Shown here in pieces: positions 1 to 64,000 of a stretch of DNA of 64,000 nucleotides; the first letter of the stretch is position 1, and the number at the start of each line of letters is the position of its first letter. Source of the DNA: Microvirga tunisiensis (GTDB lineage Bacteria; Pseudomonadota; Alphaproteobacteria; Rhizobiales; Beijerinckiaceae); NCBI RefSeq assembly GCF_009296175.1, contig NZ_VOSK01000011.1:1-64000 (forward strand). Direction: 5' to 3'. The notes under the pieces are model-generated. The model made no database searches, was not told the DNA's origin, and saw nothing but the letters and a program-made list of their open reading frames with translations. The translations under genes and the position numbers were made by a program.

Positions 1-21
1 CTCCTGATCGAGCCGGCTCAT
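1..21 (-). CDS. possible 5' end of a gene running off the left edge
   Basis: An ATG on the minus strand at 21-19 follows a GGAGGAG stretch and opens a frame (MSRLDQE) that leaves the window after seven codons. The ribosome-binding-like sequence is the only support, and the spacing of about three bases is short. No product can be named. It would be transcribed away from the transposase remnant. Confidence 0.2.
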
Positions 22-122
22 GCGCTCCTCCGTGTCGTCCCGTGACACGGTAGGTCGACTTCAACCGGAGGCGACATCTCGTAAATCTGGCCGTCGCCTT
101 ACTCACACATTCGCGCGTCGCG

Positions 123-389
123 CTACACTAATGTCGGACCGAAATCGGCATAGTTGGCCTTGATGAGCGCCAGAGCCTCGGTACGCACGGCCGCCGGATA
201 ACAGCGGTTGCTGGGTTTGCCGCGACGCGTGGACACGAGGGCTTTGGGGCCATGAGCCCGATAGGCCTTGAGGAGGCGGAAGACCTGCCGGCGGGTGAGC
301 CGCATCAGCTGGGCAGCCTCATGGACGGTGATGCGCTCTGCCATCACGTCGTGCAGAACATGCATCCGATCGATCTCGGGACGGCTCAT
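123..389 (-). pseudogene. truncated transposase N-terminus (ISNCY-like, helix-turn-helix part only)
   Basis: The translated product begins MSRPEIDRMHVL and has a helix-turn-helix region of the kind that opens ISNCY-type transposases (HEAAQLMRLTRRQVFRLLKAY), then a basic TRRGKPSNR stretch. The frame stops at TAG just after DFGPTL, the point where full-length relatives continue into the DDE catalytic domain. Nothing resembling that domain is seen on either strand to the left. The piece is therefore a dead insertion-sequence remnant. The frame is open upstream to 434, but the ATG at 389 gives the family-like N-terminus. The family name is from memory of related proteins and is moderately sure. 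Confidence 0.6.
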
Positions 390-440
390 GGCAAGGACCA
401 CCATAGAAACGAAGCTCTCTGCTGCAAACGACACCGGGAG

Positions 441-479
441 GAGGTGACATTTGTAACGAGGAGAGCGGTGACATCTCTA
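441..479. repeat. short direct repeats upstream of the transposase remnant (possible IS end)
   Basis: GGTGACATTTGTA at 443-455 and GGTGACATCTCTA at 467-479 are direct repeats just outside the transposase start. A third related copy (AGGCGACATCTCGTA) lies near 66-80. Repeated subterminal motifs of this type are found at ends of some insertion sequences. No clear inverted partner or target duplication was found. The rest of 435-604 holds no gene that I can support. Confidence 0.3.
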
Positions 480-604
480 TCGAGGGTCTACAAACAAAAT
501 TCGCATAAGATATATTATGGAACTTAAATTGGTCCGGCTTCGGAGAGAGATACGCTTGTGGCCGTTTCCACCGCGCTTTTCCGGCTCCCTCGTGACGTTC
601 AGCG

Positions 605-1405
605 TCAGCGCGCTTCGATCTGCAACCCATCGTAAGCGGGTTCGATATGCTGCGGCAGCTCTCGCCGCAACGTCTCGTAATCCAGGTCCGTGTGCAGGTT
701 CGTCAGGATGGCGCGTTTCGGCCTGACCTTCTCGATCAGCTCCAAAGCTTCCGACAGCGAGAAATGCGACGGATGCGGCGTGTGGCGCAAGGCATCCAGG
801 ATCAGGATCTCCAAGCCCTCCAGGCTCGACAGGCTCTCCTCGGGCATGTGGCTCACGTCCGGCGCGTAAGCGATACTGCCGAACCGGAAGCCCAAGGCAT
901 CGATATCCCCGTGGACCATCCGGAACGGCAAGGCCTCAATGGCGCCGCCTGGCCCGGGAACCGCGGTCGTCACGCCAGACTGCAGATGGCGCATCTTCAG
1001 GATCGGCGGATAGCTGCTGCCGGCCGGCGTATCGAAGCAGTAGCCGAACCGTATCTGGAGCAGTTCGCTCGTCATCCGGTCGGCATAGACCGGGATCCGC
1101 TGATGCTGGACAATGGCGAGCGGACGCAGATCGTCGATCCCATGGATATGGTCCGCATGCTCATGGGTGATGAGAACGGCGTCGAGGCGCCGGACATCGG
1201 CTCCAAGAAGCTGCTCCCGTAGATCGGGAGTGGTATCGACAAGAACGGCCGTGGTCGAACCCCCAGGGCCCGTTTTCTCGACCAGAATCGAGCAGCGCCG
1301 GCGGCGATTCTTGGGGTTGGAAGGATCGCAGGCGCCCCAACCCACGCCGACGCGCGGGACGCCGGCTGAGGATCCGCAACCGAGGATCGTCACTCTCAAG
1401 GTCAT
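605..1405 (-). CDS. MBL-fold metallo-hydrolase (PhnP/lactamase_B_2 type)
   Basis: This 266-residue cytoplasmic protein has the metallo-beta-lactamase signature HEHADH at residues 81-86, with further metal-binding histidines and aspartates downstream (residues near VHGD, and the ILTNLHTDLDY motif near the C-terminus). The opening motif LGCGSSAGVPR is typical of the PhnP-like phosphodiesterase branch. Members cleave cyclic phosphodiesters or related compounds, but the substrate here is unknown. Its start overlaps the stop of the tatD-type gene by four bases (ATGA), so the two are translationally coupled, an arrangement common in alphaproteobacteria. Confidence 0.85.
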   Translation of the reverse strand: MTLRVTILGCGSSAGVPRVGVGWGACDPSNPKNRRRRCSILVEKTGPGGSTTAVLVDTTPDLREQLLGADVRRLDAVLITHEHADHIHGIDDLRPLAIVQHQRIPVYADRMTSELLQIRFGYCFDTPAGSSYPPILKMRHLQSGVTTAVPGPGGAIEALPFRMVHGDIDALGFRFGSIAYAPDVSHMPEESLSSLEGLEILILDALRHTPHPSHFSLSEALELIEKVRPKRAILTNLHTDLDYETLRRELPQHIEPAYDGLQIEAR

Positions 1406-2211
1406 GATGCGAGCGCCTGTCCCGATGCCGCGTCGGCAGCGGCTGCCTTGGAAAACAGGCGGTAGAAGTTCGCCGTCGTTAAAGTGGCGACGTCCTGATC
1501 TGTCATTCCGGTGACGTCCGCGAGTACATGGGCGGTGTGAGCCACGAAGGCCGGCTCATTGGTCTTTCCGCGATGCGGGACAGGGGCCAGATAGGGCGCG
1601 TCCGTCTCGACGAGCAGACGCTCATGGGGAATGGCCGCCGCGATCCGGCGGATCTCCTCCGAGTTCCTGAAGGTCAGGATGCCGGAGAAGGAGACGGAGA
1701 GCCCGAGCTCGACGCCGACCCGAGCCAGCTTCTCGCCGGACGAGAAGCAGTGGAGAACCGCATCGAAGCGCCCTCGCCTCATCTCCTCGGACAAGATTCG
1801 GATCATGTCCTCGTCGGCGTTGCGGGCATGTATGACCAACGGCAATCCGGTTTCCCGAGCCGCCTCGATATGGGTACGAAACACCCGCTGCTGCACGTCG
1901 TGCGGGCTCTTGTCGTAGTGATAATCGAGGCCAGCTTCGCCAATGGCGACGCAGCGCGGATGCACGGAGAGCTCAATCAGCCGCTCGGTCGGCACATCTG
2001 GTTCAGCGGCCGCATTGTGAGGGTGCGTTCCGACAGTGCAGAAGATGCTGTCATGCGCCTCGGCCAAGGCACGGTAGGACTCGAAGCGCGACACATGGGT
2101 TGAGATCGTCACCAGGCGCCCCACGCCGGCAGCAGAGGCCGCGGCCAGAACCTCGGGGAGGCGACTTTGAAAGTCCGGGAAATCCAGGTGGCAATGACTG
2201 TCAACCAGCAT
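1402..2211 (-). CDS. TatD family hydrolase (YcfH-type DNase)
   Basis: The 269-residue protein shows the TatD pattern: metal-binding HCH at residues 6-8 in DSHCHLDFP, the EAGLDYHYD segment, an IHARN segment and a C-terminal ETDAPYLAPVPHRGK motif. Family members are metal-dependent 3'-5' nucleases or deoxyribonucleases. It lies upstream of and overlaps the MBL-fold gene. In many alphaproteobacteria this gene follows holB and metG directly; here a glycosidase gene sits between metG and it. Confidence 0.9.
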   Translation of the reverse strand: MLVDSHCHLDFPDFQSRLPEVLAAASAAGVGRLVTISTHVSRFESYRALAEAHDSIFCTVGTHPHNAAAEPDVPTERLIELSVHPRCVAIGEAGLDYHYDKSPHDVQQRVFRTHIEAARETGLPLVIHARNADEDMIRILSEEMRRGRFDAVLHCFSSGEKLARVGVELGLSVSFSGILTFRNSEEIRRIAAAIPHERLLVETDAPYLAPVPHRGKTNEPAFVAHTAHVLADVTGMTDQDVATLTTANFYRLFSKAAAADAASGQALAS

Positions 2212-2269
2212 GGGTGAAGGCGCCCTCCTCTGCGGCGGCTAGCTGCATAAATCGGATCAGCTCATCCGT

Positions 2270-3601
2270 CTACCGACGTACGCCGTGCGCCGTTGCCACT
2301 GGCTCGTCGTCTTCCTTGGCCTCCTTGTGCAGCATCTTGCGCAGCCTCTCCTGATGCCTGCGGACTGGAGCCTCGTCTTGGTCCTGAGGCCGGACAACGG
2401 GCACAGCCAGGCACACGCTCTGGGCCGGAAGCACATCGCACCAGTCATGGATCAGCTGCTTGTAGCAGCGCCCCACCGGACGGATGTTGCGATCGAGATC
2501 ATAGAGACCCACGGGCGTGACTCGGTTGTTTTCCTCCCGAAGCGCGGTATCCCAATCCATCTGGTCGGTGAGCGAGTACCAGGTGAACCCGACGATGGGC
2601 ACGCCGGTATTGCGGACCCTCAGCACATTCGCCCATTGCTTCCAGAGCCAGTTGACGGCCTCGTCGCCGTTGGGACCCTCCATGAGGTTCGTCTCGGTGT
2701 GCATCACCGGCAGCCGGTAGCGTTCATAATATTGCCGGGTAATCTCGTCGTAGCCGAATATGTCGCCGGCCGCCCTTGTGTTGCCATCCGCCTGAACCCT
2801 GTGCTCGTTGGTGACGTAGTAGTCGTTCCCCATGATGCAGTGATGGCGCAGGGACGAGCGGCTGAGGAAGAAATGGTACTCGTCCCGCGTCATGCCGCTA
2901 TCCATCAGGAATTCGTACATTTCGGAGTCGAGCCGCCGGCCGTAATTCAGGTCGAGTGACAGGAAACGCCGGGCATTCATGATCTCGGCCGGCTTGATGG
3001 CAGCCGGATTGTCCGCATGGAAATACTCGGACGACTCGCTCTGGATGAACAACGCGTCCGGGCGAACCTTCAGGATCCGCTCCATGGCCAGCACATTGGC
3101 CATCACGATGTGCTTGAGAGCCGTCACGAAAGCTTGATCGCTGCGCAATTGCTCGTTCCACCAGCCATAGGCAGCCGAGAACTGGGCGCAGATGAACATC
3201 TCGTTGATGGGCGTGTAGAGCTGAACCCAGGGAAAGCGGCGCGCGAAGTCTTCAGCGTAAGTTGCGAAAAGTTCAGGGAAATCTGGATTTTGAAAGTTGC
3301 CGATCCAATCCGGAACGCCGAAGTGACAGAGATCGACGATGGGGATGATATTGCGGCGCAGGATCTCGGCGAAGGTCATGTCCGCGAAGGACCAGTCGTA
3401 ACGGCCCGGACCGATGAAGGTCTTGTGGAGTGGTGGACCGTAGCGCAGGACCTGGATGTCGAGTTCGTCCAGAAGCTCGAAATCCGTCCGCCAATGGGTG
3501 TAATGGCCGCATTTCTCCATCTGATCGATGCGCGTGCGGCCATTATTGATGGTCGGGATGCTGTTCTCGATCCCGGTGGCGAACATGAAGGTGGTGAACA
3601 T
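2270..3601 (-). CDS. glycoside hydrolase family 1-like protein
   Basis: The predicted 443-residue protein has a GH1-type barrel. A TPINE motif carries the presumed acid/base Glu134, and HTETN carries the presumed nucleophile Glu303 (ITENG in classical members). No signal peptide is seen, so it should be cytoplasmic. The C-terminal 50 residues after the barrel are highly charged and look like a tail. The ATG at 3601 was chosen over the TTG at 3628 because the protein then begins at the conserved region. The gene sits between metG and the tatD-type gene and looks like an insertion into a housekeeping block. The substrate cannot be told; relatives act on beta-glucosides or related sugars. Confidence 0.75.
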   Translation of the reverse strand: MFTTFMFATGIENSIPTINNGRTRIDQMEKCGHYTHWRTDFELLDELDIQVLRYGPPLHKTFIGPGRYDWSFADMTFAEILRRNIIPIVDLCHFGVPDWIGNFQNPDFPELFATYAEDFARRFPWVQLYTPINEMFICAQFSAAYGWWNEQLRSDQAFVTALKHIVMANVLAMERILKVRPDALFIQSESSEYFHADNPAAIKPAEIMNARRFLSLDLNYGRRLDSEMYEFLMDSGMTRDEYHFFLSRSSLRHHCIMGNDYYVTNEHRVQADGNTRAAGDIFGYDEITRQYYERYRLPVMHTETNLMEGPNGDEAVNWLWKQWANVLRVRNTGVPIVGFTWYSLTDQMDWDTALREENNRVTPVGLYDLDRNIRPVGRCYKQLIHDWCDVLPAQSVCLAVPVVRPQDQDEAPVRRHQERLRKMLHKEAKEDDEPVATAHGVRR

Positions 3602-3649
3602 CGTGCGCTTCCGCTGAGGGCCCCTCAAAGGCCAATCAAAGCGGACGCG

Positions 3650-5200
3650 TCAGGACGCCTCCGCCTCGATATAACGCGGGAAAATCGGTGCAGGTTGCGG
3701 AAGGGCCGTCCCAGCCACCAGGCGATGCTCCGGCCCGACGGCAGCAAGCACCCTACCCTCCAGCGGAATCGCCAGCAGGTCGAGAAGCTTGGCAGCTGCC
3801 GTCGGTACGAACGGCTGAGCCAGAATGCCGACTGCCCGCAACACCTCGGCCGTCACATAAAGGACCGTGTTCATCCGCGCCGCGTCGCTCTTGCGCAGCA
3901 CCCAGGGCTCCTGAGACGCGAAATAACGATTGGCCTCCGCCACCACGGCCCAGATCTCGGCAAGCGTGGAGTGGACGGCAAAATCCTTCATGGCCGCCCT
4001 CGTCTTCGTCGGCAAGGCATCCGCCAGCCAGAGAATGTCCTGATCGGCCTGGGTGAACTCGCCGGGCTGCGGCACGGCGGAATCGCAGTTCTTTGCGATC
4101 ATGGACAGGGAGCGCTGGGCCAGGTTGCCGAGATCGTTGGCCAGATCCGCATTGATGCGGTTGACGATGGCCTCGTGCGAGTAGTTTCCGTCCTGGCCGA
4201 AGGGTACCTCACGCATGAAGAAGTAGCGGATCTGGTCGACGCCATAGATGTCGGCGAGGTCAAACGGATCGACCACGTTCCCAACCGACTTCGACATCTT
4301 CTCGCCCTTGTTGAGCAGGAACCCGTGCCCGAAGACGCGTTTCGGCAGCGGCAACTCGGCCGACATGAGGAAGGCCGGCCAATAGACCGTGTGGAAGCGC
4401 ACGATATCCTTGCCGATGATATGCACGTCGGCTGGCCAATAGTGCCAGCGCGGGTCGCTTTCGTTCGGGAAGCCGCAGCCGGTCACGTAGTTGTTGAGGG
4501 CGTCGATCCACACGTACATCACGTGCTTCGGATCACCCGGCACCGGCAAGCCCCAATTGAAGGTCGTGCGGCTGATCGAGAGATCCTGCAGGCCGGAACG
4601 GACGAAACTCGTGATCTCGTTGCGGCGGGTCTCCGGACTGATGAAGTCCGGATTGGCCTCATAATGGGCGAGGAGCCGGTCCTGATAGGCTGACAGGCGG
4701 AAGAAATAGCTCTCCTCTTCGATCCACTCGACCGGCGTACCCGTCGGCGCGCGCCAGCTGCCGTCGGGCTGCTTCGTCAGCTCACTCTCGTCGAAATAGG
4801 CCTCGTCCCGGACCGAGTACCAGCCGGAATACTTCGAGAGATAGATATCGCCCTTCTCCTGCATCCGGCGCCAGAGTTCCTGGGTCGAGGGCAGGTGATC
4901 GGCATCCGTGGTGCGGATGAACCGGTCATAGGAGCAGTCGAGCCGGTCGGCCATAGCCTTGAACTTGGCGGCCATCTCATCGACGAAGGCCTTGGGCGTC
5001 GTGCCGCTCTTATCGGCCGTCTGCTGAATTTTCAGGCCGTGCTCGTCCGTGCCTGTCATGAAGAACACATCGTAGCCGTCGATGCGCTTGAAGCGCGCGA
5101 TCGCATCGGATGCGACGACCTCGTAGGCATGACCGATATGGGGGGCCCCATTCGGGTACGAGATAGCCGTGGTGATGTAGAACTTCTGCTTGTCGGCCAT
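3650..5200 (-). CDS. metG: methionine--tRNA ligase
   Basis: This 516-residue class I synthetase charges tRNA-Met. It carries HIGH at residues 21-24 and KMSKS near residue 300, in the order expected for the Rossmann catalytic core, followed by an alpha-helical anticodon-binding domain. The length fits the short bacterial form without the C-terminal EMAP/dimerisation domain. It follows holB with a 44-bp gap and is probably cotranscribed with tmk and holB. Confidence 0.97.
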
Positions 5201-5244
5201 GTCGAATCCTAAGTCCTGAAATCAAAAACCCTTCGGACGGGGCT

Positions 5245-6309
5245 TCAAGCCGCTCGCCGAACCGCGTCGGCGAGATCGTCGAATATCGTCAGGATGAAGG
5301 GCCGACGGTCGAGGTTGAACACGTCGATCTCGCGCGCCGAACGGTCGATCTTCTCACATACCTCTACCAACGGCGCAAGGCGGGACGCGCCGAGCCCTGC
5401 CCTCTCGTGAAGCCTCTCCGATACCCAGCGCTGCACCGTTTCCAGGGTCAGCTCATAGCTGTCGTCCGCATCCCGCCTGGCGAGAGCTTCCGCAAGTGCG
5501 AGGACCTGCTTGGTGTCGGTTTTCGGCAATCCGTTCAGAAGCCGTGTGACCTGATCGATGAAAGCAACCTTGTCGGCGTCGAGCAGTTCCAGGGTGCGCC
5601 GAACAGAACCTTCCCCATAGCGCAACGCCTGATCCACCACATCCTGCGGGATATCGGTCCAGGGGGAGCCGAGGGAAGCGATGGCCCCTTTGATGTCCCT
5701 TTCCTCGAGGGGGCGGAGCAGAAGGCGCCGACAGCGCGAACGGATAGTGGGGAGAATCCTTTGGGGAGCATGGCTGACGATCAGAAAGAGCGAGCGCGGC
5801 GGCGGCTCCTCGATCACCTTGAGCAGCGCATTGGCGCTTGAGATCGTCAGGTCCTCGGCGCTGTCGACGACACAGACCCGGTAGCCGCCATCGGCCGCCG
5901 TGGAGCCGAACATGCCAAGCGCCCGGCGGACCGCATCGACGGGAATGGTCGCCGACGGCCCCTTCTTGTCCGTAGCCGGAGCCCTCCGCAGAACCGAAAG
6001 GTTAGGATGCGAGAGAGCCACCACCTGGCGCGCCACATGCGAGTCGGCAGGCACATCCAGGCTTGAAATGGCTCGATCATTGCTCTTTCGGGGATCAAGA
6101 ACCGTTCGCGCGACGCGATAGGCCAGGGTCGCCTTGCCGATTCCCTGCGCGCCGCCAATCAACCAGGCATGGTGAAGACGACCGCTGCGAAGGCCTTCCA
6201 GGAAGGCTTCCTCACCCTCCCGATGGCCGAAGAGGGCGAATTGCTCCCGGGGATGCGGCGCACCCTCGAACTGATCCGGTTCGGCCACGTCCTGATCGTC
6301 ACGCGGCAT
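5245..6309 (-). CDS. holB: DNA polymerase III subunit delta'
   Basis: The 354-residue protein is an AAA+ clamp-loader subunit. A P-loop GGAQGIGKAT lies near residue 55, followed by VDSAEDLTISSANALLKVIEEPP (DEAH-box equivalent region and sensor) and the SRCRRL arginine-finger region. The order P-loop, NALLK-EEPP and SRC is diagnostic for delta' of the clamp loader. The start ATG lies inside the end of tmk, giving an 11-bp overlap and suggesting coupled translation. Confidence 0.93.
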   Translation of the reverse strand: MPRDDQDVAEPDQFEGAPHPREQFALFGHREGEEAFLEGLRSGRLHHAWLIGGAQGIGKATLAYRVARTVLDPRKSNDRAISSLDVPADSHVARQVVALSHPNLSVLRRAPATDKKGPSATIPVDAVRRALGMFGSTAADGGYRVCVVDSAEDLTISSANALLKVIEEPPPRSLFLIVSHAPQRILPTIRSRCRRLLLRPLEERDIKGAIASLGSPWTDIPQDVVDQALRYGEGSVRRTLELLDADKVAFIDQVTRLLNGLPKTDTKQVLALAEALARRDADDSYELTLETVQRWVSERLHERAGLGASRLAPLVEVCEKIDRSAREIDVFNLDRRPFILTIFDDLADAVRRAA

Positions 6310-6973
6310 CGGGGGACCTCACCGCCTGTTCGGTCATTTGAGGAAGGCGCTCTTGCAAGGCCGCCCAGATCGCGGTTTCGACCTCATCGGGATCCTGGTC
6401 CGCATTGATCACCACGCACCGTTTCGGTTCGGATCGGGCAATGGACAGATAGGCCTGACGAAGGGATTGGTGGAAGGAGATATCCTCTTCCTCAAACCGA
6501 TCCGCCCCCTCGCCTTTCCCTGCCTGCCGCGCTCCGGCCCGAGCAAGTCCGGTTTCGGCAGGAAGATCGAGGATGAAGGTCAGGTTGGGCTTCACACCCT
6601 GCAGGGTCACCTTCTCGAGCTGGTCGATCAAACCCTTGTCGATATTGCCCAAGGAGCCCTGATAGGCTCGGGTCGAATCCGCGAAACGGTCGCACAGAAC
6701 GTGGATCCCGCCCTTCAGCGCCGGCCCAATGGTCTTGTCGAGGTGGTCGATCCGGGCTGCGGCAAACAGCAGGGCCTCTGCGAAGGGTCCGAGTTGCTTG
6801 GCATGTCCCCCTAAGATGAAAGCGCGCAGTTCCTCGGCATACGGAGAGCCGCCGGGCTCGCGAGTCACGAGAACAGGCTGGGCGAGGTGTTGCAGCCGGC
6901 TTTTAAGCCTCTCGATCTGGGTCGACTTGCCCGCGCCCTCCCCGCCCTCGAACGTGATGAAGCAGCCTGCCAT
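6299..6973 (-). CDS. tmk: thymidylate kinase
   Basis: The 224-residue enzyme phosphorylates dTMP to dTDP. The P-loop GGEGAGKST is at residues 10-18, the TREPGG motif of the dTMP-binding loop follows, and DRFADSTRAYQG is the conserved DR(Y/F) segment. Its start overlaps the stop of the upstream carboxypeptidase gene by one base (TAATG). The order dac - tmk - holB - metG is a known alphaproteobacterial arrangement. Confidence 0.95.
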   Translation of the reverse strand: MAGCFITFEGGEGAGKSTQIERLKSRLQHLAQPVLVTREPGGSPYAEELRAFILGGHAKQLGPFAEALLFAAARIDHLDKTIGPALKGGIHVLCDRFADSTRAYQGSLGNIDKGLIDQLEKVTLQGVKPNLTFILDLPAETGLARAGARQAGKGEGADRFEEEDISFHQSLRQAYLSIARSEPKRCVVINADQDPDEVETAIWAALQERLPQMTEQAVRSPDAA

Positions 6974-8196
6974 TAAATGCCTTCGATCACGCTCGTGAAA
7001 GCGCGGCGGACCCAGCCCGTGCTGAATTCCAGCAGGCCGTCCAGGGCCCGCTGACTCAGCGTCCCTTCCTGGACGTCCTCATTGGCGTAAAGCGGCATCT
7101 CGAGAGCCTGCATGTCACCCCGATTGACCTGGAGCCGGGCCACTTCGGTTCCCTTCTGGACAGGGGCCTTCAGAGGACCGGTATAGACGATGCGAGCGGT
7201 GACCCGTTCGCCTTCTCCACGAGGCACAAGTACACGAATTGGCTTCTTGGACACAAGCGGGAGCGATCGCCTGTTCCCACCGAAAACCTGAGCTTCGCCG
7301 ACAACCTGCCCCTCAGCGAAGAGCTGCTGGGTTTCGAAGGCCCTGAAACCCCAATCCAGGAGTTTTCGGGATTCAGCCGCACGATCCTTCGCCGTCTTGA
7401 GACCATTCACGACCACGATCAGGCGCTGATCGTTCTGGACGGCTGATCCGATCAGGCCGTAGCCCGATTCATCGATATTGCCGGTCTTCAGCCCGTCTGC
7501 CCCAATATCGAGGAACACCAACGGATTGCGGTTCTGCTGGCGGATCTTGTTCCAGGTAAACTCACGCTCGCCGAAGATCTTGTAGAGGTCCGGATATGTC
7601 TCGATGATGTGAAGGGCGAGCTTCGACAGGTCCCGTACGGTGGTCTTCTGCTCCGGATGCCCGTAGCCGGTCGCGTTGCGGAAAGTCGACTTCGTGAGAC
7701 CGATCTGCTTGGCCCGCTCGTTCATCATGCGGGCAAAATTGTCTTCCGTACCGGCAACACCCTCGGCAATGGCGATGGCCGCGTCGTTGCCCGATTGAAT
7801 GATGAGGCCGCGCAGCAGATCCTCGAGCCGGATGGGTGTATTGACCTTGGCGAACATGGACGAGCCGCCGGAGCCCGCTCCCCCTTTCCGCCAAGCGTTC
7901 TCCGAGATCGTGAACTCGCTGTCGAAACTCAGGCGACCGTTCTTGATCTCGTTGAAAACCACCTCGGCCGTCATGGTCTTGGCCATGCTGGCAGGTGCGG
8001 TCAGTTCATCGGCATTCTTCTCGAAAAGGACCGCGTGGCTTCCTGCGTCCATAAGGATGGCGGTGGGCGCGCTGGTCTGAAAATTCTGCGCCTGCGCCTG
8101 CGCCACTTGCGGCCAAGCGGACACAAGGGAGATGGCACTCCACACAAAACCAAACACCGCCAGGCATCGGGCGACCTTAACGTGACGCATCGTCAA
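6973..8196 (-). CDS. D-alanyl-D-alanine carboxypeptidase (penicillin-binding protein 5/6 family)
   Basis: The 407-residue protein trims the terminal D-Ala from peptidoglycan stem peptides in the periplasm. It has an N-terminal signal peptide (hydrophobic run to about residue 36), the active-site SMAK (Ser70-Lys73), an SGN motif within QSGNDAA, and KTG within LKTGNIDES. A PBP5-type C-terminal domain follows and ends with an amphipathic segment that may anchor it to the membrane. It is followed directly by tmk. Confidence 0.93.
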   Translation of the reverse strand: MTMRHVKVARCLAVFGFVWSAISLVSAWPQVAQAQAQNFQTSAPTAILMDAGSHAVLFEKNADELTAPASMAKTMTAEVVFNEIKNGRLSFDSEFTISENAWRKGGAGSGGSSMFAKVNTPIRLEDLLRGLIIQSGNDAAIAIAEGVAGTEDNFARMMNERAKQIGLTKSTFRNATGYGHPEQKTTVRDLSKLALHIIETYPDLYKIFGEREFTWNKIRQQNRNPLVFLDIGADGLKTGNIDESGYGLIGSAVQNDQRLIVVVNGLKTAKDRAAESRKLLDWGFRAFETQQLFAEGQVVGEAQVFGGNRRSLPLVSKKPIRVLVPRGEGERVTARIVYTGPLKAPVQKGTEVARLQVNRGDMQALEMPLYANEDVQEGTLSQRALDGLLEFSTGWVRRAFTSVIEGI

Positions 8197-8317
8197 ATTC
8201 TCCAGGATATTCCCCTAGGAGACCCCGAATCTGTAGCGCGTCAACAACAAATCAACGCCCGGCCACGCTAGCCTGTGCGAGATGTTACATAGATCGGGTC
8301 GAGTTGAATTCTACGAG

Positions 8318-9388
8318 CTACCGAAGCACGAACTTCGAAGGATTGGCAGCCGAATATGCGCCGCTTCTCTGGAAGCCGGACGGCGCGTTGCTGGCGGGTG
8401 CCTCGTAGAGACTGGCGACCATCGGGCGCGACGCGGGAGCTGTCCCGGGAGCCGCTGAGCTGATCCGCGCGATCGGGCTTGCCGCACCCGGGATCGTTCC
8501 AAGGTCGAACGGACGCTCAGGCGGAAGCGGCACATTGCTGGCAACGGCGCCGGATCCGGCGGACTGGGGAGTACGAGCCGGTACCGAATAGGCCTCATCG
8601 TCAGGCTCGTAGGTACGAAGGGCGATGGCCTGGCGAGGAGCGTTCGGCCGTGGCGTCGCCTGGGCCACCATCGTCGGAGCCGAGCCGGTCAGGGTTGCCG
8701 GCTGCCCATCCGTCCGGAGGCTCGCCAAGAGAATCCGGTCATCGCTGCCGTTGGTGGAGGCGCGACCGACATACTCGACCCGCACTCGCGCAGTCCCCGA
8801 CTGCCGGAAGCCAAGTGCCGCGGCAGCCCGTTCGGATACGTCAATCACGCGGTTGCCATGAAACGGACCGCGATCATTCACGCGGACGATCATGGAATTG
8901 CCGTTCTGGAGATTCGTCACGCGGGCATAGCTTGGCAGCGGCATGGTCGTGTGGGCGGCCGCTATCGAATCGCGATCGAAGACCTCGCCATTGGCTGTCA
9001 TGCGGCCGTGGAAATTAGATCCATACCAGGAGGCTAGACCCTCGCTGGCCCGCGGCGTTTCATTCGGAACGTAGGTGCGGCCGGCAACCGTATATGGCTT
9101 GCCTACCATGTCGCGGCCGCCGCCCTTCGGAATAGGCTGGCCATCGGCGACAACCTTAGGGCTCGGAGCCACGCCATATTTGGGATCGATGCCCCCTCTG
9201 ACATTCGAGGAGCAGTTAGCTGCAGTCAGTGCGATCGCGGTCACGCCTGCAATGCGGAGGAGAGTCCATTGATTGAAGGAAGAGACACTTCCCTTCAATC
9301 CGGTTTTCGCTTCAGCGCGATCACAAAGCATATCGTCTCGCATCCTATCGTCTGTACGGTGCACGGCGTTGCCCCATTGCCCGGACAT
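8318..9388 (-). CDS. rlpA: RlpA-family septal ring lytic transglycosylase-like lipoprotein
   Basis: The 356-residue protein has a double-psi beta-barrel domain (GLASWYGSNFHGRMTANGE through VNDRGPF to IDVSERAAAALGF) characteristic of RlpA. A hydrophobic stretch ends in a lipobox-like TAANC with Cys59 as the likely lipidated residue. A long proline/alanine-rich tail replaces the SPOR domain of the E. coli protein. The ATG at 9388 was used. Its n-region is long for a lipoprotein, so a start at 9343 or 9331 is also possible. It probably cleaves or binds denuded peptidoglycan at the septum. Confidence 0.85.
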   Translation of the reverse strand: MSGQWGNAVHRTDDRMRDDMLCDRAEAKTGLKGSVSSFNQWTLLRIAGVTAIALTAANCSSNVRGGIDPKYGVAPSPKVVADGQPIPKGGGRDMVGKPYTVAGRTYVPNETPRASEGLASWYGSNFHGRMTANGEVFDRDSIAAAHTTMPLPSYARVTNLQNGNSMIVRVNDRGPFHGNRVIDVSERAAAALGFRQSGTARVRVEYVGRASTNGSDDRILLASLRTDGQPATLTGSAPTMVAQATPRPNAPRQAIALRTYEPDDEAYSVPARTPQSAGSGAVASNVPLPPERPFDLGTIPGAASPIARISSAAPGTAPASRPMVASLYEAPASNAPSGFQRSGAYSAANPSKFVLR

Positions 9389-9802
9389 CAAGTCAAAGTG
9401 GTTTGCGGGTCCTTAAAAAGAGGTTAAACGGCCGCGCTTGTCAATGGCTCAGCTCTAGAAATGAAACATTGTATCATTTGATAGATTTAGCCTATGGATC
9501 AATAAGATCCATCGGAATCTGTCAGTAAGACTTTAACGGAGACCGGCCTGAAAACTGCCGAAAGTGGCAAGGCGGCGGAATTCGACAACGAAGCTCTCAT
9601 CGCAGCAGCTCGAATAGATTTCCTATTTAGATCAGGCCCTTAGCACGCATTGATCATCCACGTGCCGTCAAGAGGTTTTGGCAAATGTCTATTGACCGTT
9701 TGCCTCGGGCTCCCGGTCAGATTCACGAGCTCATTTTGCGATGACTTGGTTAACGAAACGATCGCACCTGCCCGAAAGCCAAGCACCGACGGATCTGGAG
9801 AA
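9389..9802. other. intergenic region upstream of rlpA
   Basis: About 410 bp between the rlpA start and the tRNA gene. It is more AT-rich than its surroundings around 9460-9560, which fits a promoter for rlpA on the minus strand. Short open frames here have no recognisable product and one runs into the tRNA gene. I see no further gene. Confidence 0.4.
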
Positions 9803-9892
9803 TGGCGGAGGGGGTGGGATTCGAACCCACGGTGGGCTTGCACCCACGGCGGTTTTCAAGACCGCTGCCTTAAACCACTCGGCCACCCCTCC
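9803..9892 (-). tRNA. tRNA-Ser (anticodon TGA)
   Basis: The minus-strand sequence starts GGAGGGGTGGCCGAGTGG and ends with CCCCTCCGCCA, so acceptor arms pair and CCA is encoded. The anticodon arm reads GCGGTCTTGAAAACCGC with anticodon TGA, reading UCA and other UCN codons. A long variable arm and the GGTTCGAATCC T-arm are present. The 90-nt length fits a class II serine tRNA. Confidence 0.97.
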
Positions 9893-10006
9893 AGAAGCGG
9901 AGAAAACGCTCCGGCTCCATGCCCTCTCTAAGACCGCCGCCCCGGATCCGTCAACTCAAACGGTCCGCTTCATCAGGCGGAAGGCCTCCTTTCGCCCAAA
10001 GCATCC

Positions 10007-13000
10007 TCACGACCAATGGGACCGCGCGGTATCGACCTGGAAGTCGTCGATGGGTTGAATGTGGTCGGAGGCAGGCTGGTCAAGGTTCACGGATGCGTGC
10101 GACACCGTCGTCGATGCATCATTGGCGTCGATTTGCTCAGTCCATGCGCCCACAGCCCCGTGGCTCGGGTCGGTTGCGCCGTCCGCCATCAGCAGAAGAA
10201 TGTCGGAACCGGACAAGTCCTGGGTGGTTCCGACATCCGCAGCGGCCATGAGGCCGTGAGCCTCCGCTTGGGCGGGCGGAGGATCGTCCACGACGACTTC
10301 GACAGTCTTGGATATCGAGGCTGCCCCGTCGCTGTCACGCAATGTCACGGCGATGCTGCGTGATCCGGCAGTGAGACCGGACGCGTCTCCACTCTCCAGA
10401 ACCAGAGATTGCAGCACGGCTGCATACGTCGCAGGATTGGCATTGCCACTCAGGGTCAGGGTGCCGGTACCGATGGCATATCCGCCGCCCACCACCTCGA
10501 TCCCGGTATCGCCGATCATCATGCGCCCGTTCTCGCTGTGGAGGGCGTAGCCGTCGAAGTCGAGACGGTCGCTGGGCTGCGCCCCCGACAAGGTGGTGGT
10601 CGCGCCGCCGAGCTGCGGACTGTCAATGTCCTGGACCTGTGCCGAACCGATCGCATCCGCCTGATGTGCCCCGGCTCCCGCATGGGCCGGTGCCGTCAGC
10701 AGCACTTCCGGTGCGTCGTTCACAGCGTCGATGGTCACCGTGAAAGGCATCGTCTTCGTTGCGGTCTGACCGGTGGCTTCAGTGCTGGTGGCCTGAAGGG
10801 TCAGATGGAGAGCGCCGTTCCAATCCTCGGCAGGGATGAGCTGGAGACCGGCCAGATTGCTCGCAGGCACCCTCCACTCGCCATTGCCGATTGCCTCGCC
10901 GTGGGAGAGCTTGAAGTTGCCCGGAATCCCGAGAATGCTGACAGACAGCGTCTCGGATCCATCGGTATCGACAAGTGCTGCGGACAGGTTCAGCGGGATC
11001 GTGTGATCCTCCTGCCCCACTGCACTGGCTGCGGTCACCACCGGCGCATCGGCAACCGCGTTCACGGTCACCGTATGGGAGCCGGTCACTTCCTGGCTCA
11101 CGGTGATGCCATTGCCTGTATCCGTGATGGTTGCTTTCAGGGTCAGGCTGAAATCGGCATCGCTGTGATCCGCGAGCCGGATCGACACGAGACCCGCACG
11201 CAGGTCGGCGGTCGAGACCTGCCAAGTACCGGGCCTGAGCTCCGAACCGAGACTCAGGCTGGCACCTGTCGGAAGGCCCGACACCTGGGTGAATTCCGAC
11301 CAAGTCTCGGACCCGTCGTTGTCCTGGAGCGTGAAGGTCGGATTGAGCAGGATCGGAGTGTCCTCGTCTCCCGTACTCGCGCCATTGATCGTGCCGGAAT
11401 CCGTCACCGGGTTGAGATTTACTTTGAAATCCACTGAGGTATGAGCAGTCGATCTCCCTGCACTCTCGGCGGAGATGCCGGTGAGCGTGAGGGTAAAGGA
11501 GCCCGAAGCCTGCGGCGGTGGCGTGAAGGTCAGCCCATTGAGCTGCGCCGGTGTGAGAAGCCAGCTGCCGTCGGTCTGCTTCGTACCCGCATTGAGGCTC
11601 GCGCCGACCGGTACTCCGCTGAGCACGAAGCTCAGGCTCTCCGATCCATCGGTGTCCTGCAAAGCGCCACCCAGGCCTGTGAGGCTGATCGTGGTGTCCT
11701 CGCTGCCGGAGAAATTGACCACCGTTACATCCGGTGCGTCCGCCACGGCATCGACCTGGACCCGGAAGGTCGCTTCGCTCGTGGCGGTCCCTCCGGCGCT
11801 TTCTTGAGTGATGGCAGTCAGGGTGAGAGCAAATGTGCCCGAGAAGTTCTGCGGCGGGGTAACGGCAAGGTGTGGCAGGTCGGATGGAGACACGATCCAG
11901 GTTCCATCCGCCTGGCGCGTGCCATGGTTGAGGGTGGCCCCAGCCGGCATATCCGAAATGACCACCGACAGCATTTCGGAGCCGTCGCGGTCAGTCAGGG
12001 CTGCCGAGAGATTCAGGGCGATCGGCTGGTCTTCCAGACCCGATTCATCACGGGCGCTCACGACGGGTGTGTCGGCCGCGGCATCCACCTTCACCTGGAA
12101 CGTGGCATGGGTAGTCGCCACCGAGCCGTTTGACGTCTCGCGCGCATGGGCCTGCACGGTCAGATTCATGTTCCCGCTCCAATCGGCGGGCGGCGTCACG
12201 GTCAATCCGGTGAGTTGCGACGGCGTGAGCGTCCAGCTGCCGTCACCGTTGTTGATGCCTTTGGAGAGCCGCGCGCCTTCCGGCAGTCCCGCGATCACGA
12301 CGGAGAGCACTTCCGATCCGTCAGTGTCGATCAGAGATGCAGAGAGGTCGAGCGTAATCGTCCCGTCCTCCTGACCGGTCGCGTCATGCACGGTCACTCT
12401 CGGGGCGTCCGCAGACGGCGTGATCGAAACGGCAATCGTCCGGCTCGTCTCCTGCGGGTCGCCGTTGCTCGTTTCCCGGGTTGTCGCGTCGACCTTCAGA
12501 ACGAAGGTTCCGTATGCGTTCGAAGGCGGCACGAAGCGCAAGCTCGCGATGTTCGCCGGATCGATCGACCACTTTCCGTCAACGACATTTATGATGCCGT
12601 CACCCTCGAGACGAGAGCCTGCCGGCAGACCGGAGATGACAATTGACGTGACGGTCTCGCTCCCATCGCCATCTCCTGTGGTAACGGAGAGATTGAGCGG
12701 CACCGCCGTATCCTCTACGCCGGTTGGCGGGTTGGCGCTGATGACGGCATCATCGGCGACCGCAACGACCTCCACATTCAGCGCAGTCTTCGTGGTCGTC
12801 TTGCTGCCCGTGGCTTCCATCGAAATTGCGATGACTTCCAGTTTGATCGTGCCGGAGAAATCTGCCGGAGGCGTCAGGCTCAGGTTATTCAGCTGGTCGG
12901 GTCGCAGAACCCACGCCCCGGTCATCGGATCTTTCACACCGGCCGACAAATTTGCGCCTGCGGGCACGCCTTCGATGCGGATGCCGAGTGTTTCCCTGCC

Positions 13001-16000
13001 GCCATCCGTGTCCTGGATGCCGGCTTTGATCGACAAGGCGATGCTACGATCCTCGTCGGTTCTTGCGTCCTCGATTTTCAGGTCCGGTGCCTGTGCAACA
13101 GGAGGGCTGACGGGTACTGTGCCCGACCCGTCGCCACCGGTGCCTCCACCTCCACCGGCAGGCGCCGTGACCGTCACCGGGACCACTTCGCTCGCCTCGG
13201 ATTGGTCACCCTCCCGCTCGACACCGACAGCCGTCACGGTCAGGTTGAAGCTCCCGGTGAACCCGGTAGGCGGACGGATGGAGAGTGTCGGCAGAGCCTC
13301 GACCGGAACGAGCCATAATTTGTCACCGGCCGGAATGCCGGCCGAGAGGGTTGCTCCGTCCGGCACATCCCGAATCCAAATGTACAGCGTTTCGGAGCCA
13401 TCGGTGTCGCCAGGGACGGCGGTGATGTGGAGCGGAATCCGACCCTCATCCGGGTTGATGCTGTTGTGACCTGTGCCATTCGCCGCTGAGAAGGTCAGCA
13501 CGGGCGTATCGGCATCGCCGGTCGGATCCACCACCATCTGCCCGCCGATCGTGGCCTGTACGCCACCACTATCCTCGATCGTCATTGTGACATGCAGGGT
13601 GGCAGCCCTGTCGCTGTCGTGGGGCATGGTCAAGGTCACGCCGGCCATGTCGCGAGCGGAGATCTTGTAGAACCCGTCCCCATCGGCGCTGACAACAGTT
13701 TTATCTGCCAGGCGCAGGACGGCGCCGCCGGGGATCCCGCTGATGAGAATGTCACCGACAACCTTCTCCGAGTTGTCGCTGTCTCGCAGACCAGGGTTGA
13801 GATGCAGCGCGATAGGCTGATCCTCCGTCCCATGCATGGTCCCCCAGTTTCCGGAGGTTCCGTCGAGACCGCCCACGGCAGGGACATCCACCACTGCCTT
13901 CACCTCAACGGGGAAGTTGACGGGCGTTGTTGCCTGGTTGCCTCCCCGCTCCTCCTGCGAGATCGCAGTGACAGACAGGTTAATGGTCCCCGAAAAGTTG
14001 GCCGGCGGCAGCAGCGTCACCAGCCTGGCCTCGTCGGCCGTCAGGGACCAAACTCCCGGACCGCGATAGGTGCCGTGGGAGAGGATTGCGCCGTCAGGCA
14101 CTCCCCTGATCACGAAACTGAGCGTCTCGGATCCATCGTTATCCGGCAGGGTAGCCGTGAGATTGAGAGCGATCGGGTTGTCCTCGAAACCGCTGGCGCC
14201 GGTAACATCCATGACGGGAGCGTCGGCGACGGCCCGTACCGTCACTGAAATGTCCTGCGGCTCGCTTTCGGCTCTGCTGCCATTGGGCTCCGCCGAGATG
14301 ACGGACACCTTTACGCTGAAGTCTACGTCCGAATGCGCAGGAGGCGTGATGGTCACGCTGTTCACCCGAGCGGGATCGACCGACACGCTCCCGTCGACGA
14401 TGGACAATTCCACGCCGCCGGCTCGCACCACCGCTCCAACCGGAATGCCCGTGATCCGGAAAGCGACGATTGTTTCCGAACCGTCCCGATCCGTGGTCCA
14501 GGCCGCCATGTTCAGTGGGATTGCAGTGTCCTCGTCGCCCACCGCTGGAGCAACGCGCAGTCCCGGCGCATCGGCCACCGCATCGACCGTTACCTGGAAG
14601 GGCACTTCTCGCACTTCCGTTTTGCCGGTCGACGTTTCTTTAGCGGTCGCTTCTATCTTTAGATTCAGCGTGCCTGAGAAGTCCGCCGGCGGCTTCAGAG
14701 ATAGGCTCGAAAGATCCTTTGCGTCTACGAGCCAGGAACCGTCCGACTGGAATGTACCCTTCGTCAGGGACGCCCCGCTTGGCACGCCGTAGATCCTGAC
14801 GGTCAGGGTTTCCGATCCATCCGTATCGACCAGCGAGGCCGAGAGGTTGAGTGCAATCTCCTGATCTTCCTTCCCGGACACGTCCGTAGCGCTCACGTTC
14901 GGCGCATCGGTCACCGCTCTAACCTTGACGTCGTAAGTGCCTGTTACATCCTGGCTGATCGTCTTCCCGTTACCAGTGTCGTTCAGGGTTGCAGTGAACG
15001 TCAGGGTGAAATCTACGTCGCTGTTTTCCGGCGGTTTGATCGTTACCAATCCCGCTCGGAGATCCGCGGTGGAAACCGTCCAGACTCCGCCCACCAGCGT
15101 TCCCCCACTGAGCGTAGCGCCTGGAGGAACACCGGAAATCTGCGTGACGTCGGACCACTTTTCCGATCCATCATTGTCGGGCGTATCGAACTTCGGACTA
15201 AGCTTGATCGACGTATCCTCATTGCCACTGACGGAGCCGCTGATGCTGCCGTCATCCAGCACCGGATCGAGATTCACGGTGAAGTTGGCCGAGTTCAGAG
15301 CCTTCGCCGCCCTGGGATCGCTCTCCGTCGCAACGGCCGTCAGCGTCAGATTGATTGTGCCAGATATGTTCGCCGGCGGTGTGAGGACCAGGCCTTCGAG
15401 CTGGGCCGGCGTGAGAAGCCAGCGGCCGTCCCCCTGTTTGATGCCGGCATTGAGCGTTGCACCCGAAGGCACGGTGAGCAGGAAGCTCAGGCTCTCCGAA
15501 CCGTCGATGTCGTGCAGGGCCCCACCCAAACCCGTGAGGGTAACAGGCTCGTCCTCGCGACCGGAGAAGTTCGCCACCTTGACGTCAGGGGTATCGGCAA
15601 CCGCGCCGACCTGCACGCGGAAGTCGACCGTGCTGATCGCCGTATCGCCGCTGCGCTCCTTGGAGGTCGCCTCGATGCGCAGGTTCAGGGGACCGGAAAA
15701 ATCATGGACTGGAGTGAGCGCCAAGCGCGGAACGTCGGCAGGAGACACGCTCCAGCTGCCGTCCACCTGGCGGGTGCCGTGGGACAGCGATGCGCCAGCA
15801 GGCACGCCGAAGATGACGACCGACAGCACCTCCGAACCGTCCTGGTCCTTCAGCGTCGCCGAGAGGCCGAGCGGAATCGACGTATCCTCAAGGCCGCCAA
15901 CGTCATGTGCTGTGATCTGCGGTGCATCGGCAACCGCCTCCACGTCGACCTTGAACGGGGCGCGGACGATCTCGGACGATCCGTTGGAGGTTTCCCGCGC

Positions 16001-18502
16001 CTGCGCCACCAGGGTCAATGCCATGGTGCCGCTCCAGTCGACCGGCGGCGTCAGGGTCAGTCCGGAAAGCTGTGAGGGCGTCAGGGTCCAGCTGCCATCG
16101 CCATTGTCGATGCCGGCGGAAAGACGTGAACCGGCCGGCAGTCCCTCGATCACGACCGAGAGAACCTCCGAGTTGTCGGTATCGGTCAGGGCTGCCGAGA
16201 GGTCGAGCGCAATCGGCCGATCCTCTTTCGTGGCCGCATCGTGCACGCTCACGTCGGGAGTGTCGGCGATCGCCTCGACGTGGACCTGGAATGGTGAATC
16301 GGTCGTCGCTATCGCACCGTTCGTGCTCAGCGCGGTCGCGCGCAGGGTCAGGTCGATCGGGCCAGAATAGTTCTTCGGGGGCAGGATGGAAAGATCGGCC
16401 AGATCGGCCAGGTTGACCTGCCAGCTGCCGTCGGCGGCACGAGAGCCGTGCGACAGCGACGCGCCCGCCGGGACCCCAAGGATGCTCACCGACAGGACTT
16501 CCGAACCGTCCGTATCGGTCAGGGCCGCGGAGAGGCTCAAGGCAATCGACTTGTCCTCCCAACCGGAAGCATCATCCGTGTTGACCACGGGGGCATCGGA
16601 CACGTTGTCGACCTGTACCTGGAAGTTGGCGCTCCGCGTCGCCGTCGAGCCGTTCGAGCTCTCGCGGGCGGTCGCCTGAAGCGTCAGGTTGATCGTTCCG
16701 GAGAAGTCCGATGGCGGCGTGATGGAAAGATGGGTCAGATCGGCGGCAGACACCTCCCAACTGCCGTCAGGTTGCCGAGTCCCGTGCGAGAGGGATGCGC
16801 CAACCGGCACGCCGAGGATGCTCACCGACAGGATTTCCGATCCGTCGTCGTCGACGAGCGCGGCCGAAAGATCGAGCGGGATCGGCTGATCCTCATCTCC
16901 GGACACATCGGCCGCCGACACCGCGGGAGCATCGGCAACGGCGGCGACGGCGACCGTATGGGTTCCCGTCACCACCCGGCTGACGCTCGTGCCATTCGCA
17001 CTGTCGGTCAGCGTCGTTGTAAGGGTAAGGGTGAAATCCTCATCGCTGTGCTCGGCCGGTCGGATCGTTACGAGTCCAGCGCGCAGATCGGCAGTCGATA
17101 CCTGCCAAACACCAGGCGAGACTTCGCTGCCACGGTTGAGCGCAGCACCCGGCGGCAGGCCGGCGACCTGGGTGAACTCCGACCATGTCTCCGAGCCGTC
17201 CGCATCCGGAGTCGCAAAGGTGGGCCGGAGCAGGATCGTCGTATCTTCCGATCCCTCACTCATGCCGCCGACAGAGCCGGCATCCACGACCGGATCGAGA
17301 CTCACCGTGAACGTGGCGGAGGAACGGGCGCTTGGCACGCCCGGCTCGCTCTCGGTCGCGACGGCCGTGAGCGTAAGGGTGAATTGTCCGGATGCCTGTG
17401 GCGGCGGGGTCAGGGTCAGACCTTCGAGTTGTGCAGGCGTCAGGGCCCAGCGCCCCCCACCAAGCGCCGTGCCGGCACTGAGTGTGGCTCCGGCCGGAAC
17501 ACCGCTGAGCACGAAGCTGAGGCTCTCAGAGCCATCCGTATCACGCAGTGCACCGCCGAGGCCGGCAAGGCTCACCGGCATGTCCTCCTGGCCATAGGCA
17601 TCGGCGACCATCACGCCGGGCGTATCAGCCACCGCATGCACCTGCCCCTGGAAGGACGCTTCGACGATAGCCGTCGCGCCGTTCAACTCCTGCGACGTCG
17701 CGTGCAGTTTGAGGCTGAAGGTACCCGAGAAGTTCGGAGGTGGGATGAGCGCCAGATGAGGCAGGTCCGCGGGAGACACGCTCCAGCTGCCATCGGACTG
17801 GCGCGTGCCGTGCGTCAGAGAAGCGCCTTCGGGAACGCCGAAGATCTTGACCGACAGCAGCTCCGATCCATCCGTATCGGCCAAGACGGCCGAGAGATCG
17901 AGAGCAACCGGCTGATCCTCCCTCCCTTCTGCGTCGGTGACCTGCACAAGCGGAGGAGAAGCCGCGATGTCGCGCGGCTCTTCCGGCGCCGGCTCGTCCG
18001 TCGTAGGTCGCGTAGTCGTATCCTGCTCATCCGGCGACGGGACCTGCGTCATAGCTTGGTCCGATTCCGGGGCGATCGGAGAGCCCGGTACAGGCGAAGT
18101 ATAGCCCGACGAACCGCGGGCCGTTGCGATCCTCGGCGGTGCGAGGGTGTGTGTTGCAGCCGATGAAACCAGGGTAGACGGCTCAGGCAACGGGGCATCG
18201 AGTGCCATCGACGTGCCTGCTTGAGCCGGTGCGTCCAGCACGTCCAATGGCGCGCCCGCCGGACGCTGCGTTGGCTCTGTGGTAAGAGGCATGATGCCAT
18301 GCGATCCACCCGAGCCTCCTCCGGATGGTGCTCCCGGCACCATGCCGAAGGCCGCAACCGCCTCCGTTCCCCCGACAAGATTGCCGCTGGCGCCGCCGTC
18401 GCCTACGGGAACCGTGCGCTGCACGGCACGCAGGGCGCGCAGGGCCTCCTCATCGACGACGCTGGCGTCGAATGGAATGGTCAGGTCAGGTTGCTGGGTC
18501 AT
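10007..18502 (-). CDS. giant tandem-repeat surface/secreted protein (putative type I-secreted adhesin)
   Basis: At 2831 residues this is the largest gene of the window. A low-complexity Pro/Ala/Thr-rich N-terminus of about 180 residues is followed by about 21 imperfect repeats of 105-120 residues. Each has a GxEDxxIxLxLSAxLxDxDGSExLSV core, an aromatic W in the middle and a final PxxFSGTxxLTLxAxxxE strand. They look like cadherin/Ig-like adhesion domains whose acidic DxDGSE loops may bind calcium. The last 230 residues form a different domain and a tail containing GSDILLLMADGA, probably the uncleaved secretion signal. No N-terminal Sec signal and no RTX nonapeptide array are seen. It lies directly downstream of the HlyD and ABC genes that presumably export it. 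An adhesin or biofilm role is inference. Confidence 0.85.
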   Translation of the reverse strand: MTQQPDLTIPFDASVVDEEALRALRAVQRTVPVGDGGASGNLVGGTEAVAAFGMVPGAPSGGGSGGSHGIMPLTTEPTQRPAGAPLDVLDAPAQAGTSMALDAPLPEPSTLVSSAATHTLAPPRIATARGSSGYTSPVPGSPIAPESDQAMTQVPSPDEQDTTTRPTTDEPAPEEPRDIAASPPLVQVTDAEGREDQPVALDLSAVLADTDGSELLSVKIFGVPEGASLTHGTRQSDGSWSVSPADLPHLALIPPPNFSGTFSLKLHATSQELNGATAIVEASFQGQVHAVADTPGVMVADAYGQEDMPVSLAGLGGALRDTDGSESLSFVLSGVPAGATLSAGTALGGGRWALTPAQLEGLTLTPPPQASGQFTLTLTAVATESEPGVPSARSSATFTVSLDPVVDAGSVGGMSEGSEDTTILLRPTFATPDADGSETWSEFTQVAGLPPGAALNRGSEVSPGVWQVSTADLRAGLVTIRPAEHSDEDFTLTLTTTLTDSANGTSVSRVVTGTHTVAVAAVADAPAVSAADVSGDEDQPIPLDLSAALVDDDGSEILSVSILGVPVGASLSHGTRQPDGSWEVSAADLTHLSITPPSDFSGTINLTLQATARESSNGSTATRSANFQVQVDNVSDAPVVNTDDASGWEDKSIALSLSAALTDTDGSEVLSVSILGVPAGASLSHGSRAADGSWQVNLADLADLSILPPKNYSGPIDLTLRATALSTNGAIATTDSPFQVHVEAIADTPDVSVHDAATKEDRPIALDLSAALTDTDNSEVLSVVIEGLPAGSRLSAGIDNGDGSWTLTPSQLSGLTLTPPVDWSGTMALTLVAQARETSNGSSEIVRAPFKVDVEAVADAPQITAHDVGGLEDTSIPLGLSATLKDQDGSEVLSVVIFGVPAGASLSHGTRQVDGSWSVSPADVPRLALTPVHDFSGPLNLRIEATSKERSGDTAISTVDFRVQVGAVADTPDVKVANFSGREDEPVTLTGLGGALHDIDGSESLSFLLTVPSGATLNAGIKQGDGRWLLTPAQLEGLVLTPPANISGTINLTLTAVATESDPRAAKALNSANFTVNLDPVLDDGSISGSVSGNEDTSIKLSPKFDTPDNDGSEKWSDVTQISGVPPGATLSGGTLVGGVWTVSTADLRAGLVTIKPPENSDVDFTLTFTATLNDTGNGKTISQDVTGTYDVKVRAVTDAPNVSATDVSGKEDQEIALNLSASLVDTDGSETLTVRIYGVPSGASLTKGTFQSDGSWLVDAKDLSSLSLKPPADFSGTLNLKIEATAKETSTGKTEVREVPFQVTVDAVADAPGLRVAPAVGDEDTAIPLNMAAWTTDRDGSETIVAFRITGIPVGAVVRAGGVELSIVDGSVSVDPARVNSVTITPPAHSDVDFSVKVSVISAEPNGSRAESEPQDISVTVRAVADAPVMDVTGASGFEDNPIALNLTATLPDNDGSETLSFVIRGVPDGAILSHGTYRGPGVWSLTADEARLVTLLPPANFSGTINLSVTAISQEERGGNQATTPVNFPVEVKAVVDVPAVGGLDGTSGNWGTMHGTEDQPIALHLNPGLRDSDNSEKVVGDILISGIPGGAVLRLADKTVVSADGDGFYKISARDMAGVTLTMPHDSDRAATLHVTMTIEDSGGVQATIGGQMVVDPTGDADTPVLTFSAANGTGHNSINPDEGRIPLHITAVPGDTDGSETLYIWIRDVPDGATLSAGIPAGDKLWLVPVEALPTLSIRPPTGFTGSFNLTVTAVGVEREGDQSEASEVVPVTVTAPAGGGGGTGGDGSGTVPVSPPVAQAPDLKIEDARTDEDRSIALSIKAGIQDTDGGRETLGIRIEGVPAGANLSAGVKDPMTGAWVLRPDQLNNLSLTPPADFSGTIKLEVIAISMEATGSKTTTKTALNVEVVAVADDAVISANPPTGVEDTAVPLNLSVTTGDGDGSETVTSIVISGLPAGSRLEGDGIINVVDGKWSIDPANIASLRFVPPSNAYGTFVLKVDATTRETSNGDPQETSRTIAVSITPSADAPRVTVHDATGQEDGTITLDLSASLIDTDGSEVLSVVIAGLPEGARLSKGINNGDGSWTLTPSQLTGLTVTPPADWSGNMNLTVQAHARETSNGSVATTHATFQVKVDAAADTPVVSARDESGLEDQPIALNLSAALTDRDGSEMLSVVISDMPAGATLNHGTRQADGTWIVSPSDLPHLAVTPPQNFSGTFALTLTAITQESAGGTATSEATFRVQVDAVADAPDVTVVNFSGSEDTTISLTGLGGALQDTDGSESLSFVLSGVPVGASLNAGTKQTDGSWLLTPAQLNGLTFTPPPQASGSFTLTLTGISAESAGRSTAHTSVDFKVNLNPVTDSGTINGASTGDEDTPILLNPTFTLQDNDGSETWSEFTQVSGLPTGASLSLGSELRPGTWQVSTADLRAGLVSIRLADHSDADFSLTLKATITDTGNGITVSQEVTGSHTVTVNAVADAPVVTAASAVGQEDHTIPLNLSAALVDTDGSETLSVSILGIPGNFKLSHGEAIGNGEWRVPASNLAGLQLIPAEDWNGALHLTLQATSTEATGQTATKTMPFTVTIDAVNDAPEVLLTAPAHAGAGAHQADAIGSAQVQDIDSPQLGGATTTLSGAQPSDRLDFDGYALHSENGRMMIGDTGIEVVGGGYAIGTGTLTLSGNANPATYAAVLQSLVLESGDASGLTAGSRSIAVTLRDSDGAASISKTVEVVVDDPPPAQAEAHGLMAAADVGTTQDLSGSDILLLMADGATDPSHGAVGAWTEQIDANDASTTVSHASVNLDQPASDHIQPIDDFQVDTARSHWS
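10700..17950 (-). repeat. tandem repeat array inside the giant protein gene (about 21 units)
   Basis: Repeats of about 340 bp recur across the coding sequence. Three subtypes can be told apart: A (xxED..I.L.LSAALTDTDGSE.LSV), B (NFSG.ED...LTGLGGAL.D.DGSESLSF) and C (G.EDT.I.L.P.F...DNDGSE.WS). B is followed by C at three places (units 2-3, 8-9 and 19-20), showing block duplication of a higher-order unit. Boundaries are approximate because they were read by eye. Confidence 0.8.
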
Positions 18503-18510
18503 GGGTGTGC

Positions 18511-19959
18511 TCAGCGTTCGTGGAAGGATGCCGCCATGGCCGAATAGATCGGCTTCAGCAGGTACTGCAGCACCGTCTTGGTGCCCGTGGTGATGTCCGC
18601 CTGGACGGTCATGCCAGCGACGATCCGCGCATGACGCGGATCGTGGCCGACATGCTGCTGTTTAAGAGCGATGCGCGCGCGATAATGCGGCTGCCGCTGC
18701 TCGTCGAGGAAGGTGCCCGCCGAAACGCGCTCCACTTGGCCCTCGACGGAACCGAAGCGGGCATAGTCGAAGGCCTGGACCTTCACGTGCACCGGCTGAC
18801 CGACCTCGATGAAACCGATGTCGCGCGGCATCAGCCGGACGTCGGCCACGAGTTGCGTGTCCTGCGGCATGATCTCGGCGACCAGCCCGCCGGGCGGCAG
18901 GACGGTACCGGATCGATGGACCGCCAGCCCGCGCACGACGCCGCCGATGGGCGCGCGCAGCATGATGCGCTCGGCACGGTCTTCCAGCTTGCGGACGACT
19001 TCCGTCGTCTCGGCAATGTCCAACGCGACGCGCGCCGCTTCCTGACGGGCCTCGTCCACCGCGGCGGACTGCGCCTCGACGACGCGGGCTTCAGCCTCGG
19101 CCAGACTGCGTTGCGCTGTGGCGCGCTGTCCGGTCAACCGCTCATGCTCGGCCTTCGCACTCATGGAAAGCCGCTGCGCTTCCAGCACCGAAAGGCGGGT
19201 CGTCAGGCCGTTGCGGGCGAGTTCCTCGCGAATCCCGAGTTCCTTGGAATGCAGCTCCATCTGCTCCTGCACGGCGGCGATCTGCCCCGCCATCGTCGCC
19301 AGATCGCCGCGTCGCTGCGCCACCTGCTCCTGCAGAACCGACACGCGATCGGCCAGAGCCCGCAGGCGCGCGTTCAATGCGGCGCGCTGCGGCTCGACAA
19401 AGCGACCCGACGTCAAGGGGGGGACGGTCTGCGCATCCCCGCCCGCATGGGCGACCATCCCGGCCGCCGGTCCCTGGCGGCTGCGCGTATCCATGGCAAG
19501 GACATTGCCATCTGCGGCCGCCGCAAGGCGTTGCGCCTGCAACTGCAGGGACTCGAGCCGGTGACGCGCCTGCGACAGCTCGGATTGCGCCACAGCATCA
19601 TTCATACGCAGCAGAGGCTGCCCCGCCTCGACCGCCTCGCCTTCGTCCACAAGCACCTCGGCGACGATTCCGCCCTCGAGATGCTGAACGGGCGCGGGCG
19701 CGGCCGTCGGAGTGATCTCGCCCACGCTCACTGCGACCTCCGGTACATGGGCCAGGGCCGCCCAGGTCAGGCCCGCGGCAACAAGGAGCCCGGTGCCGAG
19801 CACCACGGCTCGCTCCAGGCCGCTGACGCGCAGCTCTTCGAGCGCCAGCACATGACCGTCGGGACGCGGCTGGCGGCTGGCACGCGGCAAGAAGCGCCGG
19901 TCGACGCTCGGAGGCAGGATTTCGCCGTTGGCGAGAGATGTTGCGGTCTTGCTCATCAT
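18511..19959 (-). CDS. HlyD-family type I secretion membrane-fusion protein
   Basis: The 482-residue adaptor spans the periplasm between the inner-membrane ABC exporter and an outer-membrane channel. A single transmembrane segment (VVLGTGLLVAAGLTWAAL) follows a cytoplasmic N-terminus of about 55 residues. Next come a lipoyl-like half (HLEGGIVAEVLVDEGEAV), a long coiled-coil hairpin with heptad Leu/Gln/Ala patterns in the middle, and a beta-barrel region ending in IVAGMTVQADITTGTKTVLQYL, the family C-terminal signature. Its start overlaps the stop of the ABC gene by four bases. It lies 8 bp upstream of the giant repeat protein. No TolC-type gene lies in the window. Confidence 0.92.
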   Translation of the reverse strand: MMSKTATSLANGEILPPSVDRRFLPRASRQPRPDGHVLALEELRVSGLERAVVLGTGLLVAAGLTWAALAHVPEVAVSVGEITPTAAPAPVQHLEGGIVAEVLVDEGEAVEAGQPLLRMNDAVAQSELSQARHRLESLQLQAQRLAAAADGNVLAMDTRSRQGPAAGMVAHAGGDAQTVPPLTSGRFVEPQRAALNARLRALADRVSVLQEQVAQRRGDLATMAGQIAAVQEQMELHSKELGIREELARNGLTTRLSVLEAQRLSMSAKAEHERLTGQRATAQRSLAEAEARVVEAQSAAVDEARQEAARVALDIAETTEVVRKLEDRAERIMLRAPIGGVVRGLAVHRSGTVLPPGGLVAEIMPQDTQLVADVRLMPRDIGFIEVGQPVHVKVQAFDYARFGSVEGQVERVSAGTFLDEQRQPHYRARIALKQQHVGHDPRHARIVAGMTVQADITTGTKTVLQYLLKPIYSAMAASFHER

Positions 19960-22142
19960 GCAACTTTCGAGCTGTTGGCAGCGGACAGGTTCGCGAAGGC
20001 GGCATTCGCCAGCGACGGGCCGATGGGAGCTCTTGTGGGACGGGGCCCGCCGGGAGCCGTCTGCTGGTCGAGTTCTTCCACCTGCCCATCGCGCAGGCGC
20101 AGGACGCGATCCGCCAGCCGGATATGGCTCGGCCGGTGCGTTGCCATGAGGATGGTGCAGCGGCCGCGGCGCGACGCGATGACGTCGGTGAAGGCCTTCG
20201 CGCAGGCGTCGTCGAGCCCGGCGACCGGTTCGTCGAGCAGCAGGATCGGCGCGTCGCGCAACAAGGCACCGGTGAGAGCGATGCGCTGCAGGATGCTGCG
20301 CGGCAGCCGGCCGCTCTGGTTGTCGCCGACACGGGTGTCGAAGCCCTGGGGGAGAGACTCGATCGTCTCCAGCACGCCGGCCTCCTCAGCCGCTGCGCGC
20401 AGTTCCGCGTCGGACGCACTGGGGCGGGCGAGACGCAGGTTCTGCGCCACGGTGCCGTACAGAAGCCCCGGCGATTGCGGCACCCAGCCGATGCTGCGAC
20501 GGAGTACGGCAGGGTTGAAAGAACGCACGTCATGGCTGTCGATTCGCACCAAACCGCCCTGCGGCCTGTAGAGACCGGCGATCAGCAGCAGCAGAGTCGA
20601 CTTGCCGCTGCCTTCGGCACCCGTCACGGCGACGACCTGTCCCGGCTGGATGGCGAAGCTGGCACCGGCCAGGACCGGCTCGGATTGCGGGAGATAGCGC
20701 AGGGTCACGCGCTGGAACACGATGGCGCCCTGCTCCGGCGGTGCCATGCGCGCCTCGAGCGGCGGAGGCCGCTCGGTCTCCAGAGCCATCAGCCCATCGA
20801 CCTGGCGGATGGAGGCCTGCGTCTGTTCCCAACGGGAGAGCATGACGAAGCAGGTCTGCATGGGGCCGAGAATGCGCCAGATCAGCATCATGCCGGCGAT
20901 CAACGCGCCGGCCGTCATGGCGCCTGCCAGAACCGAAAGCACCCCCATGACCACGGCGGCCAGCCCCGACAGGGTGACCAGCGCCTGGCTCGTGGCGAGC
21001 ACCGAACCGGCGAGCGTGCTGACCCGCGCCGAGGATACGGCGGCCGCAGCGGCTGCAGAGGAATAGCGGTCGATCCAGCGTTCCTCCGCTCCAACGAGCT
21101 TGAGGGTCCGAACGGTTTCGAGCGCTTCCACTGCCAGCGCTTCTCTCATCTGGTTGGCGCGGGCGGCCTGCTCGATCGCCAGTCGCATCGGTCCGCGGGA
21201 GATCAGGAACAGGATGACGAAACCCGCAGCCGTGCCCACGGGCACGAGCGCGATCCAGCCTCCCAGCACCAACATCAGGACGATCACCAGCAGGGTGAAA
21301 GGCATGTCGAGCAGAGCGACGGCGAAACTGCCCGTGAGGAACTCGCGGATCGCTGCGAAATCGCGGAGGCGCGACACCTGGGAGGCCGTTCCTGCCCGCT
21401 CCACCAGCGCGGTCGGCAGTGACATGAGCTGCGTGAAGACAGCGCTCGGCACGAGGCGGTCGAGCCGCTCGGCAATGCTCAGCAGAGCGCGTTGCCGGAT
21501 GGCGCGGAAGGCAACCTCGAGAAGGATGGCGGCCGCTGCGCCCGCAACGAGCATCGGCAAGGTTTCCGGGCTGTAGCCCGCGATCACGGTATCAAACACC
21601 GTCATGGTGAACACGGGTACGGCGAGACCAAGCACCGCCATCAGACCGCTGACGCCGAGCAGGGCGGGCAGATCGCCGCGGAAGCGTCGTGCAATGCCGC
21701 TGAACCAACTCTGACGCGGGGCCCCGGCGTCCGTATCGATGACGAGCATCAATGTGCCCCGTAGCGCATCGGGATCGCAGGGCTCAACCTCGCCGGTCGC
21801 ACCGTCGAGGAGCAGGACCTGCCCCTCTTCATCTCGATAGACGATCGCCGCCGCATCGCCCGCCGGGAGCAGGATGGCAGGCAGACGCCTCGGATCCAAG
21901 GTGCCCCGCGACAGGCGCTCCATCCGGGTCGGATAACCGAGGATGGCAAGGGTGTTCCGCACATCGGTCAGGTCGATGTCCGGTTTGACGTGCGGGAGAG
22001 CCGACAGAAGATCGTCCGCACTGCCGGGCCATTCCATCAGCCAGAGCATGGTGGAGAGGCAGCGGGCGAGATCGGAGGGAGCCAGCAGATCGTCCGGCAG
22101 TTCCAGTGGGGCGCGCGAGCGGTCTTCTCTTATCGGGCTCAT
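19956..22142 (-). CDS. type I secretion permease/ATPase with N-terminal peptidase-like domain (catalytically intact NBD)
   Basis: This predicted 728-residue ABC exporter begins at the ATG overlapping the upstream ABC stop (ATGA). The frame is open further upstream, but that part lies on the other gene. Order: about 130 residues resembling an inactive C39-like domain (no catalytic Cys seen), a transmembrane domain, then a nucleotide-binding domain with Walker A GAEGSGKS, Q-loop WVPQ, Walker B LLLDEP and switch ATHRPSH. The signature is LPRSI rather than LSGGQ. It probably works with the neighbouring ABC protein and the HlyD adaptor to export the giant repeat protein. Confidence 0.88.
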   Translation of the reverse strand: MSPIREDRSRAPLELPDDLLAPSDLARCLSTMLWLMEWPGSADDLLSALPHVKPDIDLTDVRNTLAILGYPTRMERLSRGTLDPRRLPAILLPAGDAAAIVYRDEEGQVLLLDGATGEVEPCDPDALRGTLMLVIDTDAGAPRQSWFSGIARRFRGDLPALLGVSGLMAVLGLAVPVFTMTVFDTVIAGYSPETLPMLVAGAAAAILLEVAFRAIRQRALLSIAERLDRLVPSAVFTQLMSLPTALVERAGTASQVSRLRDFAAIREFLTGSFAVALLDMPFTLLVIVLMLVLGGWIALVPVGTAAGFVILFLISRGPMRLAIEQAARANQMREALAVEALETVRTLKLVGAEERWIDRYSSAAAAAAVSSARVSTLAGSVLATSQALVTLSGLAAVVMGVLSVLAGAMTAGALIAGMMLIWRILGPMQTCFVMLSRWEQTQASIRQVDGLMALETERPPPLEARMAPPEQGAIVFQRVTLRYLPQSEPVLAGASFAIQPGQVVAVTGAEGSGKSTLLLLIAGLYRPQGGLVRIDSHDVRSFNPAVLRRSIGWVPQSPGLLYGTVAQNLRLARPSASDAELRAAAEEAGVLETIESLPQGFDTRVGDNQSGRLPRSILQRIALTGALLRDAPILLLDEPVAGLDDACAKAFTDVIASRRGRCTILMATHRPSHIRLADRVLRLRDGQVEELDQQTAPGGPRPTRAPIGPSLANAAFANLSAANSSKVA

Positions 22143-23839
22143 GACACGCGCTCCAACCGGCTGTCCCGGATCGCATAGACCCTGTCGGCGATGTTCAAGG
22201 TGGAGGGCCGGTGCGTGACGATGACCACCGTCACCCTGCCCCGCAGATCCGCCAGCAGGCGGGCAAGGCGGGCATCGCTGTCTCCGTCGATCTGCGATGT
22301 AATGTCGTCGAGGAGCAGGATGCGCGGCTCTTCCACGAGTGCACGAACGACGCCGATGCGTTGGGCTGCACCGCGCGGCAACGGCGTGGCGGCCACACCG
22401 ACCTGGGTATGCCAGCCGCCCGGCAGAGCACTGGCAACCTGATCCAATCCCAGTTCCGTTGCCAGACGGAGGGCCAGGCCCTCCCGCTGCGGCTGGTGCA
22501 TGGTCAGGTTCTGCAGCAGTGTGCCACGGACCAGCGCGGGATCGGGCGGCACCAGTGCGACCAGCCGGCGCGCCGGCCCGACATCGACCTCGGCGAGATC
22601 CTGTCCATCGATATGAACGCGACCGCTCGTCGCCCTCAGGTCGCCTGCGATCAGGCGCAGCAGAGCCGAACGGCCGGACCCGTTGGAACCCGTGATGCCG
22701 ACGATCTCGCCGGGCTGCGCTTCCAGATTGAGACTGTCGAACAGCCAGTCGGAATAGCGAGGGTTGCGGAAGCGGACATCCTGCAGAAAGACGTGCCCCG
22801 CCGATATCTGCAACGACGGCCGGTCGGGGCTGCGCTCCTGCGGAAGGGCGCCAATCTCCGCGACGCGTCTCTTGCTCTCCTTGAGCGATTGCAGGCGCGA
22901 CCACAGGGCAACGCCGCCGAGGAGCGGCTGCATGGTGCGACCGACCAGCATCGTGCAGGCGCCGAGGCCGCCGACGCTGAGATGCCCGTTCAGCACCATA
23001 TGGCAGCCGAAGGCCGCCACGCCGACGGTGGCAACCTGGGCCAGCAGCATGCCGCCCTCCTGCCCCATCGAGATCGTGTGCGACAACTTCCGGCGCAGTT
23101 GGGCAGAGCCGATCTGCAAACGCTCGTAGCGCCGCTCGAGCAAGGGCTCGGCGCCCAGCACCTTCATGGAATGGATGCAGCTCAGGGTATCGAAGAGAAA
23201 GTTGAAGCGGCGCTCCTCGGCCATAGCGAGGTTATGGGCGGCGTGGCGCACGCGATGCCCTGTCAAAGCAGCCAGGAGTCCAACACCCGCCAGAAGCGTC
23301 AGAGGCACCAGGACGAGCGGACCGGCCAGGTACCAGATGCCGATGAGGTAGAGCAGCGCGAAAGGCAGGTCGAGCATCGCCTGAAGCGCCGGGCCAGACC
23401 ATGCCTCGCGCAGGGTGCCGATGGCGGAGAGGCGCTCGGCGTAATAGCCGTTGCCATGCGCCTCCAGCGCCGACAGAGGAGCGTTCAGCAGGCACTGCAT
23501 GGCCTGACGATGCGCCTGCGCCTCGGACGTTGCCGCGACCCGGGCGAGCACCCGACCGCGCACATGGCGCAACAGCGCCTCCAGCAGAACGGCGAAGGCC
23601 ACCGTTGTGGCGAGCACCGCGAGGGTGCCGACGGCCTTATTCGGCAGGATCCGGTCGTAGACCTGGAGCAGCGCAACGGGAAGAGCCAGGGCCAGCAGAG
23701 TGATGAGCAGGGTCGCCTCGAGCACCGGGATCAGGAACGCGATCCCGAAGCGGCCGATCAGACCTCTGAACGGGCGTGTCAGCCAGGGGCCGGAGGACGC
23801 CATCGAGGGCGCCCCGGAAGAGACGGCGGACCGATCCAT
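22139..23839 (-). CDS. type I secretion ABC permease/ATPase with degenerate NBD
   Basis: A 566-residue half-transporter: transmembrane domain over roughly residues 30-310, NBD from about 350. The Walker A is GSNGSGRS with Arg390 where Lys is expected, the Q-loop Gln is replaced by Pro432, the signature is LPRGA, and Walker B is LLLDD with Asp512 in place of the catalytic Glu. The H-loop His543 is kept. This looks like the non-hydrolysing half of a heterodimeric exporter, paired with the intact 728-residue protein whose ATG overlaps its stop. First gene of the secretion operon. Confidence 0.88.
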   Translation of the reverse strand: MDRSAVSSGAPSMASSGPWLTRPFRGLIGRFGIAFLIPVLEATLLITLLALALPVALLQVYDRILPNKAVGTLAVLATTVAFAVLLEALLRHVRGRVLARVAATSEAQAHRQAMQCLLNAPLSALEAHGNGYYAERLSAIGTLREAWSGPALQAMLDLPFALLYLIGIWYLAGPLVLVPLTLLAGVGLLAALTGHRVRHAAHNLAMAEERRFNFLFDTLSCIHSMKVLGAEPLLERRYERLQIGSAQLRRKLSHTISMGQEGGMLLAQVATVGVAAFGCHMVLNGHLSVGGLGACTMLVGRTMQPLLGGVALWSRLQSLKESKRRVAEIGALPQERSPDRPSLQISAGHVFLQDVRFRNPRYSDWLFDSLNLEAQPGEIVGITGSNGSGRSALLRLIAGDLRATSGRVHIDGQDLAEVDVGPARRLVALVPPDPALVRGTLLQNLTMHQPQREGLALRLATELGLDQVASALPGGWHTQVGVAATPLPRGAAQRIGVVRALVEEPRILLLDDITSQIDGDSDARLARLLADLRGRVTVVIVTHRPSTLNIADRVYAIRDSRLERVS

Positions 23840-24258
23840 AATGCTACCAATGGCCTTTCGGCCGAGAAAATACTGACGATATCTTTGGTGAAATATACCG
23901 GGCTCTCACCGGTATGGCGGGGCGGCATCATGCCTTTGGACCGTTCTCAGCTCAGTGAGAGCCCAACCCGCCATAAGTATCAGCGTATTGCTACACTAGA
24001 ATTCGGAAATATTTTCTTATAAGTCAACGCAATGTCATGCCCGACATGCCGTTAATGTTTTGGTAAAGTTAATATTGGTCGATATTTGCGTTGCTGAACG
24101 CTCATTCAGAGACGTTACGGAAATTTGAAATCAAATCTTATAACGTCCCTCAGGTTCCCCTTGCCGATGGCTCCGACCTATTCTCGAATGCCCGATCAGA
24201 GTGAGAGTCAGTATCCTTACCTTTCGGAAAGTCTGCCGGGTTTTCGTAATAGATGATC
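23840..24258. promoter_or_regulatory. intergenic region upstream of the secretion operon
   Basis: About 420 bp between the first ABC gene and the stop of the extradiol dioxygenase. Roughly 23990-24150 is clearly AT-rich (for example TTGGTAAAGTTAATATTGG) compared with the coding DNA and probably holds the minus-strand promoter of the secretion operon. A GGGCTCTCACC ... GGTGAGAGCCC-type inverted repeat was looked for and only partly seen near 23900-23965. No gene is supported here. Confidence 0.4.
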
Positions 24259-25224
24259 TCAATCATCAGGATCGACGGGAGGCGTTCCGTAGGTGTGGAA
24301 CGACTCGACCGTCTTCATGCCCCAGGCCTGTCCCTTCTTGCGCTCCTCCTCCGTCCAGACGATCGGCTTCCAGTCCGGTGCGAGGATGAGGCGGGCGCCG
24401 GCGTTGCACACCTCGACCCGGTTGCCGCCGGGCTCGTAGACATACAGGAAGAAGGTCTGCTGAACCGCGTGCTTGTGCGGGCCGGATTCGATGGGCACCC
24501 CAGCCTCCAAAAAGATGTCTGCCGCTCTTAAGACGTCCTCGCGGCTGTCGAGGGCGTAGGTCAGGTGGTGGAACCGGCCTTTGGCTCCGGTATGATCGCG
24601 GGTGAAGGCGAAGTCGTAGCTCTTGTTGGTCAGCGTCATCCACATGCCGGCTTCGGTGCCGTCATTGAGGACGATCTGCTCGGTCAGTCGGCATCCGAGA
24701 TACTGCTCATAGAAGATCCGGTTGGCCCGAATATCCGAGGCAAGGCAATTCAGATGGTCGAGCCGTCGGACATTGACGCCCCGAGCCGGAAAACGCTGGG
24801 CCTGGTTCTTCAAGGCCGGCTTCAGCTCCGGCGGAGCCTGATACCACTCGGTCTCGTAGTACAGCTCGACGACGTGCCCGTCCGGATCGCGGCACAGGAA
24901 GGCCGGGCCGTGGCCAAGATCGCCATCCGTCCAGCCGATATCGTGGCCGGATCCTTTCAGGGCAGCCACACGACGCTCCAATGCCTGCTGGCTGCGCGCG
25001 CGGAACGCCATGTGGCCCATGCCCGGCTTCTTCGACGCAGTGAGCTTGAGCGAATGGCGCTCGTAATCGTCCCAGCCGCGGAGATAGACCGAGTCGCCCT
25101 GCCGGCCGCTCACCGTCATGCCGAGCACATCGATGAAAAAGCGCAGGCTCTCGTCCGGCTTCGGCGTGAGCAGCTCAAGGTGGCCAAGATGGGCCAGGTC
25201 GAGCACCGGTTCGTCTTGCATCAT
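24259..25224 (-). CDS. catechol 2,3-dioxygenase-like extradiol dioxygenase (VOC superfamily)
   Basis: The predicted 321-residue protein has two vicinal-oxygen-chelate modules. The Fe ligands of type I extradiol dioxygenases are visible in the second: His157 (RLDHLNCL), a His in FHHLTYAL (219/220) and Glu271 in GGNRVEVCN. It should open a catechol-type ring next to the two hydroxyls. The ATG at 25224 was chosen because GAGAGA lies just upstream; the TTG at 25245 is the open-frame start. It is the last gene of the van-liv gene string. None of the usual downstream meta-pathway enzymes (semialdehyde hydrolase/dehydrogenase, hydratase, aldolase) accompany it, so its substrate is not clear. Confidence 0.85.
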   Translation of the reverse strand: MMQDEPVLDLAHLGHLELLTPKPDESLRFFIDVLGMTVSGRQGDSVYLRGWDDYERHSLKLTASKKPGMGHMAFRARSQQALERRVAALKGSGHDIGWTDGDLGHGPAFLCRDPDGHVVELYYETEWYQAPPELKPALKNQAQRFPARGVNVRRLDHLNCLASDIRANRIFYEQYLGCRLTEQIVLNDGTEAGMWMTLTNKSYDFAFTRDHTGAKGRFHHLTYALDSREDVLRAADIFLEAGVPIESGPHKHAVQQTFFLYVYEPGGNRVEVCNAGARLILAPDWKPIVWTEEERKKGQAWGMKTVESFHTYGTPPVDPDD

Positions 25225-25286
25225 GATGTCTCTCGCGCGCAACAATGGTTGCGAGGGAACCCGAAGGAGCTCCCTCGCCTACCCGA

Positions 25287-26420
25287 TCAAGCTGCCTTTT
25301 TGGCTCCGGAGCCGGGGCTGCCCCACACTTCTTCGGCGATCTCGACGATCATGCGCAGCTTGGCCCACTGCTCGTCCTCGGCAAGCGTGTTGCCCTCCTC
25401 CGTGGAGGCAAAGCCGCATTGAGGCGAGAGGCAGAGCTGGTCGAGATCGACGTATTTGCTGGCCTCGTCAATCCGGCGCTTGATGTCGTCCTTCTTCTCG
25501 AGAATGCCCGTCTTGGAGGTTACAAGGCCCAGTACGACGGACTTGCCCTTCGGCAGGAAGCGCAGGGGCTCGAAGCCTCCCGCACGGTCCGTATCCCATT
25601 CCATGAAGTAGCCATCGACCGGCATGCGGTTGAAGAGAACCTCCGCGACCGGCTCGTATCCGCCGGACGCGATGAAGGTCGAGCGGAAATTGCCGCGGCA
25701 CAGATGCATGGTGATCGTCAGATCGTCCGGCTTGTCCTTGAGCGCCTCGCGCACCATGCCGGCATAGATCTCGGGCTGCTTCTCCGGATCGTCGCCGCGC
25801 TGGCGCAGCATCTCGCGTTGCTCGGGGTCGCAGAGATAGGCGAACGAGATGTCGTCGAGCTGAAGGTAGCGGCAGCCGGCGTCGTAGAAGGCGTGAACGG
25901 CCTTGTTGTAGGCCTTGCCGACATCGGCATAAAAGTCGCCCATGTCCGGATAAACGCCCATGTTCATCATCTTCCGCCCGCCGCGGTAGTGAAGCATGCT
26001 CGGACCCGGAATGGTCATCTTCGCCACGCGATCCGTGTTGTCCTTCACGAAGCGGAAATGGTCGATCATCGGATGATGGCCGGAGAAGCCGACCTTGCCG
26101 ATGACCCGCAGAGCCTTCGCAATGCCGACGCCGCCCTTGAAGTTCATGCCGGAATCGGCCTCGACGGAGGTGACGCCATCGAGATGTTCCAGGAAGTCGA
26201 AATGCCAGAAGGCGCGGCGGAACTCGCCATCCGTCACCGCCTGCAGGCCGATCTCCTCCTGGCGCTTGATCAGAGCCCGGATCTCGCGATCCTCGATCTC
26301 CTTCAAGGCCTCATCCGAGATTTCGCCATCATGATGCTTGTGGCGCGCCTCCTTCAAGGCGGCGGTCCGGAGCAGGCTGCCGACCATATCGGCGCGGAAA
26401 GGCGGTTTGGTGCGTTGCAT
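25287..26420 (-). CDS. MetE C-terminal-domain-like protein (cobalamin-independent methionine synthase/CoM-transferase superfamily)
   Basis: This 377-residue protein corresponds only to the C-terminal catalytic barrel of MetE. A zinc site is visible as HLCRGN (His-x-Cys) in the middle and CGFAS near the C-terminus. Stand-alone barrels like this act as methyl- or alkyl-transferases to thiols, including epoxyalkane:CoM transferases, and do not necessarily make methionine. The gene lies between livF (24-bp gap) and the extradiol dioxygenase (62-bp gap), so a role in aromatic or methoxyl metabolism is possible but unproven. Confidence 0.75.
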   Translation of the reverse strand: MQRTKPPFRADMVGSLLRTAALKEARHKHHDGEISDEALKEIEDREIRALIKRQEEIGLQAVTDGEFRRAFWHFDFLEHLDGVTSVEADSGMNFKGGVGIAKALRVIGKVGFSGHHPMIDHFRFVKDNTDRVAKMTIPGPSMLHYRGGRKMMNMGVYPDMGDFYADVGKAYNKAVHAFYDAGCRYLQLDDISFAYLCDPEQREMLRQRGDDPEKQPEIYAGMVREALKDKPDDLTITMHLCRGNFRSTFIASGGYEPVAEVLFNRMPVDGYFMEWDTDRAGGFEPLRFLPKGKSVVLGLVTSKTGILEKKDDIKRRIDEASKYVDLDQLCLSPQCGFASTEEGNTLAEDEQWAKLRMIVEIAEEVWGSPGSGAKKAA

Positions 26421-26444
26421 GGCTATTCCTCTCGTTAGGTTGTT

Positions 26445-27179
26445 CTAATGCGCGGCCGCGCGCGCAGGCTTTTTCTTGGCGGTGACACCAAGATGCTGCT
26501 CAAGAGCTGCCGGATCCTCGATGAGGGACCGGCTCGAACCGGCGTGAACGATCGTCCCGCGGTCGAGAATGACAGCATTGTCGGTCACGCCCAGGATCTT
26601 CTGAGCGTGCTGCTCCACGACGACGGCCGACATGCCCTCCCCGCGGATGATGCGCTTCAGAGCTGCCAGCAGCTCTTCGATGATGATGGGCGCCAGTCCC
26701 TCCGTCGGCTCGTCCAGCAGCATGAGCTTGGGATTGAGCACGAGCGCGCGGGCGATGGCCAGCATCTGCTGCTCGCCGCCGGAGAGTTGGTTGCCGAGAT
26801 TGGAACGGCGTTCCTTCAGGCGCGGAAACATCTCGTAGACCCGGCTCACGTTCCACGCCCCTGGACGTGCGACGGCGGTGAGGTTTTCCTCCACGGTCAG
26901 CGACTTGAAGATGTTGCGTTCCTGCGGCACCCAGCCGATGCCGGCATGCGCCCGCTTGTCGGGGCGCGTCGTCGTGACGTCCTGACCATCGAGCATGATG
27001 GTGCCGCCGCGTTGGCGGGTCACGCCGATGATCGTGTTGAGCAAGGTCGTCTTGCCGGTCCCGTTGCGGCCGAGCACCGCGAGGGATTCTCCAGGCTTGA
27101 GGGAGAGGTCGATCTTCGAGATCACGACCGCCTCGCCATAACCTGCGGAGACTTGGCTGAGCTTCAGAAGATCACTCAT
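26445..27179 (-). CDS. livF: branched-chain amino acid-type ABC transporter ATP-binding protein (LivF), system 1
   Basis: A 244-residue ATPase with Walker A GRNGTGKTT, Q-loop VPQERNIF, signature LSGGEQQ, Walker B LMLLDEPTEGLAP and switch VEQH, the LivF pattern. The start at 27179 (MSDLLKLSQ) overlaps the livG stop; the open frame extends upstream but is then livG in another frame. The C-terminus is basic and alanine-rich. Context (vanAB upstream, extradiol dioxygenase downstream) suggests import of an aromatic acid rather than leucine. Confidence 0.92.
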   Translation of the reverse strand: MSDLLKLSQVSAGYGEAVVISKIDLSLKPGESLAVLGRNGTGKTTLLNTIIGVTRQRGGTIMLDGQDVTTTRPDKRAHAGIGWVPQERNIFKSLTVEENLTAVARPGAWNVSRVYEMFPRLKERRSNLGNQLSGGEQQMLAIARALVLNPKLMLLDEPTEGLAPIIIEELLAALKRIIRGEGMSAVVVEQHAQKILGVTDNAVILDRGTIVHAGSSRSLIEDPAALEQHLGVTAKKKPARAAAH

Positions 27180-27924
27180 CGACGCTCTCCCCGAGATAGA
27201 CGGCCCGGACCCTGGGATCGGTCGAGACCTCCTCGACACTGCCTTCGGTAAACAGCGCGCCATTGACCAGAACCGAGATCCGATCGGCAAAGCTGAAGAC
27301 CAGATCCATGTCATGTTCGATCAGGAGGACCGAAACATCCCGCGGCAGGGCCGCCACCGTGGCAAGCAGTTCGTGACGCTCGGCCTCCGGCACGCCGGCT
27401 GCCGGCTCGTCGAGGAGCAGCACGCGCGGCCGGCATGCAAAGGCAACGGCAATCTCCAGAAGGCGCTGCTTGCCATAGGCCAGGTTCGAGGTGCGCTCAT
27501 CCAGGACATCGGTGAGGCGGAAGCGCTGGGCGATCTCGACGATTTCGTCGACGATCTCGCGCTTGCTGCCGATCACGCGCCACCAGTCGCGCCCTCCTCC
27601 AAGCCGCTCCGACACGGCAAGGCCCAGGGTCTCGAGGGGCGTCATGGCCGGAAAGAGCTGGTTGATCTGAAACGTGCGGGCGAGACCGCGCTGGACCCGC
27701 AATTCGGGCCTAAGGCGCGTGATGTCCTCGCCTTCCAGCAGGATCTGCCCGGATGTCGGCGTGAGCACGCCCGTGAGGAGGTTGATGAACGTGGTCTTGC
27801 CGGCGCCGTTCGGACCGATGAGAGCATGGCGGGCACCCTGCTCCAACTTGAACGACACGTTGTCCGTGGCCACAAGGCCGCCGAAGCGCTTGATCAGGCC
27901 CTTTGTTTCGAGAGCGGCCGCCAT
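27172..27924 (-). CDS. livG: ABC transporter ATP-binding protein (LivG), system 1
   Basis: The 250-residue ATPase shows Walker A GPNGAGKTT, the LivG insert region with RTFQINQLFP, a signature region AYGKQRLLEIA, Walker B LLLDEPAAGVP and switch LIEHDMDLVF. It is one of two ATPases of a hydrophobic-amino-acid-type importer. The signature reads LAYGKQ instead of LSGGQ, as is usual in many LivG proteins of this group. It lies one base after livM. Confidence 0.92.
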   Translation of the reverse strand: MAAALETKGLIKRFGGLVATDNVSFKLEQGARHALIGPNGAGKTTFINLLTGVLTPTSGQILLEGEDITRLRPELRVQRGLARTFQINQLFPAMTPLETLGLAVSERLGGGRDWWRVIGSKREIVDEIVEIAQRFRLTDVLDERTSNLAYGKQRLLEIAVAFACRPRVLLLDEPAAGVPEAERHELLATVAALPRDVSVLLIEHDMDLVFSFADRISVLVNGALFTEGSVEEVSTDPRVRAVYLGESVDE

Positions 27925-27925
27925 A

Positions 27926-28993
27926 TCAGACCTCCCGGGCTGTCGTTGTCTGCAACGGTTGCGGGCTATCCGCCGCCAGGCTGCGTCTCGACCGCGGCCA
28001 CAAGGCCCTGATCCGATCCGTCAGCCGCTCCCGGCCAGCTAGGACGATGAGAACCAGGATGAGTCCGATCCAGAACTGCCAGTATTGCGGCGTCCAGGCC
28101 GAAAGGACATCCTGCAGCACCTTGAAGACAACGGCACCGATGAGCCCGCTATAGAGATAGCCGACGCCCCCGATCACAAGAACCAGCATCACGTCGGCAG
28201 AACGGTGGAAGGCAAGCACGTCGAGGGAGACGAATTGCGTCGTCTGCGCCAGCAAGGCACCGGCGACGCCCGCATAGGCCGCCGCCAGCGTATAGATCGT
28301 CACGAGGCGGCGGTTGACAGGAATACCTACTGCGCGGGCGCGCAGGGGATTGTCGTGGATCGAGCGCAGCGACAGGCCATAGGGCGACACGACGATCCTG
28401 CGCGCGAGAACGAAGAGGACAAATGTCACCACGAGGCTGTAGGTGTAGGCGACCGTCCCGAAGATATCGAACTCGAACAGGCCGAGGATCGGTCCCATGC
28501 TGATGCCCTGAAGACCGTCGGCACCGCCGGTCAGCCAGGACATCTTATTGGCCAGTTCACCGAGGACGAGGGCAACGCCCAGCGTCACCATCAGCTTCGT
28601 CAGGTCCGAGCCGCGCAGAACGAGGAAGCTGGTGGCGAATCCGAGGATGGCCGCAGCAATCGCGGCGACGCCCAGGCCGACAAGAGGATCGCCCACGCCG
28701 TTCCTGGCGAGAATGCCAGCGGCATAGGCACCCAGGCCAAAGAAGGCGGCATGTCCCAGAGACACGATGCCGGCATAGCCGAGGATCAGGTCCAGAGACA
28801 GGGCGAACAGACCGATGATCGCGATCTCGTTCAGAATGAGATGGCGCTCCGGCAGGAAGAACAGGGTCCCGGCCGCTACCAGCCAGAAGGCGATCTCGCC
28901 CAGGCTCCATCGACCCCTTCTGCTCAGCGCCGACCTGACTTTATCGGCAGTATTGGACTGCATCGGCTTGTTTCCTATCGGTTCAGCGCGCAC
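27926..28993 (-). CDS. livM: ABC transporter permease (LivM), system 1
   Basis: A 355-residue inner-membrane permease with about ten hydrophobic segments. It contains the LivM hallmark region GYAGIVSLGHAAFFGLGAYAAGIL and a later ALRSIHDNPLRARAVGIPV cytoplasmic loop (EAA-type) that contacts the ATPases. Its start lies within the end of livH (11-bp overlap). Confidence 0.92.
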   Translation of the reverse strand: MRAEPIGNKPMQSNTADKVRSALSRRGRWSLGEIAFWLVAAGTLFFLPERHLILNEIAIIGLFALSLDLILGYAGIVSLGHAAFFGLGAYAAGILARNGVGDPLVGLGVAAIAAAILGFATSFLVLRGSDLTKLMVTLGVALVLGELANKMSWLTGGADGLQGISMGPILGLFEFDIFGTVAYTYSLVVTFVLFVLARRIVVSPYGLSLRSIHDNPLRARAVGIPVNRRLVTIYTLAAAYAGVAGALLAQTTQFVSLDVLAFHRSADVMLVLVIGGVGYLYSGLIGAVVFKVLQDVLSAWTPQYWQFWIGLILVLIVLAGRERLTDRIRALWPRSRRSLAADSPQPLQTTTAREV

Positions 28994-29837
28994 GGGCGAA
29001 CAGCCCCTGTGGGCGAAGAACGAGAACGACGATCATGAGCGTATAGATGACGAAGGCACCAAGGCTCGGCACGTAGTACTTACCGGCCACATCGGCGATT
29101 CCAAGGAGCAGGGAGGCCAGGAAGGGGCCGGTGATGCTGGTGGTCCCGCCGACAGTGACGACGATCAGGAAGTAGATCATGAACTTGAGCGGGAATGTGG
29201 GATCGAGCCCCAGAATTTCCGCACCCAAGGCTCCACCCAGGCCCGCCAAGCCGGAGCCGACCGCGAAGGTGGCGGCGAAGATCACGCTGACATTGATGCC
29301 GAGCCCGCGGGCAACACGCGGATCGTCGACCGCGGCCCTTAGGCGGCTGCCGAACCGGGTTTGGGTGAGGATGAATTGCAGGGCGACCACGAGAACGCCG
29401 CACACAGCGATGATGAAGCTTCGATACAGGCCGACCTGGATACCGAAAATCTCGACACGCCCTTGAAGCCACGTCGGGATCTGAATCATCTGCTGCTGCG
29501 ATCCCATGGCGTAATCGACCGCAGCCACGGCCATGAATACCAGGCCGATCGAGAACAGCACCTGATCGAGATGGCTGCGCGTATAAAGCCGCTTGTAGAG
29601 CGTTCGCTCGAGCACAAGCCCTGCAAGAGCCGGCACGATGAAGGCCAGCGGGAGGGTCAGGAGGAACGGTACGCCATAGCGGTTCATCAGAACGGCCGTC
29701 ACATAGCCCCCGGCCATGGCGAAGGCGCCGTGAGCCAGGTTGACGAAGTTCATGAGCCCGAGTGTTACGGCAAGCCCGCAGGCCAGCACGAACAGCAGCA
29801 TGCCGTAGGCGATACCGTCAAAGAGGATGGTCAGCAC
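28983..29837 (-). CDS. livH: ABC transporter permease (LivH), system 1
   Basis: A 284-residue permease with the LivH N-terminal motif GIAYGMLLFVLACGLAVTLG and NLAHGAFAMAGGY. The C-terminal half carries RAAVDDPRVARGLGINV, the coupling loop. Partner of LivM in the same operon. A strong hairpin in the 60-bp gap separates it from the binding-protein gene. Confidence 0.92.
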   Translation of the reverse strand: MLTILFDGIAYGMLLFVLACGLAVTLGLMNFVNLAHGAFAMAGGYVTAVLMNRYGVPFLLTLPLAFIVPALAGLVLERTLYKRLYTRSHLDQVLFSIGLVFMAVAAVDYAMGSQQQMIQIPTWLQGRVEIFGIQVGLYRSFIIAVCGVLVVALQFILTQTRFGSRLRAAVDDPRVARGLGINVSVIFAATFAVGSGLAGLGGALGAEILGLDPTFPLKFMIYFLIVVTVGGTTSITGPFLASLLLGIADVAGKYYVPSLGAFVIYTLMIVVLVLRPQGLFARAR

Positions 29838-29856
29838 CGTTCTCTCCAGGAAACGC

Positions 29857-29890
29857 GAGACAAGCGCCGCCTCCTGGCGGCGCTTGTCTC
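29857..29890 (-). terminator. intercistronic hairpin between binding protein gene and livH (system 1)
   Basis: A perfect 15-bp stem (GAGACAAGCGCCGCC and its complement) with a TCCT loop lies just after the binding-protein stop. No U-run follows on the minus strand, so it is more likely an RNA-stabilising or attenuating hairpin than a full terminator. It could let the binding protein be made in excess over the membrane parts. Confidence 0.6.
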
Positions 29891-29897
29891 ATGGTTG

Positions 29898-30236
29898 TCA
29901 GTTGGACTTTGCGGCTTTCACCGGGTCCTTGACGTTCGGGATGGTGGCGAATTCCACGTTGTAGAGCTCGCCGTCCTTGCGCTCGACCTTGCGTACATAG
30001 ATGTTCTGGATGATGTCGCGGGTCTGCGGGTCGATGGATACCGGACCACGCGGGCTGGTCCAGCTCATTCCCTTCATGGCGTCGATCAAGGCCTGACCTC
30101 CGGCGCCGTTGGTCTTCTTCAGGCCCTCGTAGATCAGGTGCATGTCGTCATAGCCGCCGACCGCCATGAAGTTCGGCCGCATCCCGTTGTTCGCCTTCTT
30201 GAAGGCCTCCACGAACGCCTTGTTCTCCGGGCTGTC
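29898..30236 (-). repeat. near-identical tract shared with 34085-34423 (copy 1)
   Basis: The 3' end of this binding-protein gene matches the 3' end of its paralogue with four mismatches in 339 bp by eye. Identity drops abruptly to roughly 80 percent beyond position 30236. This is a typical sign of recent gene conversion or recombination between paralogues. Confidence 0.8.
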
Positions 30237-31061
30237 ATGAGCGGCGGAATAGTGTTGGGTCGTGATCGCCCCGAGCGCCACATCGCCCATGTTGTTGAGC
30301 AGATCGTCATCCGTCACGTCGCCGGGGCCGATCAGCTTGATGCCGCTCTTGTCGAGACCGCGCTCGACGAACTGCTTCATGAACTGGGCACCGATGCCGG
30401 AAGGCACGAACACGAACAGGGCGTCCGGCTTGGCATCCGCTACCTTCTGCAGGAAGGGCGAGAAGTCCGGATTGGCGAGTGGCACCCGCAGGTTCTCCAC
30501 CTGCCCGCCCTTCGCCGTGAAGGCTGAGGTGAAGGCCTTCTCGGCATCGATGCCCGGTCCATAATCGGATACGAGCGTCGCGACCTTCTTGATGCCGTTC
30601 TGTGCAGCCCATTCGGCCATCGGCACCGTGGCTTGCGGCAGGGTGAAGCTGGTGCGCACAATATAGGGGGAAGCCTCGGTGATCGTTGCCGTAGCCGCGG
30701 CCATCACCACAGCCGGCACCTTCGCCTGGGTGGCGAGCGGCGCCGGGGCAAGAGCCAGAGGCGTCAGGCCAAAGCCTGCCATCACGGCGATCTTGTCGTT
30801 GACGATCAGTTCCTGTGCTAGGCGCTTGGTCACGTCGGCCGTGCCGGTGTCATCCTTGACGATGAGCTGGATCTTCTTGCCGGCGACCGTGTCGCCCTTC
30901 TGCTGCATGTAGAGCTTCGCGGCCGCCTCGATCTGGCGCCCCGTCGAGGCGAAGGGACCCGTCATCGGCAGGATCAGGCCGATCTTTACCGTCTCCTGAG
31001 CCGATGCCGCCCCGGTCAGGGCCAACACGGCCGCAGCCCCTAGGAATGTGCGTCTCAACAT
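29898..31061 (-). CDS. Liv-type ABC transporter substrate-binding protein, copy 1
   Basis: The 387-residue periplasmic protein has a signal peptide (MLRRTFLGAAAVLALTGAASA) followed by the type I periplasmic-binding fold, starting ETVKIGLILPMTGPFASTGRQ. It belongs with livHMGF downstream and probably recognises an aromatic acid, judging by its neighbours. It is a close paralogue of the gene at 34085-35263. The last 339 bp are almost identical between the two, while the middle is much more divergent. Confidence 0.93.
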   Translation of the reverse strand: MLRRTFLGAAAVLALTGAASAQETVKIGLILPMTGPFASTGRQIEAAAKLYMQQKGDTVAGKKIQLIVKDDTGTADVTKRLAQELIVNDKIAVMAGFGLTPLALAPAPLATQAKVPAVVMAAATATITEASPYIVRTSFTLPQATVPMAEWAAQNGIKKVATLVSDYGPGIDAEKAFTSAFTAKGGQVENLRVPLANPDFSPFLQKVADAKPDALFVFVPSGIGAQFMKQFVERGLDKSGIKLIGPGDVTDDDLLNNMGDVALGAITTQHYSAAHDSPENKAFVEAFKKANNGMRPNFMAVGGYDDMHLIYEGLKKTNGAGGQALIDAMKGMSWTSPRGPVSIDPQTRDIIQNIYVRKVERKDGELYNVEFATIPNVKDPVKAAKSN

Positions 31062-31099
31062 ATTTCCTCACTCCCTCTTTGGCTTTTTAGCCATTCACC

Positions 31100-31855
31100 T
31101 TAAGCGCGGATGCGCCGTTTGATGAGCGCAGAACCCGGCACAAGGTCCATGTCCCTCTGGTTTGTAAGCGCTCTTTCCAGATTACGATGGGCAATGCGCG
31201 CATGCTCGCGCATGATCGCCTCGGCCCGGCTCCCCTCCCGCCGTTCGATGGCGCTCAGCACGCAGCGATGCTGATCCTGGGCCACGGTCAGAATATGATG
31301 CAGCTCCGGCGAGCGGGACTGAACGGGAACCAGGGCGCTCGCTGAAGCAAAAGGCAGGGCGCTGGCCCGTTCGAGCTGCCGCGCCAGGGGCGGAGAGTCG
31401 GCCATATCGATCAGGATTCGGTGGAACCGGGCGTTCAGTTCGACATATTGCGAGAGGTCGATCTCAAGCATCTCACGGCGGATGACGTCATCGATTTCAT
31501 CAAGACATTCAGCGGCATGGAGAAGCGCGGAACGGCTGGCGCCATGCTCGGCAGCAAGGCGGACGGCCAGACCCTCGAGGGTTCCCCGAATTTCGATGGA
31601 AACGAAGACCTCCTTTTCCGAGAAAGCCTTCACGGAAAATCCGCCGGACGGGATCGCCTCCAGCAGACCCTCTTCCTCAAGCCGGACGAGGGCCATGCGA
31701 ACCGGGGTTCGAGAGACGCCGAGCCGCTCGACCATCTGCAGTTCGGACACCCGCTCGCCAGGGTTCAACGCCCCACGAAGAACGAGCTCGCGCAGGGCAA
31801 GCTGCGCCTTCACGGTCTGAGAGAGCGAGCGGTCGCTGGCTTTGTCCATGCTCAT
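31100..31855 (-). CDS. vanR: GntR-family regulator with FCD domain (VanR-like)
   Basis: The 251-residue protein has an N-terminal winged helix-turn-helix (LRELVLRGALNPGERVSE ... LGVSRTPVRMALVRLEEEGLL) and an all-helical FCD effector domain with the metal-binding histidine pattern (NARFHRILID ... DQHRCVL ... HARIAHRN). The ATG at 31855 is chosen because it overlaps the vanB stop (TGATG) and starts the family sequence; the frame is open upstream within vanB. It is probably a repressor of vanAB released by vanillate or a related acid. The pairs of TTGTATAC boxes in front of vanA are its likely targets. Confidence 0.85.
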   Translation of the reverse strand: MSMDKASDRSLSQTVKAQLALRELVLRGALNPGERVSELQMVERLGVSRTPVRMALVRLEEEGLLEAIPSGGFSVKAFSEKEVFVSIEIRGTLEGLAVRLAAEHGASRSALLHAAECLDEIDDVIRREMLEIDLSQYVELNARFHRILIDMADSPPLARQLERASALPFASASALVPVQSRSPELHHILTVAQDQHRCVLSAIERREGSRAEAIMREHARIAHRNLERALTNQRDMDLVPGSALIKRRIRA

Positions 31856-32829
31856 CAGGCTGCCCGATCCGCGGTGTCGATGGTGATGCTGCCGCCGGCG
31901 ACCCGCGAGACGCAGGTGCAGAGCTTGGTATTGGCAGCCTTTTCCTCGTCGCTGAAGAACACGTCGCGATGGTCGACGATGCCGTCGACCTCCAGGATGT
32001 GGAGCGCACACAAACCGCACTCGCCGCGCCGACAGTCGGAGATCATCCCGACACCTGCGGTCTCGAGGGCATCGAGCATGGTCTGGTTCTGCGGAACGTC
32101 GACCACGAGGTTGAGGCGGGGAATGTTGACCTTGAAGGGCTGAGAGGCGAAGCGGCCACTGTTGCCGAAGGTCTCGAACCGCAACTGATCGACCGGACGG
32201 CCGCTCTGCTGCCATACGCGCTTCGCGGCTTCCAGCAAACCGATGGGGCCACAGACATAAAGCTCACCGCCGGGCGCCAGCCGAGCGATCTCGGAATCGA
32301 GATCCACCCTGCCACCATCCTCGTCGACGAACATCTGCAGCCGGTCGCCGATGCGCTCGCGCAGTTCGTCGGCGAGAGCGGCATCCTCTCTGCGGCGGCA
32401 GGCATAGAGCATCCGGAAATCGGCATGGATGTCGGCGAGCGCGATCGCCATGGTGTAGATCGGCGTGATGCCGATCCCCCCGGCGAGCAGGAGATATTCC
32501 GGTCGGCCCCGGCCGAGGTCGAAGTGATTGCCCGGAGTCGAGATGGTGAGTTGGGCTCCCGGCTTCAGGCTCCACATGTAGGAGGAGCCGCCCCGGCTGT
32601 CGCCGAGGAGCTTCACCGCAATCCTGTAGATGCCGTCCGTGCACGGTCCTACGATCGAATAGGATCGCACATCCGGCCGTTCGCCGATCTGCACCGTTAC
32701 GTTGATATGGCTGCCGGGCTTCGGGATGATGAAGTCTCCCGAAGGCTCGATCTCGAAGAGCCGGATGTCGGGAGTGAGATCCCGTGTCCGGAGCAGCTTC
32801 GCGGCCCGCCAGTCGAGTTGCTCGGCCAT
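31855..32829 (-). CDS. vanB: vanillate O-demethylase reductase subunit (VanB-like)
   Basis: The 324-residue protein is a phthalate-dioxygenase-reductase type flavoprotein. It has an FMN/FAD-binding barrel with RSYSIVG, an NAD-binding domain (LLAGGIGITPIYTMA, ELYVCGP) and a C-terminal plant-type [2Fe-2S] ferredoxin with the cysteine cluster CRRGECGLC plus a later CTCVSR Cys. It passes electrons from NAD(P)H to the Rieske oxygenase encoded 8 bp upstream. The reaction gives protocatechuate and formaldehyde. Confidence 0.9.
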   Translation of the reverse strand: MAEQLDWRAAKLLRTRDLTPDIRLFEIEPSGDFIIPKPGSHINVTVQIGERPDVRSYSIVGPCTDGIYRIAVKLLGDSRGGSSYMWSLKPGAQLTISTPGNHFDLGRGRPEYLLLAGGIGITPIYTMAIALADIHADFRMLYACRRREDAALADELRERIGDRLQMFVDEDGGRVDLDSEIARLAPGGELYVCGPIGLLEAAKRVWQQSGRPVDQLRFETFGNSGRFASQPFKVNIPRLNLVVDVPQNQTMLDALETAGVGMISDCRRGECGLCALHILEVDGIVDHRDVFFSDEEKAANTKLCTCVSRVAGGSITIDTADRAA

Positions 32830-32837
32830 CGTCGAAC

Positions 32838-33920
32838 CTACTCGGCCGCCTGGCTCGGCACGTGAGGCTGCGGGCCGTATTCATCGTCCAGCATCCCGTC
32901 GATCAGCTTGCGCGCCCAGAGTGCGCCGGCATCAATGTTGAGATTGTAGAACGGCATCCGCGGATTTCTGTCGATCGCGATCTGCTGCGCCTCGAGCACC
33001 GCGTGATCCTGATCGTAGACACCCTTGCCGTCGTTGACATGGGCCTTGTTGATGTCCCGGGTCAGCTGCTCGTCGTCCGTGCGGAACGTTCTGACGAAGT
33101 TCCAGAAATAATGGCAGGTCTTGTCTGTCTCCGGCGTGATGGCGGCCAGGAAGGCTCCGTTGACGCCCTGCGAGCGGTCACCTTGAGGAGCGCCCGTCCC
33201 GGTCGCGGCGACGCCCACGTCGCCGACGACGACAGACGGCGCCTGGAAATAGATGATCTGCCACCGGTCCACATGCTCGCCCGGCCTGTCGAGATGCTTG
33301 GCCCAGAAGGGCGGCGGTTCGATATCGATCATCCAGCGCGTCACGGTCGCGGTGCGATCGGAATGCGTGACGTCGAAGGGTGCACTGGTGATCGCCTCGT
33401 CGCCGATGCTGCCGGCATGGACATAGGTCTCGTGCGTCAGGTCCATGAGATTGTCGATCACGAGACGGTAGTCGCATTTCAGGCTGTAGAAGGTGCCGCC
33501 CTCGCCCACCCAATCGGTGCCGTCGTTCCAATGGAAGTCCGGGATCTTGGTCGGATCCGCCAGAGCGGGATCTCCGGGCCAGAGCCAAACGAGACGATGC
33601 CGCTCGGCGACAGGATAAGAGCGGACGCAGGCCGATGGATTGATGGTCTTCTGCGCCGGCATGTAGGTGCATCGGCCGGCCGAATTGAAGACGAGGCCGT
33701 GATAGCCGCAGATCACCTGATCGCCCTCGAGGCGTCCCATGGAAAGCGGCAGCAGCCGGTGCCAGCAGGCATCCTCCAGGGCCGTTATCTGTCCGTCGGT
33801 GCGGCGATAGAGAACCACGTCCTTATCGCAGATGGTCCGGGCTGCGAGCTCATGTTCGATCTCATGGCTCCAGGCAGCGGCATACCAAGCGTTGAGAGGA
33901 AAGGCTTTGGCGTGCGTCAT
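32838..33920 (-). CDS. vanA: Rieske oxygenase, vanillate O-demethylase oxygenase subunit (VanA-like)
   Basis: The predicted 360-residue protein has a Rieske [2Fe-2S] centre (CWH ... CGYHG) near residues 45-68 and a catalytic mononuclear-iron domain with the bridging Asp and histidines in NLMDLTHETYVH. The ATG at 33920 has GGAG upstream and gives the family N-terminus AFPLNAWYAAAWS; the longer open frame starts at 33956. Aryl O-demethylation of vanillate is the best assignment, but syringate or another methoxy acid cannot be excluded. Confidence 0.88.
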   Translation of the reverse strand: MTHAKAFPLNAWYAAAWSHEIEHELAARTICDKDVVLYRRTDGQITALEDACWHRLLPLSMGRLEGDQVICGYHGLVFNSAGRCTYMPAQKTINPSACVRSYPVAERHRLVWLWPGDPALADPTKIPDFHWNDGTDWVGEGGTFYSLKCDYRLVIDNLMDLTHETYVHAGSIGDEAITSAPFDVTHSDRTATVTRWMIDIEPPPFWAKHLDRPGEHVDRWQIIYFQAPSVVVGDVGVAATGTGAPQGDRSQGVNGAFLAAITPETDKTCHYFWNFVRTFRTDDEQLTRDINKAHVNDGKGVYDQDHAVLEAQQIAIDRNPRMPFYNLNIDAGALWARKLIDGMLDDEYGPQPHVPSQAAE

Positions 33921-33942
33921 CTGTTTTCTCCCGCAAAACAGG

Positions 33943-33952
33943 TTGTATACAG
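33943..33952. promoter_or_regulatory. palindromic operator TTGTATACAG upstream of vanA
   Basis: The core TGTATACA at 33944-33951 is a perfect palindrome of the kind recognised by FCD-type GntR regulators. It lies 23 bp in front of the chosen vanA start and matches a second copy 85 bp further upstream. VanR, encoded in the same operon, is the likely binder. Confidence 0.6.
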
Positions 33953-34027
33953 ACAAGAGACGGAAGCAACTATACTTGAGGCTAATGCGGGTGTTTCAAG
34001 AGGCTCTTCGAGACGATATTGCCCAGC

Positions 34028-34037
34028 CTGTATACAC
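34028..34037. promoter_or_regulatory. second palindromic operator CTGTATACAC upstream of vanA
   Basis: The same TGTATACA core recurs at 34029-34036. Two identical cores 85 bp apart, eight helical turns, would allow cooperative binding or looping over the vanA promoter. Confidence 0.55.
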
Positions 34038-34045
34038 AAAATGAA

Positions 34046-34067
34046 AGCGCCATCGTGTGATGGCGCT
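34046..34067 (-). terminator. rho-independent-like terminator after the second binding-protein gene
   Basis: A 9-bp stem AGCGCCATC/GATGGCGCT with a 4-nt loop lies 17 bp past the stop at 34085, followed on the minus strand by TTCATTTTG. It would end the transcript of the hydrolase-LigA/ligB operon before the vanA promoter. Confidence 0.65.
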
Positions 34068-34084
34068 CTCGGTCGTCGACAGGC

Positions 34085-34423
34085 TCAGTTGGACTTTGCG
34101 GCTTTCACCGGATCCTTGACGTTCGGGATGGTGGCGAACTCCACGTTGTAGAGCTCGCCGTCCTTGCGCTCGACCTTGCGTACATAGATGTTCTGGATGA
34201 TGTCGCGGGTCTGCGGGTCGATGGACACCGGACCACGCGGGCTGGTCCAGCTCATTCCCTTCATGGCGTCGATCAAGGCCTGACCTCCGGCGCCGTTGGT
34301 CTTCTTCAGGCCCTCGTAGATCAGGTGCATGCCGTCATAGCCGCCGACCGCCATGAAGTTCGGCCGCATCCCGTTGTTCGCCTTCTTGAAGGCCTCCACG
34401 AACGCCTTGTTCTCCGGGCTGTC
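34085..34423 (-). repeat. near-identical tract shared with 29898-30236 (copy 2)
   Basis: Counterpart of the tract in copy 1, with four mismatches seen in 339 bp. Part of the 5' coding region (about 35026-35190 here against 30839-31003 in copy 1) is also unusually similar, with about six mismatches. Confidence 0.8.
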
Positions 34424-35263
34424 GTGCGCTGCCGAGTAGTGGTGGGAGGTGACGGCGCCAAGCGCCACATCGCCGATACTGTTGAGCAGATCATCGTCAG
34501 TGACGCTGCCCTCGGCCAGGAAGCGGATACCGCTCTTGTCGAGGCCGCGCTCCACGAACTGCTTCATGAACTGTGCGCCGACGCCTGAGGGCACGAAGGC
34601 CAGTAGGGCATCGGGCTTGGCATCCGCCACCTTCTGCAGGAAGGGCGAGAAGTCGGGGTTCGCGAGCGGCACCCGCAGGTTCTCCACCTGCCCGCCAGCC
34701 TTGGTGAAGGTCTCGGTGAAGGCCTTCTCGACGTCGATGCCGGGGCCGTAATCCGACACGATGGTGACCACCCGCTTGAGCCCCTCCTTCGCCGCCCATT
34801 CCGCGAGAGGCACCGTGACCTGCGCGGCCGTGAAGCTGGAGCGCACGATATAAGGCGACTGCTCGGGAATGATCGAGGTGGCCGCGGCCATGACCACTTC
34901 CGGCACCTTCGCCTGCGTCGCCAGCGGTGCCGTCGCCAAGGCGAGCGGCGTCAGGCCGAACCCTGCCAGGACGGAGACCTTCTCCTGAACGATCAATTCC
35001 TGCGCCAGGCGCTTGGTCACGTCCGCCGTGCCGGTGTCATCCTTGAGGATGAGCTGAACCTTCTTGCCGGCGACCGTGTCACCCTTCTGCTGCATGTAGA
35101 GCTTCGCAGCCGCCTCGATCTGGCGCCCCGTCGAGGCGAAGGGACCCGTCATCGGCAGGATCAGGCCGATCTTTAGCGTCTCCTGAGCCGATGCTGCTGC
35201 CCCACTGAGGGCCAGCATGGCGGCCGCTGCACTCGCGGCATTTATGAAAGTCCGTCGTAGCAT
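34085..35263 (-). CDS. Liv-type ABC transporter substrate-binding protein, copy 2 (orphan)
   Basis: This 392-residue periplasmic binding protein has a signal peptide (MLRRTFINAASAAAAMLALSGAAASA) and then closely follows copy 1. No permease or ATPase genes are next to it. It is the last gene of the 4,5-cleavage operon and may hand a second ligand to the system 1 permease. Differences are concentrated in the middle of the protein, including the binding cleft region (for example SGIRFLAEGSVTDDD against SGIKLIGPGDVTDDD), which suggests altered specificity. Confidence 0.92.
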   Translation of the reverse strand: MLRRTFINAASAAAAMLALSGAAASAQETLKIGLILPMTGPFASTGRQIEAAAKLYMQQKGDTVAGKKVQLILKDDTGTADVTKRLAQELIVQEKVSVLAGFGLTPLALATAPLATQAKVPEVVMAAATSIIPEQSPYIVRSSFTAAQVTVPLAEWAAKEGLKRVVTIVSDYGPGIDVEKAFTETFTKAGGQVENLRVPLANPDFSPFLQKVADAKPDALLAFVPSGVGAQFMKQFVERGLDKSGIRFLAEGSVTDDDLLNSIGDVALGAVTSHHYSAAHDSPENKAFVEAFKKANNGMRPNFMAVGGYDGMHLIYEGLKKTNGAGGQALIDAMKGMSWTSPRGPVSIDPQTRDIIQNIYVRKVERKDGELYNVEFATIPNVKDPVKAAKSN

Positions 35264-35365
35264 TTCTCATTCCTCCCGTTTGAGCCTTCCCCAGCTTTCG
35301 TGTCGGGCACTTGCCGGCCTCTTGGTAGGAGTTGGGGAAGGAATGTCTTTTGTTTCTTCAATCCG

Positions 35366-36382
35366 CTATTCGGGCTTGATCCCGGTACGCTTCACGAGAT
35401 CGCCCCACCGGGCCATTTCCTTGGCGATGTGATCGCGGAATTCGGCGGGCGTGCTGGTCCAGACCTCCGCCCCCTCCAGCGAAAGCCGCTCGGCGATCTC
35501 AGGGGCTGCCATGGCGGTTCTGATTTCGGTGTTGAGCCGATCCACGATGGCCTTCGGCGTTCCGGCCGGAACCAAGATGCCATACCATTGAGACGCTTCG
35601 AATCCGGGAAAACCGGACTCGGCCACCGTGGGAACATTGGGGGCTCCCTTGAGGCGCGACGATCCGGAGACCGCAAGAGCCCGCATCGTACCCGCCTCGA
35701 CATGCTGAAGCAGGTTGGGGGCGCCCGTGAAGGTGAGTTGCACGCGTCCTCCGAGCAGATCTGTCACCGCGGGCGCCGTGCCCCGATAAGGAACGTGGGT
35801 CATCGTGATTCCGGCGCGGTCGGCCAGCGCCACCATGGCGATATGCGCCGCACTGCCGATTCCGCCGGAGGCGTAGTTCAGCTTGCCGGGGTTCTGCTTG
35901 GCGTACTCGATCAGTTCCTGAAGCGTCTTGGCCGGCACATCCGGGTGGACGACGAGCATGTTGTGCACATTGGCGATGCCGCTGACCGGCTCGAAACTCT
36001 TCACCGGATCGTAAGGCAGCTTCGGATAGAGAGCCGGGTTCACGGCGAACGTGCCGATATGGCCCATGACCAGGGTATGACCATCCGCGGCGGCACGGGC
36101 AACGGATCCCACGCCGACGGAGCCGCCGGCGCCGGGGCGGGATTCGACGATGACCGGATACTTGAGGGCGCCCTCAAGCCTCTGCCCGAGAAGCCGCGCC
36201 AGAATGTCCGTCGATCCTCCGGGCGTGAAAGGCACGACCAGAAGGATGTTCTGACTTGGATAGGTCTGGGCTGCGACGCGCACCGAATAGCCGGCGGACA
36301 GGCCGAAAGCCGCTGCTCCCATGAGGATCTGGCGGCGATTGATGGTTGAGTGGGCAGGTCCGCTAAGCGACTTGTTCTGCAT
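35366..36382 (-). CDS. TctC/Bug-type tripartite tricarboxylate transporter substrate-binding protein
   Basis: A 338-residue periplasmic solute-binding protein of the Bug family. The signal region contains NRRQILMGAAAFGLSAGYSVRVAAQ, including an RR pair that may be a Tat signal. Family motifs follow: NILLVVPFTPGGSTDILARLLGQ and ESRPGAGGSVG. No TctA or TctB membrane genes accompany it. Context suggests a carboxylic or aromatic acid ligand. Confidence 0.9.
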   Translation of the reverse strand: MQNKSLSGPAHSTINRRQILMGAAAFGLSAGYSVRVAAQTYPSQNILLVVPFTPGGSTDILARLLGQRLEGALKYPVIVESRPGAGGSVGVGSVARAAADGHTLVMGHIGTFAVNPALYPKLPYDPVKSFEPVSGIANVHNMLVVHPDVPAKTLQELIEYAKQNPGKLNYASGGIGSAAHIAMVALADRAGITMTHVPYRGTAPAVTDLLGGRVQLTFTGAPNLLQHVEAGTMRALAVSGSSRLKGAPNVPTVAESGFPGFEASQWYGILVPAGTPKAIVDRLNTEIRTAMAAPEIAERLSLEGAEVWTSTPAEFRDHIAKEMARWGDLVKRTGIKPE

Positions 36383-36402
36383 ATGGCGTTTCCTCTGGCT
36401 TC

Positions 36403-36777
36403 TTATTTTGATGGTGATCGGTATCGACGGTCAGATGTCGACAGAACGGCTTTTTCCGCCCTCCAGGGCGTCATGGGATCGATCCGGTGCGCCTGGAACC
36501 GTGACGCCAAAGCGGTGATCTCGATCGACTCGACGAGGCCCGCCAGCGCGAACGGATCGTTCTCCGCAAAGGCTTGAGCCGCCTCGCGGGATGGAGCCTC
36601 CAGCACGCCGAAATTGCCGATCGGCGTCTCGCCATCGTCTTCCGTCAGGGCGCTCCCGATCAGCACCCTGGCGAGCCCACCGCCGCCGGTAGCGACATGC
36701 TGACGATGCGCATCGCGATGCTGCTCCCGCAGATCGGTTGCATCTGTCCGATGGCGGCAGATCATGAGCCAGTACAT
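36403..36777 (-). CDS. YciI-like small protein
   Basis: The 124-residue protein resembles the YciI (ferredoxin-like alpha+beta) family: MYWLMICRHRTDATDLREQHRDAHRQHV followed by GSALTEDDGETPIGNFGVLEAPSREAAQAFAENDPFALAGL. YciI-like domains occur as small enzymes or accessory proteins in aromatic and chloroaromatic pathways; the function here is not known. It sits 4 bp after ligB and before the TctC gene. A role in isomerising or lactonising the ring-cleavage product is only a guess. Confidence 0.75.
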   Translation of the reverse strand: MYWLMICRHRTDATDLREQHRDAHRQHVATGGGGLARVLIGSALTEDDGETPIGNFGVLEAPSREAAQAFAENDPFALAGLVESIEITALASRFQAHRIDPMTPWRAEKAVLSTSDRRYRSPSK

Positions 36778-36781
36778 GACG

Positions 36782-37648
36782 TCACGCCGCCGCAGCCGAG
36801 GCGGCGGTCGCCCGGTTTTCCATGACGATCATACCTGCCCCCGTCATGGAAGCCGGCACGAAATAATGTTTGTGCCGAACCAGCACGTCCGGGTCCATGG
36901 CGCCGCGCATGACGAGCCACATCATGAGTTCCGCACCCTCGCTGCCGAACATCTCGACATACTGCTCGCGCGACATGTTCGCGAGCTTGTCGGGATCGTT
37001 GGCGATATCGTTCAGGAAGGCCTGGTCGGCTTCCGGATTGACGAAGCCGGCCCGGGCGCCCTGGAGCTGGTGCGAGAGACCGCCGGTTCCAAGAATGACG
37101 AAGCGCTCGTCACTGTCATAGCTTTCGATGGCCTGGCGCAGAACGCGGCCCATCTCATAGCAGCGGCTCGGAAGAGGAATCGGATACTGGATGACGTTGA
37201 CGAAGATCGGGACGACCTTCACCGGCCATTCCTCGGGCTTGCCCCAGAACAGCTCCATCGGAACCTGCAGCCCATGATCGACCTCGATCTCCTGGCAGAT
37301 CATCGGATCGAACCGGTTCTCGACGAGTTTGTCGATGAAGTGCCATGAAAAGTCGACGGCTCCCTTGAACGGAGCAATGGCGCGTGGTCCCCACCCCTCG
37401 TCGACCGGGCGGTACTCCTCCGCGCACCCCACGGCGAAGGTCGGCACCTTGTCGAGGAAGAACGTGTTGCCGTGATCGTTGAAGATCACCACAGCCACGT
37501 CGGGTTTGTTCTCTTTCACCCATTCTTGACCTGGGATGTAGCCGTCGAAGAACGGTTTCCAGTCGGGCGTATCGCGCAGCCCCTTGTCGAGAGCGGCACT
37601 GATGGAGGGAACATGGGACGTTCCGAGGCCCCCGATGAGCTTTGCCAT
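36782..37648 (-). CDS. ligB: protocatechuate 4,5-dioxygenase beta (catalytic) subunit
   Basis: A 288-residue class III extradiol dioxygenase (LigB superfamily). Metal-binding histidines are visible in LGTSHVPS and FNDHGNTFF, and an acidic ligand is in the EVDHGLQ region. It should cleave protocatechuate, gallate or 3-O-methylgallate between C4 and C5. The alpha subunit is supplied as the C-terminal domain of the gene directly upstream (2-bp gap). The length fits LigB alone, not the fused DesB form. Confidence 0.9.
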   Translation of the reverse strand: MAKLIGGLGTSHVPSISAALDKGLRDTPDWKPFFDGYIPGQEWVKENKPDVAVVIFNDHGNTFFLDKVPTFAVGCAEEYRPVDEGWGPRAIAPFKGAVDFSWHFIDKLVENRFDPMICQEIEVDHGLQVPMELFWGKPEEWPVKVVPIFVNVIQYPIPLPSRCYEMGRVLRQAIESYDSDERFVILGTGGLSHQLQGARAGFVNPEADQAFLNDIANDPDKLANMSREQYVEMFGSEGAELMMWLVMRGAMDPDVLVRHKHYFVPASMTGAGMIVMENRATAASAAAA

Positions 37649-37650
37649 TC

Positions 37651-38751
37651 TTATTTCTTCCCTAAACGATCCCGCAGGAAATCCGCGTGCTCCATTCCCG
37701 CCTGATGCGCGCCGATCTCCGTGATGCGAACCGGATCGACGGCCGAGATTTTGAGAATGAAGAAGAGGTTGCCGCCCAGACGCACCATCTCCCGCCAGTT
37801 GCGGCTCATCACGGCTTCCTTCTCCTCGGGCGTGAGGCCGAAGCGGTCGAGATAGGCGCTCTCGTTCTCCCGGAACGCCTCCCGATTGGCGGGAGTGCCG
37901 AGTCCCATGGCCATCTTGTTGATGCGGTATCCGCGAAGCGACCGCTTGCGATCGAACAGCGGCGTGTCCGGAATACGATCCGAGCTTGGGTCCTCGCCCA
38001 TCGGTTTCAACTCCCCAGTCGCGGCGCGATCTGCGCTCGTGTTGTCGTTCTTGAATCCGAGGAAGCGGAGCAAAGCCTCGGACACCTGCTCGGGCTGCTC
38101 CAGGAGGGACATGTGTCCGCTATCCTCGATCACGACGAGTTCGGCGTTCGGGATTACGGACGCCATCTCCTCATGTTGGGCGAGCGGGCTCCAGCGATCC
38201 TGACGCCCGACCATCACCAGGGTCGGGCAGGCGATGTTCGGAAGATGCGGCCGCACGTTCGGCCGGTTCAGGAGCGCCTGGATCTGCCTGTCATGCTGCT
38301 CGGGCGTAGCGCGCATGACCATGGCCTTGAGCGGAGCAAGCAGGGTCTGATCCTCGACCCGGCCTTCATGAAGCATCGGCGGCAGCCACCTGTCGGCGAG
38401 GGCTTCCATACCCTCGGCAAAGGCCAGATCGATCATGACCTGGCGCTTTGCTTCCTCCCCCTCCCGTCGAGCATCAACGCCCGTGTCGATCAGAGCGAGC
38501 TTCTCGATGCGCTCGGGAGCAAGACGCGCCATCTCCATGGCCACGCGTGCGCCCATCGAATGCCCGATTGCGATCAGAGTCCCGTCAGCGAGCGCCAGCG
38601 CGGAACGGGCCATGGCCTCGATGGAGGCGAGTTCCGAGAAATCCGCAATGCGGATGTCGGCATAGGGCTCGAGAGCCGTCCTTTGCGCCTCCCAGATGCT
38701 GGCATCGCAAAGGAGCCCCGGCAGCAATACGATGGTCGGCCTTTTGCTCAT
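37651..38751 (-). CDS. fusion protein: alpha/beta hydrolase + protocatechuate 4,5-dioxygenase alpha subunit (LigA)
   Basis: Residues 1-232 form an alpha/beta hydrolase with nucleophile Ser65 in GHSMG, Asp185 in GRQDRW and His213 in SGHMS, a complete triad. After a hydrophilic linker, residues 262-366 match LigA: LFDRKRSLRGYRINKMAMGL, NREAFRENESAYLDRFGLTPEEK and MVRLGGNLFFILKIS. LigA normally stands alone as a 110-140 residue subunit that shapes the LigB active site. Here it is covalently joined to a hydrolase that might release aromatic acids from esters or open a lactone product. The start ATG lies 49 bp from a conserved LysR-type operator. First gene of the operon. Confidence 0.9.
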   Translation of the reverse strand: MSKRPTIVLLPGLLCDASIWEAQRTALEPYADIRIADFSELASIEAMARSALALADGTLIAIGHSMGARVAMEMARLAPERIEKLALIDTGVDARREGEEAKRQVMIDLAFAEGMEALADRWLPPMLHEGRVEDQTLLAPLKAMVMRATPEQHDRQIQALLNRPNVRPHLPNIACPTLVMVGRQDRWSPLAQHEEMASVIPNAELVVIEDSGHMSLLEQPEQVSEALLRFLGFKNDNTSADRAATGELKPMGEDPSSDRIPDTPLFDRKRSLRGYRINKMAMGLGTPANREAFRENESAYLDRFGLTPEEKEAVMSRNWREMVRLGGNLFFILKISAVDPVRITEIGAHQAGMEHADFLRDRLGKK

Positions 38752-38800
38752 GTGTCCGTGTATCTCTCCTCCCGGCAGGCAAAGATGAGCCAGGGGTCAA

Positions 38801-38849
38801 AGATGAAGCAAATGGTTTATTTTGAAGGATTGATGAAAATCCTTCATGA
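38801..38849. promoter_or_regulatory. LysR-type operator, copy 1 (for the hydrolase-LigA operon)
   Basis: One of three closely matching 49-bp elements. It has the shared block ATGAAGCAAATGGTTTATTT and the dyad ATGAAAATCCTTCAT, which fits T-N11-A. The dyad is distal and the shared block proximal to the gene at 38751, as expected of a recognition site and an activation site. Confidence 0.75.
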
Positions 38850-38858
38850 GCCTGACGG

Positions 38859-39842
38859 TTACTGCTTCGGAATACCGGCCTTTTCGATCACCGCCCGCCA
38901 TTTCTCGATATCAGAGCGAAGGCGCTCGCTCAGTTCGGCAGGAGTCTCGCTGCGGGCCTCGATGCCAAGATCGAGCAGGCGAGCCTTCACGTCGTCCGCC
39001 TTCAGAATGTCCTGCAGGGCCTTGTTCAGGGTGTCGATGATAGGCTGGGGCGTTCCCTTGGGGGCGAACAGGGCGTTCCACGATGTCACGTCGAAGCCCT
39101 CGATCCCGGACTCCCGCACGGTCGGAACGTCGGGCATGGCGGCGGAGCGGCGCGGCCCGGAGGACGCGATCGCCCTCACCTGCTTGCCCTCGAGCCCCGA
39201 CTTCACGGCCGCCTGGCTGTCGATGAGCAGATGGGTATCGTTCCTGAGCAGGGAGACCAGCGCATCGGGCGTGCTGCGGAACGGCACATGGACCAGATCG
39301 ACTCCTGCCTCCGACTTGAAGAGAACCGAGGAGAGGTGCTGGCTGCTGCCGACCGCGACCGTGGCGACGTTCAGCGTTCCTGGCTTGTCCTTCGCCTGCT
39401 GAAGGAAATCCTTGAGACTCTTGAAGTTCGAGTCCGCATTGACGACGAAGAGGAAGTCGAACGTGCCGAGGGTGGAAACCGGGACGAAGTCGGACTGCGG
39501 ATCGAACGGGAGCTTGGCGAAAAGCGGCACGCTGATCGCGGTGCCGTTCGTCAGCATGGTCAGGGTGTATCCATCAGGAGCGCCCGAGAGTGCGGCTCGG
39601 GCCGCCGTGATGCCGCCGGCTCCCGGCATGTTCTCGACGATGAAGCGCTGCCCGAGGTTCTCGCTCAGCTTTTCGGACACGATGCGGATCGTGATGTCGG
39701 CCACGCCGCCGGCTCCGAAGGGAACCACCACTTTCACGGGGCGCGTGGGATAAGCCGGCTGCGCCTGCACAGGAGCGGATGCTCCGAGGCCCGCCACCAT
39801 GGCGAGAGCCAGCAGAGATCGTCTCGTGACCGTTCCGAACAT
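38859..39842 (-). CDS. TctC/Bug-type solute-binding protein, second orphan copy
   Basis: The predicted 327-residue protein starts at the ATG at 39842, preceded by GGGAGAA. A signal peptide (RRSLLALAMVAGLGASAPVQAQ) leads to the Bug motifs KVVVPFGAGGVADITIRIV and VENMPGAGGITAA. As with the other copy, no TctAB genes are present. It follows the LigI gene by 67 bp in what is probably one operon. The open frame extends upstream to 40082, but that is ligI in another frame. Confidence 0.9.
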   Translation of the reverse strand: MFGTVTRRSLLALAMVAGLGASAPVQAQPAYPTRPVKVVVPFGAGGVADITIRIVSEKLSENLGQRFIVENMPGAGGITAARAALSGAPDGYTLTMLTNGTAISVPLFAKLPFDPQSDFVPVSTLGTFDFLFVVNADSNFKSLKDFLQQAKDKPGTLNVATVAVGSSQHLSSVLFKSEAGVDLVHVPFRSTPDALVSLLRNDTHLLIDSQAAVKSGLEGKQVRAIASSGPRRSAAMPDVPTVRESGIEGFDVTSWNALFAPKGTPQPIIDTLNKALQDILKADDVKARLLDLGIEARSETPAELSERLRSDIEKWRAVIEKAGIPKQ

Positions 39843-39909
39843 GATGTGTTTCTCCCTGATCATTTCATGTGCTGCATCGCCGCCGCCGGCAGGTCTCGTG
39901 TCGCGGCTT

Positions 39910-40857
39910 TCAATCCGCAAAGCGGAAAAGGCGCGCCGGGTTTTCGACGAGAAGCTTGTGCTGAACAGCCGGATCCGGCGCGTAGAGCGGGATGAGATCG
40001 ACCAGATCGCCATCATCGGGCATGACCGGCACGTTCGGGTGCGGCCAGTCCGTTCCCCACAGGACGCGATCCGGCGCCGCATCGATCAGGGCCTTGCCGA
40101 ACGGAGCGACATCGTGGAAGGGCGATCCCGCGCGTGAAATGCGCTCAGGGCAGGTAACCTTGACCCAGCACTTCTCATCGCTCCGCACCAGATCGAGCAA
40201 CGCCACGAAGGCAAGCTGATCGAGGCCGAGGCCCGCATCCACGACGCCCATGTGATCGAGCACGTATGGAACGGGCAGCGCCATCAGCCTGGGTCTGAAG
40301 TCGGGAAGCAAGGTTGCGGGAAGATAGAGATCCACGTGCCAGTCGAGGGCAGCAATGCGCTCCACGATCCTGTCGAAGGAGGACATGTCGGGCGCCTTGC
40401 CGAGACGCGGCAGGAAGGTGAAGCGGCATCCGGTCATGCCCGCGTCGGCAAGGCGCCGGAGATCCTGGTCGCTGAACGTCTCATCCACGTTCGCGACGCC
40501 CTTGTAACGCCCGTTGCTCTGGGCGATGGCATCGGTCACGACCCGGTTGTCGCGTCCATGGGGCGTCGCGTTGACGATCACCGCCCGCTCGACACCGAGA
40601 CGATTATGCAACGCGCGGAACATCTCCAAAGGCGCGTCCGGTGGCGTATAGGGCCGCTCCGGCACATAGGGATAGCGCTCGTTAGGCCCGAAGATGTGAC
40701 AATGGGTGTCGCAGGCCTTCGGCGGCAGCTTGAAGGATGGAACGTGCGGATCGGGATGCGGAGGCGGGATCGTCGGCGCTGACGTCGTTCTGATGCACTG
40801 ACCTTCATGGAACGGGTTTGGCCGCCCATGAAATGCTTCAGCATTAAAATGAAGCAA
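39910..40857 (-). CDS. ligI: 2-pyrone-4,6-dicarboxylate lactonase (amidohydrolase)
   Basis: The enzyme hydrolyses the pyrone dicarboxylate to 4-oxalomesaconate. The barrel begins at CDTHCHIFGP with the HxH metal pair. VNATPHGRDNR, YVLDHMG and WGTDWPHPN match the LigI subgroup of amidohydrolases. The start is a puzzle. The only canonical in-frame start is the TTG at 40857, used here as the outer limit, but it lies inside a LysR-type operator. An ATC codon at 40794-40792, 7 nt after AAGG, may be the real start and would give a protein of about 294 residues. Confidence 0.88.
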   Translation of the reverse strand: MLHFNAEAFHGRPNPFHEGQCIRTTSAPTIPPPHPDPHVPSFKLPPKACDTHCHIFGPNERYPYVPERPYTPPDAPLEMFRALHNRLGVERAVIVNATPHGRDNRVVTDAIAQSNGRYKGVANVDETFSDQDLRRLADAGMTGCRFTFLPRLGKAPDMSSFDRIVERIAALDWHVDLYLPATLLPDFRPRLMALPVPYVLDHMGVVDAGLGLDQLAFVALLDLVRSDEKCWVKVTCPERISRAGSPFHDVAPFGKALIDAAPDRVLWGTDWPHPNVPVMPDDGDLVDLIPLYAPDPAVQHKLLVENPARLFRFAD

Positions 40858-40895
40858 ATGGTTTGTTTTTGGCTATTAGTGAATATACTTCATAT
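40847..40895. promoter_or_regulatory. LysR-type operator, copy 2 (between ligI and the LysR gene)
   Basis: Second 49-bp element: ATGAAGCAAATGGTTTGTTT followed by the dyad GTGAATATACTTCAT. It lies between the divergent ligI and LysR genes, with the dyad nearer the regulator, so it could both activate ligI and autoregulate the LysR gene. Confidence 0.75.
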
Positions 40896-40932
40896 ATTCC
40901 GACGAACCGAGCCTTTGCGTCCCCTTGAGCGA

Positions 40933-41904
40933 ATGAACCCGATGCGCATCGACTTTCTCGGCCTCCACGCCTTCGTCGCCATTGCCGAGCGCGGCAGCTT
41001 CCAGCACGCGGCGGCGCATCTCAATCTGTCGCAGACGGCCCTCAGCCACCGGATCCGCAAGCTCGAAGAGGACCTCGGCGTGAAGCTTCTGTCCCGGACG
41101 ACCCGCGAGGTCTCGCTGACCCAGGCCGGCCTCAATCTTCTGCCCAAGGTGAAGGAGACCATCGAAAGCCTCGCGGGCTCCCTGGACGAGCTCCGCCATG
41201 AGGGGCGCAGCCGCCAGGAAACCTTGTCGATCGGATGCCTTCCCACCATTGCATCCGGCCGCCTACCCAAGGCGCTGCGACGCTTCCAGGAGCGGCATCC
41301 GGATGTGATGCTCCGGATCTACGACAACTCCGCGACCGAGATCAGCTCTCTCGTCCATGACGGCACAATAGCCTTCGGTATCACCCTCGTGGCGGCGCAC
41401 CGCTGGGATTTCGACATCGAGATGCTGATCAAGGACCCATTCACGCTCGTCTGCCCCGAGGACCACCCCCTGGCCGCACAATCGGACGTGAGCTGGTCCG
41501 ATCTCACGGAGGAGCCTCTGATCAGGATCAGTCTCCAGACAGGCAATCGGATCATCATCGACGATGCGCTCGGAAGCCGCCGGGAAGCATTGAGTTGGCG
41601 CTTCGAGGTCCAGCACATTCAGACGGCGGTCGCCCTCGTCCGAGCCGGAGTGGCGCTCACCGTTATTCCCAGTCTCGCCTTCGATACGGTCGACGAGCGC
41701 GGGCTCAAACTGATTCCCCTGCGCAACCCGAGCGTCACCCGTCAGCTCGGCATCATCTCGAAGCGAGGCACCCCTCTCTCGCCACTCGCCGACGAGTTGC
41801 GCAAGCTCATCGTGCAGACATTCGCCGAACCCAAGCACAGGTCCTCGGCGGGACGGATCGACAAACCAGGCGGCAGAATGAAAAAAATTCATCAAAGCCC
41901 ATAA
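40933..41904 (+). CDS. LysR-family regulator of the protocatechuate 4,5-cleavage genes
   Basis: A 323-residue regulator with the N-terminal winged helix-turn-helix (LHAFVAIAERGSFQHAAAHLNLSQTALSHRIRKLEEDLGVKLL) and a C-terminal periplasmic-binding-like effector domain from about residue 95. The ATG at 40933 was chosen because it places the helix-turn-helix at the usual position; the open frame starts at 40807 inside ligI. The last few codons (MKKIHQSP) lie within a third operator copy. It probably responds to a pathway intermediate and activates the three flanking transcripts. LigR and GalR have the same role in other bacteria. Confidence 0.92.
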   Translation: MNPMRIDFLGLHAFVAIAERGSFQHAAAHLNLSQTALSHRIRKLEEDLGVKLLSRTTREVSLTQAGLNLLPKVKETIESLAGSLDELRHEGRSRQETLSIGCLPTIASGRLPKALRRFQERHPDVMLRIYDNSATEISSLVHDGTIAFGITLVAAHRWDFDIEMLIKDPFTLVCPEDHPLAAQSDVSWSDLTEEPLIRISLQTGNRIIIDDALGSRREALSWRFEVQHIQTAVALVRAGVALTVIPSLAFDTVDERGLKLIPLRNPSVTRQLGIISKRGTPLSPLADELRKLIVQTFAEPKHRSSAGRIDKPGGRMKKIHQSP

Positions 41905-41924
41905 ATAAACCATTTGATGCACCC
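41876..41924. promoter_or_regulatory. LysR-type operator, copy 3 (in front of the oxalomesaconate genes)
   Basis: The same 49-bp element in opposite orientation: the dyad ATGAAAAAAATTCAT lies left and the AAATAAACCATTTGATGCA block lies right, so the order faces the rightward genes. The left half overlaps the 3' end of the LysR coding sequence. Confidence 0.75.
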
Positions 41925-42000
41925 ATACGGCTGATGCACCCTGCCGGCGATCCATTCACCAGCAGGTGGGAGACGGACCATTCAGCCTCGCATTCCTTGC

Positions 42001-43089
42001 ATGATCCTTCGGGGCGGCACCTCCAAGGGTGCCTATTTCCTGGCAGACGATCTTCCGTCCGATCCCGCGCAGCGTGACGCGCTTCTGCTGTCGATCATGG
42101 GATCGCCGGACCCGCGCCAGATCGACGGCATGGGCGGCGCTCATCCGCTCACGAGCAAGATCGCCATCGTGTCCAGGTCCAAGCGTCCGGATTGCGATGT
42201 GGACTTCCTCTTTGGCCAAGTTGTCGTCGACAAGCCCAAGGTGGACGTCACGCCGAATTGCGGAAACATCCTGGCCGGCATCGGGCCGTTCGCCATTGAG
42301 CGCGGCCTCGTCCCGGTTCAGGGTCCGGTCACGCAGGTGCGCGTCCATACGGTGAATACCGGAACGATTGCCGAACTGAGCGTCCAGACGCCTGGCGGTC
42401 ATGTGGCCTACGGTGGCGATGCCCGCATCGATGGCGTGCCGGGTACCGCCGCGCCCATCGCCGTCGAGTTCCTCGATGCCGCCGGCTCCGTCTGCGGCTC
42501 GCTCCTGCCGACGGGGAATGCCGTCGATCACGTCGCAGGTGTCGACGCGACCCTGATCGACAATGGCATGCCCGTCGTGGTGCTCGAGGCGGCTTCGGTC
42601 GGTCGAACCGGATACGAACCCCGCGACGTGCTCGACAAGGATACGGAACTGAAGGCGCGGCTCGAGGAAATCCGCCTCGAAGCGGGCAGGCTCATGGGGT
42701 TGGGCGATGTCTCATCCAAGGTCGTGCCCAAGATGGCGCTGGTCGCGCCGCCGCAAGCAGGCGGGCATGTCTGCACCCGCAGCTTCATTCCCCACGAATG
42801 CCACGCCTCCATCGGGGTCTTCGCCGCCGTGACGGTCGCCACCGCCTGCGTGCTGCCGGGATCTCCAGCGGCCCGTGTCTCCAAGATCCCGCCCGGACGC
42901 GAGAAGACGCTTTCGGTGGAGCACCCGACCGGTGAGTTCAGCGTCGTGATCGAAGTCGGCGGAACCGAAGAGAATCCGGTCGTGGAGAGGGCCGGTCTCC
43001 TGCGGACCGCGCGCCTGCTCTTCGAGGGCTATGCCTTCGCGCACGAAGCCCTGGCGCATTCGCTCGAGGCCGGCCGCGACGCCGCCTGA
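42001..43089 (+). CDS. galD: 4-oxalomesaconate tautomerase (PrpF/GalD family)
   Basis: At least 362 residues of a PrpF-fold isomerase that converts keto and enol forms of 4-oxalomesaconate. It has RGGTSKGAYFLADDLP at the N-terminus, NCGN (catalytic-Cys region) near residue 87, and a second Cys segment CHASIGVFAAVTVATA. The ATG at 42001 has no ribosome-binding sequence. The in-frame codons just upstream encode IQPRIPC, which fits the first strand of the family, and an ATT at 41980 follows GGGAG by 7 nt. Initiation at that ATT is therefore plausible. The first gene of the operon galD-galB-ligK-dehydrogenase. Confidence 0.9.
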   Translation: MILRGGTSKGAYFLADDLPSDPAQRDALLLSIMGSPDPRQIDGMGGAHPLTSKIAIVSRSKRPDCDVDFLFGQVVVDKPKVDVTPNCGNILAGIGPFAIERGLVPVQGPVTQVRVHTVNTGTIAELSVQTPGGHVAYGGDARIDGVPGTAAPIAVEFLDAAGSVCGSLLPTGNAVDHVAGVDATLIDNGMPVVVLEAASVGRTGYEPRDVLDKDTELKARLEEIRLEAGRLMGLGDVSSKVVPKMALVAPPQAGGHVCTRSFIPHECHASIGVFAAVTVATACVLPGSPAARVSKIPPGREKTLSVEHPTGEFSVVIEVGGTEENPVVERAGLLRTARLLFEGYAFAHEALAHSLEAGRDAA

Positions 43090-43119
43090 TTCGACCATCC
43101 TTTCTCTACTGAGGCTCTT

Positions 43120-43842
43120 ATGACTCCTGGAAAGACCGGACTTGTCGTCACCGCCCATCCCGGCGACTTCGTGTGGCGCGCAGGCGGCGCCATCGCCCTG
43201 CATGCAAAGAAGGGCTATCGCATGAAGATCGTCTGCCTCTCCTTCGGCGAGCGCGGCGAGAGCCAGTGGGCCTGGAAGAAGGGTGACGTATCGCTCTCGG
43301 ACGTGAAGGCGCAGCGGCGCGAGGAGGCCGAGCGCGCCGCCGGGACGCTCGGAGCCGAGATCGAGTTCTTCGATGCCGGCGACTACCCCCTCCACACCAC
43401 ACCCGAGATGCTCGATCGCCTCGTCGACATCTACCGCGAGCTCAAGCCGTCCTTCGTGCTCACGCACTCTCTGGAGGATCCCTACAACGTGGACCATCCC
43501 GAGGCGACGCGCTTCGCCCAGGAAGCCCGCATCATCGCCCAGGCGGCCGGCCACAAGCCGAACCCGGACCTCGCCTACAACGCGCCGCCGGTGTTCCTGT
43601 TCGAGCCGCACCAGCCCGAGCAGTGCAACTACAAGCCCAACGTGATCCTGAACATCGACGATGTCTGGGAGACCAAGCGCAAAGCCTTCGAGATTCTCGC
43701 CGCCCAGAAGCACCTGTGGGAATACTACACCCGCGTGGCCCTGAACCGGGGCATGCAGGGCGGCCGCAATTCCGGCCGCGCCATGACCTATGGCGAAGCC
43801 TATCAGCGAATCTTCCCCCAGATCGTCGAGGAATTGGCATGA
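43120..43842 (+). CDS. galB: 4-oxalomesaconate hydratase (PIG-L/GalB type)
   Basis: The 240-residue protein belongs to the PIG-L/LmbE zinc-hydrolase fold, with [13 protein letters not shown] near the N-terminus and [14 protein letters not shown] in the middle supplying metal ligands. In Pseudomonas gallate catabolism a PIG-L protein (GalB) hydrates 4-oxalomesaconate to 4-carboxy-4-hydroxy-2-oxoadipate. The flanking tautomerase and aldolase genes support the same role here. Its stop overlaps the aldolase start (ATGA). Confidence 0.85.
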
Positions 43843-44531
43843 AGCCCGTCGTCGTCACCAACACGCCTCGCATCGACCGCTCAGTGGTCGACCGCCTCGC
43901 GGAACTCGGCACCGCGACGACCCATGAGGCCATGGGGCGCATCGGTCTCATGAAGCCCTACATGCGGCCGATCTGGGCGGGAGCGCAGGTGGCCGGCAGC
44001 GCCGTGACGGTGCTGGCCCAACCCGGCGACAACTGGATGATCCATGTCGCCGTCGAGCAGTGCCAGCCGGGCGACATTCTGGTCGTCGGCGTGACCACCG
44101 ATAATACGGATGGCATGTTCGGCGATCTGCTGGCCACGTCCCTGAAGGCCAGGGGTGTGGTCGGCCTCGTTATCGATGCCGGCGTCCGCGACGTGAAGAC
44201 CCTGACCGAAATGGGCTTTCCCGTTTGGTCCCGTGCCATTTCCGCAAAGGGAACGGTGAAGGCGACGCTCGGATCGGTCAATGTCCCGGTGGTCTGCGCA
44301 GGCGCTCTGGTGAAGCCCGGCGACATCGTCGTTGCCGATGACGACGGCGTCGTGGTGGTTCCGCGCAAGGAGGCTGAAGCCATTGCGGTCGCGGGCGAGG
44401 CCCGCGTCGCCAATGAAGGCTCGAAGCGCGAGACCCTCGCCTCGGGCGTTCTCGGCCTCGACCTCTACAACATGCGCGAGCCGCTGGCGAAGGCGGGTCT
44501 GACCTATGTCGAATACAAGGATGAGGACTGA
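43839..44531 (+). CDS. ligK: 4-carboxy-4-hydroxy-2-oxoadipate aldolase (RraA-like)
   Basis: A 230-residue class II aldolase of the RraA/HMG aldolase fold. It cleaves the hydroxyoxoadipate to pyruvate and oxaloacetate. Family residues are seen in [32 protein letters not shown] (Arg/Asp active-site pair) and [15 protein letters not shown]. The ATG at 43839 overlaps the hydratase stop; the open frame upstream is the hydratase gene in another frame. It completes the lower 4,5-cleavage pathway. Confidence 0.9.
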
Positions 44532-44567
44532 CGGTTTCGTCAGCCTCATGAGGAGCGGTGGAACCAC

Positions 44568-45386
44568 ATGAGCCTTGAGATTACCTTCATCGGCTATGGA
44601 GAAGTCGGACAGCTCTTCTCCCGTCAGCTCGCGACCAAACCGGGCGTGAGGATCACGGTCTATGACATCCTCTTCGACGATCCCCGGAAAGGATCGGAGC
44701 TGCGGCAGCGGGCGTCGGGGACCAGCGTTCATGCGGACGACAGCGTCGCCGATGCCTGCCGCGGAGCCGACATCGTGATCTCTGCCGTAACGGCTGATTC
44801 CGCCGTTACAGCGGCAGCACAAGCTGCCGCGCATCTCAGGCCGTCGCAGATCTATGTCGACCTCAACTCCGTCTCTCCCGCAACCAAGGAACAGGTGGCT
44901 GGTCCGGTCAGGCAAAGCGGCGCGGACTTCGTCGAATTTGCCGTCATGGCTCCTGTGAAGGAGCCTGGAATCGAGGTCCCGATCCTGAGCGGTGGCGAGC
45001 GGGCCGAAGAGGTCTCGGCTCGCCTGAACGAACTCGGCATGAAGATTACTCCGGTCAGCACTGGGATCGGAACGGCTTCCGCCACGAAGCTGTGCCGCAG
45101 CATCGTCATCAAAGGCATGGAGGCTCTCATGGTCGACTTCACGCTCGCATCGGAACGGGCCGGCGTTGCGCCTGCCGTCCTGGCGAGCCTGAAAGCCTCC
45201 TATCCCGGCATGGACTGGGAGAACGTGGCGAAGGTCATGATGTCCCGCGTCAGGCAGCACGGGGTCCGGCGCGCCGCGGAGATGCGGGAGGCCAGCCGGA
45301 TGATCGATGAACTGGGCCTCGACGGCTCTCTCGCCAATGCCATCGCCGACCGCCACGAGAGTTTTGCCAAGGCAAACGAGACGTAG
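44568..45386 (+). CDS. NAD(P)-dependent 3-hydroxyisobutyrate-dehydrogenase-like protein with DUF1932 domain
   Basis: The 272-residue protein has an N-terminal Rossmann fold (FIGYGEVGQL) of the 6-phosphogluconate dehydrogenase type and a C-terminal helical domain like DUF1932 (SATKLCRSIVIKGMEALMVDFTLASERAGV). It follows the aldolase by 36 bp in the same operon. LigC, the Gfo/Idh-type dehydrogenase that normally makes 2-pyrone-4,6-dicarboxylate, is absent from the window. This protein may replace it, or may act on a hydroxy acid formed in a side reaction. The activity is not known. Confidence 0.75.
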   Translation: MSLEITFIGYGEVGQLFSRQLATKPGVRITVYDILFDDPRKGSELRQRASGTSVHADDSVADACRGADIVISAVTADSAVTAAAQAAAHLRPSQIYVDLNSVSPATKEQVAGPVRQSGADFVEFAVMAPVKEPGIEVPILSGGERAEEVSARLNELGMKITPVSTGIGTASATKLCRSIVIKGMEALMVDFTLASERAGVAPAVLASLKASYPGMDWENVAKVMMSRVRQHGVRRAAEMREASRMIDELGLDGSLANAIADRHESFAKANET

Positions 45387-45454
45387 GTTCGGCCGAGCAT
45401 CTGGAACTGGCCCCCGTCCCTCGCCTTGAGCACCACCTCTAACACCCCTCCACG

Positions 45455-45542
45455 TCATGGCCGGCCTTGTGCCGGCCATCCCGATTGTGTGAAGCGCCAC
45501 GCCTGCCTTAATCGGGATCACCGGCACAAGGCCGGTGATGAC
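45455..45542. repeat. long inverted repeat with CCGGCCTTGTGCCGG core (REP-like)
   Basis: Two arms of about 32 bp (45455-45486 and 45511-45542) pair around a 24-bp spacer. The four differences between them, ATGG/CCAT against ATCA/TGAT, are compensatory within each arm, because each arm is also a small hairpin around CCGGCCTTGTGCCGG. Elements of this style are common between convergent genes in Rhizobiales. It lies between the converging dehydrogenase and pobA genes and may end both transcripts. Confidence 0.75.
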
Positions 45543-45570
45543 AGACGGAGCGGCAATCCAGATGAGACCA

Positions 45571-46779
<1,209 letters not shown>

Positions 46780-46885
46780 TCACTTCGGGACACGATGAAC
46801 CCCGCCCGCCGAACGCCCAATAGACAAAGCGAGCATCGGATTGGACAATTCGAACATTCCGCCGGACATAAAGGATAGGGCAGTC

Positions 46886-47779
46886 TTGGCCATCGGCAGC
46901 ATTCCGACTTACGCACTCTATGGAGAAACCGGGAACGATCCGACGGCGGACTGGGTCCATTGCGAGACCATCCAGATCCGCAGTCGCTTGCACAATTACA
47001 GGATTCTGCCCCATCGGCACGAGAAGCTGTTCCAGATCCTTCATCTGACCGGCGGCACGGCTGAGATCGTGGTCGATGGCCGGAGCATGCAGCTGACCGG
47101 ACCGTCCATCGTCACCCTGCCCTCGATGACGGTGCACGGCTACACGTTCTCGCCGAGCGTGCAGGGAATGGTGCTGACCCTGTTCGATAGCCGCCTGACT
47201 CATATTCTGGCGGCCATGGACGGCGTCCGAGAGACATTCCGATCCGTTCAGGTGATCAGCCTCCAGGACCACGAGGATGCCGCCCGCTCCTTGGTCGCCG
47301 ACATGGCCTCCCTTGCGGCCGAATTTTCTGGTCGCGGGTCCGGACGCCTTGAAGCCAAAGAGGCCCGCCTGATGCTCATACTGATCGCACTCCATCGGCT
47401 GCAGGGCTCGGGCCAGTCCGCCGGCAATCACGGTCCTGGGCGGAGGGCGCTTCAGCATGCCTTGCGTTTTCGGGAACTCGTCGACCGGGATTTCCGGAGC
47501 CATCATCCGATCGAGGTCTATGCCCGCAAGCTGGGCCTGACCTCACCCCACCTCAACCGCATCTGCCGGGAACATCTCGGCGACACGGCGCTCGGCATCG
47601 TTCATCAGCGGATCGTCCTTGAGGCCAAGCGCTACCTGACCTTCACCACGTTGAGCGCCAAGGAGATCGCCCTGTCGCTCGCGTTCGACGATCCAGCCTA
47701 TTTCGCTCGCTTCTTCAAACAGAAAACCGGACTTCCGCCCCTCGCCTTCCGGGCCATGCAGCAGAGCACGATGGCTTGA
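46886..47779 (+). CDS. AraC-family regulator (likely activator of pobA)
   Basis: A roughly 297-residue protein with an N-terminal cupin-like sensor (LPHRHEKLFQILHLTGGTAEIVVDG) and a C-terminal AraC double helix-turn-helix (YARKLGLTSPHLNRICREH and KEIALSLAFDDPAYFARFFKQKTG). The TTG at 46886 was chosen because AAGGATAGGG lies 5 bp upstream and the protein then begins LAIGSIPTYALYGE; the open frame starts at a TTG at 46841. Divergent position next to pobA suggests that it controls pobA in response to 4-hydroxybenzoate, as PobR/PobC proteins do. Confidence 0.88.
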   Translation: MAIGSIPTYALYGETGNDPTADWVHCETIQIRSRLHNYRILPHRHEKLFQILHLTGGTAEIVVDGRSMQLTGPSIVTLPSMTVHGYTFSPSVQGMVLTLFDSRLTHILAAMDGVRETFRSVQVISLQDHEDAARSLVADMASLAAEFSGRGSGRLEAKEARLMLILIALHRLQGSGQSAGNHGPGRRALQHALRFRELVDRDFRSHHPIEVYARKLGLTSPHLNRICREHLGDTALGIVHQRIVLEAKRYLTFTTLSAKEIALSLAFDDPAYFARFFKQKTGLPPLAFRAMQQSTMA

Positions 47780-47898
47780 ACCAGCCGGCGCATCGCGCGG
47801 AACCGGAGGTTCGCATCAACGATGCGCAACGGATGGATGGATCCGATGCGTTAGAACCCGGACTGGGTCATGGCGTTACCTGCATGAGGAGATACGCC

Positions 47899-48066
47899 AT
47901 GTCCGACACCGAGCGAAAGAACCCCGGCGACGAGGATGTGCCGGGCACCAAGCAAACGGGGGAGAACATCTGCCCGACCTGTCACGGATCCGGCAGCATC
48001 GGACAGAAGCCATGCCCGGATTGCGGCGGCTCCGGCCGGGTCACCGTTATCGTCGGAGACGCCTGA
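47899..48066 (+). CDS. small CxxCxGxG zinc-finger protein
   Basis: A 55-residue protein beginning MSDTERKNPGDEDVPG, preceded by GAGGAG at a spacing of 7. It holds two CxxCxGxG units (CPTCHGSGS and CPDCGGSGR) like half of the DnaJ zinc-finger region. The motif would bind one zinc ion. The open frame begins at 47776 but the strong ribosome site marks this start. The function is unknown; stand-alone proteins of this kind are found in several alphaproteobacteria. Confidence 0.75.
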   Translation: MSDTERKNPGDEDVPGTKQTGENICPTCHGSGSIGQKPCPDCGGSGRVTVIVGDA

Positions 48067-48072
48067 CGGAGG

Positions 48073-49140
48073 CTACTTTTCAGCCGCCTTCGAGGGTACG
48101 AAGCTCATGCTCGCAATCAGGCCGTGAGCCCTGCTCAAGGCTGCGGCTGAGGAGACCACCATCTGCGGCAGCACCATCCACTCGAGAGTCCAGGCCGCTC
48201 CGGAACGCTCGTTCTCATGCACCAAGGCTTGATGCAGGGTGCCCAGCATTCCGGCATTGAAGCGGGCGAGCGTCACCAGCACCTCTGCCGGAACCGGATT
48301 GGACTTGTGCGGCATGGCGGACGATCCGCCGCCCGATGCCAACCGAACCTCGCCGACCTCGTTCTGCGCCATCAGGGCGATATCCTGCCCGATCTTGCCC
48401 AGCGTGCCGGTGAGCAGCGAGAGGAAAGCGCCGAACTCGCCGATCCTGTCTCGCTGCGAATGCCAGGACGGGGCAAGACCGAGGCCGAGGATCTCGGCCA
48501 TGGCATCGGCCACCGCATCGCCATGACCTTTCAGCTCGCCGCGGGTCCCGATGGGGCCGCCGAGTTGGAGAACGAGCTGGCGCGGCGCGAGAGCCTGCAG
48601 GGCTTCCCTATGCCGCTCAAGGGGCTGAATCCAGGTATCGATCTTGTCGGCCGCGGAGAAAGGAAGCGCCTGCTGCATCCGGGTATGCGCCATGAGGCGC
48701 GCCGAGCCGTCCCGGCGCTTCAATCCGTCGAGGCTCTGGATCAGCGTATCGAGGCGATGGCCGAGAACCTCGATCACGCTCTTGAGACGCAGGACAAGAG
48801 CGGTGTCGATGATGTCCTGGCTGGTCGCTCCCAGGTGAACGGATTGGCCATGGGGTTCGCCAACGGTGGCGCGCAGCTGCTTGACGAAGTCCGGAACGAT
48901 CACGCCATCCCGAGCCAAGCCTTCGGCGAGCTTGGTCCAATCCGCTTGAAAGCTCTCGCAGACCTCGGCGATCCGGCGCGCGGCCTCCTCACCGATCAGT
49001 CCGGCCTTCGCCTCGGCCTCTGCAAGAGCGGCCTCGACCCGCAGCATGGCGGAGAGTTCGGCCTCGTTGGAAAAGAACGCCCCCACCTCCTCGTCACCGA
49101 CAAGGGCCTGCAGGATGGGAAATGGGAGCGTTTGTGTCAT
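48073..49140 (-). CDS. pcaB: 3-carboxy-cis,cis-muconate cycloisomerase
   Basis: The 355-residue enzyme of the fumarase/aspartase superfamily lactonises carboxymuconate, the second step of the 3,4-route. The signature GGGSSAMPHKSNPVPAEVL (fumarate-lyase motif) is in the middle-to-late part, with HLGATSQDIIDTA earlier. The ATG at 49140 follows GAGG by 6 nt. The protein is shorter than the 450-residue form of Pseudomonas, as is usual in Rhizobiales. Last gene of the liv-pca operon. Confidence 0.93.
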   Translation of the reverse strand: MTQTLPFPILQALVGDEEVGAFFSNEAELSAMLRVEAALAEAEAKAGLIGEEAARRIAEVCESFQADWTKLAEGLARDGVIVPDFVKQLRATVGEPHGQSVHLGATSQDIIDTALVLRLKSVIEVLGHRLDTLIQSLDGLKRRDGSARLMAHTRMQQALPFSAADKIDTWIQPLERHREALQALAPRQLVLQLGGPIGTRGELKGHGDAVADAMAEILGLGLAPSWHSQRDRIGEFGAFLSLLTGTLGKIGQDIALMAQNEVGEVRLASGGGSSAMPHKSNPVPAEVLVTLARFNAGMLGTLHQALVHENERSGAAWTLEWMVLPQMVVSSAAALSRAHGLIASMSFVPSKAAEK

Positions 49141-49153
49141 CACGAACCTCGCG

Positions 49154-50359
49154 TCAGACGGCCTCGAGGGCAATGGCGATACCCTGCCCGACGCCGATGC
49201 ACATGGTGGCGAGCGCGCGCTTCTTGCCCCGGAGCTTCAGCTCCAGCGCGGCGGTGCCAGTGATGCGCGCGCCCGACATGCCCAGCGGATGGCCGAGGGC
49301 GATGGCGCCGCCATTCGGGTTCACGTTCTCGGCATCTTCCGGAATGCCGAGCTCGCGGAGAACCGCGATGCCCTGGCTGGCGAAGGCTTCGTTCAGCTCC
49401 ACCACGTCGAAATCCGTCGGCTTGATGCCGAGACGAGCGCACAGCTTCTTCGTGGCGGGAGCCGGTCCGATGCCCATGATGCGCGGCGCGACACCGGCGG
49501 CGGCGCCCCCGATGACCCGGGCGATGGGCTCGAGCCCGAACTTCCGGACGGCCGCTTCAGAGGCGACGATCAGGGCGGCCGCGCCGTCATTGACGCCGGA
49601 GGCATTGCCCGCCGTCACCGTTCCGTCCTTGCGGAAGGGAGTCGGCAGCTTCGCCAGCTGCTCCAGGGTGGTGTCGCCACGGGGATGCTCGTCCCTGTCG
49701 ACGATGACCGGGTCGCCCTTCCGCTTCGGGATCGTGACCGGCACGATCTCCTGGGCGAGACGGCCGTTGGCCTGGGCCGCGGCCGCCTTGTGCTGCGAGC
49801 GCAGGGCGAACGCGTCCTGGTCCTCGCGCGAGACATGGAAGTCGGCCGCCACGTTCTCGCCGGTCTCCGGCATGGAATCGACGCCGTATTGGCTCTTGAT
49901 CAGCGGGTTGATGAAGCGCCAGCCGATGGTGGTGTCGTAAATCTCGGCATTGCGCGAGAACGCCGTATCGGCCTTGGGCATCACGAAGGGCGCGCGCGAC
50001 ATGGATTCGACGCCGCCCGCGATCATGATCTCCGCCTCGCCCGCCTTGATGGCGCGGGCCGCGGCGATGACCGCGTCCATGCCGGAGCCGCAGAGGCGGT
50101 TCATGGTCGTTCCGGGGATCGAACCGGGCAGGCCCGACAGCAGCACGGCCATGCGGGCCACGTTGCGGTTATCCTCACCCGCCTGGTTGGCGCAGCCGTA
50201 GATCACGTCGTCGACAGCCTCGAAATCGAGGTTCGGGAGACGCTCCCGGAGAGCCTTCAGCGGAACGGCCGCGAGGTCGTCGGCACGGACGCTGGAAAGA
50301 GAGCCGCCATAGCGGCCGATGGGTGTGCGCACATAGGCGCAGATATAGGCTTCACGCAT
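49154..50359 (-). CDS. pcaF: 3-oxoadipyl-CoA thiolase
   Basis: The 401-residue thiolase splits 3-oxoadipyl-CoA to succinyl-CoA and acetyl-CoA. Active-site Cys is in NRLCGSGMDA near residue 90; NEAFA, GGAIALGHPLGMSGAR and the final CIGVGQG Cys motif complete the site. One base separates it from pcaJ. It finishes the beta-ketoadipate pathway and feeds the TCA cycle. Confidence 0.95.
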   Translation of the reverse strand: MREAYICAYVRTPIGRYGGSLSSVRADDLAAVPLKALRERLPNLDFEAVDDVIYGCANQAGEDNRNVARMAVLLSGLPGSIPGTTMNRLCGSGMDAVIAAARAIKAGEAEIMIAGGVESMSRAPFVMPKADTAFSRNAEIYDTTIGWRFINPLIKSQYGVDSMPETGENVAADFHVSREDQDAFALRSQHKAAAAQANGRLAQEIVPVTIPKRKGDPVIVDRDEHPRGDTTLEQLAKLPTPFRKDGTVTAGNASGVNDGAAALIVASEAAVRKFGLEPIARVIGGAAAGVAPRIMGIGPAPATKKLCARLGIKPTDFDVVELNEAFASQGIAVLRELGIPEDAENVNPNGGAIALGHPLGMSGARITGTAALELKLRGKKRALATMCIGVGQGIAIALEAV

Positions 50360-50360
50360 C

Positions 50361-51149
50361 TTAAGAGCCCTTCTTGCCGCCGTGAGCTTTCTCGGTCCTG
50401 GCCTGAAGCTCGCGCAGGGTGGTGAGTTCGAGTTCGGATGGCGGAGGCGTCTCCTCGAGCCGCTCGGAGAATCGGACCTTCCAGCCGCAGGTTTCCTGCA
50501 CCTTATCCCGGGTCACGCCGCGATGCATCGACACGACGGTGAATTCCTTCGTCTCGGGATCCGGCTTCCAGATCGCCAGATCGGTGATCAGGAGCGTCGG
50601 ACCCTTGGTGGTGATGCCGAGGCGTTCGCGATGATTGCCGCCCTCGCCATGGCCGAAGGAGGTGTAGAAGTCGATCTTCTCCACCATGCCGCGGGTCGCC
50701 TGCTTCATGGTGATGAAGACCTGCCGGCAGGAGGTCGCGATCTCCGGCGCACCGCCGCCGCCGGGCAGGCGCACCTTCGGCTTGTGATAGTCGCCGATCA
50801 CGGTGGTGTTGATGTTGCCGAAGCGGTCGAGCTGGGCGGCGCCCAGAAAGCCGATCGAGATCCGTCCGCCCTGGAGCCAGTAGCGGAACATCTCCGGCAC
50901 CGACACCGTGGTCACGGCCGTCTCGCACAGCTCACCGTCGCCGATGGAGAGCGGCAGCACGTTCGGCGCCGTGCCGATGGTGCCGCTCTCGTAGATCAGG
51001 GTGATGTCGGGCGCATGGGTCAGACGGGCCACGTTGCAGGCGGCCGAAGGAGCGCCGATGCCGACGAAGCAGACGTCGTCGTTGGACAAGGCCCGCGCCG
51101 CCGCGATGGTCATCATCTCGTTGGGCGTGAAGTCTGAGAGGCTGGTCAT
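50361..51149 (-). CDS. pcaJ: 3-oxoadipate CoA-transferase subunit B
   Basis: The 262-residue beta subunit moves CoA from succinyl-CoA to 3-oxoadipate. It has the class I CoA-transferase beta-subunit pattern, with LIYESGTIG (catalytic Glu candidate) and LPGGGGAPEIATSC. It lies directly after pcaI (2-bp gap), forming the usual pcaIJ pair. Confidence 0.92.
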   Translation of the reverse strand: MTSLSDFTPNEMMTIAAARALSNDDVCFVGIGAPSAACNVARLTHAPDITLIYESGTIGTAPNVLPLSIGDGELCETAVTTVSVPEMFRYWLQGGRISIGFLGAAQLDRFGNINTTVIGDYHKPKVRLPGGGGAPEIATSCRQVFITMKQATRGMVEKIDFYTSFGHGEGGNHRERLGITTKGPTLLITDLAIWKPDPETKEFTVVSMHRGVTRDKVQETCGWKVRFSERLEETPPPSELELTTLRELQARTEKAHGGKKGS

Positions 51150-51151
51150 TC

Positions 51152-51997
51152 TTACAATCCCTTCACGCGGTCGGCGAACACCTCGGGACCCTTGTCGAGC
51201 ACGTTCTCGTTCATCCAGGCCGTGAAGAGGTCACGGTCCGCGGAGATCTTGTCCCATTCGAGATAGGCAGCGTTGTCGCGGTCGTAATAGCCGTGCGTGT
51301 AGGACGGATGGGCTCCGCCCGGCACGTGCACGATGGATGTCACCGTCCAATGCGGCAGTACACAGAGGTTGGGATGCAGATCGTCGAAATCCTCCACGAT
51401 CTCCTCGACCGTCACTACCGAGCGCTTGGCGGCCAGAACGGCCTCCTTCTGCACGCCGACGATGCCTTCCACCAGCACGTCCCCTCGCCTGCTGGCCTTC
51501 TGGGCATGGATGACGGCCACGTTCGGGCGATGCGCCGGCACGGCCGCGAGTTCCTCGCCCGTGAAGGGGCAGGTGACGCTCTTGATCGACGGATTGACGT
51601 CCTTGAGACCCGCTCCGCGATACCCGCGGAACACGGCGCAGGGCAGGCCCGCGGCTCCCGCCTCGTAGGCATTGGCCATGGCCGCATGGCTGTGCTCGAC
51701 CGTCTCGATGGCCCGTGGCCAGCTGTTCTCGATCGCGTCACGCATGCGGCGCAGCAGGCCGACGCCGGGATTGCCCGCGTAGGAGAAGATCACCTTCTTC
51801 ACGAGCCCCATGCCGATCATCTGGTCGTAGATGATGTCGGGGGTCATGCGGATCAGGGTGAGATCCTTGATCCCCTGCCGGATCACCTCATGGGCGGCCG
51901 CATGGGGAATGAGATGGGTGAACCCTTCGAAGGCGACGGTGTCGCCATCGCGCAGGTTCTCGGCAACGGCCTCCTTGAGGCTCTGGAACTTGGCCAT
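51152..51997 (-). CDS. pcaI: 3-oxoadipate CoA-transferase subunit A
   Basis: The 281-residue alpha subunit shows the CoA-transferase alpha pattern, with DGDTVAFEGFTH near the N-terminus and YAGNPGVGLLRRM as the CoA-binding glycine segment. Context upstream of pcaJ and pcaF in a pca operon supports 3-oxoadipate as substrate rather than another short-chain acid. Confidence 0.92.
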   Translation of the reverse strand: MAKFQSLKEAVAENLRDGDTVAFEGFTHLIPHAAAHEVIRQGIKDLTLIRMTPDIIYDQMIGMGLVKKVIFSYAGNPGVGLLRRMRDAIENSWPRAIETVEHSHAAMANAYEAGAAGLPCAVFRGYRGAGLKDVNPSIKSVTCPFTGEELAAVPAHRPNVAVIHAQKASRRGDVLVEGIVGVQKEAVLAAKRSVVTVEEIVEDFDDLHPNLCVLPHWTVTSIVHVPGGAHPSYTHGYYDRDNAAYLEWDKISADRDLFTAWMNENVLDKGPEVFADRVKGL

Positions 51998-52018
51998 GAT
52001 ATGCTTTCAGATCGACAA

Positions 52019-52645
52019 TCAGATATCGAAGAACACGGTTTCCTTCTCACCCTGCAGGTGGATGTCGAAGGTGTAGGTCGGCAATCCGTTCTCCTCGCCG
52101 CGAGAGGCCATGAGGGTCGGAATCCTCACCTTGCGGGCGATCTGCGCGAGGACAGGGCACTCCGCGTTGGCGGCTTCCTCGTCGGCGAAATAAAGGCGGG
52201 TGTGCAGGCCGATATTGATGCCACGGGCCACGATCCAGACCGTAATGTGCGGCGCCATCATGCGCCCGTCCTTGTAGGGCACGCGGCCGGGCTTGATGGT
52301 CTCGAACCGATATTCCCCGGTGGTGCCGTCGCACGGCTGGCGTCCCCAGCCGACGAAGTTGGGATCGGCTTTTCCGCGCGTCTCGGAGGGGCTGTTGTAG
52401 AGCCCTTCCGCATCCGCCTGCCAGATCTCCACGAGAGCATCTCTCAAAACATCGCCCGCTCCGTCGAAGATGCGGCCTTTGACGATGATGCGCTCGCCCT
52501 TGGTCTCCGGACCCACCAGCACCAGCCCGAGATCCTCGTTCCAGACGCCGGTGATCTCGACCCAGTTCGGGTTCGTGCCGATGTGAACGTAGGGACCCGC
52601 CGTCTGGGAGGGCGTCTCCTTCAGGAAATCAAGCTTCTGAACCAT
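52019..52645 (-). CDS. pcaG: protocatechuate 3,4-dioxygenase alpha subunit
   Basis: The 208-residue subunit of the intradiol dioxygenase has the beta-sandwich fold with LKETPSQTAGPYVHIG at the start and VEIWQADAEGLY, but lacks the iron-binding Tyr/His set, as alpha subunits do. The ATG at 52645 overlaps the pcaH stop by one base (TGATG). The open frame upstream, to 52930, is pcaH in another frame. Confidence 0.94.
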   Translation of the reverse strand: MVQKLDFLKETPSQTAGPYVHIGTNPNWVEITGVWNEDLGLVLVGPETKGERIIVKGRIFDGAGDVLRDALVEIWQADAEGLYNSPSETRGKADPNFVGWGRQPCDGTTGEYRFETIKPGRVPYKDGRMMAPHITVWIVARGINIGLHTRLYFADEEAANAECPVLAQIARKVRIPTLMASRGEENGLPTYTFDIHLQGEKETVFFDI

Positions 52646-53370
52646 CAGTTCCCCTCCATGCGGTTCTCGAACATGGTCGAGCGCCGGCCGCGCAGGACGA
52701 TATCGAATTTGTAGGCGAGCGAATCCATCGGCAGGGTGTTCTGCCGGTCGAGCGCCGCGATCAGCTGCTCGACGGCGGCCTTGTCGGGCACCGTCATGGC
52801 GATCGGGTCCTGCCAGATCATCGGGTCGCCCTCGAAGTAGCATTGGGTGATCAGGCGCTGCGCGAAGGCATGCCCGAAAATCGAGAAGTGGATATGGGCG
52901 GGCCGCCAGTCGTTCACGCCGTTCGGCCACGGATAGGCGCCGGGCTTGATGGTGCGGAACCAGTAGCGTCCCTCCTCGTCCGTGATCATGCGTCCGCAGC
53001 CGCCGAAATTCGGGTCGATGGCCGCGAGATAGGTTTCCTTCTTGTGCCGGTAGCGCCCGCCGGCATTGGCCTGCCAGAACTCGACGAGAGCACCGGGAAC
53101 CGGCCGGGCGTTCTCGTCCAGCACGCGGCCGTAGACGATCATCCGCTGGCCGATGGCCTCGCCGGTCTGCGCGTAGTTGCGGATGAGATCGTTGTCCAAC
53201 GGGCCGATCTTGGAATGCCCGAAGACCGGACCGGTCATCTCCGAAAGCGTGTTCTCGAGCGAGATGAGCGGCTGCTGCGGCGATCGGAGCACCGACGTCT
53301 TGTAGGAAGGCGTGAAGGCCGGCGGATGCCAGGTCCTGTCACGCTGAAAATATTGGCCATTATCCGTCAT
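52645..53370 (-). CDS. pcaH: protocatechuate 3,4-dioxygenase beta subunit
   Basis: The 241-residue catalytic subunit opens protocatechuate between the hydroxyls to 3-carboxymuconate. The Fe(III) ligands are visible: a Tyr in GGRYRHK, a Tyr in GAYPWPNG and the two His of RPAHIHFS. It is followed by pcaG and lies 53 bp downstream of pcaC. Confidence 0.95.
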
Positions 53371-53423
53371 GTTTCCTCCTTCCGGACCGTGCCTTGGCAG
53401 ACCCGGCTCCCATGTCTCCAGCC

Positions 53424-53831
53424 CTACCGCCCCTGATCCGGAGCGGCTTCCATTTCGGCAAATGTCTTCTTGACGATCTTGATGGCGTGGTTGGCCGCCG
53501 GCACGCCCGCATAGACGGCCACGTGCAGCAACGCCTCCTTGATGTCCTCCTTGGTCGCGCCCGTGTTGCGGGTCGCGCGGACATGCATGGCGACCTCATC
53601 GTCCTGCCCAAGCGCCGCCAGGAGCGCGATGGTCACGATGGAGCGCTCGCGCTTGGTGAAGCCGGGACGTGACCACACCGAGCCCCAGGCCCCTTCGGTG
53701 ATGAAGGTCTGGAAATCGGAGTCGAACTCCGTCAGCTGCGCGGTCGCCCGGTCCACATGGGCGTCGCCGAGCACCTGACGGCGCACCGCCATGCCCGCCT
53801 TGTAACGTTCGTTTTGCTCGTTTTCAGACAA
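53424..53831 (-). CDS. pcaC: 4-carboxymuconolactone decarboxylase
   Basis: The 135-residue protein is a stand-alone PcaC of the AhpD-like fold. It has [50 protein letters not shown] family sequence, broken here only for length, with the conserved His of MHVRA. The TTG at 53831 is the likely start because AGGAGG lies 6 nt upstream inside the end of pcaD, which overlaps it by 8 bp. It is not fused to PcaD, unlike PcaL proteins. Confidence 0.93.
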
Positions 53832-54618
53832 GTCCCGCCTCCTGAAGATGCTGACTGATGAGTTTCGACAGCACGGCAGGCTTCTCGACGCAGGGAATAT
53901 GCCCTGCCCCGTCGATCAGCGCGAAGCGCGCGCCGGGAATGAGATCAGCCGTGCCCTTGACCACCTCGGCAGGCGTCGAGCCGTCCTGATCGCCGGCGAC
54001 GCACAGTGTCGGAGCCTTGATCCGGCCGGCATCGGGCCTCAGATCGGCATCGCGGATCGCCGCGCAGGTTCCCGCATAGCCATGATCCGGTGTCCGGACC
54101 AGCATGTTGCGCCAGCCTGCAACCTCGTCCTTCTGCGCCTCTCGGAACAGCGGCGTGAACCAACGCTGCAGGACATTGTCGGCAATCGGATCGATCCCGC
54201 CGTCCTCGACGGCGGTGATCCGCTCGGCCCAGAGTTCCGGCGTTCCGATCTTCGCTGCCGTGCAGCAGAGCGTGAGCGCCTGAACACGCTCGGGAGCTCG
54301 CACGGCAATCCGCTGCCCGATCATGCCCCCGACGGAGAGTCCGACGAAGGCGGCCCTGTCGACCTTCAAGTGATCGAGGAGAGCCAGAAGATCGTCCGTA
54401 TGATCATCGATGGAGTAAGGCGCTGGCGGCGCATCCGAGAGGCCGTGTCCGCGCTTGTCGTAGAGAACGACCCGGAACCGATCCGCGAAGGCCAGAACGA
54501 CCTCCTGCCAGATGCGGAAATCGCTTCCGAGCGAGTTGATGAAGACCAGAGCCGGGCCATCCTCCTGCCCGAGGACCTGATTGTGCAGGACGATTCCGTT
54601 GACGCGTGTGAATGCCAT
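53824..54618 (-). CDS. pcaD: 3-oxoadipate enol-lactonase
   Basis: The 264-residue alpha/beta hydrolase opens the enol-lactone to 3-oxoadipate. The nucleophile Ser is in GLSVGG, the Asp in AGDQDGSTP and the His in GAGHIP. It starts 8 bp after livF of system 2, so the importer and the enzymes share one transcript. Confidence 0.93.
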   Translation of the reverse strand: MAFTRVNGIVLHNQVLGQEDGPALVFINSLGSDFRIWQEVVLAFADRFRVVLYDKRGHGLSDAPPAPYSIDDHTDDLLALLDHLKVDRAAFVGLSVGGMIGQRIAVRAPERVQALTLCCTAAKIGTPELWAERITAVEDGGIDPIADNVLQRWFTPLFREAQKDEVAGWRNMLVRTPDHGYAGTCAAIRDADLRPDAGRIKAPTLCVAGDQDGSTPAEVVKGTADLIPGARFALIDGAGHIPCVEKPAVLSKLISQHLQEAGLV

Positions 54619-54626
54619 GCCTTACC

Positions 54627-55349
54627 TCAATGCAGCGAGCCGACGCCGATGTAATGCTCGACCAGTCCCTGATCGGCGCGCAGAGCCTCGCTCGTTCCCT
54701 GCCAGGCGATCCGCCCGCGCTCCAGGATGATGACGGATTCCGCGAAATCGAGAGCGCTTTCCAAGCGCTGTTCGACGAGCACGATCGTCATGTCGCCGCT
54801 GGAGGCAAGCCGGGTAAAGGCCGCCATGAGCTCCTCGCAGATGACGGGAGCCAGACCTTCGAGCGGCTCGTCGAGGAGCAGGACGGACGGACGGCCCAGG
54901 ATGGTTCGCGCCGTCGACAACATCTGCTGCTCGCCGCCGGATAATTGCCAGCCGAGATTGTTCCGCCGCTCGTGCAGGCGGGGAAACATGTCGTAGGTTT
55001 CCTGAATGACGCTACGCGGCCGGTCCTTCACCCCGACGATCAGGTTCTCCTCGACGGTCAGCGAGCGGAAGATGTCCCTGGTCTGCGGGACGAGGCCGAT
55101 GCCTCGGCGGGCCCGCTCCGAGCTCTTGAGCGACGACACGTCCGCGCCACCGATCAGGATCTCGCCGCCATAACGCCGGTTCATGCCCATCAGGGTCGAT
55201 AGCAGGGTCGTCTTGCCCATTCCATTGCGGCCGAGAATGGACAGGCGCGCGCCGGTGGGCACAGAGAACGAGACGTCCTCCAGGACAACCGTCGGGCCGT
55301 AGCCCGCGCTCAATCCGCGGACTTCAAGCGACGCTGCGGGCATGGGCAT
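54627..55349 (-). CDS. livF: ABC transporter ATP-binding protein (LivF), system 2
   Basis: A 240-residue ATPase with Walker A GRNGMGKTT, Q-loop VPQTRDIF, signature LSGGEQQ, Walker B VLLLDEPLEGLAP and switch VEQR (His replaced by Arg, QR instead of QH). The start at 55349 overlaps livG; a second ATG two codons later is also possible. Part of the liv-pca operon and so probably serves protocatechuate or 4-hydroxybenzoate uptake. Confidence 0.92.
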   Translation of the reverse strand: MPMPAASLEVRGLSAGYGPTVVLEDVSFSVPTGARLSILGRNGMGKTTLLSTLMGMNRRYGGEILIGGADVSSLKSSERARRGIGLVPQTRDIFRSLTVEENLIVGVKDRPRSVIQETYDMFPRLHERRNNLGWQLSGGEQQMLSTARTILGRPSVLLLDEPLEGLAPVICEELMAAFTRLASSGDMTIVLVEQRLESALDFAESVIILERGRIAWQGTSEALRADQGLVEHYIGVGSLH

Positions 55350-56088
55350 AGTTCCCCAGATAGGCCTCACGGACCTTTTCGTTGGCGGCGACTTCCGAGG
55401 GCAGTCCCTCGAAGATGATCTCGCCCGCCGCCAGCACGACCACGCGCTTGGCGAAGCGGAAGACGAGATCCATGTCATGTTCGATCATCAGCACGGCGAG
55501 GCTCGGCGGCAGGCGCTCGAGCGCCTGCTCGATCTTGGGCGTATCGCTGGACGGCACGCCGGCCGCCGGCTCGTCGAGAAGCAGGACCTTCGGCCGAAGC
55601 GCAAGGGCGATGCCGATTTCGAGAAGGCGCTGCTGGCCATAGGCGATCTCGCCGACCTTGCGCCGCGCCACGTCCAGCAATCCGAGGGTGGCGAGAATGC
55701 CCTCCACCTCGCCGGCCACTTCGGAATTGGCCGTGAAGCGGCTCAGGATCCGCGAGGCCTTTCCCTCCCGTTGCAGGACGGTGAGCGTGACGTGCTCCTC
55801 CGGCGTCATCTCGGAGAAGAGCCGCGTCACCTGAAACGTGCGCACAAGTCCCTTGCGGACGCGCCGAACGGCTCCGAGGCCCGTGACATCCTCCCCGCTC
55901 AGAACGACGCGACCGGCGCTCGGCTGGAGCTGACCTGTCACCAGGTTGACGAAGGTGGTCTTACCGGCGCCGTTGGGGCCGATGAGGGCGAGCCGCTCGC
56001 CCGCCGGCATGGACAGCGAGATGTTCCGGCTGACGGCGAGGCCGCCGAAGTTCTTGGTCAGGCTTTCGACGCGAAACAGATCGTTCAT
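55324..56088 (-). CDS. livG: ABC transporter ATP-binding protein (LivG), system 2
   Basis: A 254-residue ATPase: Walker A GPNGAGKTT, RTFQVTRLFSEMTPEEH insert, AYGQQRLLEIG signature region, Walker B VLLLDEPAAGVP and LIEHDMDLVF switch. The true start is the ATG at 56088 (MNDLFRVESL), overlapping the end of livM by 4 bp. The frame open to 56586 runs through livM and is not coding there. Confidence 0.92.
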   Translation of the reverse strand: MNDLFRVESLTKNFGGLAVSRNISLSMPAGERLALIGPNGAGKTTFVNLVTGQLQPSAGRVVLSGEDVTGLGAVRRVRKGLVRTFQVTRLFSEMTPEEHVTLTVLQREGKASRILSRFTANSEVAGEVEGILATLGLLDVARRKVGEIAYGQQRLLEIGIALALRPKVLLLDEPAAGVPSSDTPKIEQALERLPPSLAVLMIEHDMDLVFRFAKRVVVLAAGEIIFEGLPSEVAANEKVREAYLGNYAHARSVA

Positions 56089-57116
56089 GCCCGACCTCCC
56101 TTCATGCGCCTGCCGGATCCCGAGATTTTTTCGAGAACGCCACTCAACCCACTGGGCGCTGCAATCACGACGGCGATGAGCAGAGCGCCGACCATCGTCA
56201 TCCAGTGGAACGGGTTGATGGCCGACACGATGTGCTCGAAGCCCATGAAGATGACGGTGCCGACAAGCGCGCCATAGAGAGTGCCGAGGCCGCCGAGCAC
56301 CAGCATCACGAGGGCATTGGCGGAAAGCTCGAAGCTGACGCTGTCCAGGCCGACCACCTGGGTGGAGATCGCAGCCAGTGCACCCCCCATGCCGGCGACC
56401 GCGCCCGAGATCACGAACATCTTCAAGAGAACCGGGAAGACGAAAGAGCCCATGGCGCGGATGCGGATCGGGTCCTGCTTGATGCCCCGGCACAGCATGC
56501 CGAAGGGCGACGACACGATGAACTTCAGGGCGACGAACACGACGACCAGCAGAGCGAGCCCGAACAGATACGCCGTCTGGCCCCACAGATCGAACTCGAA
56601 CACGCCGAAAAGCGGGCTCACCGTCAGGCCGGCCAGCCCGTCGCTGCCCCCGGTATAGGCCGAAGCCTTATTGGCCGCTTCATGAAACAATTGGACGATG
56701 GCGATGGAGAGGACAAGCTGGGCGAGCCCATGGGCGCGCAGCATGATCGTTCCCGTGAGAAGCCCTGCCACCGATCCGGCCACGGCCCCGATGACGATCA
56801 GCGTCAAGGGCTCCGTGACGCCGTTCACGCAGGCGATGCCGGCCGCATAGGCGCCGGCGCCGAAGAGTGCGGCCTGCCCCAAGGTCGCCACGCCGCAATA
56901 TCCGGTGATGAGATCGATCGAGAGGACGAGAAGGGCAATGGCAATGACCCGGGTCAGGAGCGCGAGGTTGTCCGGAAACAGCCAGTATCCCGCAAGACCC
57001 GCGGCGATGATGAGGATCACCCCGATTGCATCCCGCAGCCACCGGCTGCCCATTGAAGGAACCGTTGCGACCTTCTCTGTTTGAGCGACGACCTGCACGT
57101 TACTGAGCCCTTCCAA
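56085..57116 (-). CDS. livM: ABC transporter permease (LivM), system 2
   Basis: The 343-residue inner-membrane permease has about ten hydrophobic segments and the LivM block GYCGVATLGQAALFGAGAYAAGIA. The coupling loop GIKQDPIRIRAMGSF is seen later. It overlaps livH by 17 bp. Moderately diverged from system 1 LivM. Confidence 0.92.
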   Translation of the reverse strand: MEGLSNVQVVAQTEKVATVPSMGSRWLRDAIGVILIIAAGLAGYWLFPDNLALLTRVIAIALLVLSIDLITGYCGVATLGQAALFGAGAYAAGIACVNGVTEPLTLIVIGAVAGSVAGLLTGTIMLRAHGLAQLVLSIAIVQLFHEAANKASAYTGGSDGLAGLTVSPLFGVFEFDLWGQTAYLFGLALLVVVFVALKFIVSSPFGMLCRGIKQDPIRIRAMGSFVFPVLLKMFVISGAVAGMGGALAAISTQVVGLDSVSFELSANALVMLVLGGLGTLYGALVGTVIFMGFEHIVSAINPFHWMTMVGALLIAVVIAAPSGLSGVLEKISGSGRRMKGGRA

Positions 57117-57963
57117 AGAAGCCGCGCGGGAACACGCAGACGATGGCGATCACCGCGGCATAGAAGAAGAAATTGCCGAACTCAGGCATGAGGTAGCGCC
57201 CGGTCGTGTCCACCGCCCCGAGCAGAAGACAGGCGACGACCGCACCGGGAATGGAGCCTGCGCCACCGACCGAGACGACGACCAGGAAGGTCACCATGTA
57301 GCGCAGGGCATAATAGGGCTCGATGGGCAGGAACTCGGCCCCGACGACGCCGCCCAGGGCCGCCAACCCGATGGCGATGGCGAAGCTGATGGCATAGACC
57401 ACCTGCGTGCGCACACCGAGCGCATCGGCCATGGCGGCATTGTCGACGGTTGCCCTGAGCTTGATGCCGAAATCCGTCTTCTCGATCAGGAACCAGAGCC
57501 CTCCGGCGACGACAGCGCCGCAGGCCATGACGAAAAGCCTGTGCGCGGCAATCGTCTTGAACCCGACATCCACAGGCTGGCTCAGGCTGCCCGGCAGCGG
57601 AATGGTCTTCAAGGTCGGACCGAAGAAATAGTTGGTGATGCCGATCACGCAGAACGTGATGCCGATGGTCATCAGCACCTGGGTGAGTTCGGGTCTCCCG
57701 TAGATCCGGCGGTAGAGCAGGCGCTCGATCGGAATGGAGATGATGACGGTGCCGATGATCGCCAGGAAGATGGCGACCGCATAGCCCAGCCCGAGATCGC
57801 GTGCCGCGTAGGAGGCGATGTAGCCCGCGATCATCGCGAAGGCGCCGTGCGCCAGGTTCACCACCCGCATCAGCCCCATCGTGAGCGACAGGCCGATGCA
57901 GATGGTGAAGAGAGCCATGCCGTAAGCAAGGGCGTCGATCGCAATGCTGAGGATGGTCTGCAT
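57100..57963 (-). CDS. livH: ABC transporter permease (LivH), system 2
   Basis: A 287-residue permease starting MQTILSIAIDALAYGMALF, with NLAHGAFAMIAGYIASY and RATVDNAAMADALGV as family marks. The ATG at 57963 gives the normal LivH N-terminus; the open frame reaches back to 58017. It is separated from its binding-protein gene by 87 bp with a hairpin. Confidence 0.92.
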   Translation of the reverse strand: MQTILSIAIDALAYGMALFTICIGLSLTMGLMRVVNLAHGAFAMIAGYIASYAARDLGLGYAVAIFLAIIGTVIISIPIERLLYRRIYGRPELTQVLMTIGITFCVIGITNYFFGPTLKTIPLPGSLSQPVDVGFKTIAAHRLFVMACGAVVAGGLWFLIEKTDFGIKLRATVDNAAMADALGVRTQVVYAISFAIAIGLAALGGVVGAEFLPIEPYYALRYMVTFLVVVSVGGAGSIPGAVVACLLLGAVDTTGRYLMPEFGNFFFYAAVIAIVCVFPRGFFGRAQ

Positions 57964-57998
57964 GAAAGATCCCGGGCGGTTGGCTGGTCTGCTGATCG

Positions 57999-58029
57999 GA
58001 AGACGCGGCTCGAGCAAAGCCGCGTCTTC
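57999..58029 (-). terminator. intercistronic hairpin between binding protein gene and livH (system 2)
   Basis: A 12-bp stem GAAGACGCGGCT/AGCCGCGTCTTC with a 7-nt loop, without a following U-run, lies 21 bp after the binding-protein stop. The position is the same as for the hairpin of system 1 although the sequences differ. Confidence 0.6.
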
Positions 58030-58050
58030 AGGATTGTCGACGTTTGTCGC

Positions 58051-59232
58051 CTACTGGGTTGCGAGGCCAGGATCCTTCTGGTTCGGGAAGGTCTGGATTT
58101 CCTTGTTGGTGGTCTTGCCGTCCGGGCCCTTGACGACCTCGCGCAGATAGATGTTCTCCGTGATGTGGCGGGTCTCGGCATCGATGCTGACGGGACCGCG
58201 CGGGCTCGTCCAGGACAGGCCCTTCACGGCGTCCACGGCCTTCTGGGCATCCTGCTTGCCGTCCGTCGCCTCGATCATCTTGTAGATGACATGCATGCCG
58301 TCATAGGCCCCGACCGACGGGAAGGAGAGCTGATCGGCTCCGCCGACCGCCTTGGTAGCGGCCTCGACGAACTTCTTGTTCTCGGGGCTGTCGTGCGAGA
58401 CCGCATAATGGAACGTGGTGAGCAGGCCGAGGGCTCCGTCGCCCAGTGCCGGCAGGTCCGATTCCTGCGTCAGGTCGCCTGGCGCGAAGAACTTGATGCC
58501 GGCCTGCTTCAGACCGGTTTCATTGTAGGCCTTCACGAAGCCGAGGGTGGTCGGACCCGAGGGAAGGAAGGCGAAGACCGCCTCGGCGCCGGAATCGCGG
58601 ACACGCTGCATGATCGGGCTGAAATCGTTGGTGTTCAGCGGCATGCGGATGGCTTCCACCACCTGGCCGCCGGCGGCTTCGAACGCCTTCTTGAAAGCCG
58701 CTTCCGCGTCGACGCCCGGCCCGTAATCGCTCACGGCCGAGATCACCTTCTTCACGCCGCGGTCGATGGCGATCTTGCCCAGCGGCGACGTTGTTTGCGC
58801 CGTCGTGAACGAGGTCCGCACCACCAGCGGCGACTGGTTCATGATCGCCGAGGTCGCGGCGTTGAAGATCACCAGGGGTGTGTTCGCCTGCTTGAGCAGG
58901 GGCGTGATGGCCATGGCGTCCGGCGTGAAGTAGACGCCGCCGAGGTATTGCACCTTCTCCTTCACCACCAGTTCCTGCGCCAAGGCGCGCGACTGCGCCG
59001 GGTTGGCAGCCGGAAGGTCGCGATAGATGACCTCGATGTCATGGCCTTTCACGGACTTGCCGTTCAGCGCCATGTAGGCTTCGACACCGGCCTGGAAGTT
59101 CTTGCCCTGGAGCGCGAAGGGGCCGGAGAACGGGCCGATGATCCCGACCTTGATCGTGTCGGCATACGCGGAGACCGTGCCCATCAGCACGGCGCCGATG
59201 GCAGCGCCAAGAATCCTTTTCGAAGCTTTCAT
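58051..59232 (-). CDS. Liv-type ABC transporter substrate-binding protein, system 2
   Basis: The predicted 393-residue periplasmic protein starts at the ATG at 59232 after GGGAGGAA. Its signal peptide (RILGAAIGAVLMGTVSAYA) precedes DTIKVGIIGPFSGPFALQGKNFQAG. It is the first gene of the liv-pca operon and is only distantly like the two system 1 proteins, except for the shared GLSWTSPRGPVSID C-terminal motif. Aromatic-acid binding is inferred from the operon. Confidence 0.92.
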   Translation of the reverse strand: MKASKRILGAAIGAVLMGTVSAYADTIKVGIIGPFSGPFALQGKNFQAGVEAYMALNGKSVKGHDIEVIYRDLPAANPAQSRALAQELVVKEKVQYLGGVYFTPDAMAITPLLKQANTPLVIFNAATSAIMNQSPLVVRTSFTTAQTTSPLGKIAIDRGVKKVISAVSDYGPGVDAEAAFKKAFEAAGGQVVEAIRMPLNTNDFSPIMQRVRDSGAEAVFAFLPSGPTTLGFVKAYNETGLKQAGIKFFAPGDLTQESDLPALGDGALGLLTTFHYAVSHDSPENKKFVEAATKAVGGADQLSFPSVGAYDGMHVIYKMIEATDGKQDAQKAVDAVKGLSWTSPRGPVSIDAETRHITENIYLREVVKGPDGKTTNKEIQTFPNQKDPGLATQ

Positions 59233-59316
59233 TCCGTTCCTCCCTCTGAGCTGCCCCGATCTCGCTTTCCAGGATCGCGGTTTTCTCATCCTATCGTCTA
59301 GCTGTTTGTGCGCATT

Positions 59317-59357
59317 GCGAACATTGAAAGCTATAGCGCACATGTAGTACGGTTCGC
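59317..59357. promoter_or_regulatory. inverted repeat GCGAAC/GTTCGC in the liv-pca and IclR divergent promoter
   Basis: GCGAAC at 59317-59322 and GTTCGC at 59352-59357 face each other in the 176-bp gap between the divergent genes. They are within extended TTGCGAACATTG and GGTTCGCGAAGG surroundings. This may be the binding site of the IclR protein, but the half-sites are short. Confidence 0.35.
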
Positions 59358-59408
59358 GAAGGTAGTGTCAAGGCTACCAAAGTTCAGCATACCCCTTCGG
59401 AGACCGAG

Positions 59409-60188
59409 ATGCAGGCTGGAGAAATCGAGGATCAGGGCAGCGACCGGGATTTCGTGGCGAGTCTCGAAAAAGGCCTCCTCGTGATCGAGGCCTTCGACTC
59501 CAACCGGCCGCGGCTCACCCTGTCCGACGTGGCGAAGCTGACCGGCATCACCCGTGCCGCCGCCCGCCGCTATCTGCTGACGCTGACCCGGCTGAACTAC
59601 GCGGATTTCGACGGACGCTACTTCACCTTGAACCCCCGCATTCTGCGGCTCGGCTATGCCTATCTCTCCTCGGCGTCGCTCTCCGCGCGGGTGCAGCCCT
59701 TCCTGGAGCAGATCTCGGAGGCGACCGGCGAATCGAGTTCCGCCGCGATCCTCGATGGCGACGACATCGTCTACATCGCCCGCTCGGCCACACGCCGGAT
59801 CATGTCCATCGGCTTAGGCGTCGGAAGCCGCCTCCCCGCCTATTGCACATCCCTGGGTCGGGCGATCCTGGCATACCAGCCCGAGGACGTGATCGCGGCC
59901 TATCTGCAGCGCGTCCGCCTGGAGGCGAGGACGCCGAAGACGGTCACCGACAAGACGGAGTTTCGCGTCGTCCTCGAAGCCACGCGGGCCCAAGGCTATG
60001 CCCTCGTGAACGAGGAGCTCGAATTCGGCCTGCGCTCCATTGCCGTTCCGGTGATCCAGAAGAGCGGTCAGGTGACGATTGCGCTCAACCTCAGCGCCCA
60101 GGCCGGACGCGTCTCAGCGGATGAGATGCGCGAGCGCTACCTGCCCTCGTTGAGCGCGGCAGGCGAGTCGCTTCGGTACATGCTCTAA
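59409..60188 (+). CDS. IclR-family regulator (PcaR/PcaU/PobR type)
   Basis: The 259-residue protein has an N-terminal winged helix-turn-helix (TLSDVAKLTGITRAAARRYLLTL) and the C-terminal IclR effector domain, with GVGSRLPAYCTSLGRAIL and ELEFGLRSIAVPV typical of the PcaR/PcaU/PobR branch. Divergent from the liv-pca operon, it is the likely activator of that operon in response to protocatechuate or 3-oxoadipate. Confidence 0.9.
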   Translation: MQAGEIEDQGSDRDFVASLEKGLLVIEAFDSNRPRLTLSDVAKLTGITRAAARRYLLTLTRLNYADFDGRYFTLNPRILRLGYAYLSSASLSARVQPFLEQISEATGESSSAAILDGDDIVYIARSATRRIMSIGLGVGSRLPAYCTSLGRAILAYQPEDVIAAYLQRVRLEARTPKTVTDKTEFRVVLEATRAQGYALVNEELEFGLRSIAVPVIQKSGQVTIALNLSAQAGRVSADEMRERYLPSLSAAGESLRYML

Positions 60189-60370
60189 GGGTGCAGATCA
60201 CCAATTGACCCCTCCCCTTCGGAGGCATCGACGAGCGGAACGTGAGGGATCCGTCGTGCGCCGAGGCACGGCTGTCTCTAGTTCCTATCCATATATCGGC
60301 CGAACCAGGCGGATTTACTCGGAGATCATAAGCCTTGACGCACTTTGTCCCAGATCGGTTATGTCACGAT

Positions 60371-60903
60371 TCAGGAACTGCGATGCGCCCGATCTTCCGA
60401 ACAATTCCATCCGGAACAGCCTTGATGACCACAATTTCTCCTGAAGCTGGATTGGCACCGGTCAGCGCCTGAATGTTCGCGGCATGGGTCACACCCTGGA
60501 GGGTCCCGGGTTCCCGCCAAGCTGCGATGAGGGCTTTCGCCCCTTCTATCAGGCCGCCCCGCCGCTACACCATAACAGAAGCGGTTGCGAAAGCCGGCTC
60601 GATCTCGACGGCACTCAGATCCAGCAGCCGAGCGGTGTCGGCACTGCGGCACCATGGCGAACTAAGAGGCTTTGTGGCAGCGACCCCTTTGGTCTTCAAT
60701 GACCGTCCAACGCTCTGGGCGTCCACTCGTCCCTCAGCGCTCAGGTTGCACTGAATGGTGCAATCATCGAGCCTGAATCCTATGGGATCGCCGGCACCTC
60801 TGCGCGCATCGGCATGCGCCGGGACGAGCGCTTCCTTGAATCCGAGGACGCAAAGAATACAAGCCAGCGAGGGCTGCCATCTTGCCCGGCTCGATTCCTT
60901 CAT
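60371..60903 (-). pseudogene. broken histidine phosphatase (SixA-like) gene
   Basis: Reading one minus-strand frame through a TAG at 60565-60567 gives a protein of the histidine-phosphatase type. The N-terminal part has PAHADARRGAGDP, a damaged form of the RHG loop, then LSAEGRVDAQSVG and SSPWCRSADTARLLDL. Beyond the stop it continues LIEGAKALIAAWREPGTLQG and VTHAANIQAL, the second His motif, to a final stop at 60371. The stop codon and loss of the Arg-His-Gly loop show it is inactive. No neighbours depend on it. Confidence 0.65.
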
Positions 60904-61109
60904 CAGAGCGTCGAGCCCTTGCGTGATTTCTCCTGTTGGACCAGTTCCTGCAAAAGCTGGTGGGCCAGGGTCTCATGCGCCACTCGAGGGCCAATCTCGG
61001 CGGACTTCTTGCCGTAGGTTGTCGTGACGGTCAGCATCTTTCGGTCGACCTTGAAAGTCCCCGCGTAGGTCCTTCCGTCGACCTTGATATGGATCGCATG
61101 GCCTGACAT
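60903..61109 (-). CDS. small hypothetical protein
   Basis: A 68-residue product starting MSGHAIHIKVDGRTYAG, with GGGAGG ten bases upstream. It looks like a small beta-rich protein (short strands IHIKVDG, TYAGTFKVD, MLTVTTTYG) ending in a helix. The ATG at 61109 is preferred over the open-frame start at 61157. Its stop abuts the start of the broken phosphatase gene. No family is recognised. Confidence 0.5.
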   Translation of the reverse strand: MSGHAIHIKVDGRTYAGTFKVDRKMLTVTTTYGKKSAEIGPRVAHETLAHQLLQELVQQEKSRKGSTL

Positions 61110-61507
61110 GGGAAAATGCCTCCCGGATAAAAGCGCACCTTCGTACTGGTAAAACATACGTCTTCGAGAGACGGGGGGCCACAGCGAATAAGTTGTGTCT
61201 CGGCTGACGGACTTGGAGATCTGAGACCAAGGTACGGCCAGTCGACCAAACGTCTAAGTTGGCTCACCCAGAAAATCACTTGTCCAATTGGAACGTCTGC
61301 CTTCCCGTTTTCGAGCGGACACACGGTTTATTTCCGAGAAGTGCCAGAAGGAGACGTTTGCCCCCCAAGTCATCCGTTGCGCATGGGAAGCGACAGACGC
61401 CGAGGAATAAGGTAGGATACCAATGTCTGCACAAGAATGTAGGATACCAATGTCTGCACAAGAATAAAGACACTTGCCGTCGACCCAGGGGGATCAGGGA
61501 GAGTGTC
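61110..61507. promoter_or_regulatory. region upstream of the selenium-binding protein gene, with a tandem duplication
   Basis: About 400 bp between divergent genes. The downstream gene frame stays open back to 61259 but the translated part there (basic, with a duplicated YQCLHKN segment) has no family character. A 27-bp unit is duplicated exactly at 61412-61465. Promoters in both directions should lie here; none is clear. Confidence 0.4.
61412..61465. repeat. exact 27-bp tandem duplication
   Basis: Unit GTAGGATACCAATGTCTGCA plus CAAGAAT occurs at 61412-61438 and again at 61439-61465 with no mismatch. It ends 42 bp before the chosen GTG start of the next gene. The perfect identity points to a recent slip-type duplication that doubles any leader element inside it. 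Confidence 0.85.
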
Positions 61508-62902
61508 GTGACGCGTTGGCAGCCAGATCCGAGTTTCTATCCCTCACCCCGGCTGGCCGAAAAGGCCCCGCCTGAGACGCTGGCCTATGTGGCCATGTTC
61601 GATCCGGACCGGAAGCAACCCGACGGCATTGCGGTTGTCGATCTGGATCCGGCCTCCCCATCCTATGCGCAGATCGTCGGGTCGGTGGCGATGCCCAATG
61701 TGGGCGATGAATTGCACCATTTCGGATGGAACGCCTGCTCCTCATGCCTCTGCCCCAACATGCCGCACCCTCATGTCGAACGGCGCTATTTGGTCGTGCC
61801 GGGACTGCGCTCGTCGCGCATCCACATTCTCGACACCAAGCCTGACCCACGCAATCCAAAGCTCGTCAAAGTGATCGAACCCGAGGTCATTGCGGAAAGG
61901 ACCGGCTACACCAGACCTCACACCGTTCATTGCGGCCCGGACGGCATTTATGTGACGGCCCTCGGCAATGCGGAGGGCAAGGCGCCTGGCGGCATCTTCA
62001 TCATGGATCACGAGAGCTTCGAACCGCTTGGACGCTGGGAGGTCGACCGAGGCCCGCAGCAGCTTGCCTATGATGGCTGGTGGCATCTGGGATACGACAC
62101 GCTCGTCACCAGCGAATGGGGAACGCCCGACACCTTCGAGAATGGCCTTGTCCCTGAGATCCTCCTCGGCTCGCAATACGGCCGCCGCCTCCACTTCTGG
62201 GATCTCCTGAAGCGAAAGCACCTCCAGGAGATCGACTTCGGCGAGGAGCACCAACTCGTGTTCGAGCTGAGGCCGGCTCATGATCCGACCAAGGCCTACG
62301 GCTTCGTCAACTGCGTAATCAGCCTCAAAGATCTCTCCTCCTCGATCTGGACCTGGTATCGCGAGGGCGATCATTGGGCCGTCCGGAAGATTATCACGAT
62401 CCCGGCCGAGCCTGCGGATCCGAACGATCTACCCGACATGTTGAAGGGCTTTGGCGCGGTGCCGCCGCTCGTGACCGATATCGACCTTTCGATGGACGAC
62501 CGCTTTCTTTACGTCTCCTGCTGGGGCACGGGCGATCTTCAGCAATACGATGTATCCGATCCCTTCAACCCGAAGCTCACCGGTAAGGTGCGGATTGGCG
62601 GGATCGTATCCCGCGCCTCCCACCCCAAGGCCGCGAACGGGCATCTGACGGGCGGACCGCAGATGGTCGAGATCAGCCGCGACGGGCGGCGGGTCTACTT
62701 CACGAACTCGCTGTACGGACCCATCGACCAGCAATTCTACCACCGCGGCTTTGAGGGTTGGATGGTGAAGCTGAATGCGGATCCGGAGGGCGGCCTCTCC
62801 TTCGATGAGGACTTCTTCATCGAGTGGCCAAAGGGGCACCGACCGCACCAGATCAGGCTTGAAGGCGGCGACTGCTCCTCGGACTCGTACTGCTATCCAT
62901 GA
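61508..62902 (+). CDS. selenium-binding protein 56 / methanethiol oxidase family protein
   Basis: The 464-residue protein has the SBP56/MtoX sequence throughout. DPSFYPSPRLAEKAPPE is near the start, then HHFGWNACSSC with the conserved Cys pair, RPHTVHCGPDGIYV, PQQLAYDGWWHLG, and the C-terminal FEGWMVKLNADPEGGLSFDEDFF. The GTG at 61508 was chosen because GGGAG lies just before it and the protein then starts at the family N-terminus. Bacterial members oxidise methanethiol to formaldehyde, H2S and H2O2 with copper. No signal peptide is seen here, so the cellular location and exact activity are open. Confidence 0.85.
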   Translation: MTRWQPDPSFYPSPRLAEKAPPETLAYVAMFDPDRKQPDGIAVVDLDPASPSYAQIVGSVAMPNVGDELHHFGWNACSSCLCPNMPHPHVERRYLVVPGLRSSRIHILDTKPDPRNPKLVKVIEPEVIAERTGYTRPHTVHCGPDGIYVTALGNAEGKAPGGIFIMDHESFEPLGRWEVDRGPQQLAYDGWWHLGYDTLVTSEWGTPDTFENGLVPEILLGSQYGRRLHFWDLLKRKHLQEIDFGEEHQLVFELRPAHDPTKAYGFVNCVISLKDLSSSIWTWYREGDHWAVRKIITIPAEPADPNDLPDMLKGFGAVPPLVTDIDLSMDDRFLYVSCWGTGDLQQYDVSDPFNPKLTGKVRIGGIVSRASHPKAANGHLTGGPQMVEISRDGRRVYFTNSLYGPIDQQFYHRGFEGWMVKLNADPEGGLSFDEDFFIEWPKGHRPHQIRLEGGDCSSDSYCYP

Positions 62903-62942
62903 GGAGTGCACGCGCGGATCCGGCAAAATGGGGATGAGCACC

Positions 62943-63572
62943 ATGTCATCCACTCTCTGGCCCTGGATGACGGTTGCCGGTCTCGGTGCCTTCCATGGCC
63001 TGAACCCGGCGATGGGATGGTTGTTTGCCGTCGCCCTCGGGCTTCATCGCAAGAGTCGGGGCATTGTCGTTCTGGCGCTCGCTCCCATCGCCCTCGGCCA
63101 TGCAGCGGCAGTCGGTGCTGTTCTGCTGGCGGTCGTCGGCTTCGGAACCATATTCGATCCAACGATCCTCGGTCGCGAGTCTGGGATCTTGCTGATCCTC
63201 TGGGCGGCCGGCCATGCTCTCGCAGGCCATCGCAAGCGGGTCCGCATCGGAATGCAGACCGGCCTGATCGGTCTGACGCTGTGGTCATGCCTCATGGCTG
63301 GCGCCCATGGCGCGGGCCTTATGCTCGTCCCTGCGGTCCTGTCCCTGTGCGTCACCCCTGGCATGGGTGGTGAACTGACTGCGAGCACATCGCTCCCGGT
63401 GTCCATTGCAGCGCTCGCCGTGCACACGGGCACGATGCTGACCGTCATCGGTGTAATCAGCCTGATCGTCTACAACCAGGGGCTTGCCTTTCTCCGACGC
63501 GGCTGGATCAACCTCGATGTCCTTTGGAGCGCTGCCTTGGTCACGGGCGGTGTCGTTCTTCTGTCAGCGTGA
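62943..63572 (+). CDS. polytopic membrane protein next to the methanethiol oxidase-like gene
   Basis: A 209-residue protein of about six hydrophobic helices. Histidines recur at helix ends: FHGLNPAMGW, GLHRKS, ALGHAAA, GHALAGH, GAHGAGL and VHTGTM. Such a pattern would suit a metal-ion carrier, perhaps for the cofactor of the upstream enzyme, but this is a guess. Starts at 62928 and 62934 are also possible; 62943 has GGGGATG upstream. It is 40 bp after the oxidase-like gene and probably cotranscribed. Family not recognised. Confidence 0.7.
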   Translation: MSSTLWPWMTVAGLGAFHGLNPAMGWLFAVALGLHRKSRGIVVLALAPIALGHAAAVGAVLLAVVGFGTIFDPTILGRESGILLILWAAGHALAGHRKRVRIGMQTGLIGLTLWSCLMAGAHGAGLMLVPAVLSLCVTPGMGGELTASTSLPVSIAALAVHTGTMLTVIGVISLIVYNQGLAFLRRGWINLDVLWSAALVTGGVVLLSA

Positions 63573-64000
63573 TCTCATGGCACCGGAGAGCCTCTCTGGT
63601 GAGACTTGGTTGCCCGTAGTCTGCTTCGGGTCAAACTTTGAAATTCCGGCCGCTCAACGAACGTCAGCTCTGACCACCAAAGCCGACCAGCCTCTTAGGT
63701 CCGGAGAGTGCCGTTACGAGACACTCCCGGTTCACAGGCAGGTGTGGCACCCAAGATGAAATGTCTCTCGTTTCGTAAAGTAGCACTGTCAGTGATGTCG
63801 GGTGGGACGGAGCCTGGGACGGCGGCACGCGAAGGTACATGGAATGAGCTCGATAATACTGAGCAGCCGTGGTCCCAGCTAAGCACAGTTGAGTCCCGAA
63901 ACCGAGTTGAACGTTGTTAATTTCCGTCCAGATCGAATGAAACAACGGGCGGCACTTGTTATCTTAAAAGAAAAGACATATATAGTTTTTATCGGATTTT
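63573..64000. other. unassigned region at the right edge
   Basis: About 430 bp with short frames on both strands and no recognisable product. The last 40 bases are AT-rich, suggesting a promoter or the end of an intergenic stretch beyond the window. Confidence 0.4.

Follow-up and report, generated by a model that had tools for sequence, protein, structure and literature searches.

In a 64,000-nt stretch of the Microvirga tunisiensis genome (the window), a lysR-type gene lies among three gene groups with a probable role in the breakdown of plant-derived aromatic acids, and three similar 49-bp elements stand upstream of these groups. The question is whether the elements are the means by which one regulator controls all three. 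Comparison of the sequences makes us highly confident that they are operators of the neighbouring LysR protein, most likely an activator, each composed of a recognition binding site (RBS) and an activation binding site (ABS), and that they define a three-unit regulon.

38801-38849: copy 1 element, core match 38809-38847 (+), upstream of the hydrolase-LigA/LigB genes
40847-40895: copy 2 element, core match 40855-40893 (+), between the ligI-like gene and lysR
41876-41924: copy 3 element, core match 41878-41916 (-), at the lysR 3' end and upstream of galD
40942..41904 (+): LysR-type regulator (Pfam HTH_1 and LysR_substrate, orthologues), predicted reader of the three elements

An alternative lysR start is the ATG at 40933.

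Three elements combine a dyad and a block at constant spacing

The elements align over 49 bp without gaps at the positions given by the first-pass annotation, with 28/49 positions common to all three copies and pairwise identities of 36/49, 33/49 and 32/49. A T-N11-A core within the dyad ATGAA-N5-TTCAT or a one-base variant of it was found in 3/3 copies, as had been proposed, and so was AAACCATTTG with a half-site at a constant, gene-proximal distance from the dyad. The orientation is likewise as first described, the dyad being distal and the block proximal to each target gene. The best reading of each element is a LysR recognition dyad followed by a promoter-proximal activation site, predicted as follows.

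38833..38847 (-): copy 1 predicted RBS, ATGAA-N5-TTCAT dyad with T-N11-A core
38803..38818 (-): copy 1 predicted ABS, AAACCATTTG block and CTTCAT half-site
40879..40893 (-): copy 2 predicted RBS dyad, between the ligI-like gene and lysR
40849..40864 (-): copy 2 predicted ABS, AAACCATTTG block and CTTCAT half-site
41878..41892 (+): copy 3 predicted RBS dyad, within the last lysR codons
41907..41922 (+): copy 3 predicted ABS, upstream of galD, AAACCATTTG block and ATGCAC half-site

By-eye inspection of the aligned sequences downstream of the elements revealed no convincing -10 or -35 boxes.

With up to 3 mismatches allowed, the composite pattern matched only the three elements in the window and was absent from 100 shuffles. 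The motif search of the whole genome that the first-pass annotation had suggested again returned the three known elements and no unrelated copies in the 8.83-Mb assembly, with no hit for the pattern read backwards; as this assembly consists of 1022 contigs with 8.78% contamination, additional sites might escape the search. Taken singly, the block (3 occurrences with 1 mismatch vs 1.28 expected) and the dyad (3 vs 3.45) are unremarkable, and the significance therefore rests in their fixed combination.

The sites accompany one LysR regulator across Microvirga

An orthologue of this LysR (at least 81% identity) occurs in 22 Microvirga genomes, each of which carries at least two sites, while one weak site apiece was found in 3 of the 26 genomes lacking it, one of these three (G004) having LysR fragments only. 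M. lupini and M. subterranea are among the species with sites. The association over these 48 genomes is strong (Fisher p 8e-11), a value that ignores relatedness; many of the species are related, so that counts of genomes and loci are not independent. Among the LysR-bearing genomes copies 2 and 3 were found in 22/22, copy 2 being degenerate in G068, and copy 1 in 8/22, the latter probably through a gain in a single clade of the genus. Mean information is 1.6-1.8 bits inside the elements compared to 0.4-0.8 bits in the preceding 40 bp, and conservation runs past the element, the following 16 bp averaging 1.0-1.7 bits. The sites are retained where the first gene differs, in three loci in which galD was not found (L141, L142, L144) and in four in which ligI was not found (L147, L148, L150, L028). 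Chance similarity of the three elements is ruled out by the shuffles, the whole-assembly search, the co-occurrence with LysR and the conserved footprint.

Other genera and relocated regulators

Outside Microvirga the copy following the LysR gene is more degenerate, but its geometry was kept in 18 of 19 loci. These represent 19 of the 21 loci with a LysR match of at least 50%; L051, a Microvirga locus, was counted with that genus, and the LysR match in L063 is cut by a contig end. The motif CATTTG follows LysR in all but one of the 19 (absent in L049), compared to at most 14/19 for the commonest 6-mer in 300 random-window draws, and TG lies exactly 32 bp upstream of it in 18/18 sites. The second dyad half lacks CA in 6 of these 18. 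A matrix built from Microvirga only ranked the post-LysR site first in its locus in 13/19 cases and among the top four in 19/19.

The scan of galD loci, which covered 77 of 80 (L031-L107), included three loci (L041-L043) with an operator pair upstream of galD and no local LysR. A search for distant LysR genes in 12 genomes from loci of this kind detected, in each of these three, an orthologue of 56-58% at another place, whose 3' end carries a site. The Bosea locus L031 gave a matrix match of 6.3 though the best LysR match in that genome is 35%.

Altogether, the co-occurrence of motif and regulator, phylogenetic footprinting, cross-genus synteny and the loci with a relocated regulator strongly support the initial proposal of LysR-type operators defining one three-unit regulon.

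Predicted operator DNA at the end of lysR and alternative readings

Copy 3 covers the final 29 bp of lysR, with the stop codon at 41902-41904, and the encoded tail MKKIHQSP is thus itself operator DNA, as the first-pass annotation had recognised. In 29/41 loci the LysR reading frame terminates within or at the operator. Being the most widely shared copy, copy 3 looks like the oldest.

The overlap offers a different source for the conservation of copy 3, namely a conserved C-terminal tail of LysR, and the recurrence of KKIHQSP/KP in many Microvirga proteins would fit it. However, Microvirga species translate this stretch in three different frames (stop offsets -26 and -17; -16; -3), which together with the stop codon positions implies conservation of the DNA rather than of the peptide; copies 1 and 2, moreover, lie outside lysR. 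These changes of frame contradict a conserved protein tail as the cause, and we regard this reading as extremely improbable. It is also very unlikely that the elements serve another transcription factor encoded elsewhere, although motifs of this shape are not tied to a single protein. No strict site match was present on either strand in 11 loci of paralogues of 38-41%, but a looser site with the same architecture (ATG-N9-half, 18-nt spacer, CATTT) occurs at the paralogue 5' end in 7 of the 11, and in L022 also at the 3' end. In addition, weak matches within the genus of the form CAAATGAATTCTTTACAAGG... adjoin, in the two cases compared (L153, L154), a different LysR-type gene beside a 2-hydroxyacid dehydrogenase gene, with related sites on both of its flanks. 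Specificity thus falls short of absolute, and related regulators may read related sites. Against another factor, site presence tracks this LysR over the 48 genomes and also where the lysR gene lies elsewhere, and a search of the own genome at E 1e-30 or better matched only the regulator itself, with no second LysR of the group. The recognition helix SQTALSHRIRKLE is largely retained in operator-bearing LysR proteins and differs in the 38-41% paralogues.

With the sites assigned to the neighbouring LysR, a further reading, which we hold to be less likely than not, is that regulator and operator are inherited together as a cassette, the operator being lodged in the lysR 3' end, often in its stop codon, retained across families and orders despite frame changes, and present there even away from galD. 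Once LysR and polymerase occupy it, the operator could dampen or end transcription of lysR as the downstream operon is started. As a different LysR gene of the genus has two such sites on its flanks and the more distant paralogues have a related bipartite site at one end, other members of this LysR group may share the layout as a general design.

Target genes and the aromatic substrate

37651..38751 (-): fusion of an alpha/beta hydrolase with LigA (extradiol dioxygenase small subunit), first downstream of copy 1
36782..37648 (-): LigB, class III extradiol dioxygenase catalytic subunit (domain/profile match)
39910..40788 (-): LigI-like amidohydrolase (Amidohydro_2), candidate 2-pyrone-4,6-dicarboxylate hydrolase, first downstream of copy 2
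41980..43089 (+): galD, 4-oxalomesaconate tautomerase (NF033377, 540 bits, cut-off 440), first gene after copy 3
43120..43842 (+): PIG-L family gene (Pfam), candidate galB
43839..44531 (+): ligK/galC, 4-carboxy-4-hydroxy-2-oxoadipate aldolase (TIGR02798, above cut-off)
44568..45386 (+): NAD-binding/DUF1932 dehydrogenase-like gene (Pfam), end of the galD operon

The PIG-L family protein is a candidate 4-oxalomesaconate hydratase. In six further loci of the genus, the hydrolase-LigA protein fused here aligned by tblastn as two pieces, each in its own frame. The nearest NCBIfam model to the LigI-like protein is SlmHylase, with a score below the cut-off, and the protein is ~48-52% identical to amidohydrolases beside galD in other genera, among the matches listed (six of 28). 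Of the distances from element to start initially estimated, those to the hydrolase ATG (38751; 49 bp) and to the probable galD start, an ATT at 41980 (55 bp), were confirmed, whereas the ~52 bp given for ligI became 58 bp, measured to the ACG (40788-40786) that aligns with the ATG of its relatives. A gap of ~52 bp would suit an in-frame ATC.

The label of a protocatechuate 4,5-cleavage regulon fared less well. A LigAB-type ring-cleaving dioxygenase is present, with both LigA and LigB domains, but the failure to find a clear LigC, the adjoining 3,4-cleavage genes and a link to the tannase family leave the label uncertain and only partly supported. A distant ligC, suggested earlier as a further member, did not emerge: no clear ligC was found in the own genome, the best matches being 29% and 27% over ~229 residues to a query (L105) that is itself a candidate by its position beside ligB, and the assembly holds no fourth site.

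We give about even odds to the possibility, compatible with the preferred explanation, that the same operators and regulator serve a regulon for gallate (or 3-O-methylgallate/syringate) via 4-oxalomesaconate; as a substrate, gallate is no less likely than protocatechuate. Besides the lack of a clear LigC orthologue, a set of protocatechuate 3,4-cleavage genes (pobA, pcaB, F, G, H, D and two for CoA-transferase) adjoins at 45571-54618, and among the targets galD-PIG-L-ligK, corresponding to the lower steps of gallate breakdown, is shared most widely. An operator also stands upstream of a tannase-family gene in one relative (G032, score 36.0) and of a short stretch matching the N-terminal part of that gene in another (G061, score 16.7). 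On the other hand, the tannase family also includes feruloyl esterases, LigB scores above the general class III extradiol model but below the gallate dioxygenase cut-off, the LigI-like gene suits protocatechuate too, and a very divergent LigC could escape detection. The own-genome tannase genes had no operator in the loci around the matches, and were rejected as regulon members on that ground.

Comparison with known regulators and proposed mechanism

According to PMC9942251, GalR of Pseudomonas putida KT2440 is of the LysR type and activates gallate genes, among them galB, galC and galD; its predicted RBS has a T-N11-A motif, the ABS repeats the right half of the dyad, and its sites comprise a conserved region of ~40 nt at -62 to -97 from the galB start. 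The Microvirga elements occupy a similar place, but the GalR half-site reported there is AACGCAT, compared to TTCAT here. In the Pseudomonas galD loci L082 and L107 the best-matching protein, a putative GalR, aligns with our LysR over ~74 N-terminal residues at 34-36%, far from the identity of at least 60% over the protein by which GalR orthologues are defined in the same paper. LigR of Sphingobium SYK-6 and Novosphingobium aromaticivorans is described in PMC12710314 as a LysR-type activator of ligKUI and ligJABC-type operons that binds roughly at -50 to -85 relative to the transcription start. Sphingomonad galD loci share with ours an NAD-binding gene of the same family as 44568..45386 (~39% identity), but the LysR matches in those that gave any, taken as LigR, are partial and only 27-31% identical, which does not indicate orthology, and by eye the three elements do not match the core TT-N-GC-N6-TTAT given there, differing from it in their ATGAA-N5-TTCAT dyad. 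PcaQ, the LysR regulator of the beta-ketoadipate pathway, has the family in common, but its model scored 114 against a cut-off of 303.8. Identities and profile score thus do not support an assignment to LigR, GalR or PcaQ; judged by these comparisons, the regulator stands far from proteins of the LigR and GalR types, and the site predicted for it is unlike theirs. We found no literature on this regulator in open PubMed Central papers, an absence that carries little weight.

What the sequences show is where the sites lie, how they are conserved and spaced, and that they are linked to this LysR. We infer that LysR physically binds the elements and activates rather than represses. The dyad of each would be the high-affinity RBS, with the ABS centred ~28-30 bp closer to the gene and a LysR tetramer spanning both. 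Upon inducer binding LysR would move onto the activation site beside the -35 region and recruit RNA polymerase, and one regulator would turn on hydrolase-LigA/LigB, the ligI-like gene with its TctC-type gene, and galD/PIG-L/ligK with the NAD-binding gene; copy 2 might also mediate feedback on lysR. By analogy with GalR and LigR, the inducer may be 4-oxalomesaconate or gallate/protocatechuate.

For Hyphomicrobiales and some Rhodospirillales, these findings would define the operator and the regulon of a LysR protein that governs aromatic-acid breakdown and differs from LigR and GalR. Searching with the operator can turn up pathway members, as the tannase-family gene in one relative and the piece of one in another illustrate. 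The loci compared offer a natural series of operators gained, kept or lost during gene swaps, and an example of regulatory DNA embedded at the end of a regulator gene.

Anatomy and number of the predicted operators

The positions and orientations assigned to three predicted LysR-type operators in the first-pass annotation were borne out, and 28 of the 49 positions are common to all three copies. They are arranged as follows around the gene of the regulator that is predicted to read them:

38801-38849: copy 1, before the hydrolase-LigA and LigB genes
40847-40895: copy 2, before the ligI-like gene and a TctC-type gene
40942-41904, plus strand: lysR, encoding the LysR-type regulator
41876-41924, inverted: copy 3, before galD, PIG-L, ligK and an NAD-binding gene

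With up to three mismatches allowed, the composite pattern matched only these elements in the window and nothing in 100 shuffles, and the whole-genome motif search suggested earlier returned only the same three from the strain's own assembly (8.83 Mb). The 10-bp block and the dyad, each searched alone at one mismatch, occurred near chance frequency; it is their fixed combination, not either part alone, that carries the significance.

In gene-ward order, each element consists of ATGAA-N5-TTCAT, an 18-nt spacer ending in AAAC, CATTTG and a last half-site. Unlike this form, the dyad of copy 2 ends in TTCAC, and CATTTG is followed by CTTCAT in copies 1 and 2 and by ATGCAC in copy 3. The dyad fits a predicted LysR recognition site of the T-N11-A type, and CATTTG with its half-site fits a predicted activation site that is centred about 28-30 bp nearer the gene and, in copies 1 and 2, repeats the right half-site. 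The 49-bp elements lie 49, 58 and 55 bp from the probable start codons (copies 1, 2 and 3), so that the first and third of the earlier distances (49, about 52 and about 55 bp) held and the second did not. A strongly conserved block, CTGATGCACCCT (41931-41942), about 14 bp past CATTTG of copy 3, may belong to the promoter.

Conservation within Microvirga

Among 48 Microvirga genomes searched for the LysR orthologue and the elements, 22 carry an orthologue of at least 81% identity (interrupted in G015), and at least two elements were detected in every one of these, compared with one weak element in 3 of the 26 genomes without it (G004, G064 and G007); in G004, LysR is left only as fragments. Copies 2 and 3 were present in all 22 LysR-bearing genomes, copy 2 being degenerate in G068, and copy 1 in eight; in five loci that lack copy 1 (L144, L145, L146, L149, L029) about 60 bp separate the TctC-type gene from the hydrolase gene. 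In the Microvirga alignments, element columns average 1.6-1.8 bits versus 0.4-0.8 bits in the preceding 40 bp, and the 16 bp past the element, including the last half-site, average 1.0-1.7 bits. The elements are kept although the first gene differs: operator sites remain where galD was not found (L141, L142, L144) and where ligI was not found (L147, L148, L150, L028).

The earlier remark that the LysR tail MKKIHQSP is itself operator DNA was confirmed and can be extended. Element 3 spans the last 29 bases of lysR. In 18 of 22 Microvirga loci, and in 11 of the 19 from other genera, the lysR stop codon is within the element or touches the element's first base. Across Microvirga the DNA of copy 3 is read in three frames, ending in MKKIHQSP or KKIH, ending in SEKNS, or with the stop within ATGAA; therefore, the constraint acts on the DNA.

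Conservation in other genera

A LysR match of at least 50% identity was found in 21 of 77 galD loci scanned, and the analysis of the flanks covered the 19 loci outside Microvirga whose LysR is complete enough. CATTTG occurs within 190 bp around and past the LysR end in 18 of these 19, the commonest 6-mer in random windows reaching at most 14 of 19 (300 draws). All 18 have TG exactly 32 bp 5' of CATTTG, and 12 have the matching CA of the second dyad half. With a weight matrix built from 52 Microvirga sites, the site directly past LysR ranked first in its locus in 13 of 19 loci and among the top four in all 19. Downstream of the site, most of these loci carry galD, PIG-L and ligK, often with the NAD-binding gene first. 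This NAD-binding/DUF1932 gene (44568-45386 in the window) is a member of the galD cluster in many relatives, and homologues about 39% identical to it occur in the galD loci of sphingomonads.

In three loci (L041-L043) a divergent operator pair precedes galD, and no LysR match was found at 1e-8 within the 13-kb galD locus; each of the three genomes has an orthologue of 56-58% identity in another place, and a site scoring 13-15 lies at the 3' end of that gene. A distant LysR was also sought in nine more genomes with no local copy. Only G083 has a close LysR (54%), and its galD locus, L058, has a recognisable, weaker site (score -13.7); the best LysR match in the other eight is at most 38%. The best scores of 43 loci lacking a local LysR had a median of -30.7, and only one, 6.3 in L031, was positive.

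Regulator specificity

The helix SQTALSHRIRKLE is largely kept in operator-bearing LysRs and reads SQPALSRRIQ(K/R)LE in paralogues of 38-41% identity. None of 11 loci of these paralogues contains a strict operator match; seven have a looser site (ATG-N9-half, 18-nt spacer, CATTT) at the paralogue gene's 5' end. This implies that the bipartite layout extends beyond this LysR and that the exact sequence is tied to it. The looser 5' sites lie near the start of the paralogous LysR gene (L020, L021, L022, L025, L026, L027, L163); of these loci, L022 has a further one at the gene's 3' end. At E 1e-30, the regulator encoded in the window is the only LysR of its group in the strain's own genome. In L153 and L154, two related operator-like sites (L153 5604-5648 and 6577-6621; L154 4549-4593 and 5522-5566; scores -6.5 to 7.5) lie on either side of a second LysR-type gene, which neighbours a 2-hydroxyacid dehydrogenase gene; one of the two sites is directly past the 3' end of this LysR-type gene.

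Start codons and a gene fusion

At the galD start (41980-42003) ATT was found in all 17 Microvirga loci matched by a pattern that would accept any ATN; it is preceded by a GGGAG-like ribosome site and followed by third-position changes, and Microvirga galD thus seems to start at ATT. In most loci of other genera this codon or one near it is ATG (GTG in a few); in Telmatospirillum L046 it is ATC. For the ligI-like gene, the codon at 40786-40788 (minus strand) is ACG, versus ATG in all 13 Microvirga relatives matched, possibly a start loss or a sequence error. The alpha/beta hydrolase-LigA fusion (37651-38751) gave a single tblastn piece in the seven other copy-1 loci (L137-L143); in Telmatospirillum and six further Microvirga loci the match is split into two pieces that lie in different frames.

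Candidate pathway and relation to known regulators

The label protocatechuate 4,5-cleavage, given to the regulon earlier, agrees with the presence of LigA, LigB, galD and ligK and is weakened on three counts. The distant ligC member envisaged for the regulon did not materialise, the best own-genome match to a sphingomonad LigC candidate being 29%. Genes of protocatechuate 3,4-cleavage (pobA, pcaB, F, G, H, D and two CoA-transferase genes) adjoin the regulon. Moreover, a gene of the tannase/feruloyl esterase family follows a strong operator match (score 36.0; L155 6204-6248) in Microvirga G032, and in G061 a short stretch matching the N-terminal part of such a gene follows a weaker match (16.7; L156 6269). 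Beyond the lig/gal locus, a genus-wide search with a second form of the pattern matched just these two sites and that of the second LysR gene in G065; the own-genome tannase loci have no operator site. Because of these three points, we infer that gallate, entering at 4-oxalomesaconate, is at least as likely as protocatechuate.

Pseudomonas putida GalR has a predicted recognition binding site with T-N11-A and an activation binding site repeating its right half, both in a region of about 40 nt (-62 to -97 relative to galB); 4-oxalomesaconate is reported as the effector of GalR (PMC9942251). LigR recognises TT-N-GC-N6-TTAT, at about -50 to -85 relative to its starts (PMC12710314). The predicted mode of action of the Microvirga regulator is like that of both; however, it is distant from the LysR matches in loci of both groups, and its predicted site differs from both. 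Our search of open PubMed Central papers found none on this regulator. Altogether, the reading of these LysR-type operators as one regulon is confirmed as far as sequence allows, and the predicted operator that overlaps the 3' end of the gene for its regulator is unusually well conserved.
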